A DNA stretch of 41,097 nt, taken from Brasilonema sp. UFV-L1 (GTDB lineage: Bacteria > Cyanobacteriota > Cyanobacteriia > Cyanobacteriales > Nostocaceae). The stretch lies in the NCBI RefSeq assembly GCF_012912105.1, contig NZ_QMEA01000049.1, positions 1 through 41,097 of the forward strand. Direction: 5' to 3'. Shown here one piece after another: positions 1 to 41,097 of the stretch. Positions within the stretch are counted from its first letter, which is position 1, and every line of letters begins with the position of its first letter. A program made the position numbers and the translations under genes. The notes beneath the pieces were generated by a model, which was given only the letters and a program-made list of their open reading frames with translations, was not told the DNA's origin and did not search any database.

Positions 1-101
1 AGATGGGGAAGATGGGGGAGATGGGGGAGAAAAACAGTTAATGTACATTAATTTTACTCCCCCGACTCCCCCGACTCCCCTGACTCCTGACTCCTGACTA
101 A
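1..101. repeat. Low-complexity purine/pyrimidine tandem repeats
   Basis: Three near-identical units of GATGGGGGA type occupy about 1-31. Four units of CTCCCCCGA/CTCCTGA type occupy about 56-99, just downstream of the stop of the minus-strand oxidoreductase. The two blocks are roughly complementary, so a folded RNA is possible, but no clean terminator is seen. Such short tandem repeats are common between genes in filamentous cyanobacteria. Confidence 0.6.
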
Positions 102-2117
102 TTATTTCCAATCATCCCAATTTTGGTTAAAAATCGAGGTGTCGGGGAAGGCTGTAGGATTGCCATTTTTCTCCAATAGCTGCTTGAGGAGTTGTAATCG
201 GGGTTCGTTTAAAGGCAATTTTTCCACGAGTTGGTAAGGTGCAACACTATTTTTCAAAGCAAAAGCTGCTGTTGTTCCCGCTGCTGCACCTGCAGACCAT
301 TCAAAAGAATGAACCCTGTATGCTGCTGCAGCAATATGACTGGTTCCGATGCTTTTTCCACCTACGAGTAAGTTGTTGATTTTTTGGGGAATCATTGCTC
401 TGAGTGCAATTTGGAAAGGATAAGCTTGTCCAGCACCGCGCCTTTCGCCTGCACGTTCTGTATTACCAGGCGCTTCTGGAGGGCTTTTGGTCATGCAAGG
501 ATGGAAGTCTATGGCGTAGTGACCGATACCTACAGCATCGGGGAAGATTGTGGAACGAGTCCGCCGCGCTACTTTGTCTGGACTTATCTGACCTGAAAGA
601 ACTGATGCTGCTTCTAAACCTCCTAATGCAGCTTTTAGGCGACGATACATATCTTGCGGTAATGTCTTTCGATAATACTCGTCATCGTAGTTACGACGAG
701 AGATATCGATTTCCCAAATAGAAAAGCCTTCGGGTTGTCCCCAACTTGGGCGTCCAATGATGCGTCGTCCTTCTCGCATATAGGGGTGTTTTGACAAGCC
801 ATGCGCTGTTCCCATCGGTGAATCTAGCCCTGATAAAAAGCGGTGATTCGGTTCTGGCTGCTTGACACCATCTCCTAATTGAGAATCTGTATTCCCAGCA
901 GTCAACCAGTAATAGTATCCCAGAGAGATTTCCTCTGCTTTGCGTAAGGCTTCTGTTCGCAGTCCGCCCATCCAGCCTCCTGATTTCAATTGCCCAGAGG
1001 CTTGTAATTGTTGACGAGTGTAAATCAGGTTATCGGCGGAGGTTCCTGGACGGTAATCATTGCCCCAAGTCCAGTTTTGCATTGAGATGTCTCCTGGTGT
1101 GGGAGCGCTAAATTTTATATTGCTAAATTCCATTGGTTGTCCTTTCGTAGGACTCCAAATACGACGGTAAGTAAAAACTAAGGGAAAGCTTGCCAGCCGC
1201 TTTAATTCATAGCTATAATAAGGGGAGTACTGTGGATAAGATGGGGGCATTTTTTGAGTTTGCGGATCTTTCGTAGCCTCCATTGCGAATGTGTAAGTAA
1301 AACCTTGAGTGCAAAAAGGATCGTTTTGAGCACTGGAAGAAGAAGGCTCCAAGTAAGAGCGAGCATCAATACCCAGGCGGTAGGGAACATCTGCCAGACC
1401 AATGATTTCCCCAGTTTCTGAAGTATCTACAACATACCAATTCGGAGCATTAGTACCAGCTTTACTTTTGGTTTGCTTGGGGACGAGGCGAACAATATTT
1501 TTGGTAAAGCGGGATGAGTTTTGGTAGGTATAAGCGTCTTCGATAGTTTGGGATAAGGGAAAAGTGTTGAGAGGTGGTGCGCCTTGGGCTGGTTGATGTT
1601 GGATGGCGATCGCACTACTAATGAGCGAACCGTCGCTACTATATTCGAGTTCCTTAATAACGGTGTTTGGGAACCATTGCAACTTTCCTTTGCCTTTTTT
1701 TTCAGCATCTTTGAGCATCGAAGTCAAAACTTCATGACCATCGCGGGGAAGGAAGCAAGAGTCACTGACCCAGCAGTCACCAGGGTTAATATTACCACGG
1801 TATGTGCTCTGAATGCGCTTTCGTAATTCTAAGTAACCACGAGAGTAGAAGAGTTTGCGACGTTGGGTTGGGCGTTCATCAAGTGCGGAAGTTCCTTGTG
1901 AAGAGATTTGTCCTCCCAGCCAATCAGTGATTTCGGTCAGACAGACTGTTTGTCCTGCTAGTATTGCTTCATAAGCTGTGGCTACACCAGATAATCCTCC
2001 ACCGACAACTAGAATGTCACAATTAACTGTTTTGTCAGGTGTTCTAGGTGGTGCTGCGGTAACAGCGTATGGTGCGAGAAAAGAGAAAAAAGTCAGTATA
2101 GATAGCGATCGCTTCAT
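102..2117 (-). CDS. Exported FAD-dependent oxidoreductase
   Basis: Predicted flavoprotein of about 671 residues; the substrate cannot be told from sequence. I chose the ATG at 2117 because it gives a clean signal peptide (MKRSLSILTFFSF..., cleavage near AVTA-A, residue 21). The longer open frame from 2324 would bury this and crosses a terminator-like hairpin. After the signal peptide comes the dinucleotide-binding motif DILVVGGGLSGVATAYEA (about residues 34-51), typical of the FAD_oxidored family (PF12831 type). Near the C-terminus NLLVGGKSIGTSHIAAAAYR is the usual second FAD-contact region. No twin-arginine motif is visible, so export would be Sec-type, although a cofactor-binding protein might be expected to use Tat. 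It lies downstream of the kinase gene on the same strand, but the hairpin between them suggests separate transcription. Confidence 0.85.
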   Translation of the reverse strand: MKRSLSILTFFSFLAPYAVTAAPPRTPDKTVNCDILVVGGGLSGVATAYEAILAGQTVCLTEITDWLGGQISSQGTSALDERPTQRRKLFYSRGYLELRKRIQSTYRGNINPGDCWVSDSCFLPRDGHEVLTSMLKDAEKKGKGKLQWFPNTVIKELEYSSDGSLISSAIAIQHQPAQGAPPLNTFPLSQTIEDAYTYQNSSRFTKNIVRLVPKQTKSKAGTNAPNWYVVDTSETGEIIGLADVPYRLGIDARSYLEPSSSSAQNDPFCTQGFTYTFAMEATKDPQTQKMPPSYPQYSPYYSYELKRLASFPLVFTYRRIWSPTKGQPMEFSNIKFSAPTPGDISMQNWTWGNDYRPGTSADNLIYTRQQLQASGQLKSGGWMGGLRTEALRKAEEISLGYYYWLTAGNTDSQLGDGVKQPEPNHRFLSGLDSPMGTAHGLSKHPYMREGRRIIGRPSWGQPEGFSIWEIDISRRNYDDEYYRKTLPQDMYRRLKAALGGLEAASVLSGQISPDKVARRTRSTIFPDAVGIGHYAIDFHPCMTKSPPEAPGNTERAGERRGAGQAYPFQIALRAMIPQKINNLLVGGKSIGTSHIAAAAYRVHSFEWSAGAAAGTTAAFALKNSVAPYQLVEKLPLNEPRLQLLKQLLEKNGNPTAFPDTSIFNQNWDDWK

Positions 2118-2208
2118 TCTTAACAAGATCCGTTCAACTCCTACATTAGCTTTGAGAACATTTGAGAAAATGCTCTGGCGACTTTCTTTAGGCGACAAGA
2201 CAAATAAT

Positions 2209-2230
2209 AAAACCTGCTTTAGCAGGTTTT
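2209..2230 (-). terminator. Rho-independent terminator of the kinase gene
   Basis: Perfect inverted repeat AAAACCTGC / GCAGGTTTT with a 4-nt loop. Read on the minus strand it is followed by TTTTATTATTT. It lies about 120 bp past the stop of the kinase gene and about 90 bp before the oxidoreductase start, so it separates the two units. Confidence 0.7.
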
Positions 2231-2350
2231 CATACGTTTCATACCCGTACCCTAGGGACGCATACGGACGTCTCATTTGACAAGTCGCGTATCGCTTTTG
2301 CCAGTTACTATAGCAGCAATTCAAGACGCTACTATATGTAAAAATGTTCT

Positions 2351-3784
2351 TTACTGAAGTTCTTTAAACGATAGTCGAGCGATTGGTGCTTTTGGATCTT
2401 GACTCGCAAAAGCGCAATATGCTTTTGGATTCACTGTTCCATAGTTTTTGAGGAAATTCAAACAACTGGAGTGATCGCCAAAGGTAGCTACGTAAACGAC
2501 AAATAAATTCTTGTCAACCAGATTTGGATAATCTGGTATCCAAAACACACCTGTTTGAGAATAACCTGTCGCCTGCAAAGTTTTCGTTTGCTTGACAGCA
2601 TTTTGTAAATTAGGGAAGGTAGAGTCGGCGACGAAATGAAATGAACTCGGCAAAGCAGTGCTGTCTATATTTGTTTGTTTCTTGGTTTGCTCTATTTGAG
2701 AATTAGTCGTTATAGAATTTGTCATTAACCCAGATGAAACTTTGTGACTATACGCAGTTTGGTGCCGAAAGTTCGTTAATAAAAGACCAATAATTATAGA
2801 TGTACCGATTAATGTACCTGTCATGAAAAGACTGCCAATAAATACACCGTTTTGTTTTGTATTTTGAACAGCATATTTGAGACTTTTAGGAATAGTTTGG
2901 GAGGTTGATGTCGTTGATTTTGCCATTTTTGAGCGAAGAGAATTTGCAACTCTTTGTAGAGCGTATGCCATTGCTCTTGCACTTGAATAGCGTTCTTTGA
3001 TATTATTCCGAATTGCTTTATCCAGCACTGCTACTAAACTCGGACTGACTGCATCCCGCTGCCAAATACTTTCACCAGTGTAGGGATCTGTTGTCATATG
3101 TTGCGGTAATTGTCCTGTCAGTAAATAAATAGCTGTTAATCCTAAACTATATATATCACTGGCAAAAACTGGACGCCCAGCCGCTTGTTCATTAGGCATA
3201 AACCCTGGTGTACCAACAATAATTGAACTGCTAACAGTTCCTTGCACATTCATTACTGTCGCCATTGTTTCTCGCACTGCACCAAAATCAATTAACACTG
3301 GTTTTCCATCTGATGAGCGCAGAATAATATTATCTGGTTTAATATCGCGGTGGATGATACCTTTATCATGGATATCTTCCAAGATATCTAACAAACTGAG
3401 CAGAATAGAAACAACTTCATTCTCGCTGAAAGTTCCACTTGTTTGAACTTTCTGAAAGAGGGTTTGTCCGTCAATCCATTCTTGTACTAAGTAGAATTGT
3501 TCAAACTTTTGAAAGTAAGCGTACAGAGTGGGAATTTGATGACTAGTTCCTCCCAATTCTTCTAAAATGATTGCTTCCCGTTGAAATCGTTTTTGTATCA
3601 GTTCATAAACTAGAAGATTATCCTCGTTCACTGGTTTAAGTTGTTTAATCACACAACGGCGTCTCGAAGGCATTTGAGTATCTTCTGCTAAGAATGTGTC
3701 ACAAAAACCGCCAGAACTCAGTACGCTGAGAATGTGATAACGCTCGCTTAATAATGCTGGTATTGTTGTTTTTTCTTGACTCAT
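2351..3784 (-). CDS. Membrane-anchored serine/threonine protein kinase
   Basis: Hanks-type Ser/Thr kinase of 477 residues. The order is: glycine-rich loop LSSGGFCDTF (about 22-31), catalytic Lys47 in CVIKQLKP, catalytic loop HRDIKPDN (145-152), DFG (166-168), and GTPGFMPNEQA (191-201), where the usual APE is PNE. One membrane helix follows at about 313-337. After it comes a region of about 140 residues ending in an SPOR-like or substrate-sensing stretch (FWIPDYPNLVDKNLFVVY...) that I cannot assign to a family. This kinase-TM-extracytoplasmic layout is common in filamentous cyanobacteria. No cognate phosphatase or obvious target is adjacent. A strong hairpin lies about 110 bp upstream of the start. 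Confidence 0.92.
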   Translation of the reverse strand: MSQEKTTIPALLSERYHILSVLSSGGFCDTFLAEDTQMPSRRRCVIKQLKPVNEDNLLVYELIQKRFQREAIILEELGGTSHQIPTLYAYFQKFEQFYLVQEWIDGQTLFQKVQTSGTFSENEVVSILLSLLDILEDIHDKGIIHRDIKPDNIILRSSDGKPVLIDFGAVRETMATVMNVQGTVSSSIIVGTPGFMPNEQAAGRPVFASDIYSLGLTAIYLLTGQLPQHMTTDPYTGESIWQRDAVSPSLVAVLDKAIRNNIKERYSSARAMAYALQRVANSLRSKMAKSTTSTSQTIPKSLKYAVQNTKQNGVFIGSLFMTGTLIGTSIIIGLLLTNFRHQTAYSHKVSSGLMTNSITTNSQIEQTKKQTNIDSTALPSSFHFVADSTFPNLQNAVKQTKTLQATGYSQTGVFWIPDYPNLVDKNLFVVYVATFGDHSSCLNFLKNYGTVNPKAYCAFASQDPKAPIARLSFKELQ

Positions 3785-3891
3785 ATTCGTCTATATGCGC
3801 TCTGTTTTGATTAAAAAAATAAGTATGGTAATTGTCACAAAAAAAACTGAGCCACAATGAACTTGTTTTCTCTTCAACTCAAGGTCGTCAA

Positions 3892-3929
3892 GCGCCCTAT
3901 GCTCTTGACATGCCAAGAGAATAGGGCGC
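3892..3929. other. Long hairpin upstream of the kinase gene
   Basis: Arms at 3892-3907 and 3914-3929 pair over 16 positions with one mismatch (GCGCCCTATgCTCTTG against CAAGAGaATAGGGCGC), with a 6-nt loop. There is no T-run on either side, so it is not a standard terminator. It would lie in the 5' leader of the kinase mRNA if transcription starts further upstream, or it may be a small palindromic repeat. Confidence 0.6.
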
Positions 3930-4285
3930 AAAACGTATAGTAGCTCGGTTTTCTGTCTGTGTGCGTACAATCGCAATTTCTACAAATCCAGTGATTTTTA
4001 AAGTATTAATCGTTACTTACATTTTTTTAATGTTTGAGTTGAAGATAATTTGATTTTCATTGAAAGTTACCTATAACAATTCTATTTTATGTCTGAAAAT
4101 GAAAAGACTAAAATTCTCGACTTCGTCAAAGTTGTCAGGAATCTTGTTTTTACAGATGATTTAGGACTGCTGTATAGCAGAATATCACAATCAGTTGGCC
4201 TGTTCGATAAGCTGTGAAAGTTCATGTCAAACCAAGTGTTTAAATTGATAATAGATGTTTGTAAAATCCTTTTCTAACAAAAAAA

Positions 4286-4321
4286 GTAAGATAAGTAAGA
4301 AAGGTAAGAAAGGTAGGAAAA
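4286..4321. repeat. 9-bp tandem repeat, four units
   Basis: Four successive 9-mers read GTAAGATAA, GTAAGAAAG, GTAAGAAAG and GTAGGAAAA. It is purine-only apart from the T positions and lies in the leader region of the sensor gene, about 300 bp before its start. Confidence 0.65.
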
Positions 4322-4622
4322 ATCATAAAAAGTTCTATATCTTCCTGTCAAAATTATTTTAGTGTAGAGTAATGAAAGTGAATTGTCATGGCTTTCGGTG
4401 AGGTCACTAAAAATGATCTCATACCATGTTGGATTTTAGATTTTAGATTGTGAAAGAGTTACTGGTAATCGCTTCTAGCGCTCCATCTGTCGCAATCATT
4501 TTTCACGCTTGGTATCAATTCTAAATTCTTCTGCAAAAATTTAGTGGTCTGAAATTTAATACATAGTAAACAAAGCACCAAAAAGTAACATTTTATGAAT
4601 CATCTTGCTTGAGGTTAACCTA

Positions 4623-7331
4623 ATGCTTCAGGAAGATTTTGTTATCAGTAGCAGCTACGACTCGCGCCTTGTCGGGCTTTCGATTGTGATTTCCGTCTTA
4701 GCTTCATACACAGCTCTTGATTTGGCTGGGCGAGTCACAGCAGCGAAAGCACCAGCGAGATTTGCTTGGTTGATTGGCGGCGGAATCGTCATGGGAATTG
4801 GTATTTGGTCGATGCACTTTGTTGCTATGCTTGCCTTCAGTTTGCCTATGCCGATGTCCTATGATATGTGGACTGTGCTAGTGTCAATGCTGCCTGCGAT
4901 GATTGCCTCTGTTGGAGCACTTTTTCTCGCCAGTCGCCGAGTGTTGAGTCTCCAGCAATTGCTTATTGGCGGTACTCTCATGGGTATTGGCATTGCGTCT
5001 ATGCATTATATTGGAATGTACGCAATGTTGATAGATGCAACGATTGAGTATAATTATGTACTAGTAATCATTTCTGTGGCGATCGCCATCGGTGCGTCAA
5101 TCGTCGCACTATGGATTGCATTCCAGCTACGGACACAGACTAGCACAATCATCGGCTGGACAAAGATTGGCAGTGCATTCGTCATGGGAGGAGCAATTGC
5201 TGGAATGCACTACACAGGGATAGCGGCGGCTCATTTTAAGGCGGTTCACTCACGAGCAATAATGACTCCCCAGGCGATGACAAATTCACTAACGTGGCTT
5301 GCTGTTTGTATCGGTATTGCTACTGTTGTCATCTTGAGTTTTGCGTTGCTGACTTCATTTGTTGATCAGCGTTTGACAGCCTCTGCGAAGCTTTTGGAAC
5401 AGCAAGAAGTCGAAGTCATGCTTTCAGTGCTGTTTACAGAAATTACCTTACGGATTCGGCGATCGCTTAAATTAGAAGATGTTCTCAACACAACTGTCAA
5501 AGAAGTTCGTCAAGCATTAACAGCAGATCGTGTTGTGATCTATCGCTTCAATTCTGATTGGAGTGGGACTATCATCGCTGAGTCAGTAGCAGAGAGTTTA
5601 GTCAAAAGTTTAGGACAAACAGTTAATCACCCTTTTCCAGAAGATTACATTGAAATGTATAAAAATGGTAGAGTCCGAGCAACTAGCAATATTTACAAAG
5701 CGGGCTTTGCAGATTGTCATAGGAAGATTCTAGAAGATTTTCAAATCAAGGCAAATTTAGTTGCACCGATTTTAAAGAATCATCAGCTGACGGGGTTATT
5801 ATGTGCTCATCAATGCTTTGAACCTCGAAAATGGCAAAAGTCTGAAATTGATTTATTTAGACAATTAGCGATTCAAGTTGGGATAGCTTTAGAGCAAGCG
5901 AATCTTTTAGACGAACTTCAACAAGCGCAAAAAGTTCTGCGGCTTCGTGATCGGGCGATCGCAGCAGTGAGTAATGCCATTTTTATAAGCGATCCACATC
6001 AACCAGATAATCCGATCATCTTTTGCAATCCGGCTTTTGAAACAATCACAGGTTATTCACAAGAAGATGTGCTTGGGTGTAACTACCGCTTTTTACTCGG
6101 AACCGACACAAACCAAACAACTGTTGAACAAGTAAACAACGGTATGCGTGATTCAGGTGATGAATCTCAGGTGATCGTCAAAAGCTACCGCAAAGATGGT
6201 ACTCTATTTTGGTGTGAATTAACAGTTTCTCCAGTGCGAGACGCATTTGGACGAGTCACAAACTTTATTGGCGTGTTATCTGACATTACTTTACGCAAGC
6301 AGGCTGAAGAACAAGTCAAACGTAGTAAAGAAGTTCTCCAAAGGCAACTTCTGGAACTGATTGATGATATCAAAGACGCAAATCATGCTGATTTAACGGT
6401 TCGAGCTAAAATTTCAGCCGGTGAAATTGGTATCCTGGCTGATTTTTTAAATACCATTATTGACAGCCTTCAACGAATTGTGACTCAAGTCAAAACAGTT
6501 GCGAACCAAGTGAATGTTTCTATCAAGGAAAACTCCAGTGCTATTGAACAAGTCGCAGATGAAGTGCTCACACAAGTTGATGAGATCACTCACATCCTTG
6601 AGAATATAGATAATATGACTCTCTCAATCCAAACGGTGACAGAGAATGCTCGCCAAGCTGCAGGAGCGGTTCATATCACTTGTGACGCAGCACAAGCAGC
6701 AGATACAGCAATGGATTTTACGATCAATACTATAGAGAGTTTACAACAAATCGTTGCCGAAACGGCTAACACAGTGAAGTCTGTGGGCGAAACTTCTCAA
6801 AAAATTTCCTCCCTTGCATCCTTGATGAAGCAAATCGATAGACAAGCCAACTTGTTAGTCATCAATGCTGGTGTTGAGGCTGCGTGGATGGGTGATGCAA
6901 GTCGAGCTTTTATCTTAGTCGCAGAAGAAATTGCTCAATTGGTTGCGAAGTCTGCTGAAGTGACTAAAGAGATTGAACAAATTTTCGACAACATCCAATC
7001 ACAAACAACTGAAGTCATCAAAGCGATTGAACAAGGAACAATTAAGATGGTAAATGGAGCAAATGTTGTTGAAGATGCCAAGCTTTACCTCAGGCAAATT
7101 CTAGAGATGTCTCGTCAGATTGATGACTTAGTGCAGTTAATTTTTACAGCAACAATTTCTGAGACACAAACATCTCAAATAGTTGTCTCGTCGATGAAAG
7201 AGATTGCTCAAGCTTTTGAACAAACTGCTGATTCGTCTCGTATGGTGTCTCATTCTCTACAAGAAACACGAGAAGTCGCGCTGCAATTGCAAGATTCTGT
7301 CGGTGTCTTCAAAACAGAAGTGAGCGCTTGA
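4623..7331 (+). CDS. MHYT-GAF-PAS-MCP hybrid chemoreceptor-like sensor
   Basis: About 902 residues. The ATG at 4623 has GAGG eight bases upstream; a TTG at 4605 is in frame but has no ribosome-binding site. The N-terminus is an MHYT integral membrane sensor with three diagnostic motifs: GIWSMHFVAML (about 60-70), GIASMHYIGM (about 123-132) and IAGMHYTGIAA (about 192-202). MHYT domains are proposed to bind copper and sense diatomic gases. A GAF domain of phytochrome-like type follows (about 270-430), then a PAS domain with PAC (about 435-570, NPAFETITGYSQEDVLG), then a methyl-accepting-type coiled-coil domain to the end. The signalling hairpin tip (NAGVEAAWMGDASRAFILVAEE) is divergent from the usual EAARAGE-GRGFAVVA. 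No cheA, cheW or methylesterase gene is nearby, so the receptor is an orphan here; phototaxis-like or gas sensing is inference. Confidence 0.88.
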   Translation: MLQEDFVISSSYDSRLVGLSIVISVLASYTALDLAGRVTAAKAPARFAWLIGGGIVMGIGIWSMHFVAMLAFSLPMPMSYDMWTVLVSMLPAMIASVGALFLASRRVLSLQQLLIGGTLMGIGIASMHYIGMYAMLIDATIEYNYVLVIISVAIAIGASIVALWIAFQLRTQTSTIIGWTKIGSAFVMGGAIAGMHYTGIAAAHFKAVHSRAIMTPQAMTNSLTWLAVCIGIATVVILSFALLTSFVDQRLTASAKLLEQQEVEVMLSVLFTEITLRIRRSLKLEDVLNTTVKEVRQALTADRVVIYRFNSDWSGTIIAESVAESLVKSLGQTVNHPFPEDYIEMYKNGRVRATSNIYKAGFADCHRKILEDFQIKANLVAPILKNHQLTGLLCAHQCFEPRKWQKSEIDLFRQLAIQVGIALEQANLLDELQQAQKVLRLRDRAIAAVSNAIFISDPHQPDNPIIFCNPAFETITGYSQEDVLGCNYRFLLGTDTNQTTVEQVNNGMRDSGDESQVIVKSYRKDGTLFWCELTVSPVRDAFGRVTNFIGVLSDITLRKQAEEQVKRSKEVLQRQLLELIDDIKDANHADLTVRAKISAGEIGILADFLNTIIDSLQRIVTQVKTVANQVNVSIKENSSAIEQVADEVLTQVDEITHILENIDNMTLSIQTVTENARQAAGAVHITCDAAQAADTAMDFTINTIESLQQIVAETANTVKSVGETSQKISSLASLMKQIDRQANLLVINAGVEAAWMGDASRAFILVAEEIAQLVAKSAEVTKEIEQIFDNIQSQTTEVIKAIEQGTIKMVNGANVVEDAKLYLRQILEMSRQIDDLVQLIFTATISETQTSQIVVSSMKEIAQAFEQTADSSRMVSHSLQETREVALQLQDSVGVFKTEVSA

Positions 7332-7379
7332 CGCTCTTAACTAAGACGTTTGACAGGACGGTGTTTTTTCCACATCCGG

Positions 7380-9059
7380 TTAAAAGTCAGATCTTAGTTC
7401 GCCGACTTGTACTAGGGACTTCTTAATCCAATCTGCCAAGCGAATTGAAAGTGCAACAATTGTCAGGGTAGGGTTAGCATATCCTCCTGTAGGGAAAACG
7501 GAGCTACCTGCTATGAATAAGTTAGAGATGCCATGAACTTGGCAATTCTCATCAACAACTCCCTGTTTGGGGTCAATATGCATTCGGGTTGTTCCCATAT
7601 GATGGGCAGTACCCGCAGGTGTAACAAGTTTAGGAAGACCTTCTTTCTGTTCTATTCTAAATTCACCTAACCCAGAACAAGCAAGTTCTTGAGCGATGAT
7701 TTCTTGAGAACGTCGAATTTTGAGGGCATTGTCAGTATCCCACCGCCAGTGAAGTTCTAGCTTTTGACAGCCGAGTGCGTCTCGTTCTTTGCTCAACACA
7801 ACTCGATTGGCAGGATTGGGCACTTGCTCCACTTGATGAACAACCTCGAAGACTTTAAACCTTTGTTGGTTATTTGGCAATTCTGACCATCCGCCTCTGT
7901 GGAATCCATGCAGCAAGGACTGATTTTTAGTAGCAGCCAGGTAACTGGCAAGCATCACGTAATCAATACCACCGATGATATTGACAAACTCTTTGCCAGA
8001 AAGCTGTGGGAGTTTGCCATGAATAAGGGGTTCAGCCACAGCTTTGAATGACTCAATTGCCTTGAGTTGTCGCTGACTAGGACGTGGAAACAGAACAGCG
8101 CTCATATTGACTAACTGCTCACGCTGCATAACCTCTTTCGAGAGCTTGAGATAGCCTAACACTGGAACATCGTTCACACGACGTAGATCGTACAGAGCCA
8201 TTTTGTTAAATAAGTCGGGATCAGCAGGGATAAAATCGCCACCATTGACTAAGGGATGATCCATAAAAAATCTGCCGACAAGATCATGTTCGTTACCCAA
8301 GCCAGCCGTTTGCTGACGATTGGACATCAACAACAGACGCGGATTTTCTAGCCCACCCTGGGCTAGTATAAACACCTTGGCAGCTATCCAAAACTGCTTT
8401 CCCTGTAAAGAAGCAACCCGCAGACGAGTTGCCGTTTTAACAGACTCATTGGTTTCAATCTCAACTGCGTTGAGGTTGAGGTAAACAGTGATATTATCAG
8501 CTAACTCAAGCTCTTGCCGATACTCCTGGTTGAATATATCACCAGGCCCAAACTGGAACATTGCACTCAGCAGTTGGTTTTCATTCAGGGGAAACCGCTT
8601 CGCCTGTTTGTCCTCCCATGTATCAGGATCATAAGCAAATGAACCTGCTTGACAAACTGATTGAGCACGTTTGTAGAACGGCTCCAAGTGCGATCGCCCA
8701 AAAGGCCAACCACTGTAGGGTACCTCTGCTCGCTTCTCAAAATCAATTTCGTCTAAAGGGACATACCGCACACCCTTGCGCCCTTTGCCAATCTTAATTG
8801 ACCAAAGGTTTGAATTGCCGCCAAACCTTCGACACCGGATATCTGTAAGTGACAAAAACGGATCTCCAACGGTTAATCCCTCAGAAAGCGCTTGAGTTTG
8901 TGGATCAAACTCAAGTCCGCCACTCTCCACAAGGCAAACTTTTGTTTTATGTCCAATAAATTCACGGGCTAGGGTGATTCCAGCCGCGCCTGAACCAACA
9001 ATACAAACTTCAGTTTCAATAACTAGGTCTTTTGAGATTAAACGAGCGTCTTTGAGCAT
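7380..9059 (-). CDS. GMC-family FAD oxidoreductase
   Basis: 559 residues, the usual size for glucose-methanol-choline oxidoreductases. The N-terminal Rossmann motif EVCIVGSGAAGITLAREF lies at about 17-34. A C-terminal block has the catalytic histidine region GTAHHMGTTRMH (HH at about 486-487), then NLFIAGSSVFPTGGYANPTLTIVAL (about 514-537), with the paired Asn in ANP near 529. There is no signal peptide, so it is cytoplasmic. The family oxidises alcohols, sugars or choline; the substrate cannot be inferred. It is convergent with the sensor gene (48 bp between stops) and divergent from the metallopeptidase gene. Confidence 0.9.
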   Translation of the reverse strand: MLKDARLISKDLVIETEVCIVGSGAAGITLAREFIGHKTKVCLVESGGLEFDPQTQALSEGLTVGDPFLSLTDIRCRRFGGNSNLWSIKIGKGRKGVRYVPLDEIDFEKRAEVPYSGWPFGRSHLEPFYKRAQSVCQAGSFAYDPDTWEDKQAKRFPLNENQLLSAMFQFGPGDIFNQEYRQELELADNITVYLNLNAVEIETNESVKTATRLRVASLQGKQFWIAAKVFILAQGGLENPRLLLMSNRQQTAGLGNEHDLVGRFFMDHPLVNGGDFIPADPDLFNKMALYDLRRVNDVPVLGYLKLSKEVMQREQLVNMSAVLFPRPSQRQLKAIESFKAVAEPLIHGKLPQLSGKEFVNIIGGIDYVMLASYLAATKNQSLLHGFHRGGWSELPNNQQRFKVFEVVHQVEQVPNPANRVVLSKERDALGCQKLELHWRWDTDNALKIRRSQEIIAQELACSGLGEFRIEQKEGLPKLVTPAGTAHHMGTTRMHIDPKQGVVDENCQVHGISNLFIAGSSVFPTGGYANPTLTIVALSIRLADWIKKSLVQVGELRSDF

Positions 9060-9146
9060 ATCAGTGAAAATTTTAGCTAGGGTGATTTTACCTTATAATA
9101 ATTTTGTCAATGCGTAACTCCTAGTTGATTCCCTCAACTAAGAATT

Positions 9147-9165
9147 CCACGGCTTCAAGTCGTGG
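9147..9165. repeat. Small hairpin of IS200/IS605-end type
   Basis: CCACGGCTT / AAGTCGTGG forms a short hairpin with one G-T pair, directly before the metallopeptidase coding region. Hairpins of this wording occur at ends of IS200/IS605-family elements in cyanobacteria. No transposase is next to it, so it may be a solitary remnant. Confidence 0.35.
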
Positions 9166-9185
9166 CAGTGTCAACACAAAACTTT

Positions 9186-9788
9186 ATGAAAGCACTCAAG
9201 GCACTGACTACGACATTAATTAGTATTGGAGCTATGCTGGTTAGTTTACCAGCTAAGGCAGAATTGCCACCCCAAACAGTGATTAATGGAGTCTATGCTG
9301 GAATTCAACACATTCATGGCTACCAAGCGACACCACGATTAGTTTGGGGAGTTGCTCGTGGTTACCGCAGTAGTTGCGGACCTATTTATGGTAGCCAATA
9401 TTGCACACGCAACCACACTGTCTACATCACCAGTACAGATATTAGGATGGCATACCAGCACGGAGATGCTGCCTTAGCTTATATAGTTGGTCATGAATAT
9501 GCTCATGCGATGCAAACTGTATATGGATTTCAACCTAGTGTCACGCCCATATCAGAACTTCAAGCAGATTGTTTGGCAGGAGTTTATTTGGGTTTGATTC
9601 CTAATATCACTTTTGATAAGCGGGATATTTTAGAGATTGCAACCCTCGCTCATCGAATTGGAGATTATGAATGGGGCAATGAGCATCATCATGGCACACC
9701 AGAGCAACGTGTTCAAGCTGTTGTTCAAGGTTTACGGGGTGCAGCTAATGGAAGTGGTGTGCGTGCTTGTCGTGTTCGGAGAATGTAG
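9186..9788 (+). CDS. Exported neutral zinc metallopeptidase
   Basis: 200 residues from the ATG at 9186, which begins a clear signal peptide (MKALKALTTTLISIGAMLVS, cleavage after AKA near residue 25). A GTG at 9162 is in frame but would add eight residues and overlaps a hairpin. The zinc site is VGHEYAHAMQ (HExxH at 103-107), with the downstream ELQADCLAGVYLG block (about 124-136) that carries the third ligand in this family. A closing HGTPEQRVQAVVQGL block (about 169-183) matches the YpfJ-type neutral zinc metallopeptidases (PF04228 type). It has Cys64, Cys73, Cys129 and Cys195, possibly disulfide-bonded outside the cytoplasm. It is shorter than YpfJ and lacks that protein's N-terminal linker. 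Substrate unknown. Confidence 0.85.
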   Translation: MKALKALTTTLISIGAMLVSLPAKAELPPQTVINGVYAGIQHIHGYQATPRLVWGVARGYRSSCGPIYGSQYCTRNHTVYITSTDIRMAYQHGDAALAYIVGHEYAHAMQTVYGFQPSVTPISELQADCLAGVYLGLIPNITFDKRDILEIATLAHRIGDYEWGNEHHHGTPEQRVQAVVQGLRGAANGSGVRACRVRRM

Positions 9789-9888
9789 AGGGTAAGCAAT
9801 TCACGCATTCAAACTTCAAAATTCAATCTGGAACAAAACTAGTGACAGCACACAATCTGACTTTTTGGAAGTTAAGAAGGAGATCATC

Positions 9889-11445
9889 TTGTTTTTCAGC
9901 CAATACGTTCCAGAAATTCTCCTTCGCAGTGGGGAACATTTAGTATTAGTTGCGATCGCAATGGTGATAGCTGTCTCCATTGGCATTCCTTTAGGCATTC
10001 TCATCACTCGCCAACCGAAACTCACTCAACCCATTCTCGGTTTAGCTAATGCCATCCAAACTATTCCCAGTTTAGCGATTTTTGGCTTCCTGATTTCTGT
10101 CCCATTGCTGGGAGGAATTGGCAAAGTTCCTGCGATTGTTGCTTTGACTCTTTACGCTTTGCTTCCGCTGATTCGCAATACTTATATTGGTATTACCAGC
10201 GTTGATCCAGCGATTCGAGAAGCGGGAAGAGGAATGGGGATGACTGATTGGGAATTGCTGTTTCAGGTAGAAATTCCTCTTGCTTTAGGCGTGATTTTGG
10301 CAGGAGTCAGGGTTGCAACGGTTATTTCTGTGGGAATTGCTACCATTGCGGCGGCGATTGGCGGCGGAGGTTTGGGGGTGTTTATTTTTCGAGGGATTTC
10401 TACGGTTAACAATCAATTGATTCTCTCAGGCGCAATACCTGCGGCTTTCATCGCGTTAGCAGCCGATTTTTTCTTTGGATGGTTAGAAAAACGACTGACT
10501 CAGCAAAGAGAAAAAGCGCTAAAAGTTAATCGCACATTTGCCATTGCTTTGAGCATATTAACATTACTCATCGTGGGATTCATTGCCTTTAACTATTGGC
10601 AAACACCACCAAAAATTGTGATTGGATCAAAAAATTTCACAGAACAAGTTATTCTCGGAGAATTACTGGCTCAACAAATTGAATCTCATACAAAATTAAG
10701 AGTTGATAGACGCTTAAATTTAGGGGGAACTTTTATCTGTCATGAAGCTGTCAAAGCAGGGCAAATTGCTGGTTATGTAGAATACACAGGAACGAGTTTG
10801 ACATCTGTCTTAAAACAGAAACCTATTAGTAACCCTCAAGTTGTCTATGAAAAGGTTAAACAAGACTACAACCAAAAATTTAAATTAGAAGTCATGCAAC
10901 CTTTGGGATTTAATAACACCTTTGCTATGATTATCCGGGGTGAAGATGCCAAACGGTGGCAAATTAAAACTCTTTCCGAAGCTGCTCAATATACACCTCA
11001 AATGCAAGCAGGATTTGGTTATGAATTTCTGGAACGAGAAGATGGTTATCCAGGCTTAGCTAAGACTTATGGCTTAAAATTTACCAAACCTCCCCGACAA
11101 ATGGAGTTAGGCTTGATGTATCAAGCCTTAAAAGATAAGAAAGTAGATTTGATCGCAGCCAATTCTACAGATGGTTTGATTCCTGTTTTGAATTTAGTCA
11201 TTTTAGAAGATGACAAGCAATATTTTCCACCTTATGAAGCTGTTCCTGTTTTCAATCAAGCTACACTGAAAAAATATCCAGAGTTACGAGAAGCCATCAG
11301 TCAATTGGCTGGTTTAATTTCAACTGAAGAAATGCAAAAAATGAATTATCAAGTGGACAATCAATCTCGTCCTGTTGAACAAGTTGTCCATGAGTTTATC
11401 CAATCTAAATCTAAACTATCATTCCAGTCTGAAGGAAAACTATAA
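9889..11445 (+). CDS. Fused permease/substrate-binding osmolyte ABC transporter (OpuB/ProW-ProX type)
   Basis: One chain joins a membrane permease to its own substrate-binding domain. I chose the TTG at 9889 because a strong ribosome-binding site (AAGGAG, 9877-9882) sits six bases before it. An upstream TTG at 9865 is in frame but lacks one. This gives 518 residues. Residues about 1-205 form the multi-helix permease with the EAA-type loop DPAIREAGRGMGMTDWELLF (about 106-125). A further helix lies at about 218-237, and the rest (KIVIGSKNFTEQVILGELLAQQ onward, about 242-510) is an OpuAC/ProX-type binding domain for glycine betaine, choline or similar. No ATP-binding subunit gene is adjacent, so the ATPase must be encoded elsewhere if the system is active. 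Confidence 0.9.
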   Translation: MFFSQYVPEILLRSGEHLVLVAIAMVIAVSIGIPLGILITRQPKLTQPILGLANAIQTIPSLAIFGFLISVPLLGGIGKVPAIVALTLYALLPLIRNTYIGITSVDPAIREAGRGMGMTDWELLFQVEIPLALGVILAGVRVATVISVGIATIAAAIGGGGLGVFIFRGISTVNNQLILSGAIPAAFIALAADFFFGWLEKRLTQQREKALKVNRTFAIALSILTLLIVGFIAFNYWQTPPKIVIGSKNFTEQVILGELLAQQIESHTKLRVDRRLNLGGTFICHEAVKAGQIAGYVEYTGTSLTSVLKQKPISNPQVVYEKVKQDYNQKFKLEVMQPLGFNNTFAMIIRGEDAKRWQIKTLSEAAQYTPQMQAGFGYEFLEREDGYPGLAKTYGLKFTKPPRQMELGLMYQALKDKKVDLIAANSTDGLIPVLNLVILEDDKQYFPPYEAVPVFNQATLKKYPELREAISQLAGLISTEEMQKMNYQVDNQSRPVEQVVHEFIQSKSKLSFQSEGKL

Positions 11446-11619
11446 TTCTCTCTTCATCTGCTCGAATAACCAATTGGAAATAGCGTCTTATCTTGCGTAA
11501 ACATAATTCCCTATTTTGCTCTTTTTTTTTGCCAATCAATTCTCTTAAAGTCTGCAAACCTCAATACAATTCGACGCCTTTTAATTTTGAATTTTGAATG
11601 AGCGAATTTTGAATTGAGA

Positions 11620-12114
11620 TTACCACCCCATTGTTCCTGGACTACCTTTAAATGGACCAACAATATCAGAGGTAATCCATCCGCCGTAGAAATCACCAGG
11701 TTGAGGCGTAACTAGCTGATCATTTACATAGCAAGCATCCATTAAACTAGGGTAAAAAGCATAATATTCTTGAATCGACACAAAACCAGGCGTTGGCTCA
11801 AAATATCGCCAAGCAGCATGATTGATATACTTATCACCCACAGATACATCATAATATTGACACCTGCCTTTCCATTCACACCAAGTTTTTTTAGGGGTTT
11901 CTATTAGATGTTCTAGTTTAATGTCTTCAGAGGGAATATAATAAACAGGAGGATGACTCGTTTCTATGACTCTTTTAGGTTTACTGGTTTGTGCCAAAAC
12001 AATACCATTACAAATGACCCGAATTGATTTGTTACTATCTTCTAAACGAGCAGGACGAGGATAATCCCAAACTGATTCTTGACCGGGTTGTGGTGGGATA
12101 GGATTAGGTCTCAT
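11620..12114 (-). CDS. DUF427 domain protein
   Basis: 164 residues with a single DUF427 domain. Recognisable blocks are ESVWDYPRPARLEDSNKSIRV (about 13-33), ETSHPPVYYIP (about 50-60), TPKKTWCEWKGRCQYYDVSV (about 73-92) and the closing FYGGWITSDIVGPFKG (about 143-158). The family is widespread and small; no enzymatic function is established that I know of. It is followed on the same strand by nothing related, and preceded by the 94-bp palindromic element and egtD, with a spacer of about 250 bp, so it is probably its own unit. Start ATG at 12114 is the only good one. Confidence 0.85.
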   Translation of the reverse strand: MRPNPIPPQPGQESVWDYPRPARLEDSNKSIRVICNGIVLAQTSKPKRVIETSHPPVYYIPSEDIKLEHLIETPKKTWCEWKGRCQYYDVSVGDKYINHAAWRYFEPTPGFVSIQEYYAFYPSLMDACYVNDQLVTPQPGDFYGGWITSDIVGPFKGSPGTMGW

Positions 12115-12254
12115 ACTCAGTTATCTCCTGATTTAACAATCTTGAGGTGATTTTGCTTTCGCTTAGCGTGGGAAGCGATGGCGATCGCCATCTTTCATGT
12201 TTTTTACTTCCATGTTTTTGAAATTACCATATTTTTGATAGTTTGGATCTATGG

Positions 12255-12348
12255 CAATACGGTTGGTGATAAACACGCTTAACAGAAACCCGGTAACTTC
12301 TTCTGCGAAACCGGGTTTCTCTGAGTAACAATTACGTTAACCGAATTG
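12255..12348. mobile_element. 94-bp palindromic MITE-like element, copy 1
   Basis: Outer ends are CAATACGGTTGGTGAT on the left and the reverse complement of CAATTCGGTTAACG on the right. The core is a perfect 11-bp hairpin (AGAAACCCGGT 12284-12294 with ACCGGGTTTCT 12310-12320). The same family recurs in inverted orientation at 33369-33617: shared blocks are CGGTTAACGTAATTGT at one end and TATCACCAACCGTATTG-like at the other. It lies 21 bp past the egtD stop and could stabilise or end that transcript. It carries no coding capacity. Confidence 0.75.
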
Positions 12349-12369
12349 TATTAAGATCTATGAGAAAAG

Positions 12370-13347
12370 TTATTGAGCTTGGCAAAGAATTAACCCAAAC
12401 CATTTTTGGGAATCTGTCCAAGTCTTCAAAGGTTTAAGTCCTTGTGCTTCAAGTTGTTTTTGGATGATTGCTAAGTCGAACTTGCGAGAAATTTCGGTGA
12501 GAATGCTTTCTCCAGCTTGAAAGGAAACTTTGAAATTGAGGATATCTAAAGATACCCAATGATTTTCTTGGCAATGGAGATACATTTCAATTTGATTCTC
12601 AGCTTCATTATAAATTGCTTGATGAGTGAAGAAATTGAGATTGAAATCTCCTTGAAAACGCCAATTTAAATGAGAGAGCATATTCAAATTAAAAGCAGCT
12701 GTTACTCCCTGACTGTCATTATAGGCTGCTTCTAAAATTTCTTTGGCTTTTTGCAAATCAATACCGAGTAGAAAGTAATCTCCTGGCTTTAAAGCGTGAG
12801 CAATTTGGCTAAAGAAACGGTTTGATTCCTGTAGGGTAAAATTTCCTATAGAACTTCCCAGAAAAAAAATCATTCGCGTTTGGGAAGAGTTCGATTTGAG
12901 ATGTGCTAAGGCTTGTTCGTAAGTTCCTAGTAATCCCTGAATGGAAAAATCAGGATATTCTTGTTGTAGCTGTAGCACGCTGGTTTTGAGAATTCCGCCA
13001 CTGATATCAATGGGTATATATCGACTGGAATCTGCAATTTTTTGATAAGTATCCAACAAAATACGAGTCTTGGTGGAACTTCCGCTACCTAATTCTACTA
13101 GTTCACAACTGCCTGTGATTTGAGCAATTTCATCAGCGTATTGACTCAAAATCCAGGCTTCTGTTCGTGTTGGATAATATTCGGGTAACTGACAGATTTG
13201 TTCAAAGAGTTTAGAGCCATTTTCATCATAAAAATATTTGGGTGGTAAACTTTTTGGGTTTTGGCTTAATCCTTGAATGACATCTTCACCATCATTGTTT
13301 AACTCTTGATAGTGAGTATCAAGAATTATCAAAGGTTTGATTAGCAT
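12370..13347 (-). CDS. egtD: L-histidine N-alpha-methyltransferase EgtD
   Basis: 325 residues, the expected length. EgtD uses three S-adenosylmethionine molecules to convert histidine to hercynine, the first step of ergothioneine synthesis. Diagnostic features are PPKYFYDENGSKLFEQICQL (about 35-54), then EYYPTRTE (56-63), then the SAM-binding motif VELGSGSSTKT (84-94), FFLGSSIGNF (about 164-173) and LLGIDLQK (about 192-199). It lies 65 bp downstream of egtB on the same strand, so the two are likely co-transcribed, with egtB first. A 94-bp palindromic element follows the stop. No egtC-type amidohydrolase or egtE-type lyase is present in the window. Confidence 0.95.
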   Translation of the reverse strand: MLIKPLIILDTHYQELNNDGEDVIQGLSQNPKSLPPKYFYDENGSKLFEQICQLPEYYPTRTEAWILSQYADEIAQITGSCELVELGSGSSTKTRILLDTYQKIADSSRYIPIDISGGILKTSVLQLQQEYPDFSIQGLLGTYEQALAHLKSNSSQTRMIFFLGSSIGNFTLQESNRFFSQIAHALKPGDYFLLGIDLQKAKEILEAAYNDSQGVTAAFNLNMLSHLNWRFQGDFNLNFFTHQAIYNEAENQIEMYLHCQENHWVSLDILNFKVSFQAGESILTEISRKFDLAIIQKQLEAQGLKPLKTWTDSQKWFGLILCQAQ

Positions 13348-13412
13348 GGTCTAATTTCTTCTATTTTCTGTTTGGTTCTGGAACATCCTGGTGTCGCTGA
13401 ATGAGATAATAG

Positions 13413-14768
13413 TTAAGCTTTCAAATCTTGAGCGATTCTAAAACCAGCGTGTTGATAAAAGTAAGGACGAAACCAGTTACGATAGGTTGGTAATGCCATT
13501 GAACCATTAGTTGCCCAAGAACCGCCGAGCATCATCTGATGTTTACCATCAAAAAAGGGTGCTGCTTGATCTTCGTAAAGTGGATGAGGTTGAAATCCTG
13601 GTAGAGGATTGAAGGTGTCTTTTAGCCATTCCCAGACATTTCCTCTGAGATCATAAAGACCACAACCACTGTTGGCTATTTTAAACATTCCTACTGGACT
13701 GGGGGAAATAAATTGTAAGTTGAGATTATAATTAGTTGATAAGCGCTTATCAACAGACGTTAGTAAGGCTTGATTCCATTCGGCTTCACTCATCAAGCGT
13801 ATTTCTGAGCCTTTGGAGTGACAAAATGCGATCGCCTCGTAGTAGTTGACTTCTACAGGCCAATCTAAGGGTAAGTCTATTTCGTCGAATGTGGCTCGAT
13901 AGCGATAGCCATCCAATCCGGATATCCAGAATTTGGGATGTTGTACGTTGTAGAGTTGTTTCCATGCCCAAGATTCTGCATTCCAGTAGTCTCGATTGTT
14001 ATAGCCGTCTTTGTGAACAAACTCTAGAAATTCTCCGTTAGTGATGAGATACTGACTCGCTAAAAACGGTTTCACTTCAACCGTGCGATCGCCATATTCG
14101 CTATCCCAACCGTAAGTCAGTGAATCTTTGGGTTTTCCCAGTTTCACCACACCACCTGGAATTAAGCGCATTTCATTGTTAGGAACCTCATTATAACTCG
14201 GTGCGTAATTCCACCCTTGAGGACGTTTGAGGCAAGCAACTGGTAATTGACGCAGTAGCACCGAAGAGGTTTCAAAGTGAATGCGACTATGTTCTATTCC
14301 CATCAGCAAACCCCATACTGGATGCTGTTGATGAATAGGCAGATCTAAGCTAGTATTTTGGATAACTTTTGTGATGACTTCTCGTGCCTTGTCACGATAT
14401 TGCCAAACTTTCTCTACATCAGGCCAATTAACCCCTTGCATTGCTGCATCAAGTTCTGTCGGTGTTTCTGGATCAACTCCGATTTCAAATAGAGTTTCGT
14501 ATTGTGAATGAATCCGCTTTTCTATTAAACCAACGCGAATTAACTTGTTGATGAAAAAAACAGCTGAGTGACCAAGATAAAAAATGAGACAGTTTCTTAA
14601 AGGATCAGGGTTAAGATAGAAAGTTTCTTCCCCGACCAAACTTTTCATGAGTATTTCTTCAAGTTCCCAGGAATTTTCAAAGTAGTTGAGCAGGCTTTGT
14701 GAACTGCAATCATCAAGTCTGGGGACTTGCTCAGATGTCAGTTTATTGATCATTGGAACTATACCCAT
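13413..14768 (-). CDS. egtB: Iron-dependent sulfoxide synthase EgtB, OvoA-like type
   Basis: 451 residues. EgtB joins hercynine to a thiol (cysteine or gamma-glutamylcysteine) with O2 to give the sulfoxide intermediate of ergothioneine. The N-terminal DinB-like half supplies a three-histidine iron site: His67 in YLGHSAVFF, and His160 and His164 in GIEHSRIHFET (HxxxHxE). Residues about 200-450 form the formylglycine-generating-enzyme-like domain (LRGNVWEWLKDTFNPLPGF about 374-392, LGGSWAT about 414-420). The wording of the N-terminal half (LIFYLGHSAVFFINKL, MGIEHSRIHFETSSVLLRQLP) is that of the ovothiol enzyme OvoA, but the C-terminal methyltransferase of OvoA is missing. Pairing with egtD makes ergothioneine the likely product. 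An in-frame ATG at codon 6 is an alternative start. Confidence 0.9.
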   Translation of the reverse strand: MGIVPMINKLTSEQVPRLDDCSSQSLLNYFENSWELEEILMKSLVGEETFYLNPDPLRNCLIFYLGHSAVFFINKLIRVGLIEKRIHSQYETLFEIGVDPETPTELDAAMQGVNWPDVEKVWQYRDKAREVITKVIQNTSLDLPIHQQHPVWGLLMGIEHSRIHFETSSVLLRQLPVACLKRPQGWNYAPSYNEVPNNEMRLIPGGVVKLGKPKDSLTYGWDSEYGDRTVEVKPFLASQYLITNGEFLEFVHKDGYNNRDYWNAESWAWKQLYNVQHPKFWISGLDGYRYRATFDEIDLPLDWPVEVNYYEAIAFCHSKGSEIRLMSEAEWNQALLTSVDKRLSTNYNLNLQFISPSPVGMFKIANSGCGLYDLRGNVWEWLKDTFNPLPGFQPHPLYEDQAAPFFDGKHQMMLGGSWATNGSMALPTYRNWFRPYFYQHAGFRIAQDLKA

Positions 14769-15116
14769 GAAATCGAATTCTGTGACTTGTTGAGAAAATT
14801 TCTGAAGGTTGGCATTTCATACAAGATTGTATAAGCTTTGCCCTAGTGATTAAAATCCATAGGCTAGCCTTGGCTTATCCATTGCGCCAATTGCCTAACT
14901 AGAGTTTGAGGTCAATCACTTCTTTACATCTTGAAAATTGATAATGCAACATTTAAAACCATTGCGATCGCTGCAATCTTGGTATTACAGTCAAGTCTGT
15001 TTGCTAGGTGATTTTCCTAATACTCCCACACTTCTAGAGAGTATGCAAGGCTAGCTAAGCCAATTCAGTCAATAATTTGCAATTAATTAGGATAGTTAAT
15101 TGGTACAGTTAGTGGA
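14769..15116. promoter_or_regulatory. Upstream region of egtB; no gene seen
   Basis: About 350 bp before the egtB start, divergent to the small reading frame at 15117. It holds one HIP1-type octamer (near 14966) and no recognisable coding sequence. The egtB-egtD promoter should be here, but no confident consensus was found. Confidence 0.35.
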
Positions 15117-15236
15117 ATGAAAAGTTCTGCAATGGTGTGGAGTCAAGACTTCTGGCGGTGTATCGCTGCCAATTTTACCGAAGTTTTATTAGCTTTGCTT
15201 ATAAGTCATGATGGAACTAATATCGTTTCTCTATAA
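15117..15236 (+). CDS. Candidate 39-residue small protein
   Basis: ATG at 15117, stop TAA at 15234-15236. The product begins MKSSAMVWSQDFWRC and has a central hydrophobic stretch (about residues 17-30) that could be a short membrane helix or amphipathic segment. The ribosome-binding site is weak (AGTGG close to the ATG). What makes it worth listing is the perfect terminator-like hairpin 27 bp downstream (15264-15300), which needs some plus-strand transcript to end. I do not recognise the protein. The alternative is that the transcript is a non-coding RNA ending at that hairpin. Confidence 0.35.
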   Translation: MKSSAMVWSQDFWRCIAANFTEVLLALLISHDGTNIVSL

Positions 15237-15263
15237 AAATGCACGCTGATTTAACTGCTCTGA

Positions 15264-15300
15264 TGAAAAAACGTAGACGCGCAGCGACTACGTTTTTTCA
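15264..15300 (+). terminator. Strong terminator-like hairpin
   Basis: Perfect 13-bp inverted repeat TGAAAAAACGTAG / CTACGTTTTTTCA with an 11-nt GC-rich loop; the second arm carries a T6 run and is followed by TTATTTT. It would end a plus-strand transcript from the 15117 frame, and by symmetry could also stop minus-strand transcription leaving the beta-lactamase-like gene. Confidence 0.7.
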
Positions 15301-15335
15301 TTATTTTGCGTAAGTCCTGACTTTTGACTTCATGA

Positions 15336-15452
15336 TCAATCAATTATCAGTTATCAGCTATCAATTATCAGTTATTAAGGAAGCGCAGTATCAGTTATCA
15401 GTTCAAGAAAGCTGCTTATTTTGATAACTGTTCACTGTTCACTGTTCATTGA
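15336..15452. repeat. STRR-type heptameric repeats (TTATCAG and CTGTTCA units)
   Basis: The block starts with units of (A)TTATCAG/TTATCAG type and ends with three CTGTTCA units. The layout, TTATCAG units followed by CTGTTCA/CTGGTCA units, recurs at 21955-22059. Short tandemly repeated heptamers are a known trait of heterocystous cyanobacteria. The block runs into the 3' end of the neighbouring minus-strand gene and supplies its last codons and stop. Confidence 0.7.
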
Positions 15453-16761
15453 TTCTTGACGCATTGTTTCCTAGGTAGCCATAAACCAACTTAGAAACTT
15501 GACTAATAAAGTCTCTAGCTCTTTTGTCACCAAAAGGTCTTTTCACCAAAATACCTGCTAAATATCGTTTACCTGATGGTAACTCGATGATACCAGCATC
15601 CCCCAGGAGAACTCCAAGAGTTCCTGTTTTATGAGCAATCACAGCGCCTTTACCAAGTCCAGCTGGTAACAATCTTTTGTTTTCAACACGACGCATGATT
15701 GCCAGAGTTTGAGAGTAGCTTGTACTACTGAGTAATTTCTTGTTTGTAACTAATGCTGATAATCTTACCAGGTCTTTGGGACTGGTTGTATTAGTCCCCT
15801 TAAAGTCTCCTAATAGATTACGAATTACAGTGTTTTGCAGCCCCCAACTGCGAAACCGCTGGTTTAACTTAGCCATACCGCCTAAACGGTCAATAATCAT
15901 ATTAGTTGCTGTATTGTCACTGATAGTAATCATTTTTGTGGCAGTTTCTAAAACGCTCAGTTTGGTTCCTACAGGTTTGTATTGCAAGACTCCTGAACCT
16001 GCAGCTTCAGCCTTCAAGTCACGCCGTAGTACTAAGGTTTCATTCAGCTTAACTCTACCTGCATCGACTTCCTGAAATAATGCAACCAGAATCGGAAATT
16101 TAATAGTACTCGCAGCTGGAAATACCTTCTCTCCATTAAAGTCCAAGTAATTACCTGTATCCAAGTCTAGAAAAAACATTCCTGGTGAGAGAAAACTGTA
16201 GCGAGCTATCAATGTTTTCAGTTGAGAACTCAACTCTAACAATTCCTTTCCCAAGGGAACAACTCCAGCAAACTGAGAAATCGCGCCGATTTGGATGGGA
16301 ATTTGTTCTTCTCCAGCGTTAGTATTTACATTCGTGTTCACAACTACTGCTTGTGAATCACCAAAAGCTGCACGCTCAATTGAGGTGAATTTCACAATCC
16401 AATGTGAGGAAGAATCTCCTTGAATCAATAATTTTTCTGGTGAAACTGTGTAACCAGGTGCTAATTCAATCACCAATCTGGTTGTTTGGGAGTCAACTTG
16501 TCCAAGCCGAATTTCTCGAACTGCTGAACCAAGACTTTTACGAATTGTATTGTCATCTAAATTTTTTGTTCCTGGTAAATCAATAACAAGTCTTGTCGGG
16601 TTATGAATTAAAAAAGCTTTTGGTTGTACTCCAGAATCAGTCGTTATATCTAGTTGATTTTGAACGGGGTCGAAATACCAAGATTGCAAGCGAGCCGCTT
16701 TGACTGGAGAAGATAACAGTACAATACTAATGACGCTAGCTAACAGGAAGCTAAATCTCAT
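15439..16761 (-). CDS. AMIN domain plus class A beta-lactamase-like serine hydrolase
   Basis: About 440 residues from the ATG at 16761, which starts a clean signal peptide (MRFSFLLASVISIVLLSS, cleavage near KAA). An ATG at 16797 is also in frame. An AMIN domain (about 25-125, LQSWYFDPVQNQLDITTDSG) directs the protein to the cell wall. The second half has the class A fold: STIK (Ser218, Lys221), SDN (281-283) and HKTGT (KTG 378-380). The omega-loop motif RxE, which carries the general base Glu166 in true beta-lactamases, reads R-N-L here (314-316), so efficient beta-lactam hydrolysis is doubtful. A role in peptidoglycan binding or slow acylation is more likely. The final codons and stop lie in a heptamer repeat. 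Confidence 0.88.
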   Translation of the reverse strand: MRFSFLLASVISIVLLSSPVKAARLQSWYFDPVQNQLDITTDSGVQPKAFLIHNPTRLVIDLPGTKNLDDNTIRKSLGSAVREIRLGQVDSQTTRLVIELAPGYTVSPEKLLIQGDSSSHWIVKFTSIERAAFGDSQAVVVNTNVNTNAGEEQIPIQIGAISQFAGVVPLGKELLELSSQLKTLIARYSFLSPGMFFLDLDTGNYLDFNGEKVFPAASTIKFPILVALFQEVDAGRVKLNETLVLRRDLKAEAAGSGVLQYKPVGTKLSVLETATKMITISDNTATNMIIDRLGGMAKLNQRFRSWGLQNTVIRNLLGDFKGTNTTSPKDLVRLSALVTNKKLLSSTSYSQTLAIMRRVENKRLLPAGLGKGAVIAHKTGTLGVLLGDAGIIELPSGKRYLAGILVKRPFGDKRARDFISQVSKLVYGYLGNNASRINEQ

Positions 16762-16993
16762 CCGTGTGATTTTTCTGAGCGATAGTAGAATTGGCATGCA
16801 CAGTTTTTCCAGATTTTTCTAGTCTGATCCGGAAGAAAACTGTACAAGATTGTAATAATTGCTAATTATTTGCGTCGCCGTAGATGAAGTTAGTTAAGAC
16901 ATTTACTTGTGTATTTTAAATTTACTGCCTTCTCGCTCGAAGAATACCTATTAGACATCTGGTGAAATCTCTCAAAAATTTACCCCAACTGAT

Positions 16994-17104
16994 ATCTTGC
17001 ACCATTCTCAACAACACCCAAAAAACCGGGTTTATAAACGAGAAATTAAGGTTTATACGAGCAGGTATTCTCAAGAAACCCGGTTTTTAACTCAGGTGCA
17101 AGAT
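16994..17104. mobile_element. 111-bp palindromic element with ATCTTGCACC ends
   Basis: Terminal inverted repeats ATCTTGCACC (16994-17003) and GGTGCAAGAT (17095-17104). Inside is a second inverted repeat of AAAAAACCGGGTTT / AAACCCGGTTTTT type. It has no coding capacity. A solitary ATCTTGCACCTGG end recurs at about 33045, suggesting a dispersed family. The AACCCGGTTT core resembles that of the 94-bp element, so these may be related families. Confidence 0.6.
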
Positions 17105-17307
17105 CTGAGCCAAAAGGGTTTACACTTTATCACTCTATCCCCGTGCGGATGCTCAAACTGAACGTTATAATAGGGGATTTGAGATATTTCATGTTGGTAA
17201 TACCATTTCTTTGTGAGGCTGCGCCAAATTTTATTGACTTCTTCTTTCTTTGTTTCTATGCGCCAAGGGCGCACGCTACGCCCTTTGTGTCCTTATAGCA
17301 ACAAAAA

Positions 17308-17330
17308 ACCTCGGCAGTTTGAACCGAGGT
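17308..17330 (-). terminator. Rho-independent terminator of the 100-residue membrane protein gene
   Basis: ACCTCGG / CCGAGGT stem with a 9-nt loop. On the minus strand it is followed by TTTTTTGTTG. It lies about 45 bp past the stop at 17374, which supports that gene as real. Confidence 0.75.
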
Positions 17331-17373
17331 GATTAGGAGAAGTCCAAATGTCAATGAGTACTGATCCAACGCA

Positions 17374-17676
17374 TCAAAGAGTGAAATTTCCAAATGCATC
17401 AATACCTACAGTTTTTGAGGCGATAATACCAATAAGCACGACCAAACCTAACGCTCTACGAAAATAATTAACGCCTTGAAATAATTCCAGCCATGCCCAA
17501 GTAAACAAAGAGCCATTTGCCAGTACGTCTAACCCTGTGTTAATTTCGCCTGTTGTAAAAACTAGTTTGAGTAAACTAGCTGTGAACCAGACAATAATTG
17601 GTAAATTTGGCATCTGAGCTAAAACAATTTTACCATCGCTATCACGGAAGGTTTTATCAAATAATGTATTTTTCAT
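17374..17676 (-). CDS. Hypothetical two-helix membrane protein
   Basis: 100 residues, family not recognised. Two or three hydrophobic segments are visible: about 22-40 (LPIIVWFTASLLKLVF), a weaker one at 50-65, and about 73-88 (RRALGLVVLIGIIASKTVG). The N-terminus (MKNTLFDKTFRDSDGKIVLAQ) is hydrophilic and probably cytoplasmic. There is a good ATG start and a convincing terminator right after the stop, which is why I accept it. No operon partner: the beta-lactamase-like gene is about 600 bp further on, beyond a palindromic element. Confidence 0.7.
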   Translation of the reverse strand: MKNTLFDKTFRDSDGKIVLAQMPNLPIIVWFTASLLKLVFTTGEINTGLDVLANGSLFTWAWLELFQGVNYFRRALGLVVLIGIIASKTVGIDAFGNFTL

Positions 17677-18350
17677 GACTTGAAATTACAACAAAGACAA
17701 CAGCTTATTAACTTACAAAAACTACCACTAGCATTAAAACATTCAGGTTTTTCTCTTATCAAGCACCATTATGCTGAGATTAGAGTGGTAAAGTGTATTC
17801 GCTCTGATGACTCTTTTGACCAATAAGGGGAGTCATGGGTATGGGGGTGTGAGATGTAGGGGAAATGCACAGTCCTTTCACCCGGAGTGGCAAGAACCAT
17901 AGGGTAATCTTATTGCGGTTCGGGAGTAGGCACTTATAAGAAAAAAATGCTCACTCTTCAATCCTATCTTCCGCACCGTCAACTGGCACAATTCTAGAAC
18001 AAAAAATAGATTATCTCTTAAGGATGAATATAGCTTCTCTCAAAGGCAAGATAGATAACGTGAAAAATCACGTTACTATTACGACTAAACAGTTTACCCA
18101 TACTGTTACCAAAAAAAGGTTAGTGTAGTACGACAGAAATAACTATACAGTTGGAAACAAGTCAAGGATACAGGTTGAAAAAGCATTTCAATCTCCTGTT
18201 ATTTGCAGGACAGAACATATTCTGATTCTGATTTCTGAATTCTGACTCCTTATACGAATAGTGGTGTTTTGACCTTACAAAACAAAAATTTTGTCACTAC
18301 ATGTTGCAACAGTATGGCATTTAGCAAAGGCAGGGTGATGAGGAAACACG
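17677..18350. other. Intergenic region, no confident gene
   Basis: About 670 bp between divergent genes. A 34-codon frame at 18024-18128 (MNIASLKGKIDNVKNHV...) exists, but its AAGG is too close to the ATG to be a normal ribosome-binding site, so I do not call it. A small hairpin AACGTG/CACGTT lies inside that frame. GC content rises at about 17830-17960, which could mark a structured RNA, but I recognise no known RNA family there. Confidence 0.4.
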
Positions 18351-18857
18351 ATGAACACAATAAAGCCAGAGCGTAAAAGAGCATCGCTTCCGGTGGCGGT
18401 GTTTCTTTCAGCATTGCTAACACTACCAGTGCTTAGTAGTTGCGGTGGAGGTTCCCGAACTGCTACGCCACCGCCACCTGTTGACGACACCGTTGGTAGA
18501 AGTGTGAATTATCCACAAACACAAAACCCAAATCAACGTCAACAGGCTAAGAGGGGATTGACGACGGGGCAGAAAGTGGCGATAACTTTGGTGGGAGCCG
18601 CTGCGCTTTACTACCTCTACAACCAGCGAAAGAATGCTCAAGGAAACGGACCACAGGGTAGGTACTATCTTTCTAAGAACGGACGTGTATACTACCGCGA
18701 TGCTCAAAACCGCGCTCATTGGGTAACACCTCCATCCGAAGGAATTCAAGTTCCAGAATCAGAAGCACAACAGTACCGGGATTTCAAAGGCTATAACAGA
18801 CGTACGACAGGTCGCGATTTGACTGACATAGCTCCACAGGAAGCACCGACATATTAA
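18351..18857 (+). CDS. Hypothetical lipoprotein
   Basis: 168 residues. The N-terminus is a lipoprotein signal: basic start (MNTIKPERKR), hydrophobic core, then LPVLSSC with the lipobox Cys at about residue 31. A proline-rich linker (TPPPPVDDTV) follows, then a second hydrophobic segment at about 76-90 (VAITLVGAAALYYLY). The C-terminal part is a soluble domain beginning GRYYLSKNGRVYYRDAQNRA (about 103-122), then HWVTPP (about 123-128). I do not recognise the domain; similar small YYxxxxGRVYYRD lipoproteins occur across cyanobacteria. The repeat protein gene follows 170 bp downstream on the same strand. A short CGCTATA/TATAGCG palindrome at 18861-18875 directly follows the stop. Confidence 0.75.
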   Translation: MNTIKPERKRASLPVAVFLSALLTLPVLSSCGGGSRTATPPPPVDDTVGRSVNYPQTQNPNQRQQAKRGLTTGQKVAITLVGAAALYYLYNQRKNAQGNGPQGRYYLSKNGRVYYRDAQNRAHWVTPPSEGIQVPESEAQQYRDFKGYNRRTTGRDLTDIAPQEAPTY

Positions 18858-19027
18858 TAACGCTATATTATAGCGCTTATTGTTATGATGAGACCACAAA
18901 TCGTAGGGTCGGTATTCCCCATAAAAGCCTATGTGATAAACATTCGAGATATTGGTGAGCAGATAACCCAAAAGCACAGAAAAAAGCAACGGTGTCATTA
19001 ATCACGCTAATCAAAAGGAGATAAGTC

Positions 19028-19396
19028 ATGGTAGACGACTTTTTGCGGAAGGCTAAGGATTTTATTGTTGGCTCAAACGAAGATGACCGCGAAGTACGTC
19101 CAGCAACAGAAGACCCCTACGGCGACCCTGCTGACCAACAATATTACGGTAACGTCATCCCTGCAAGCCAAGACCCCTACGGCGACCCTGCTAATGATTA
19201 CGGGCAGTATGGCGATATTCGTCCAGCCACAGAAGACCCCTACGGCGACCCTGCTGACCAACAATATTACGGTAACGTCATCCCTGCAAGCCAAGACCCC
19301 TACGGCGACCCTGCTAATGATTACGGGCAGTATGGCGATATTCGTCCAGCCACAGAAGACCCCTACGGCGACCCTGCTGACCAGGATTACCGATAA
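19028..19396 (+). CDS. DPYGDPA-repeat acidic protein
   Basis: 122 residues with an excellent ribosome-binding site (AAAGGAG, 19014-19020) before the ATG. The first 20 or so residues (MVDDFLRKAKDFIVGSNEDD) form an amphipathic start. The rest is a 41-residue repeat present 2.3 times, each unit containing two DPYGDPA motifs (five in total), alternating with RPATE and NVIPASQ. The product is acidic, proline- and tyrosine-rich and likely disordered. I do not recognise a family with known function; the repeat number probably varies between strains. It may be co-transcribed with the lipoprotein gene upstream, and a perfect hairpin follows the stop. Confidence 0.75.
   Translation: MVDDFLRKAKDFIVGSNEDDREVRPATEDPYGDPADQQYYGNVIPASQDPYGDPANDYGQYGDIRPATEDPYGDPADQQYYGNVIPASQDPYGDPANDYGQYGDIRPATEDPYGDPADQDYR
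19097..19383 (+). repeat. 123-bp near-perfect tandem repeat, 2.3 copies
   Basis: Units start at 19097, 19220 and 19343 (partial). Comparing the units base by base, I see a single substitution, A at 19105 against C at 19228. The period is a multiple of three (41 codons), so copy-number change preserves the frame. Each unit itself contains an older internal duplication around the GACCCCTACGGCGACCCTGC block. Confidence 0.9.
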
Positions 19397-19404
19397 TTAA
19401 CATG

Positions 19405-19455
19405 TTGACCTTTTTTGAATTTTCTTTTTTGAATTTTGAATTCAAAAAAGGTCAA
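19405..19455. terminator. Bidirectional terminator between convergent genes
   Basis: Perfect 17-bp inverted repeat TTGACCTTTTTTGAATT (19405-19421) and AATTCAAAAAAGGTCAA (19439-19455), 17-nt loop. It lies between the stop of the repeat protein gene and the stop of hemN, so it can serve both. Confidence 0.7.
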
Positions 19456-19483
19456 TCTAAGAACGAAATTTTCTACGACACTC

Positions 19484-20866
19484 TTAAATTGCACGAGAGA
19501 ATTTTTTCTCTTGTTTTGTTGTATGCATATCAAAGACGACGGCAATGTTTCGTATGAGCAGTCTGCCAATTTCTGTGACAGTGATGTCATTTTCTGATAG
19601 CCTAACCAATCCATCTGACTCTAAACGTTTCAACGTCTCTAATTCCTGAGAGAAATAGTTATTAAAATTGATATGATATTTGTCTTCAATATCTTGCTTA
19701 TAGAGTTGGAAATGACACATGATGTTCATGATGACATCGCGTCTGAGAATATCATCCCAACTGAGTTTGATACCTTTACTAATAGGTAAGATACCTGTAT
19801 CAATTGCTTGGTAATAATCCCTTAATTGCTTGTGGTTTTGGGCGTAGGTATCTTCTAGCATACTGATGGATGTCGCACCAAAACCAAACAGTTCTGCAGC
19901 AAGTTGAGTTGTATAGCCTTGGAAGTTACGTTTGAGAGTGCGATCGCCTTGAGCAATTGCCAATTCATCATTAGATTTGGCAAAATGATCCATACCAATA
20001 AATAAATATTGCTTCTTCGTCAACTCCTCAACTGTCATCTTCAAAATTTCTAACTTTTCCTGCGCTGGTGGTAGTGCTTCTACTGGTATATTTTTTTGCA
20101 CAGCTTTCAGCCAAGGAACATAAGCAAAGTTAAAAACAGCAATCCTGTCTGGGTTTAATTGAATAGTCTTTCTTATCGTCTCCTGAAATGTCTGGACAGT
20201 TTGATAAGGTAGACCATAAATGAGGTCTACATTCACGCTTTCAAACTTCGCCTCTCTAATCGCGTTCATCACGTCAAACAGCATTTCTTCTGGCTGGATG
20301 CGATTCACAGCGACTTGAACTTGACGATTAAAATCTTGGATACCAAAACTAATACGGTTAAACCCGATTTCTCTTAAAAAGAAAATGTAGTTTTTATCGA
20401 TATAGCGGGGATTAATCTCAATAGAGATTTCTGCTGTTTTGCTGAGTGTGAAGTGTTGATTGATATTTTTCCATAAATATTCTACTTGTTCAAGGCTCAA
20501 ATAATTAGGTGTTCCGCCACCCCAGTGAATTTGAACAACTTTCCTATCTGAAGCAATTAAGCTGGCTGTCTTCTGGATATCTCGAACTAGATACTCTACA
20601 TATGGTTGAGCAATATTCTTGTTGTTTGAAATGACTACGTTACAACCACAGAAATAACAAGCGCTTTGGCAAAAGGGTATGTGGAAATACAAAGAAAGGG
20701 GAGTTTTTCTTTGATTTGATGTGGCGATCGCACTTTGAAAGTCTGTGTGAGTAAATGTTTCCTTTAACTCTGTCGCTGGTGGATAGCTAGTGTATCTGGG
20801 TGCGGGAGTATCGTACTTTTTGATAATATCGAAATCAAATTTGACACCAGGAATTTGATAAACCAT
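19484..20866 (-). CDS. hemN: Oxygen-independent coproporphyrinogen III oxidase HemN
   Basis: 460 residues from the ATG at 20866, which has GGAAG eight bases upstream and gives the family's normal length; an ATG at 20926 is in frame without a ribosome-binding site. This radical-SAM enzyme converts coproporphyrinogen III to protoporphyrinogen IX without oxygen. The cluster motif is CQSACYFCGC (Cys66, Cys70, Cys73, plus Cys75), with the family's YFHIPFC lead-in. The GGGTPN motif lies at about 116-121. The N-terminal YDTPAPRYTSYPPATEL block (about 18-34) marks a true HemN rather than the heme-chaperone HemW. It is 263 bp downstream of heme oxygenase on the same strand, the order of the low-oxygen operon of Synechocystis (chlAII-ho2-hemN). 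Confidence 0.93.
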   Translation of the reverse strand: MVYQIPGVKFDFDIIKKYDTPAPRYTSYPPATELKETFTHTDFQSAIATSNQRKTPLSLYFHIPFCQSACYFCGCNVVISNNKNIAQPYVEYLVRDIQKTASLIASDRKVVQIHWGGGTPNYLSLEQVEYLWKNINQHFTLSKTAEISIEINPRYIDKNYIFFLREIGFNRISFGIQDFNRQVQVAVNRIQPEEMLFDVMNAIREAKFESVNVDLIYGLPYQTVQTFQETIRKTIQLNPDRIAVFNFAYVPWLKAVQKNIPVEALPPAQEKLEILKMTVEELTKKQYLFIGMDHFAKSNDELAIAQGDRTLKRNFQGYTTQLAAELFGFGATSISMLEDTYAQNHKQLRDYYQAIDTGILPISKGIKLSWDDILRRDVIMNIMCHFQLYKQDIEDKYHINFNNYFSQELETLKRLESDGLVRLSENDITVTEIGRLLIRNIAVVFDMHTTKQEKKFSRAI

Positions 20867-21048
20867 TGAATTGCTTCCAAAAAAATGAACGTATAGAAGA
20901 GCGTCAGAATCTAACAAATCAATCATCTACTATACGCATCAAAAAATCCGTTCTTCATGCACCTTCATGAATGCAGTCACATCTATCTGTGTAGATTTTA
21001 TTGTTCGCAAAAATCCGATTTTGGGTTATTTATTTTGAATAGCAGATG

Positions 21049-21071
21049 GACACAGATAATTTATCTGTGTC
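21049..21071. repeat. 11-bp inverted repeat between heme oxygenase and hemN
   Basis: GACACAGATAA / TTATCTGTGTC separated by one base. A related half (ATCTGTGTAGAT) is at about 20984. The wording is that of a dispersed intergenic repeat often seen in cyanobacteria; it could equally be a dimeric-regulator site or an attenuating hairpin in the ho-hemN transcript. Confidence 0.5.
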
Positions 21072-21129
21072 ATCTTTATTAATCTGTGATTTGTTTTCAA
21101 AAACTTGACTTTTGCATCACGTCTAATTT

Positions 21130-21843
21130 CTAAGCTGTACTGAGTTCCGTGTTATCAGTATTATTCGTATTAGTCAGATTATAGAACATGGCTTGACCAA
21201 TTGCTTGGATGAGGGTTTGTTCTAACTCCTGAACCATTTGCATATTGAGTCCAAATGCATGGTTAGCTTCTGCAACAATCTTGTCAGCGGTTGTATCGTC
21301 TATTGATAAAGAATCTAAGACTTGACGATACTTATCCTTAAATGCTTGCTTATCTGGAATTTGCTCAAAATTGTAGAAAGATGTGCCTTCATATCCAGAA
21401 AGTTTCAAGACTGACTGAGCAACTTTTTGCAACATTTGACCACCAGACAAGTCACCCATATAACGAGTATAGGCGTGGCCGATTAATAGCGCAGGTTCCT
21501 TTGCAGATAGTTGATGAATTCGGGCAATGTAAATCTGAGCAGCTTTTGAAGGTGCGATTTTTCCTCTCCAGTCTTGACCGTAGTAAAATTCTAGGTCTTT
21601 TTCCAAGTTAGCTTTGCGATTGAGTTCTCTAAAGTACACAGCACTGATCACAGAATGGTCTTTATGACGCTCTAATGCTGCTTCCAATGCACTGTAGACG
21701 TAATACAAGTTACCTAAAAATTTTGCAAAGCAGTTTCTATCGACAACTCCTTTAACAAAACATTTCATAAATCCCACATTTTCAGCCACTGTGTGAGCCT
21801 GTTGTGTTCCACAGCGAAGTTTTTGGGCTAGATTGCTACTCAT
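21130..21843 (-). CDS. ho: Heme oxygenase
   Basis: 237 residues from the ATG at 21843; the open frame to 21882 adds 13 residues lacking family features. It cleaves heme to biliverdin IX-alpha, CO and iron using ferredoxin, feeding phycobilin synthesis and heme turnover. The proximal heme ligand is His17 in QQAHTVAEN. The distal helix motif is GDLSGGQ (130-136), preceded by HAYTRYM (123-129). Length and motifs match plant/cyanobacterial heme oxygenases. Adjacency to hemN suggests the low-oxygen isoform (HO2), which is an inference. I see no MarR-type ChlR regulator gene in the window. Confidence 0.93.
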   Translation of the reverse strand: MSSNLAQKLRCGTQQAHTVAENVGFMKCFVKGVVDRNCFAKFLGNLYYVYSALEAALERHKDHSVISAVYFRELNRKANLEKDLEFYYGQDWRGKIAPSKAAQIYIARIHQLSAKEPALLIGHAYTRYMGDLSGGQMLQKVAQSVLKLSGYEGTSFYNFEQIPDKQAFKDKYRQVLDSLSIDDTTADKIVAEANHAFGLNMQMVQELEQTLIQAIGQAMFYNLTNTNNTDNTELSTA

Positions 21844-21954
21844 CGTTAAAGTGCTTTTTGTCCAAGTAAAATACGTACCCAAACAAGGGTTTGATTTATT
21901 GACTTTTAGGACTTTCGCAGAATTCCGGGTGTTGAACTATCTCCTCACCTTCTA

Positions 21955-22059
21955 CAGTTATCAGTGAACAGTTATCAGTTATCAGTTATCAGTTGTCAAG
22001 CAGATTTTTTGTTCTTTGTTTACTGTGTACTGGTCACTGGTCACTGGTCACTGTTCACT
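21955..22059. repeat. STRR-type heptameric repeats, second block
   Basis: Five or so (T)TATCAGT units (21957-21994), then after a T-rich spacer four GGTCACT/GTTCACT units (about 22030-22058). It has the same two-part structure as 15336-15452. It lies upstream of the heme oxygenase gene on its 5' side. Confidence 0.7.
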
Positions 22060-22557
22060 ATTTTAATAAGCATTTTTTCTTTGGCTTTAGGAACAGTTTA
22101 CAGTTAACGTCAGAAATAGAGAGAGATAGCAGTCTTGGGTTTAAAGCAAAACCGAGCTATGTCGCTTGAAACCAAGTTGATGGCTACTTCATCTATTAAA
22201 CTATCAAACAGTTGTGTCACTAGAAAAGGGTTTATATTTATTAAGATTTCCCTCATCAGGCTGCAAGTTGCAATTAAGCGCTATGTCATAAATAGAACTA
22301 TTATTCGTGAGCAATCGTCTCTTTGTCTGTTGGGTTTGTCGTGGCAAGAAGAATAGCAACTTACCCCAACTTATTGAGCCGATACTAAATTTCGTTCTAC
22401 ACACAGACATGATCGCTCCTCATCATTTTGATGACTGATCCAGAGCGATCGCGCGTGCCTGTCTCAATTCATTCGCTGCTATATAAAACCTAGACAATTC
22501 TAGACTTTATTTCCTACTTCATCGGGAGCATGGGAGCGGTTATCCCTCAGTAGACTT
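22060..22557. other. Intergenic stretch without a supported gene
   Basis: About 500 bp. Short open frames exist on both strands (for example 22135-22356) but none has a ribosome-binding site or recognisable content. One HIP1-type octamer is present near 22445. It leads into the relic region. Confidence 0.4.
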
Positions 22558-22690
22558 TTACGCCAAAGCCCGCCGCGATACGCTCTTGTCTTCAACGCGC
22601 TTAACACAAGCGGAGCACTGGCTCAAATTAATTGCTGCATTTAAGTCCCTTTCGACTGAATTTCTTTCCTGTCTAACTCTCTTTTGAACG
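22558..22690 (-). pseudogene. C-terminal relic of an IS200/IS605-family TnpB
   Basis: On the minus strand, one frame reads VERDLNAAINLSQCSAC, then KRVEDKSVSRRALA and a stop. DRDLNAAINL is the conserved motif after the zinc finger of TnpB/OrfB proteins and holds the third catalytic acidic residue. The zinc-finger part and everything upstream are missing or frameshifted, so this is a fragment. No TnpA is nearby. Confidence 0.5.
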
Positions 22691-22729
22691 TTGCTTCTAC
22701 CAATCTATCAGAGGTCAATGCCTTAGCGA

Positions 22730-23075
22730 CTACTGTCGTGTCTGGAGTTGGCTCAATCTATGCCATTTGGGATGATCACCACCTTGACTTTTCACGGGAT
22801 GTGGAAGTGCGATTCGTTGGTAGCTGAATTCATAAGCTATCCAAGGTGAAAACCTAGAGTAACCTTGAACTCTTTTATGATAGGGGTGAGTAACAATCGA
22901 GAAACAAGTCCCCTTCAGTCGCACTACCAGCATAGATTTGATTTGTAGTCAAGTTGATAGCAATACCCCAAGGTCCCTGATGCTGCCTGCTTCATTTGGT
23001 TTCACATACTTAGCCATGCCAATCAGTACAGCTAAGTATGTATTTATTGTCGAGTGTTGTCCGCTGAATTGGTTA
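22730..23075 (-). pseudogene. Decayed beta-propeller gene fragments
   Basis: Minus-strand translation across different frames gives propeller-like blade wording: QGPWGIAINLTTNQIYAGSA (from about 22976 down to 22917), KYVKPNEAGS just before it in another frame, and a further PWIAYEFSYQRI. GPWGIAINxTTNxIYAGS is typical of NHL/YVTN-type propeller blades. Frame breaks and stops between the blocks mean it is not expressed as one protein. Boundaries are approximate. Confidence 0.4.
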
Positions 23076-23203
23076 TTAGAGGTGTTGCGATCGCGGCTTT
23101 ACTCAGATCGCTTGAGTTTCCACGCAAGAAGAATCTTCAAGATTCAAGAGAAACTCTTTGAAATTGAGGGAGGCATGCACTAATTCAGCAACACTAGATT
23201 TTG

Positions 23204-24550
23204 TTAAGTGTTCAACCGAATTACCCGACTTTCTGCATTACCATCTACAGTCAACCTGTAAATAAAGATTCCAGGTGGTAAAGATTCCCCCGCATCATTT
23301 TTACCGTCCCAGACAACTGATTTTTGACCAGCACTGGGATTAATTTCATCAACCAGTTTGCGAACATAAGCACCAAACTGATTCCAAATATGGATTGTGA
23401 CTTTTTGGGCATTCTCCGGTAACGTGTACTCGATCTTCACTGATTTCTCAAACTGCGCTGGCGCGTTTGTTGTCAGAAATCTTAAAGGTGCAACCCTCTC
23501 CAGCAGAGGGGCTGTTACTGGTGCAGCAGAATACTTGTAAACAGTCTTGCCTGAAGCATAACCGACAGTCACGGGATTACCAAAAAATCGGAAGCGATTG
23601 ATAAATTGTCCGATGTGATTGGCATCTTCCCAGTTTTTGCCTCCGTCGTTTGTTTGGCTGCTGAAACCAGTGGGGGCTTGTGGGAAGTTATAGCCCCATC
23701 CACCTACCCAGCCGAGGTTCTCATCTACGAAACCAACCCCTTCAAGATTTACATTCTCTTGAGGATCGTTTATGCGGAGTCTCGTCCAGGTTTTTCCGCC
23801 ATCTGTTGTCTTGAGAATTGCGCCTTGATTGAAATTTTCCAGAGAGACAAAACCAACTTTTTCATTGAGAAACTGAATTTTCCAACCCCATTCTCCTAAC
23901 GGAAAAGAGGAACTAATATCGGCGACTCGGTTTACCCAGGTTTTTCCCCCATCTTCTGTATAGAGAACCACTGGAATGACATCATCGCGACTGGGATTAG
24001 TAATACTCTTGTCCGCTTTGCCACCGACAACCCAACCACGATCCTCATTAATGAAATAGTTATCAATCAAAATTGTGGCATATTCGCTCATATCCCATGC
24101 AGTCCAAGTTGCCCCACCATCGACAGTTTTCATCATGCGAGGAGGAATATCAGCAGGATTATTGGTACCAGAAGCGTAAATAACCGATTTGTTGACCACC
24201 GAAAGTCCACAAATTTTGACCGGAGCGTTTTCAGGGAGATTCTCTACAATAGTCCAAGTCTCTCCTCCATCAGTTGTGTGATACAGGCGTTGCTCTTCAG
24301 ATACTGTTCCAACCCAACCATTTAAGGGGGTCGAGAAACCAACACACCTCAAATAAACTGGTCGCCCGTTAACAATAGGTGTTTGAAATTGCTGCTCCCA
24401 AGTATTGCCACCATCGGTAGTTTTGATGATTTGACCATTACTATTAACAGCCCAGCCTACCATCGGATCGATAAACCAAATATCATCAGTTCTTGAACTA
24501 GCGATTGGTGCATTTGTAGGAGACCATTGTAGGTTTGAAGAATTTGTCAT
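23204..24550 (-). CDS. Asp-box (BNR) beta-propeller with FlgD-like C-terminal domain
   Basis: 448 residues from the ATG at 24550; a TTG at 24556 is an alternative, with AAGGA upstream of both. The first 350 or so residues are a Ycf48/sortilin-like propeller with six Asp-box motifs (DGGNTW, DGGETW, DGGATW, DGGKTW twice, DGGKNW), each followed by blade strands such as GWAVNSNGQIIKTT. The tail (about 365-448) is a FlgD-like Ig domain: VKIEYTLPENAQKVTIHIWN and later WDGKNDAGESLPPGIFIYRL. Such tails usually sit on secreted proteins, yet no signal peptide is seen. Unlike Ycf48 it lacks a lipoprotein signal, so a photosystem role is unlikely. It is the last gene of the same-strand cluster with the ferritin-like and metzincin-like proteins. 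Confidence 0.85.
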   Translation of the reverse strand: MTNSSNLQWSPTNAPIASSRTDDIWFIDPMVGWAVNSNGQIIKTTDGGNTWEQQFQTPIVNGRPVYLRCVGFSTPLNGWVGTVSEEQRLYHTTDGGETWTIVENLPENAPVKICGLSVVNKSVIYASGTNNPADIPPRMMKTVDGGATWTAWDMSEYATILIDNYFINEDRGWVVGGKADKSITNPSRDDVIPVVLYTEDGGKTWVNRVADISSSFPLGEWGWKIQFLNEKVGFVSLENFNQGAILKTTDGGKTWTRLRINDPQENVNLEGVGFVDENLGWVGGWGYNFPQAPTGFSSQTNDGGKNWEDANHIGQFINRFRFFGNPVTVGYASGKTVYKYSAAPVTAPLLERVAPLRFLTTNAPAQFEKSVKIEYTLPENAQKVTIHIWNQFGAYVRKLVDEINPSAGQKSVVWDGKNDAGESLPPGIFIYRLTVDGNAESRVIRLNT

Positions 24551-24639
24551 GACCAATATTTCCTTTTGCTTAGAGATTTGCGATTTGGGATTGTCAAGGA
24601 GAAATTCAAAATTCTCTTAAAAAAGAATCATTCGTCAGA

Positions 24640-24850
24640 ATTCAGGAGCGGAGCAAGGAAAGCGCAGCCTCCGGTCAGAATCAATTGGATGGGGATTTAA
24701 ACCCCAACCAATTGTAGACAACGCCAGATACCTCTGTCGGGAGACACTCATCAAGTACTGGCTCCCGTGTAGACGGTGGGGATGCGCGACCCCATACTCA
24801 TCCGCCAGTCTAAAGAATACCCAACTGAATTCTGGCGACTGACACCTGAG
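24640..24850. repeat. Dispersed intergenic repeat with inverted repeats
   Basis: It contains CAATTGG (24682-24688) paired with CCAATTG (24708-24714), and inside it GGGG with CCCC around ATTTAAA. It is followed by a GC-richer stretch (ACCTCTGTCGGGAGACACTC...). From memory, similar sequence occurs repeatedly in filamentous cyanobacterial genomes; that is not verified here. It separates the ferritin-like gene from the propeller gene. Confidence 0.4.
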
Positions 24851-24862
24851 TTCTTCTGTTAA

Positions 24863-26380
24863 TTACTGAGGAAAATTACTATCTTTCCACTGCTTGAATA
24901 GATTAATTCTTGCCTCTGTCCAAGGACCTTCAGGAAGTAAAGGCATAGACTTAGAGGATACAGAGTCTAAAATCGCATCTGCATTATTTTTCACCTCATC
25001 ATAAACCCCAAGATTGAGGCGAAATGTCGGAATTGATTTCATATGATCTACATCCATCGGTGAGAATAATTGGGAGATGCCATTCGTCCAAGTTTCTCCA
25101 TTAGGTTCAAGGGAAATAGTATGAGCGATGTTTTTCAGTGTTGCCGATACCTCTGTTAAAGCTTGGCGCAACTGAGGATAGGATTGAGTTCTAGAATCGT
25201 TAATCAGCGCGTCACCAGCTTCGCCAATTTCTTGTAGTCTCTCTTGGAAAAAGATCCAAGCACTGCTCATCTGGGGAAGTAATTGAACATCTGCATAGAC
25301 TTCAAAACTTGGTCCTGCGTTCATACCTGGAAATCCTTCGCCTGCTGGCAAACGAGTGATTGCTTTAGCTAAGGGAGAAACGCCAAAAGGCATGAGGTTA
25401 ATAAACGCACTCTTGAGAATATACATTTGTTCTTCATTCTCCTCAGTGTGAGCAAAGAAGCGGAGGAGAATTTGCAGCATAACTTCATAAAGAGCAACGA
25501 AGATCTCAACTACATCCCGACTCAAGGTATCAGTAATGATGTTGGCACCACGAGTTGTATTATCTTGTTGAAGACTTAACAGTGGATTTTCAATAACAGG
25601 ACGGGCAGGTTGAAAACTAGGATCGCTCGCCAATTCTGCTAAATACTCTTCGCGAATTTTGGTAAATTTAGCAAAATGACTGTCATCTCTCTGGGTTGGA
25701 GAACCTTCGCCCTGTACGATAATTAGATTGATCGCTTTTATTGCTGAATCCAAGTCTGTAACCTGGATCATCTCTCTAAAAATCCCAGTTGCTTGAGCTG
25801 AGGGCGGCCCAATAAATAGTTTTTGACCGATAGTTTGAAAGCCTTGGCGGATTAGTCCGTAGAGTTCTCCAATGGTGTTATACTCAAGTTTTCTCGGAAC
25901 TAATGGTTGTGGTAGTACTGCCAGAAGTCTTAGCAATTCTTCATCTCTGATTCTCTGACAAAACTGAGTCCAATTTCCTTTTTGTTCCTCAGTATCAAAG
26001 TTATTTGGCAATTCAAAACAAATATAGCGGTTCAGCGTAGTTTCATTGAAAGGCGCTAGTTTGAATTGAAGTTTTAAAGATGTATAGGTTTTAGCCTGAG
26101 GAAAATTTGCACGTCGAAAATATGGTGCTCCTCCTATGGCTGTAAGCAGATTGCTAGCCAGTGCTAGATGCAGCATTTCCTGTACGGCAATACCATTAAT
26201 TGTTCGCCGCCACCTATTCATCTTATTTAATTGAGCTTGAGAAACTCCTTCATTTGTAGATTCTTTTAAACTAAAGGCAGTAAAAAGATACTGGCAGGCA
26301 AGAGAATGTTCCAATTCTGCTGCTTGGGAGAGAAGATAAAGTAAGTCTTCTCTGGTTTTGACTTGATTGTCTATACTCAT
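24863..26380 (-). CDS. Ferritin-like protein of the VioB/iminophenyl-pyruvate dimer synthase type
   Basis: 505 residues, no signal peptide. The N-terminal helix pair TREDLLYLLSQAAELEHSLA (about 9-28) and INGIAVQEMLHLALASNLLT (about 61-80) carries the E..EH and ExxH pattern (Glu22, Glu24/His25, Glu68, His71) expected for a diiron ferritin-like fold. This domain is found in VioB and RebD, which couple tryptophan-derived iminopyruvates during violacein and rebeccamycin synthesis. Here it stands alone, without a partner amino-acid oxidase of VioA type. The C-terminal half (about 275-505) has a second helical region (VEIFVALYEVMLQILLRFFA). The substrate is unknown; the VioB reaction should not be assumed. 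It is 151 bp downstream of the metzincin-like gene. Confidence 0.8.
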   Translation of the reverse strand: MSIDNQVKTREDLLYLLSQAAELEHSLACQYLFTAFSLKESTNEGVSQAQLNKMNRWRRTINGIAVQEMLHLALASNLLTAIGGAPYFRRANFPQAKTYTSLKLQFKLAPFNETTLNRYICFELPNNFDTEEQKGNWTQFCQRIRDEELLRLLAVLPQPLVPRKLEYNTIGELYGLIRQGFQTIGQKLFIGPPSAQATGIFREMIQVTDLDSAIKAINLIIVQGEGSPTQRDDSHFAKFTKIREEYLAELASDPSFQPARPVIENPLLSLQQDNTTRGANIITDTLSRDVVEIFVALYEVMLQILLRFFAHTEENEEQMYILKSAFINLMPFGVSPLAKAITRLPAGEGFPGMNAGPSFEVYADVQLLPQMSSAWIFFQERLQEIGEAGDALINDSRTQSYPQLRQALTEVSATLKNIAHTISLEPNGETWTNGISQLFSPMDVDHMKSIPTFRLNLGVYDEVKNNADAILDSVSSKSMPLLPEGPWTEARINLFKQWKDSNFPQ

Positions 26381-26411
26381 ATGGAGTAATAGTTGAAGAA
26401 GGAATGGGTAG

Positions 26412-26452
26412 TGGGTAATTGTATGTAATCGTATGCAATTAACAATTACCCA
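26412..26452. repeat. 11-bp inverted repeat in the cluster
   Basis: TGGGTAATTGT (26412-26422) and ACAATTACCCA (26442-26452), perfect, 19-nt loop. It lies between the metzincin-like and ferritin-like genes and belongs to the GGGTAATTG type of short cyanobacterial repeat. No T-run, so any termination would be partial. Confidence 0.55.
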
Positions 26453-26531
26453 TTACGAACCAACTATTGAGATCTTTCTTAAACAGATTTAAGATTAGGA
26501 TGCTAATCCGTAAGACTTGGCTAAATAATCG

Positions 26532-28556
26532 TTAATGCTTATAAGCATCACGTCGCTCCTTGATAGCGTGTAACACTCGGTTGGTTACATTTCGAGCTGA
26601 CAGGGTTTGCAGCAACTCATTTTGAACATCAACAGCACCTTGCACATCCCCAAGTTTTAGCAACCAGTCGCTAAAGCGGTCTACATAGTACTTGTAGTCA
26701 ATATGTCCAAGAGATTTAGCAGCCATTTTTGGCTGACTAGTTAGAGCCGCTGCAAACTCCTGACGTGCTTCCTCAACATTGGGAGAAATCACCTTAATTT
26801 TGGGATGATTGGGATCGTCTAAGTCTAAGGTTTTGTATTCTTGTGCCATTGTGCTGGCTAGAGCAACCTCGGCATGGAAAGCAACTGAGCGATCGCTCAA
26901 TTTTGTTGATACTTCCCTAAGAGTGTCGTTGCCTTTAGTCAGCGCCTTACTCCCATCAAATGTCAGAATACGTCCAACATCTTCAGAGAAAAAGTCCTGC
27001 GCTAGAAACTCTTCATCGTAACCCCGTGGCGGCGCAATACGCAACCTCAGCGGGTTGGAAACCAAGTCTTCTTCGGTATCCTCCATGTGTAGGGCTACTT
27101 GAATAGTATAGTAACCAGGTTCGGCAATTTCCCAACCACCCTTACCCACAGAAGCAAATAGGGACTCATATGTTGATTCTCCAGGCATCAAAACACGGAG
27201 TTGGGTTTTCCAGCAATACTGAGCATAGGGAGAGAATTGACGAGCGGGTTTTCCATCTTTCTTGATAATCACAATCATGTGATCGAGTTCTGACAGGAGT
27301 TTGTCACTAATCAGCTTAGGTTGAGATGAAATATTAGTTAGCTTCAACTCCAAGACCACTGGCTCTAGAAACTCGAATAGAGCTTGCTGACGATTAACAC
27401 GCAATTCCAACTTGATTGACGGTTCACCAGACAGGTTGAGCTGCTCAAAAGCGTGATCGTCAAACCAATTAGCATTTCCTTGCTGCACGAACTGGAAAGG
27501 AGCGTGTCGCATAAACAGCAGTTCTTGATCGCTGAACCGAAACTCAAAATCGCTGAAAAATGCCGTTTGATCGCCCGATACGTTGAACGGATAATTCATG
27601 AAACTCCGAGCTTCCGGCTCGTTAGTCAAAGGAATCCAAGATGTTCCCCACGACGTTGGATGCTGTTTTTGCCAAGAGTGAGCTAGGTTGAATGCGTGTC
27701 CCATTTCATGAACAGCAGTCCAAAAACGCATCCGATTCACCCATGCATCTGGAGCAAGGTCACCTGCTGGTGGCTGCGCAATGAAAGTTTTGTAAAAGAG
27801 TGCAGTTCCTTGCCTGTGATTGGGACCAACGTCATCAAACATGATCCCACCCAAGTCTTCCCCCTGTTCATGGATAGATGCAAATAGAACCCACATTGAC
27901 CATTGAGGTCTATCTACAAATCGTGACCAATGGATTTGCATGGCATCATGCATTTCATTGTCGCTCCATCTTGCTTCTGCTCCTGGCGGTAGTCCGGCGA
28001 TCGCATTATCTCCCTCTGATTTAGTGACGGCAAAGCCAGTTCGCTGGAACACCGTCTCAATGGAGAGCGTTTCCTGAAACACTGTTCCAGGTCGGTTGGG
28101 ATGAGCGTAAGTGTCAATTGCAGTTACTGGTGTGATGCCTTCCTCATAGTCGAACTCAAACTCTACCTCGTGAAAGTAAGACGATTTGTACTTATAATTT
28201 ACAGTCTTATTTAATACGTCTACAACCGAAAAAGTAACTGTAGCACCGCGCTGGTCGGGAAACTGACTACGTTGCACCTCAATATTGACGTTTGTGTAGG
28301 GGAAAGAAGCTGTGTCTCCATCCTTGTACCAAATCTCACCAGTCCACGAATTTAAGCTAGTATTGGTGAGATTAGCAATCCAATGGACTCTGGAGGCGAT
28401 CGAAAAGGAAAACGTACCACTCGCTCTCATAAGTGGATAGCGTCCATCCACATCCAATCGCAACTCTTGGGAAGATGCTGGTTGCGGGATGGGAGTGGGG
28501 TTGGGAAGATTTATCTCATTCCTCAACTCATAAAGACCACTCACTAATTCATCCAT
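26532..28556 (-). CDS. Metzincin-like zinc metalloprotease with beta-sandwich tail
   Basis: 674 residues, family not recognised by name. The active site is AVHEMGHAFNLAHSW: His283, Glu284, His287 and third ligand His293, the HExxHxxxxxH metzincin pattern, followed by a likely Met-turn SFMNYP (Met320). Residues about 30-140 are beta-rich (FSFSIASRVHWIANLTNTSL) and may be a non-catalytic domain. About 375-510 looks like an Ig-type domain (VVLELKLTNISSQPKLISDK, then YYTIQVALHMED). The last 150 residues are helical. There is no signal peptide or membrane helix, unusual for a metzincin. It starts 21 bp after the stop of the 100-residue gene and is probably co-transcribed with it. Confidence 0.8.
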   Translation of the reverse strand: MDELVSGLYELRNEINLPNPTPIPQPASSQELRLDVDGRYPLMRASGTFSFSIASRVHWIANLTNTSLNSWTGEIWYKDGDTASFPYTNVNIEVQRSQFPDQRGATVTFSVVDVLNKTVNYKYKSSYFHEVEFEFDYEEGITPVTAIDTYAHPNRPGTVFQETLSIETVFQRTGFAVTKSEGDNAIAGLPPGAEARWSDNEMHDAMQIHWSRFVDRPQWSMWVLFASIHEQGEDLGGIMFDDVGPNHRQGTALFYKTFIAQPPAGDLAPDAWVNRMRFWTAVHEMGHAFNLAHSWQKQHPTSWGTSWIPLTNEPEARSFMNYPFNVSGDQTAFFSDFEFRFSDQELLFMRHAPFQFVQQGNANWFDDHAFEQLNLSGEPSIKLELRVNRQQALFEFLEPVVLELKLTNISSQPKLISDKLLSELDHMIVIIKKDGKPARQFSPYAQYCWKTQLRVLMPGESTYESLFASVGKGGWEIAEPGYYTIQVALHMEDTEEDLVSNPLRLRIAPPRGYDEEFLAQDFFSEDVGRILTFDGSKALTKGNDTLREVSTKLSDRSVAFHAEVALASTMAQEYKTLDLDDPNHPKIKVISPNVEEARQEFAAALTSQPKMAAKSLGHIDYKYYVDRFSDWLLKLGDVQGAVDVQNELLQTLSARNVTNRVLHAIKERRDAYKH

Positions 28557-28577
28557 TTGAATTAACTCCTTTAAATT

Positions 28578-28880
28578 TCATAAGTATCTAAATCGCTGGT
28601 TTGACACATGGAAAACGATCTTGTCATCAGCAGTTATCGAAACCCCCAAATAGGTCGGAGCAGAGATTTCTAGAACAGTAGATTGCGCTAGCTTTTTATT
28701 TGGCAGCGTCACCTTCACATTGACCAAGCCTTTTTGAACATTCGTTTCAAAAGAAGCTGCGAGTCCAATTTGAAATCTCGTTTTCACTTGCGATTCATGA
28801 AATGCTTCTTCACCATTGACTTGAATGATGACCTCATCATTTAAAAAACCATCTTGCAAAGCAATATGAAGTAAGATCAT
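28578..28880 (-). CDS. Small hypothetical beta-rich protein
   Basis: 100 residues, family not recognised. The sequence alternates hydrophobic and polar residues through much of its length (LNDEVIIQVNGEEAFHE, LVNVKVTLPNK, VLEISAPTYLGVSITADDKIVF), suggesting a small beta-sandwich. No signal peptide, no cysteines. Tight spacing to its neighbours (15 bp upstream, 21 bp downstream) places it in one transcript with the metzincin-like gene; a partner or inhibitor role would be inference. Confidence 0.7.
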   Translation of the reverse strand: MILLHIALQDGFLNDEVIIQVNGEEAFHESQVKTRFQIGLAASFETNVQKGLVNVKVTLPNKKLAQSTVLEISAPTYLGVSITADDKIVFHVSNQRFRYL

Positions 28881-28895
28881 TAGACTTCTAGCTGG

Positions 28896-29267
28896 TTAAG
28901 GAGGAGTCGCTACCATCCTGAACACTTCTTGAGCGATTTGCTCTCCAGACCGTGCTCTCACGGCAGGCATCCGTAATGGCGCGCTACTGATTTCACGCAA
29001 CACTTGCAAACGATATTCGCTTGCTGCGATACGCTCTGTGTCAAGCCAGAGGCTTATCGCATTACCGAAGAAAGGCAGAGGGCACAGGGTTGGGCACTCC
29101 CCTTGGACAAAAATGGACAACCCTTGTATTTTTGCGGCATGTCTTATGCCTGCGCTTACGCCGCGTAGGCGTGGAGGAGATACGGACACGCACTCGCGTT
29201 CGCCCTTACGTACTTCTGCCTTTTCATCGAGCAAACCATTCACAGCATTGTTGTTTGCAGCGTTCAT
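28896..29267 (-). CDS. Hypothetical protein, probably disrupted by repeat DNA
   Basis: 123 residues open, but the composition is uneven. The start (MNAANNNAVNGLLDEKAEV) and the end (SEYRLQVLREISSAPLRMP and AVRARSGEQIAQEVFRM, about 83-118) look like ordinary protein. The middle (about 20-80, RKGERECVSVSPPRLRGVSA... and GECPTLCPLPFFGN) is arginine-, cysteine- and proline-rich and corresponds to GC-rich DNA with CGCGTAGGCGTGG and a GACAAAAATGGACA motif that recurs at the window end. The likely story is a small gene with a repeat inserted in frame. It is the first gene of the same-strand cluster, 15 bp before the next. Confidence 0.45.
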   Translation of the reverse strand: MNAANNNAVNGLLDEKAEVRKGERECVSVSPPRLRGVSAGIRHAAKIQGLSIFVQGECPTLCPLPFFGNAISLWLDTERIAASEYRLQVLREISSAPLRMPAVRARSGEQIAQEVFRMVATPP

Positions 29268-30168
29268 TTAATCTAATACCTTAATTTGTAAAAATGATTA
29301 GACTAATAGCTTGTCATTTTTCAAATGTTACTAAATTAGCCGTGTCTACCTCCTAAGTTTTGGAGCGCGAGTTCCGAGCGCAGCGAGCACGTTAATCGTT
29401 TGGTCTGGCTCTACATGCCATTTTTGCTGATAAGTTTTTGTTAGTCCCCTGATAAAATCCGGGAAGTATTTTGACACAAAGCAGATAGTTTTCCTGATAA
29501 ATACGGGAAAATCATGTGGAGTCATGATAAGTATGAAAAAATTCCGGATAAGTTCGGTTTCCTTACATTTCATGGGAGAAAAGGTTGATGGAATCATGAA
29601 CAAGTATTAAATACTAAGTATTTAAAGTTACTTATTAGATGCGGCTTTCTTACGCAGCAAATAACATCAAAAAAAATTGATATTTGGAAACACTTGCTTT
29701 AGTCGTGAATTTAATTTCTAGACAACCAGCTAAACAACCCTCTGGGATCAGCGGCGCAAGAGGAGCATCGCCTTAGAATACCACCTTAGCCGGAGGAGAA
29801 TTGAAGAAATTGGTGAGGATTTATGGAGCAACCTTTCCAACGCTTTAGGAGAACAGGTGAGAAAGACTAATTTTTGGCAAGCGCTGCAACGGCAATCGGA
29901 GAAAAGCACTCTTAGTTATGTGGATTAATGACACTGCACTCAGTGGTTGAACTGACCAGAATACTGGCAATTTTTTCAATTTCTATCCCAGGCGTTGCAT
30001 AAGTTGATTTGTGCTTACATCTATTAAGAAGATAGCTATGAAGCTCATTTATGCTTAACTTCTGTTGAGGAAATTAAGTAAGGCTTTACGCAGACAATCA
30101 AATTTCTGTCTTCATTACAAATTACGAATTATTCGGTCACTTCACCTGTTTTAAGAAACACAAGTTTT
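29268..30168. other. Intergenic region between divergent clusters
   Basis: About 900 bp. The only recognisable content is the relic at 29766-29908. Both divergent promoters should be here. An 85-codon minus-strand frame at 29346-29603 has no recognisable content and was not called. Confidence 0.5.
29766..29908 (+). pseudogene. Relic copy of the N-terminal HTH region of the AAA-like ATPase
   Basis: It matches 30309-30451 over about 143 bp with roughly 90% identity by eye and no gap. Translation in the matching frame gives LEYHLSRRRIEEIGEDLWSN and ALGEQVRKTNFWQALQRQ, then departs and stops at TAA (29927). The copy begins and ends inside the gene, so it is a fragment left by duplication or recombination. 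Confidence 0.85.
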
Positions 30169-31518
30169 ATGTATTATCAATCACAATTTACCTGGGAACA
30201 AGCATCTGAATTAGTAAATAATTTAATACTTGAAGTAACTCTAAAACACCTGAGCGATGCTGAAGTACAGGTGTTGCGAGGTTCTTGGGAAGGAAAGACT
30301 TATCATGCGATCGCCTCTGAATACCACCTTAGCCGTAGGCGAATTGAAGAAATTGGTGAGGATTTATGGAATAAACTTTCAAACGCTTTAGGAGAACAGG
30401 TAAGAAAGACTAATTTTCGCCAAGCGCTGCAACGGCAATGGGAAAAAAGCAAAAGACTAATTAGTAGTACGTTTGTCAAACCGTCACCCCCTCAAAAAGA
30501 AGCAGCAATTAAAGCTATTGATCTGTATCAAGAGCGCTTCCCCATCGAAACTCTTTGTTACCAATACATATGCCAACCAGGTGCGCTATTAAGAATTAAA
30601 GCGCCTTTGCAGATGGGTAAAACAGAGCTGATGTCAAATGTAATGCATCACGCTCAACAACAGGGATACCGAACGGTGGTTTTGAACCTGCGGTATGCGA
30701 GCAAAGAAGATTTCAGCAACCTGGATAGATTCTTGCAGTGGTTCATCACTAGCATCGCCCTTGAACTAGAGTTGCTCCAACAAGTAGAGGAATACTGGAA
30801 CATAAGTCATCACAACAGCAAGATTAAGTGCAGAAAATGTTTTGAAAGATATTTGTTACCAGGAGATCAGCCTCTTGCGATCGCTTTAGATGAGGTGGGG
30901 CGACTTTTCCCCTATCAAGAAATTGCCTCTGAGTTTCTGGGTATGCTGCGAACCTGGCATGAAGAAGCGAAAACCAGCGAACTTTGGGCACAACTACGAT
31001 TGGTGAAGTTACATACTGAAGTTTACACTCACCTGAATCTCAATCAGTCGCCGTTTAATGCGGGGTATGAGATCAAGTTGAAAGATTTCAACCCCCAAGA
31101 GGTGCTTTCTTTAGCTTTGAAGTATCGGCTGCAATGGGATAATTCCCAAGTTGAACAACTCATGGCGATGGTAGGAGGGCATCCTTATCTAGTTGTGAAA
31201 GCTTTGCAGATGATGGCAGAGCAGGAAATGTCCTTGGAACAACTTCTGCAAACAGCCCCCACTGTATCCAGTATTTATCGTAACTATTTAGAACGACTAT
31301 GGCAGCAATTACAATTTAACTTCCAATTGAATCAAACCTTTAAAACTATAATATTAGCAGATGCACCGCTAGAATTCAACTCGCAATTAAATTTGGATGA
31401 GGCGGTCAAATTATATGATTTGGGACTAGTAGAGTTGCAAAACAATCATGCAATGCCACGCTACGAGTTGTATCGTCAATATTTCCGTAAACGGTTGTCA
31501 GCAGGGAGTGGAAACTAA
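30169..31518 (+). CDS. AAA-like STAND-type ATPase with N-terminal vMAP-type HTH
   Basis: 449 residues. Residues about 28-75 form a helix-turn-helix of the vWA-MoxR-associated-protein type (LSDAEVQVLRGSWEGKTYHA and IASEYHLSRRRIEEIGEDLW). It is followed by the AAA-like domain (AAA_35 type): Walker A APLQMGKTE (145-153), Walker B LAIALDE (236-242). Next comes a winged-helix-like region with GGHPYLVVKALQMM. No effector domain is fused. The related AAA-like gene starts 89 bp downstream on the same strand, so the two are probably co-transcribed. Proteins with this pairing are predicted to act in signalling or biological conflict. There is no ribosome-binding site before the ATG, but upstream starts are absent. 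Confidence 0.82.
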   Translation: MYYQSQFTWEQASELVNNLILEVTLKHLSDAEVQVLRGSWEGKTYHAIASEYHLSRRRIEEIGEDLWNKLSNALGEQVRKTNFRQALQRQWEKSKRLISSTFVKPSPPQKEAAIKAIDLYQERFPIETLCYQYICQPGALLRIKAPLQMGKTELMSNVMHHAQQQGYRTVVLNLRYASKEDFSNLDRFLQWFITSIALELELLQQVEEYWNISHHNSKIKCRKCFERYLLPGDQPLAIALDEVGRLFPYQEIASEFLGMLRTWHEEAKTSELWAQLRLVKLHTEVYTHLNLNQSPFNAGYEIKLKDFNPQEVLSLALKYRLQWDNSQVEQLMAMVGGHPYLVVKALQMMAEQEMSLEQLLQTAPTVSSIYRNYLERLWQQLQFNFQLNQTFKTIILADAPLEFNSQLNLDEAVKLYDLGLVELQNNHAMPRYELYRQYFRKRLSAGSGN

Positions 31519-31607
31519 CGAGGTGGAGTTGAGAATATTTCTCCCCCCACGTCTTTATCTTCCTTGTCCCCTCATCCTTCCAAAAACCCAATATTCTGTT
31601 TGACAGC

Positions 31608-33029
31608 ATGAGTGCAGCGTTCAAATACAGCGATGAATACCAAGTGGGGGGAAGTCTGAGCGAACAAGCTTCCACTTATGTCGTACGACAAGCTGACTTT
31701 GAGTTGTACCAAGGATTAAAAGCACTGAAATTCTGCTATGTTCTCAACTCCCGCCAGATGGGCAAGTCCAGTTTGCGGGTGCGAACTATGGTCCGGTTGA
31801 AACGAGAAGGTTTCGCAACTGCTGCTATTGAAATGGGGGAGTTATGTGTGGCGGGAGTGACACCAGAGCTATTTTACAACAGCTTCATCAGCCTACTGGT
31901 GAGTAAGTTTAATTTAGCGATTGACGATGAACACTGGTGCGATGCCAAAAGTCATATTCTGCCATCTGTGCGTTTGAGTCAGTTTATTGAAGAGGAACTT
32001 CTTGAGCGTTTGACTCAGAATATAGTTATCTTTATTGATGAAATCGATAATGTTCTCTCGGTAGATTTTAAAGATGATTTTTTTGGCTTTCTTTGTGGCT
32101 GTTACAATAAACGCGCCGACAATCAGAAGTATCACCGCCTGACATTTGCACTGCTAGGGGTTGCAACTCCAAGAGAATTGATTGGCGATACCAGTCGCAC
32201 CCCGTTTAACATTGAAACTTGTACAGTTGAACTTACAAAATTTCAACTCCATGAAGCTGAACCTTTAGAATCCGGATTAGTTGGAGTTGCGAATAATCCT
32301 CAAGCTTTGATGAAAGAAGTGTTACAATGGACGGGAGGGCAACCGTTTCTCACACAATGGCTATGCCAGTTAATTTGTACTACTGGTGAATTCATTGACG
32401 CCGGGAGGGAGGCGGAGTCAGTGGCAACAATTGTGCAACAACGCTTGATCAAAAATTGGTTAGCGCAGGACAAGCAACAGCATTTGCAGACGATACGCGA
32501 TCGCATACTTACAAGTCAGAATTTTGCCTGTCGGCTGCTAGGACTGTATCAGCAATTGCTATCTGGAGAAATTGCTGCTGATGAGAGTCCAGAACAAATA
32601 CAATTGCAGTTATCGGGCTTGGTCGTCAAGCGACTGCAAAAGTTAAGTATTTATAACGAGATTTACAAGTGTGTTTTTAACTCAACTTGGGTGGAGCAAC
32701 AGCTCAGAAATTTGCGTCCCTATGCAGAAAAGTTTACTGCTTGGGAAGCTTGTGATCATGACACCTCACATCTGTTACGTGGGCAACAATTGCGAGATGC
32801 AAAGGCTTGGGCAGTTGGGAAAAGTTTGAGCGATAAGGATTATCAATTTTTAGCTGCTTGCCAAGAACTGGAAAAGCAACAGACACAAACGGCTTTAAAC
32901 GAACAAGAAGAAGCCAATCGGATTTTGCAGTTGGCAGCTCAGAAAGCTCAACAGATGATTCGCGTCGGATCTCTAATCCTTAGCATATCTTTGATAGTGG
33001 CAGCAATCGCATGGCTTTTGGCAGTTTAA
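31608..33029 (+). CDS. AAA-like ATPase with C-terminal membrane helix
   Basis: 473 residues. The AAA-like domain starts almost at the N-terminus: YQVGGSLSEQASTYVVRQAD (11-30), Walker A NSRQMGKSS (47-55), Walker B IVIFIDEID (139-147), and GGQPFLTQWLCQLI near 244-257. The segment LLRGQQLRDAKAWAVGKSLS with DKDYQFLAACQELEKQQ (about 388-424) is the usual linker in cyanobacterial AAA-WD40 proteins. Here it leads through a coiled coil into a single membrane helix (about 452-472) and then stops, so the WD40 sensor domain common in this family is absent. It may be a natural short form or a truncated gene. A partner of the preceding ATPase is likely from spacing. Confidence 0.82.
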   Translation: MSAAFKYSDEYQVGGSLSEQASTYVVRQADFELYQGLKALKFCYVLNSRQMGKSSLRVRTMVRLKREGFATAAIEMGELCVAGVTPELFYNSFISLLVSKFNLAIDDEHWCDAKSHILPSVRLSQFIEEELLERLTQNIVIFIDEIDNVLSVDFKDDFFGFLCGCYNKRADNQKYHRLTFALLGVATPRELIGDTSRTPFNIETCTVELTKFQLHEAEPLESGLVGVANNPQALMKEVLQWTGGQPFLTQWLCQLICTTGEFIDAGREAESVATIVQQRLIKNWLAQDKQQHLQTIRDRILTSQNFACRLLGLYQQLLSGEIAADESPEQIQLQLSGLVVKRLQKLSIYNEIYKCVFNSTWVEQQLRNLRPYAEKFTAWEACDHDTSHLLRGQQLRDAKAWAVGKSLSDKDYQFLAACQELEKQQTQTALNEQEEANRILQLAAQKAQQMIRVGSLILSISLIVAAIAWLLAV

Positions 33030-33143
33030 GCCTTGGAGAACTTACATCTTGCACCTGGGACAATACATAATATAATTTATATTACATTTTTTTGACTCCG
33101 TTCTCGTCCGCCCAGGACTGGAAGTCCCGCCGCTTATAGGCGA

Positions 33144-33161
33144 AGTCCATTTTAATGGACT
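33144..33161. repeat. Small palindrome in a dispersed repeat
   Basis: AGTCCATT / AATGGACT with a TT centre, preceded by GGAAGTCCCGCC and the CCGC..GCGG-like text of a repeat often found near IS200/IS605 elements in cyanobacteria. No transposase is nearby. Confidence 0.45.
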
Positions 33162-33368
33162 GAAATGGGATAGAGCTTTTGAGTATATTTAAACACTATT
33201 TTGTTCTAGAAAGTCCTGATTCCACCAGAAGTTTCTTTGTTCGCCAAAGTCATCAACAGAGTGAAGCTTGTGTTTCTCTGATTCGCTCATGATGGCTTGG
33301 CAAATTGATAGTGATAATATTCGTGATTGAACTTGTACTCATCTTAGTATCAGATTGTGCTACAGTCC

Positions 33369-33617
33369 CAATACGGTTCGGTTAACGTAATTGTCGATCA
33401 CACAAAGCCGGTTTTTTGAACAATACCTTTGCCAAAATTAGAGGGTTAAGACTAGACAAAAAGCTAAATTCCTTAGACAATAAGGGTTTCAGGGTTTTGA
33501 ATGGGGCTTGAAAGCCATAGCTGGAAACCCGCATTCTGCGGGCGTTCTAAAAAATTGGCGAAGGTATTGTTGAAGAAACCGGCTTTTTGTCAAGTGTGCT
33601 GATCACCAACCGTATTG
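33369..33617. mobile_element. Palindromic MITE-like element, copy 2, interrupted
   Basis: Ends are CAATACGGTT (33369) and AACCGTATTG (ending 33617). Arms continue as AAAGCCGGTTT (33404-33414) and AAACCGGCTTT (33576-33586). After removing the inserted 149 bp and one TTGAA, the element is 95 bp and pairs as a hairpin. It matches the 94-bp element at 12255-12348 in opposite orientation: CGGTTAACGTAATTGT is identical, and the other arm agrees at about 26 of 30 positions. Confidence 0.8.
33421..33569. mobile_element. 149-bp palindromic element nested inside copy 2
   Basis: Terminal inverted repeats CAATACCTTTGCCAA (33421-33435) and TTGGCGAAGGTATTG (33555-33569) differ at one position. TTGAA lies immediately on both sides (33416-33420 and 33570-33574), which looks like a 5-bp target duplication. 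There is no coding capacity. Inside is a CCCGCATTCTGCGGG hairpin (about 33526-33540). Confidence 0.8.
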
Positions 33618-33750
33618 ACTACACTGCCACACCGTTACGCAATCGCAAATCAGTTTTACAAATTATTTTAAATATTTTTACTTTTAATAGATTTCAATAA
33701 AAACTTATGCTTATATATTTTTAAAAAGATAAATTGATTGAACGATTCTC

Positions 33751-34827
33751 ATGGCTAAGTCTCTTCAAACCCCGGAGCCAGAGTTGCAAAAGCCTGGTGT
33801 GAAAGCACCTGTGCAAGAAACATTGTTAACGCCCAGGTTTTACACCACTAACTTTGACGCTGTCGCGCAGTTGGACATTTCAGCGCATGAAGCGCAGTTG
33901 AGAGCGATTGTGGATGAACTGCGGGCTGATTATAACCGCCATCACTTCGTACGTGATTCTGAGTTTGGGCAAAGTTGGGAACAGATTGATGGGGAAACGC
34001 GCCGCGCTTTTATTGATTTCTTAGAACGCTCGTGTACTTCAGAGTTTTCTGGGTTTCTTTTGTTCAAAGAGTTATCGCGCAAACTCAAAGAGCGAAATCC
34101 TCTTTTAGCAGACGCTTTTAATTTTATGGCGCGGGATGAAGCACGTCATGCTGGGTTTCTGAATAAAGCAATGGGGGATTTTAATCTCTCGCTGGATTTG
34201 GGCTATCTCACTAGGAATCGTACCTACACCTTTTTTCCAGCAGAGTGGGTTATCTATACAGTTTACCTCTCTGAGAAAATTGGCTACTGGCGCTACATTA
34301 TTATGTTCCGTCACCTAGAGAAACATCCAGAGTTGAAATTCTATCCTCTGTTTGGCTATTTCGAGAGTTGGTGTCAGGATGAGAATCGACATGGAGATTT
34401 CTTTAAGGCGCTGTTGCGATCGCAACCCCAACTGTGGAACAATTGGAAAGCGCGTTTATGGGTGAGGTTTTTCCTGCTGTCTGTGTTTGCGACTCATACT
34501 TTGACTGTGCTGGAGAGGGCGTCATTTTATCGTTCTATTGGCATTAATCCGTACGAGTACAATATCCAAGTCATCGAGAAGACGAATGAAACTGCAGCAC
34601 GGGCATTTCCTGTGATACTGAATACAGAACACCCAGAATTTTTCCGTCGGCTGGAAGAGTGCTCGGATATTAATCTCAAGCTGACAGAGATTAACGACAG
34701 CAATAGTCCAAAGATTGTCAAGTTCTTGCGAAAATTACCCTTGATACTTTCAATCATCGGGCATTTGTTACGGCTTTACTTTATTAAGCCGATTGATGCT
34801 GAGGTATCTCGCCAAGCAGTTTGCTGA
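33751..34827 (+). CDS. acsF: Mg-protoporphyrin IX monomethyl ester oxidative cyclase AcsF
   Basis: 358 residues, full family length. This diiron, O2-dependent membrane-associated enzyme closes the isocyclic ring to make divinyl protochlorophyllide in chlorophyll synthesis. Iron ligands are visible as Glu98 in CTSEFSGF, the first ExxH in ARDEARHAGF (Glu130, His133), and the second in QDENRHGDFF (Glu211, His214). Cyanobacteria often have two copies, one expressed at low oxygen (ChlAII). The presence of heme oxygenase and hemN 12 kb away makes the low-oxygen form plausible, but sequence alone does not prove it. No Ycf54 gene is nearby. A strong hairpin follows the stop. Confidence 0.95.
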   Translation: MAKSLQTPEPELQKPGVKAPVQETLLTPRFYTTNFDAVAQLDISAHEAQLRAIVDELRADYNRHHFVRDSEFGQSWEQIDGETRRAFIDFLERSCTSEFSGFLLFKELSRKLKERNPLLADAFNFMARDEARHAGFLNKAMGDFNLSLDLGYLTRNRTYTFFPAEWVIYTVYLSEKIGYWRYIIMFRHLEKHPELKFYPLFGYFESWCQDENRHGDFFKALLRSQPQLWNNWKARLWVRFFLLSVFATHTLTVLERASFYRSIGINPYEYNIQVIEKTNETAARAFPVILNTEHPEFFRRLEECSDINLKLTEINDSNSPKIVKFLRKLPLILSIIGHLLRLYFIKPIDAEVSRQAVC

Positions 34828-34859
34828 ACTTTCCGGAAACATTTAGATGTACTAGAAGC

Positions 34860-34887
34860 CTACACTCGTCCTGAGGACTGAGTGTAG
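34860..34887 (+). terminator. Hairpin after acsF
   Basis: CTACACTC with GAGTGTAG, with an inner GTCC / GGAC stem and a one-base bulge. It lies 33 bp past the acsF stop. A short AT-rich run follows but no true T-tract, so it is a probable rather than certain terminator. Confidence 0.55.
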
Positions 34888-34965
34888 ATCATTAATTTTG
34901 ATCGCTGTTTTGTGGTACTATGGCACGGAGTGCCATATTTTGAATTGTTTTGGTCATGGTGTGAC

Positions 34966-35790
34966 TTAGCTACCATTTCCCTGGTTCATGCTATGTTCTA
35001 CCTCGTTAGAGAGGTGTAGAGGATGAGGAGGTAATAATAAAGCTTCCGATTTTCGTAATTGACCACGAACGATAAGGCGATCGCCCATAACTTCAACCTC
35101 TTTCACCTCAACTGGAAGTTTTTTCAATTCTTTTGCAACTTGTTGGTTGAGGCGTTCTTCAGAAAGCCCAAAACGTTGATACATATCAGAGAGGGTTAAG
35201 CTGAGATTGCCAAACTTAATGCGGGTTGTCTCATCCAAGCTGACTTGTTGATTGTACACCTTGGGTTTTCCTTCAACCTCTATGTATACGGGGCGATATC
35301 TTAAGATGGGCACAGTCGATAGTAACTTGGAAATCGCGACTTGTTCCTCCGATTGCAACTCGTTTAAGGGAATTGTTCTCAAATCTATCACAGCACCTGC
35401 GGAGATTTTGCCATCTTGAATTTGAGTTTTTGTCCTAACAACTGCTTGAGCCAGCCGACTTTTATCTGTCGTTTGAGCAATTCCTGAAAGAATAAGCGTA
35501 TTGACTTCATTTGCATCTAGTTGCACTTCACCTTTCGCATTTCCTTTTTTGAGATGGTCAGAAATTTTACTTAAAACTTCCTGTTGTGATGGTTGAAGAG
35601 GGGTTTGATTTTGGTCAGCTTTCGGAGGCGAACTTGTTGTTGTGAATGGATTTGAGTACTCAGCTGGTAGCTGAGTTGCTTGTTGCCAAAAGAAAAAGAA
35701 AACAGCACCAGTACCTGCAATGGTACAACATAATACTAATAAAAGTCGCTTGAACATGACCAAATTCCAAGCTGGGATTTTAAGTTTCAT
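34966..35790 (-). CDS. Hypothetical membrane-anchored protein
   Basis: 274 residues, family not recognised. A single N-terminal membrane helix (about 13-36, FKRLLLVLCCTIAGTGAVFF) is followed by a Ser/Thr/Pro/Gln-rich linker (TTTSSPPKADQNQTPLQPSQ) and a soluble domain facing outside the cytoplasm (about 70-255). That domain has mixed alpha/beta pattern with GEVQLDANEVNTLILSGIAQ, VPILRYRPVYIEVEGKPKVY and VKEVEVMGDRLIVRGQL, the last resembling a beta-hairpin of lipid- or ligand-binding folds. An ATG at codon 12 is an alternative start. It is convergent with acsF and divergent from the DUF3891 gene. Confidence 0.75.
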   Translation of the reverse strand: MKLKIPAWNLVMFKRLLLVLCCTIAGTGAVFFFFWQQATQLPAEYSNPFTTTSSPPKADQNQTPLQPSQQEVLSKISDHLKKGNAKGEVQLDANEVNTLILSGIAQTTDKSRLAQAVVRTKTQIQDGKISAGAVIDLRTIPLNELQSEEQVAISKLLSTVPILRYRPVYIEVEGKPKVYNQQVSLDETTRIKFGNLSLTLSDMYQRFGLSEERLNQQVAKELKKLPVEVKEVEVMGDRLIVRGQLRKSEALLLPPHPLHLSNEVEHSMNQGNGS

Positions 35791-35970
35791 ATTGTTTTAT
35801 ATACATCTGTTGACAGCTTGAGGTCTAGCTCCAAAAAGATGTCTGTGTCAGAGTAAGAAATATCTAGTAGAAGATTTGAATAGCTTTCGTTACATTCATT
35901 TAGCATAGGTTTTTTGTTTCGGCGATTAGTTCAGAATAAAGAGTAGAACAATGTTTTGTGCTTTCTACTT

Positions 35971-36876
35971 ATGCTGCATCGTTTAACAAAACAAGGACTT
36001 ATTTGCATCACTCAACCAAATCACGCTTGGCTTTGCGGTCAACTTGCACAAGTTTGGGGGAATGAAGACTTTGGTGAATTTGCTCCAAAAAAAGAAGTCT
36101 GTTTAGGTGCGGAACTACATGATATTGGTTAGCTTGTTTGGGAACAAGCACCGACGCTGAACCCGCAAACTGGCTATCCTCATAAATTCATGGAACTGTC
36201 AACGCAGGAGCATATAAACATTTGGTCTAGTGCTAAACAACTCGCACTTCCTTTGGGTAGATATGTAGCACTTCTTGTCTCACTTCACGGAACAGGTTTA
36301 TATGAACGATTTACAAGTTGGCAGAACTCAGCAACTTCCTCTCAAATTGTGCAGGATTTTTTAGAGGGTGAGTATGCCTTCCAAGAACAACTGATTGCTT
36401 TTCTTAAAAATGATCAATATTATGCACCACACACAAAACCAGAAGTGATTTCGCATAATAGAAAGCTGATAGGGATATGGGATGCACTATCAATTCTCTT
36501 ATGTCAAGAATTGATTTCGCAAGCAGAAGTTCCTCAGGTACCAACAATTGACGGTGAAACTACTGTCAAACTGACTTTGAAAGAAGTCAAAGATAACCAT
36601 CATCAAGTCACAGTATTTCCTTGGCCTTTTCAACACACTCAGGTAGAACTTGTTTACGAGGGACGGCTTCTACAGCAAACTTTTGACGATGAGAAAGCGA
36701 TGCGAGAGGCTTTAATGGGTGATTGTGCGGTGACGCATTGTCCCCGCCAGGAACAGGGCAGGCTTCCAAGCCCCACGATTCATCATGGGGTAGACAGATC
36801 AATAAATAAAGCCTGCCCTGTTCCTGGTACGTGTAAGACCCCCGTGACTCTGAGCACGACTTTGCAACCAGAGTAG
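35971..36876 (+). pseudogene. DUF3891 gene with internal TAG and in-frame palindrome insertion
   Basis: The frame begins at an ATG at 35971 (MLHRLTKQGLICITQPNHAW) and reads to a TAG at 36130-36132. It resumes in the same frame (LVWEQAPTLNPQTGYPHKF) to a stop at 36876, 301 codons in all. The text HDIG-stop-LVWE strongly suggests a Trp codon (TGG) turned into TAG. The DUF3891 family is a short helical domain, often with HD-like HD motifs (here LHDIG). Near the C-terminus a palindromic insertion (36747-36827) adds residues without breaking the frame, since VTLSTTLQPE after it looks like the original end. A truncated product could still start at the ATG at 36190. Confidence 0.8.
36747..36827. mobile_element. 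81-bp palindromic insertion with perfect 19-bp inverted repeats
   Basis: CCAGGAACAGGGCAGGCTT (36747-36765) is the exact reverse complement of 36809-36827. The 43-bp centre contains CCCCACGATTCATCATGGGG, itself a hairpin. The element lies inside the DUF3891 reading frame and is translated in frame as RQEQGRLPSPTIHHGVD and onward. True insertion borders may extend several bases beyond the repeats. Confidence 0.75.
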
Positions 36877-36884
36877 GAAGCTTT

Positions 36885-37937
36885 TTATACAGGATTTGCT
36901 TGCTTGCTTATCTTGTCGCGACTATGTGGTTGTTGAAGAAACATTGGATCAGGACCAGACGGGATGATACCGCCTGGATTGAGTGGAAACAAATTTCCGT
37001 AATAATCTCGCTTAACACTCTCCAAGTCACAGGTGTCAGCGACACCTTTAAGCTGATACAAGTCACGCAGGTAAGGTCCCAGGTTCTGATAATCGTGAAT
37101 TCTTTTGCGGTTGCACTTAAAAAGTCCGTAGTATACAGTATCAAACCGGAATAATGTTGTGAATAAACGGACATCTGCCAGTGTGACAGTATCCCCACAA
37201 AGGTATCGACTGGTATTCAGCGCTGTGTCAATTTCATCAAGAGTGGTGAATAGTTCTTGATAAACTTTGTTATAAGCTTCTTGTGTCTGGGCAAAGCCGC
37301 AACGATACACACCGTTATTTACACTGGCGTAAATTTTTTCATTCCACTGGTCAATCTTTTCTTTGAGTTCCTGTGGGTAGAGGTCTAGTGTAGGATTCTT
37401 TGCGAACTCGTTGAACTGTGAGTTTAGCATCACAATAATCTCTGCACTTTCGTTGTTAACAATCGTCTTTGTCTGGGAGTCCCATAACACTGGAACTGTA
37501 AAGCGTCCACCGTAGCTAGGTTCTGCTAATTCGTACAATTCGGCGAGCAGGCGACAACCTTCATATTCTTGGTTAAACACCCAACCTCCTTCAATTGGAG
37601 AAGGTGAGACAATTGTGAGCGAGATTGCTTGTTCTAGTCCTTTGAGCGATCGCACAACAAGAGTACGATGTGCCCACGGACAACCCAGCCCTGCTATCAG
37701 ATTATAACGCCCTACTGCTGGTTGATACACATTCCCTTGGTCTGTTCCAACAGAGTTTCTAAATTCGCTGCTTGGTCGAATGTACTCACCTGACTTGTTA
37801 CGGGGAGCTAGTTTCGACATCATCATATGCCAAAGAGTCGTCCAAACAAATTTTCCTAGCTTTATGATGAGCTTTGGAGGAAGTGACTTACCCTTTTTAG
37901 TTTTGATTTTTTTGTCTAGTGCTGGTGAATGTGACAT
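36885..37937 (-). CDS. Glutathione S-transferase, glutathionyl-hydroquinone reductase type
   Basis: 350 residues, the length of the YqjG/ECM4 (Omega/Xi-class) family, which reduces glutathionyl-hydroquinones. The catalytic cysteine is Cys86 in LIAGLGCPWAHRTLVVRS (about 80-97). Further family markers are GRFTVPVLWDSQTKTIVNNE (about 144-163) with SAEIIVMLN, then NNGVYRCGFAQTQEAY (about 208-223), and the C-terminal helical domain SRYLCGDTVTLADVRLFTTL (about 245-264). Cytoplasmic, no signal peptide. It is convergent with the DUF3891 gene (8 bp between stops), and preceded by a short hypothetical frame 14 bp upstream. Expected role is in quinone and redox homeostasis. Confidence 0.9.
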   Translation of the reverse strand: MSHSPALDKKIKTKKGKSLPPKLIIKLGKFVWTTLWHMMMSKLAPRNKSGEYIRPSSEFRNSVGTDQGNVYQPAVGRYNLIAGLGCPWAHRTLVVRSLKGLEQAISLTIVSPSPIEGGWVFNQEYEGCRLLAELYELAEPSYGGRFTVPVLWDSQTKTIVNNESAEIIVMLNSQFNEFAKNPTLDLYPQELKEKIDQWNEKIYASVNNGVYRCGFAQTQEAYNKVYQELFTTLDEIDTALNTSRYLCGDTVTLADVRLFTTLFRFDTVYYGLFKCNRKRIHDYQNLGPYLRDLYQLKGVADTCDLESVKRDYYGNLFPLNPGGIIPSGPDPMFLQQPHSRDKISKQANPV

Positions 37938-37951
37938 GATAACTCAATTAG

Positions 37952-38203
37952 CTATTCTTCTACTAGCAGTGTAGGTAGAGAGTCTGCTTGATGTTCACAA
38001 GTCGGCAATTCATTTTCTGAGGGCTGCAATTTACCTCGAACCACCTCTCCCACTGTAATGGATTGATTCGCTTGGCACCAGCACACTTGAGCTTTGTTTG
38101 TTTTTATCTGATTGTACTGCAAGTAATGGTAGCTTTTGTCCCTATCATTCCTTCCTAAAACGATATTATAATGTGAGACTTGCTGATGATTATCCTGTTT
38201 CAC
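37952..38203 (-). CDS. Possible small hypothetical protein
   Basis: 83 residues from a GTG at 38203; no ATG alternative and no ribosome-binding site. Hydrophilic, with CWCQ and a late CEHQ, no membrane segment or recognised domain. The 14-bp gap to the GST gene would allow translation coupling, which is the main support. It may be only the 5' leader of the GST gene. Confidence 0.35.
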   Translation of the reverse strand: MKQDNHQQVSHYNIVLGRNDRDKSYHYLQYNQIKTNKAQVCWCQANQSITVGEVVRGKLQPSENELPTCEHQADSLPTLLVEE

Positions 38204-38430
38204 TAAACTTTGTATATAAAATATTTCATTATAGAGGCTAAAACCTAAGATTGCAGTGATTATCCGGTGATCGTTTAGAAACTTAATATATTGAATTCAC
38301 ACAAAAGTTAGTGAAAAATGTTCGGATGAATCAAAGATTCAGCGAAGATGACTCTTGCGACATTTCTGAATCTCGAAAATCTATAATTTTCAGTAGTGCA
38401 ATTCGCTATCGTATTCTGTCTGTAGTTACC

Positions 38431-39792
38431 ATGACCACTTCATCCCGTCGCTATCACATCACCACCTTCGGTTGCCAAATGAACAAAGCCGACTCAGAAC
38501 GTATGGCTGGCATCTTAGAAGACATGGGCTTTGAGTGGTCAGAAGACCCAAATCAAGCTTCTTTGATTCTCTACAATACCTGCACTATACGTGATAATGC
38601 TGAGCAAAAAGTCTATTCTTATCTAGGAAGACAAGCAAAGCGCAAGCATGAACAACCAGACCTAACCATCATTGTTTCAGGTTGCGTTGCTCAGCAGGAA
38701 GGAGAAGTACTGTTGCGGCGTGTGCCAGAATTAGATTTGGTGATGGGACCTCAACACACTAACCGCCTGAAAGATTTGCTACAACAAGTTTTTGATGGTA
38801 ACCAAGTTGTCGCCACTGAGCCAGTTCACATTATGGAAGATATCACCAAGCCGCGACGAGATAGTCATGTGAGTGCTTGGGTAAATGTGATTTACGGCTG
38901 TAATGAACGCTGCACTTACTGTGTGGTTCCGAATGTACGGGGTGTTGAGCAATCCCGTACACCGCAAGCAATTCGGGCAGAAATTGAAGAAATTGGGCGG
39001 CTTGGTTATAAAGAAGTTACCTTACTCGGTCAAAATATTGATGCTTACGGGCGAGATTTACCGGGAGTGACGCCTGAAGGTCGCCATCTCCATACTTTGA
39101 CTGATTTACTTTACTATATTCATGATGTGTCGGGAATTGAAAGAATTCGGTTTGCAACTTCTCACCCCCGTTATTTCACAGAAAGACTCATCAAAGCTTG
39201 CGCGGAATTACCCAAGGTGTGTGAACACTTCCACATTCCCTTCCAATCTGGGGACAACGAAGTCCTAAAACGCATGAGTCGGGGTTACACTCACGAGAAA
39301 TATCGCCGGATTATTGATACAATTCGACAGTATATGCCAGATGCGTCAATTAGTGCTGATGCGATTGTCGGTTTTCCAGGGGAGACAGAAGAACAGTTTA
39401 AAAATACTCTCAAATTGGTAGAAGATATTGGTTTTGACCAGTTGAATACAGCAGCGTATTCTCCACGCCCTGGAACACCAGCAGCGATTTGGGATGAGCA
39501 ATTGAGTGAAGAAACTAAGAGCGATCGCCTGCAACAGCTCAATCATCTGGTTGGTACTAAAGCAGCCGAGCGATCGCAGCGTTATATGGGACGCGTTGAA
39601 GAAGTCCTAGTGGAAGACCAAAACCCCAAAGACAAAACTCAAGTGATGGGACGCACACGCGGAAACCGTCTGACTTTCTTTGCTGGTGATATCAATGAAC
39701 TCAAAGGCAAGTTGGTTAAAGTCAAAATTACTGAAGTTCGTGCCTTTAGCTTGACAGGTGAAGTGGAAGTGCGCCAAGCGGTGTCAGTGTAA
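38431..39792 (+). CDS. miaB: tRNA-2-methylthio-N6-dimethylallyladenosine synthase MiaB
   Basis: 453 residues from the ATG at 38431; the frame is open back to 38311 but the added 40 residues do not belong to the family. MiaB adds the methylthio group to i6A37 of tRNAs reading UNN codons. The N-terminal UPF0004 domain binds an auxiliary 4Fe-4S cluster through Cys15 (TFGCQM), Cys51 (YNTCTIR) and Cys85 (SGCVAQ). The radical-SAM cluster is CNERCTYC (Cys157, Cys161, Cys164). A TRAM domain ends the protein (about 380-447, [20 protein letters not shown]). The VxPxVRGxEQSR block after the cluster separates MiaB from RimO. No miaA is adjacent. Confidence 0.95.
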
Positions 39793-39805
39793 AAGGTAAA
39801 TTGCT

Positions 39806-39835
39806 AGAAGAAGCTGCATACCATCTGCTTCTTCT
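39806..39835 (+). terminator. Hairpin after miaB
   Basis: AGAAGAAGC / GCTTCTTCT, perfect 9-bp stem, 12-nt loop, 14 bp past the miaB stop and between convergent genes. No T-run follows, so the call rests on position. Confidence 0.45.
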
Positions 39836-39873
39836 GCGTTGTAGCTAGTAACGCAGGTGAACTGGATGAGCTC

Positions 39874-40176
39874 TTATGGTAGCCGACTACGCCATTTCTT
39901 TGGATCTTGAGAACAGTGGAAAACTGCGTAGACAATAATCGTAGTGTCCGAATGCTCATAAAAAATAACGTAAGGAAAGCGCCGAACTACAGCTCTTCTA
40001 TAACTTTCGTGAACTACCCGATACATCTGTGGATTTCGCCGGATCAACTGAATACAAGCATCAACACAACGAAGAAACTCTTCACCCAAGCCAAGTTCCT
40101 GTTCTTCATACCAGATGTAAGCCCCAGCTACATCTTGTTCTGCCTCTGGCAGAATAATCAGATTTCTAAGCACCAT
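39874..40176 (-). CDS. ParE/RelE-family toxin
   Basis: 100 residues from the ATG at 40176. It belongs to the type II toxin superfamily with ILPEAEQDVAGAYIWYEEQE and LGLGEEFLRCVDACIQLIRR (about 8-47), then FPYVIFYEHSDTTIIVYAVF (about 68-87) and HCSQDPKKWRSR at the end, the usual ParE core. ParE toxins poison gyrase, while RelE ones cleave mRNA; the sequence is closer to ParE. The start overlaps the antitoxin gene by 11 bp, so the pair is translationally coupled, antitoxin first. The open frame reaches 40338 but the extra N-terminus is out of family. Confidence 0.88.
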   Translation of the reverse strand: MVLRNLIILPEAEQDVAGAYIWYEEQELGLGEEFLRCVDACIQLIRRNPQMYRVVHESYRRAVVRRFPYVIFYEHSDTTIIVYAVFHCSQDPKKWRSRLP

Positions 40177-40393
40177 GCTGTTTGCTACGAATTCGCTCCT
40201 TAGCGACTTCCCATGAACTACCTGAGTCGGGATTCTGTAAGTACATGGCTTTTCTTTTCGCAAGCTCTTGTTTTTGCCAATCAAGCACAGGAATTTGATC
40301 GGACACCAAAGCAATACTGTCCCATAAGTCTTCAACAAGCTGCAATTTTTCCGAGACGGTTAACTCAAAAACCTTTTGGAACTCTGCATTCAT
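40166..40393 (-). CDS. Antitoxin, addiction-module type
   Basis: 75 residues. The pattern VFELTVSEKLQLVEDLWDSI and DWQKQELAKRKAMYLQNPDS, then SWEVAKERIRSKQ, matches the unstable antitoxins (PF09720 type, putative addiction module component) that pair with ParE/RelE toxins. It carries no recognisable DNA-binding N-terminus; in this group autoregulation is less well defined. A partial second copy of this gene's 3' end lies at 40875-41001. Confidence 0.88.
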   Translation of the reverse strand: MNAEFQKVFELTVSEKLQLVEDLWDSIALVSDQIPVLDWQKQELAKRKAMYLQNPDSGSSWEVAKERIRSKQHGA

Positions 40394-40779
40394 ACCAACC
40401 TCGTTTAGTTAATACCCATTTTGTTCTAAGTCTATCACGGTAACACTGATGCCTCAGAATGGTGCTTTGAGAAGCTTTTGGGATGTTTCAAGGAAAAATA
40501 GACTTCTAACTTCTCGCTATTTATATAAACAAAACTCATGAAAATATTAATTTACTTTTGAAATTTGCAATTACAAATATTTACGAAAATTGTAAAGTAA
40601 TTTTCTCTGTTGAGAATAGCGTCAATAAATGACGACTTGACAAGACTTTTAGTCATTTGTATTATTTTCATAATCTCGGCGGCGTATAACTCAATCAAAA
40701 AAACAAGAGAAAAAATATAGAGTAACTTCCCTTAGATGTGTTGCAGTATCTGAGTTTGAAGGTTATGGAGGTATTTCAG
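40394..40779. other. Intergenic region upstream of the toxin/antitoxin operon
   Basis: About 390 bp, AT-rich in its centre (40520-40620). It should hold the minus-strand promoter of the antitoxin gene. No gene, repeat or confident promoter motif was recognised. Confidence 0.4.
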
Positions 40780-40905
40780 ATGACGAAGCTGCGAATCGAC
40801 TTACTCTCTGGTGATCGTTCGGGAGAACATGAAGTTTTTATAAGTTCAGCACGGGCGATCGCTAACTATCCTAATATTTTGTTTTGTCCCTGGTATAATA
40901 CCTAG
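40780..40905 (+). CDS. Possible 41-residue small protein
   Basis: ATG at 40780 with a very good ribosome-binding site (GGAGG, 40767-40771, eight-base spacing). The product begins MTKLRIDLLSGDRSGEHEVF. The last 10 or so codons run into the antitoxin/toxin relic, so the original C-terminus may have been lost. I do not recognise it. Confidence 0.35.
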   Translation: MTKLRIDLLSGDRSGEHEVFISSARAIANYPNILFCPWYNT

Positions 40906-41001
40906 CTTTCTAAGCACCATGCTGTCTGCGACGAATTCGCTTCTTAGCGACTTCCTATGAACTACTTGAGCCGGGATTCTGTAAGTAGATGGGTTTTCTG
41001 T
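40875..41001 (-). pseudogene. Relic of a second toxin/antitoxin junction
   Basis: It matches the antitoxin 3' end and toxin 5' end (about 40125-40255), best between 40908 and 41001. Minus-strand translation reads RKPIYLQNPGSSSS-stop-EVAKKRIRRRQHGA-stop, against KAMYLQNPDSGSSWEVAKERIRSKQHGA in the intact gene: the Trp codon has become TAG. The toxin start (MVLRKL, then IIPGTKQNI in place of ILPEAEQDV) is recognisable for about 16 codons and then lost. Confidence 0.75.
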
Positions 41002-41013
41002 CCCGCCATTCAT

Positions 41014-41045
41014 CCCACACTGACTTTTTCAAAGTACAGTGTGGG
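41014..41045. repeat. Hairpin of a dispersed repeat at the window end
   Basis: CCCACACTG / CAGTGTGGG, perfect 9-bp stem, 14-nt loop. CCCACACT..AGTGTGGG hairpins occur at the right end of IS200/IS605 elements in cyanobacteria. Further on, GACAAAAATGGACA (41084-41097) repeats the same 14-mer found at about 29106-29119, inside the suspected repeat of the 28896-29267 frame. Confidence 0.45.
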
Positions 41046-41097
41046 GTTGGGCTTTCCCCAGCCTACGGCTCGCTACGCGCTCCGACAAAAATGGACA

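Follow-up and report, generated by a model that had tools for sequence, protein, structure and literature searches.

Do a metzincin-like protease, a 100-residue protein, a ferritin-like protein and an Asp-box propeller, encoded side by side on the minus strand of a Brasilonema sp. UFV-L1 contig, belong together, and what might they do jointly? The window, i.e., the whole stretch of DNA that was analysed, is 41,097 nucleotides long. The features of the block are as follows.

23204–24556, minus strand: 450-residue Ycf48-like Asp-box propeller with a FlgD-like Ig tail (BNR; from PSII_BNR and FlgD_ig)
24590–24850, unstranded: dispersed-repeat insertion between FER and BNR (from matches in its own genome and the gap in relatives)
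24863–26380, minus strand: 505-residue VioB-type ferritin-like protein (FER; from PF12902)
24866–25099, minus strand: MPW, the C-terminal domain of about 78 residues of FER (from the sequence and a PDB match)
26532–28556, minus strand: 674-residue metzincin-like metalloprotease (MET; from the open reading frame, motif and model)
28578–28880, minus strand: 100-residue single β-sandwich protein (S100, unrelated to eukaryotic S100; from the open reading frame)
28896–28963, minus strand: 3′ remnant (the last ~20 codons) of a vanadium-haloperoxidase-like gene (from DNA homology to Scytonema hyalinum)
28964–29267, minus strand: rest of a 123-residue frame, matchless and not taken as a gene

The four genes form a real unit whose members belong together. 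S. hyalinum has the same order of the 100-residue gene, MET, FER and BNR, and all four genes are under purifying selection: their dN/dS values against S. hyalinum are 0.145–0.285 (for the 100-residue gene against the locus L038 the value is 0.44, resting on very few changes). The first-pass annotation had also read the cluster as a unit, and this order, together with the protease pairing and the rhizobial fusions described below, bears it out. It had counted five minus-strand frames, of which these four stand and the fifth, the 123-residue frame at 28896–29267, was rejected as a gene. The single match of that frame covers residues 103–122 and is to the 3′ end of a haloperoxidase-like frame, of which the last ~20 codons are thus a remnant, and the remainder is matchless in the relatives compared, Pfam and NCBIfam. 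In S. hyalinum an intact haloperoxidase-like frame (VCPO_N plus PAP2) lies 15 bp upstream of the 100-residue gene, and the DNA homology of the window to S. hyalinum stops at 28963.

The gaps, initially given as 21, 151 and about 310 bp, were measured as 21 bp (MET/100-residue gene), 151 bp (FER/MET) and 306 bp (BNR/FER); BNR starts with TTG, and an ATG is found two codons further in. Most of the 306-bp gap is taken up by an inserted dispersed repeat, and the gap is not ancestral, because the spacing is about 40 bp in L034 and L035, both of the relatives in which the two genes are whole, and because copies of the repeat occur elsewhere in the genome (45 matches of the inserted stretch, itself included, mostly partial). 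The DNA alignment with relatives is interrupted at 24572/24862. Counts of sigma-70-like promoters and terminators in the block were not above those in shuffled sequence; the four genes may be co-transcribed. Rfam gave no known RNA in the gaps of the block, its sole match in the window being PsrR1 (17304–17375). Anti-phage defence and viral origin were considered and discarded: PADLOC matched neither the four proteins nor the haloperoxidase relative, and the protease peptide patterns had no match in viral contigs.

The zinc motif HEMGHAFNLAH and the Met-turn noticed initially in the 674-residue protein were located at residues 283–293 and 318–322 (SFMNY), respectively. In an alignment of 26 proteins chosen by hand, window included, H283, E284, H287, N290 and H293 as well as S318, M320, N321 and Y322 are unchanged in all. 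MET thus has the extended metzincin motif HExxHxx(G/N)xxH/D, in its N variant, and the downstream Met-turn. Its match to Reprolysin_4 (21.7 bits) is just below the cut-off of 22, M43 (PF05572) is not among the four families listed at E up to 1, and no Pfam match to the M4 peptidase family was found; MET, the 100-residue protein and MPW have no Pfam model above threshold. The active-site region aligned at an hhalign probability of 91% with an M43 protein from rhizobia in which N likewise replaces G. In the model of MET (mean pLDDT 82.4), an N-terminal β domain (~1–140), the catalytic domain (~160–370), an Ig-like domain (~381–507) and a helical C-terminus (~513–673) are predicted, the bounds being taken from predicted secondary structure; a Foldseek search with the whole chain gave GH3-type glycosidases with TM of 0.11–0.15 and no metzincin among the 50 matches listed. 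MET resembles the M43 pappalysins (ulilysin, mirolysin, cytophagalysin) in HExxH plus a third His and in a Met-turn Tyr two residues past the Met, as in the tyrosine switch of mirolysin/ulilysin described in passages of PMC11674741, but it differs from them in lacking a PF05572 match and in its extra N-terminal β, Ig-like and helical domains. From these sequence characteristics, we propose that MET belongs to an undescribed branch of the metzincin zinc endopeptidases, with the M43 pappalysins as its nearest recognisable kin.

The scan for relatives of MET kept the best 80 of 160, all found by one peptide pattern at the zinc site; proteins without this pattern lie outside the scan. The protease tree has 63 rows, with support from a quick method and long branches flagged; it leaves out one frameshifted locus (L029), three truncated ones (L051, L061 and L074), two weak relatives (L032 and L033) and 18 actinobacterial loci (Nonomuraea, Streptomyces and Lentzea) similar to the rows kept; the 100-residue neighbour is missing from all of these 18. 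A protein of 139–182 residues follows the protease in 15 loci, namely 14 of Actinomycetota and L079 (Chloroflexota).

A conserved pairing is seen between the protease and the 100-residue family, which adjoins it in 30 of the 86 protease loci and in both gene orders (same-strand in all but 1, with the small gene upstream in 20 and downstream in 9), and is spread over seven phyla, as judged from record titles and the labels of the tree. In the other 56 loci no 100-residue gene was found adjoining; these were scored as misses, and some of their contigs end nearby. Forty protease genomes were chosen by hand from the 86 loci, the small protein being adjacent in 25 and not in 15 (the paired loci L025, L029, L045, L062 and L063 lie outside this set), and a search of them found the family in exactly the 25. 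Its 27 matches comprise 25 at the protease, one second copy (G437) and one partial match on another contig (G422). The two families are thus not scattered singly, the outcome named at first as refuting the cluster. The family is absent altogether from all 15 neighbour-less genomes, and the protease is thus not always dependent on the 100-residue protein. Among 292 cyanobacterial genomes, each of the two families occurs once, in the same genome. No common adjoining partner was seen by eye in 14 protease loci without the 100-residue protein. An apparent second common neighbour family (35 loci) was dismissed, since in the 13 loci shown it mixes regulators, kinases and repeat proteins that mostly lie kilobases from the protease.

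The 100-residue protein itself is modelled with eight strands (mean pLDDT 93.4). It has no Pfam or NCBIfam family over threshold and no clear structural match, the best being HGSNAT (E 1.9e-3). Parts of PMC9505478 describe emfourin, which inhibits protealysin and is encoded within the protealysin operon. The present pair is similar in that a zinc protease without an evident signal peptide adjoins a protein of about 100 residues, at 21 bp here and adjacent in the 30 loci above. It is unlike that system in that the protease is of the metzincin type, not M4, and the small protein has no detectable relation to Emfourin: hhalign gave a probability of 0.1%, and an HMM search and PF20242 also gave no match. 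A relation to the 109-residue partner of M43 peptidases was likewise rejected on comparison. Nevertheless, because the 100-residue protein is paired with the protease, and because M4–emfourin or M43–109-residue pairs stand beside the same propeller (see below), it is most likely the inhibitor of the protease, acting by analogy like emfourin.

We next consider the other half of the block. FER matches PF12902 with 141.3 bits (cut-off 22.3), in agreement with the ferritin-like EH/ExxH pattern read earlier in the 505-residue protein, and its E24, E68xxH71, E225 and H235 are identical in all 12 aligned ferritin-like sequences. The pattern of its MPW domain is ...DVDHM...V..NA..IL..V.S..MP...GPW...F..W; the domain is also free-standing beside propeller genes in rhizobia, is present in the fungal AsqI (match to PDB 5yy2, E 1.5e-11), and is carried or lies nearby in 7 of 11 propeller loci. 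BNR matches PSII_BNR (69.2 bits) and FlgD_ig (49.1 bits; both cut-offs 27), and the six Asp-boxes and FlgD-like tail described at the outset are confirmed, the boxes by eye. It matches the solved Ycf48 structure with E 2.2e-12. BNR thus shares the PSII_BNR propeller with the photosystem II assembly factors Ycf48/HCF136 but differs from them in being below the Ycf48 equivalog cut-off (NF010237, 73.6 bits against 326), in its FlgD-like tail, in having no evident signal peptide and in its rhizobial relatives. As had been stated for three of the proteins, no signal peptide is apparent by eye at any N-terminus of the block.

The relatives of BNR on rhizobial plasmids (44–54% identical) show how the two halves are combined. 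Six of the 12 plasmid records, L025 included, were examined with their neighbours; of the six others, four are apparent duplicates by identity and two are 26% matches. R. leguminosarum 9B and B. barranii both have BNR fused to the ferritin-like domain, so that the ferritin-like and propeller homologues, too, are not scattered singly, and radical SAM, LodA_N, LodA_C-like and FAD/LodB-like genes adjoin the fusion in both. On R. leguminosarum pRL9b4, the fusion (BNR, 54%) is followed by a protease (28%), which the tree places in a different half from the window protease, and then by a relative of the 100-residue protein (29%). The two modules were therefore joined at least twice, once in the window/S. 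hyalinum and once in pRL9b4. In Mesorhizobium AR10 the order is BNR, MPW, M4 peptidase and Emfourin (38.7 bits, cut-off 27), and in R. ruizarguesonis and R. leguminosarum A1 it is BNR, MPW, methyltransferase, M43 peptidase and a 109-residue protein. Thus, M4–emfourin and M43–109-residue pairs replace the protease/partner slot beside the same propeller. The slot holds a zinc protease and a small partner in 6 of the 11 propeller loci. The other five (L034, L036, L120, L122 and L124) have no HExxH protein among non-overlapping frames of at least 80 residues, except for a 292-residue frame of other look in L036.

Relatives of BNR or FER adjoin LodA parts, LodB-like flavoprotein, tyrosinase, multicopper oxidase and PF12902 ferritin-like genes, and the third ferritin-like gene of the window's genome adjoins 475-residue LodA-like and 382-residue LodB-like genes (by BLAST to Rhizobium proteins). 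Section 6 of PMC4417212 describes lodA–lodB genes near ferritin-like, tyrosinase and multicopper oxidase genes; in that section and in its passages on these terms, no mention of the propeller, the protease or the 100-residue protein was found. Judging from the neighbouring genes, the FER/BNR half belongs to such settings, although the window block differs from LodA/GoxA–LodB loci in having no LodA.

Most likely, then, the block moves horizontally and is built from two modules, protease plus 100-residue protein and FER plus BNR. We give about even credence to a moving cassette in which a protease/inhibitor module and a ferritin-like oxidase/propeller module form an offensive or surface-acting kit for oxidation plus proteolysis. 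In the first module, the ~100-residue β-sandwich protein would bind and inhibit the adjacent metzincin-branch endopeptidase and so protect the producer cell until the protease is released or delivered, working like protealysin–emfourin with different parts. In the second, a dimetal ferritin-like oxidase/oxygenase would be assembled or held by the Ycf48-like propeller, probably via the C-terminal domain of FER. The joint kit would most likely be of the LodA/tyrosinase/haloperoxidase kind. Here we infer the inhibition and the assembly role of the propeller, and likewise the release, export, target, substrates and overall role of the kit.

A maturation cassette is a possible but doubtful alternative. 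The protease would trim a leader or loop of FER or of a quinoprotein encoded elsewhere, with the propeller as an assembly chaperone and the 100-residue protein as an adaptor or cut peptide; a protease step is likewise part of the maturation of the quinoprotein QHNDH. The genes beside the two BNR–FER fusions, the LodA-like and LodB-like genes beside the third ferritin-like gene and the Pfam description of Ycf48 as a photosystem II assembly factor are consistent with it; no secretion system was identified, and the protease could be a maturation peptidase instead. A peptide-modifying system, as first suggested, is likewise possible: radical SAM, LodA and LodB-like genes adjoin the Rhizobium version, but no modified substrate was seen within the window. 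Export of the proteins by a non-Sec route, the other initial suggestion, may occur as well. Against maturation, when the 86 protease loci were searched by tblastn with window, S. hyalinum and Rhizobium sequences (the row with the fused Rhizobium protein as query excepted), L025 was the sole locus to match LodA, radical SAM and flavoprotein genes, and BNR was found only there, in L037 and, weakly, in L068. Furthermore, a domain scan of 19 window proteins, block-flanking ones included, among 33 open frames of at least 100 residues found no LodA domain, and thus no LodA adjoining the block; the radical SAM proteins that it showed are HemN and one of the MiaB type, neither beside the block.

It is unlikely that two unrelated gene pairs were merely joined by chance in a genomic island, with no joint function. 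Each pair does occur without the other (G297 has FER–BNR without the protease pair), and a strong BNR match is lacking in 84 of the 86 protease loci, but Rhizobium shows the combination again, with a fused BNR–FER and a protease from another branch, and other protease/partner pairs replace the window-type pair beside BNR. Least probable of all is specialised metabolism with FER as a VioB/RebD-type coupling enzyme in a block making a small molecule: FER does share PF12902 and the E, ExxH, E and H of the VioB/RebD/StaD iminophenylpyruvate dimer synthases, and its C-terminal domain with AsqI, which acts as a tailoring enzyme in a fungal alkaloid pathway, but it is half as long, its 100.4 bits against the VioB equivalog TIGR04492 are 12 times below the cut-off of 1250, these genomes have separate genes for relatives of VioB size (open frames of ~1100 residues), and no amino-acid oxidase adjoins the block (the flavoproteins of the window, an FAD_oxidored at 102–2324, with DAO below cut-off, and a GMC oxidoreductase at 7380–9059, are 14–21 kb away). 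The initial VioB/indolocarbazole lead fails because of this score and because several relatives lie in LodA/quinoprotein/tyrosinase settings.

Returning to the cassette of two modules, we tentatively suggest a wider reading: BNR might serve specifically to assemble or export redox enzymes that contain MPW or have it beside them, in a horizontally moving system with an exchangeable protease–antidote cartridge (M4–emfourin, M43–109 residues, or the new metzincin with its own new inhibitor family). No system of this composition was known to the first-pass annotation, and none of the papers listed in a literature search describes one. If this reading is true, three new things would be gained at once: a protease family, an inhibitor family and an enzyme-export/assembly partnership. 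As far as sequences tell, the grouping recurs in distant bacteria. Two unnamed families, the metzincin-like protease of many phyla and its linked partner of ~100 residues, now have a concrete question: does the latter inhibit its neighbour? The LodA, ferritin-like, tyrosinase and multicopper oxidase loci, whose possible functional relation was noted in 2015, are tied to a propeller gene that they share and, in 6 of the 11 propeller loci, to a slot for a zinc protease and a small partner. Through this tie, the role of the oxidase clusters becomes approachable by experiment.

The block occupies the minus strand of a window from a genome of 8.3 Mb, cyanobacterial as judged by its relatives, and its four genes, which would be co-transcribed, are as follows:

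28578-28880, minus strand: S100, a 100-aa protein, first in transcription order
26532-28556, minus strand: MET, a 674-aa metzincin-like protease, second
24863-26380, minus strand: FER, a 505-aa VioB-type ferritin-like protein, third
23204-24556, minus strand: BNR, a 450-aa Asp-box propeller with a FlgD-like tail, fourth

For these genes, the coordinates, spacings and motifs of the first-pass annotation were correct. The fifth gene that it included, a 123-aa frame, was not retained: only the last ~20 codons match, as the 3′ end of a haloperoxidase frame of S. hyalinum WJT4-NPBG1, and no match was found for the remainder. S. hyalinum has the same four genes in the same order; 15 bp upstream of them lies a frame of at most 506 aa that carries the domains VCPO_N and PAP2 and is assigned to the vanadium-haloperoxidase type. 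DNA homology between this locus and the window spans 23196-24572 and 24862-28963. In Scytonema sp. RU_4_4, the haloperoxidase shows a ~1.2-kb internal loss; since the protease of this strain is the nearest to the window MET in the tree, the haloperoxidase losses in the two may represent either one event or two. A haloperoxidase relative (37.7%) is also found two genes from a FER-like gene on a plasmid of Nostoc sp. UHCC 0302. Two repeat-bearing gaps had also been described. About 40 bp separate FER from BNR both in S. hyalinum and in genome G297, which has FER-BNR only, and the window carries an extra stretch relative to S. hyalinum (24573-24861), most of which has 45 matches in its own genome (itself counted), mostly partial. 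This stretch, an inserted dispersed repeat, makes up most of the ~310-bp gap. Between MET and FER, the 151 bp of the window have a counterpart of similar length in S. hyalinum.

The window, G297, S. hyalinum and a further genome, G313, have the block or parts of it in common, and the immediate flanks differ in the ~20-kb stretches compared; judging from these sequences, the block is mobile. G313 and the window also have a miaB segment in common, but at another distance and on the other side: the miaB-type gene is at 38311-39792 in the window, and in G313 it lies ~4 kb from a FER-BNR remnant. This remnant, a 405-aa frame (L036 8901-10118) joining FER 1-134 directly to BNR 13-285, is an in-frame deletion product. 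Of 386 cyanobacterial genomes, 3 have a BNR match at E 1e-40 or better, and dN/dS of the four block genes against S. hyalinum was 0.145-0.285. Elsewhere in the window, the block lies between genes for a HemN-type radical SAM protein (19484-20926), a heme oxygenase (21130-21882) and a rubrerythrin-domain protein (33751-34827), the last of which we take to be AcsF-like; HemN, heme oxygenase and AcsF-type genes form a low-oxygen set in cyanobacteria. At 12370-14768, an EgtD-like histidine methyltransferase gene adjoins an FGE-sulfatase-domain gene, presumably EgtB-like, a possible ergothioneine pair. The photosynthesis regulatory sRNA PsrR1 is located at 17304-17375 (52.6 bits).

In an alignment of 26 MET proteins, the HEMGHAFNLAH and Met-turn residues (H283, E284, H287, N290, H293, M320, N321, Y322) are invariant, as are 36 more positions. 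MET occurs in one of 292 cyanobacterial genomes, the window's own, in agreement with a single-sequence search, and a scan of 84,980 species (one genome per species) found 160 relatives, labelled in the tree as Cyanobacteriota, Pseudomonadota, Actinomycetota, Bacteroidota, Planctomycetota, Acidobacteriota, Spirochaetota, Krumholzibacteriota, Chloroflexota and Myxococcota. We compared 86 MET loci, namely the best 80 of the 160 relatives and six plasmid loci. An S100 relative, detected with an HMM, adjoins MET in 30 of them, always within 0.83 kb: in 29 it shares the strand of MET, lying upstream in 20 and downstream in 9, and in one it is on the opposite strand. Of 63 MET proteins placed in a tree, 34 fall in the window's half, 25 of them with the S100 neighbour, and 29 in the other half, 5 of them with it. 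Many neighbouring rows belong to different phyla, which suggests that the pair has spread horizontally. Forty hand-picked MET genomes were searched whole: the S100 family was present in exactly the 25 whose MET has an S100 neighbour and absent from all 15 whose MET has none. Of its 27 matches there, 25 lie at MET; the others are a second copy away from MET in Microvirga and a partial match on another contig in Cyanosarcina, perhaps the missing half of a copy broken by the contig end. The family also occurs once in the 292 cyanobacterial genomes, adjoining MET. Chance adjacency is thus taken as excluded on these distributions, and the evidence for pairing is strong. Homologues scattered singly, the pattern that would have counted against the cluster, were not what was found for these two genes; both also stand with a ferritin-like gene or domain in S. 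hyalinum and R. leguminosarum 9B, and not in G297. By eye, S100 of two Bacteroidota loci (L049, L063) and of Microcoleus (L088) has an apparent lipoprotein signal. In Pseudonocardia (L072 8582-11983), one frame encodes MET preceded by an M28 peptidase domain, and a frame of about the same length is present at locus L073.

S100 is confidently predicted to form an eight-strand beta-sandwich (mean pLDDT 93.4), and its model gave no confident PDB match. From predicted secondary structure, MET has an N-terminal beta domain, a catalytic domain, an Ig-like domain and a helical C-terminus. Against metzincins of known structure, its profile matched at the level of motifs only, with a best E of 0.048 (ADAMTS-4, MMPs, ulilysin, myroilysin), and no Pfam family scored above cut-off (Reprolysin_4, 21.7 against 22). 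The best family-level lead is an M43 pappalysin, against which the active-site region reached an hhalign probability of 91%. Like mirolysin and ulilysin as described in PMC11674741, MET has a Tyr two residues past the Met-turn Met.

In FER, E24, E68, H71, E225 and H235 are kept in 4 window-type and 8 other ferritin-like sequences. BNR relatives occur in 10 rhizobial plasmid records (44-54% identical) and in two further plasmid records (26%); R. leguminosarum 9B and B. barranii each have a ~910-aa fusion protein that combines BNR with a ferritin-like domain (PF12902). MPW, a domain made up of the final ~78 residues of FER, occurs elsewhere as a small separate protein or a protein end adjoining BNR. 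MPW is adjacent to or one gene from BNR in 7 of the 11 BNR loci examined and is not at the other four (both fusions, G417 and the G313 remnant). Outside FER it accompanies BNR at two Mesorhizobium loci and in R. ruizarguesonis, R. leguminosarum A1 and B. elkanii, the last with a broken BNR frame. The free-standing R. ruizarguesonis MPW had no match in NCBIfam, nor did Pfam give an MPW match in two Mesorhizobium MPW-bearing proteins. MPW is similar to the C-terminal part of AsqI (PDB 5yy2, E 1.5e-11), a hemocyanin-like zinc cyclopenase of fungi (PMC6053404). On the Nostoc sp. UHCC 0302 plasmid, residues 1-295 of one protein (L028 9001-10635) are 91% identical to the window FER and a part after them is 28% identical to a Rhizobium LodA_N protein, making it a natural chimera; a radical SAM gene and a LodA_C-ferritin fusion follow. 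A heme c-type family (one CxxCH, by eye) adjoins BNR in several rhizobia, at L125 8644-9984, L124 8803-9936 and L122 12619-14028, with an exported-looking N-terminus in L122 and L125. G417 (L120 1118-10357) has a two-gene VioB-like set (646 and 350 aa) a few kb from the propeller gene, on the opposite strand; the genes adjoining that propeller gene presumably resemble an ebo cluster.

Beside BNR or FER in relatives, we found a LodA_N protein (32 bits, cut-off 26.3), LodA_C-like proteins (22.6 and 20.6 bits, below the cut-off of 25, and 25.6, above it), radical SAM proteins, LodB/tryptophan-halogenase-like flavoproteins, haloperoxidase, cytochrome P460 (73.9 bits) and, by record names, tyrosinase and multicopper oxidase. 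Campillo-Brocal and colleagues describe lodA-lodB close to genes for ferritin-like proteins in fungi and, in Bradyrhizobium, close to genes for tyrosinase and multicopper oxidase. They suggest that LodA and these two oxidases may be related in function, and they link amino acid oxidases that produce H2O2 with competition, biofilm and antimicrobial action (PMC4417212). GoxA has a twin-arginine signal (PMC3948610), unlike the window block proteins, on which, as previously annotated, no signal peptide was seen. A ~130-aa family (54-56% identical; L123 6987-7388, L125 15978-16370, L126 17489-17881) adjoins tyrosinase or M4 peptidase genes and may correspond to the unnamed small gene (138-142 aa) of the LodA operons in PMC4417212.

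The position beside BNR is occupied by different proteases. In R. leguminosarum 9B, it holds an S100 relative and a MET that falls in the half of the tree without the window; in Mesorhizobium AR10, an MPW protein, an M4 peptidase and then Emfourin (PF20242, 38.7 bits, cut-off 27); in R. ruizarguesonis and R. leguminosarum A1, an MPW protein, a methyltransferase, an M43 peptidase and a 109-aa protein. Counting the window and S. hyalinum with these four rhizobial loci, 6 of the 11 BNR loci thus have a zinc protease with an adjoining ~100-aa protein, and no such protease was found in the stretches compared at the other five (L034, L036, L120, L122, L124). The ~100-aa partners belong to three families with no relation detected among them, and one of the three is known for inhibitors. 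Protealysin and Emfourin, which is encoded in the protealysin operon, bind each other 1:1, and the authors of that work liken the pair to antibacterial effector-immunity pairs (PMC9505478). On these grounds, S100 is most likely, by gene position, an inhibitor of MET.

With S100 as antidote, the most likely scheme would be that the zinc protease MET is made together with S100, and the dimetal oxidase FER together with BNR as an assembly propeller that would bind it. The products, once released, would act outside the cell or in neighbours, where oxidation and proteolysis would reinforce each other; it is in this sense that we infer a joint function of the block. The main rival to this scheme gives the protease a role in maturation. 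Among the leading titles for each query of the open-access literature, none described a set of protease, partner, ferritin-like protein and propeller. A protease with a linked partner in an oxidase cluster is of a known kind, and here it is built from component families without curated models.
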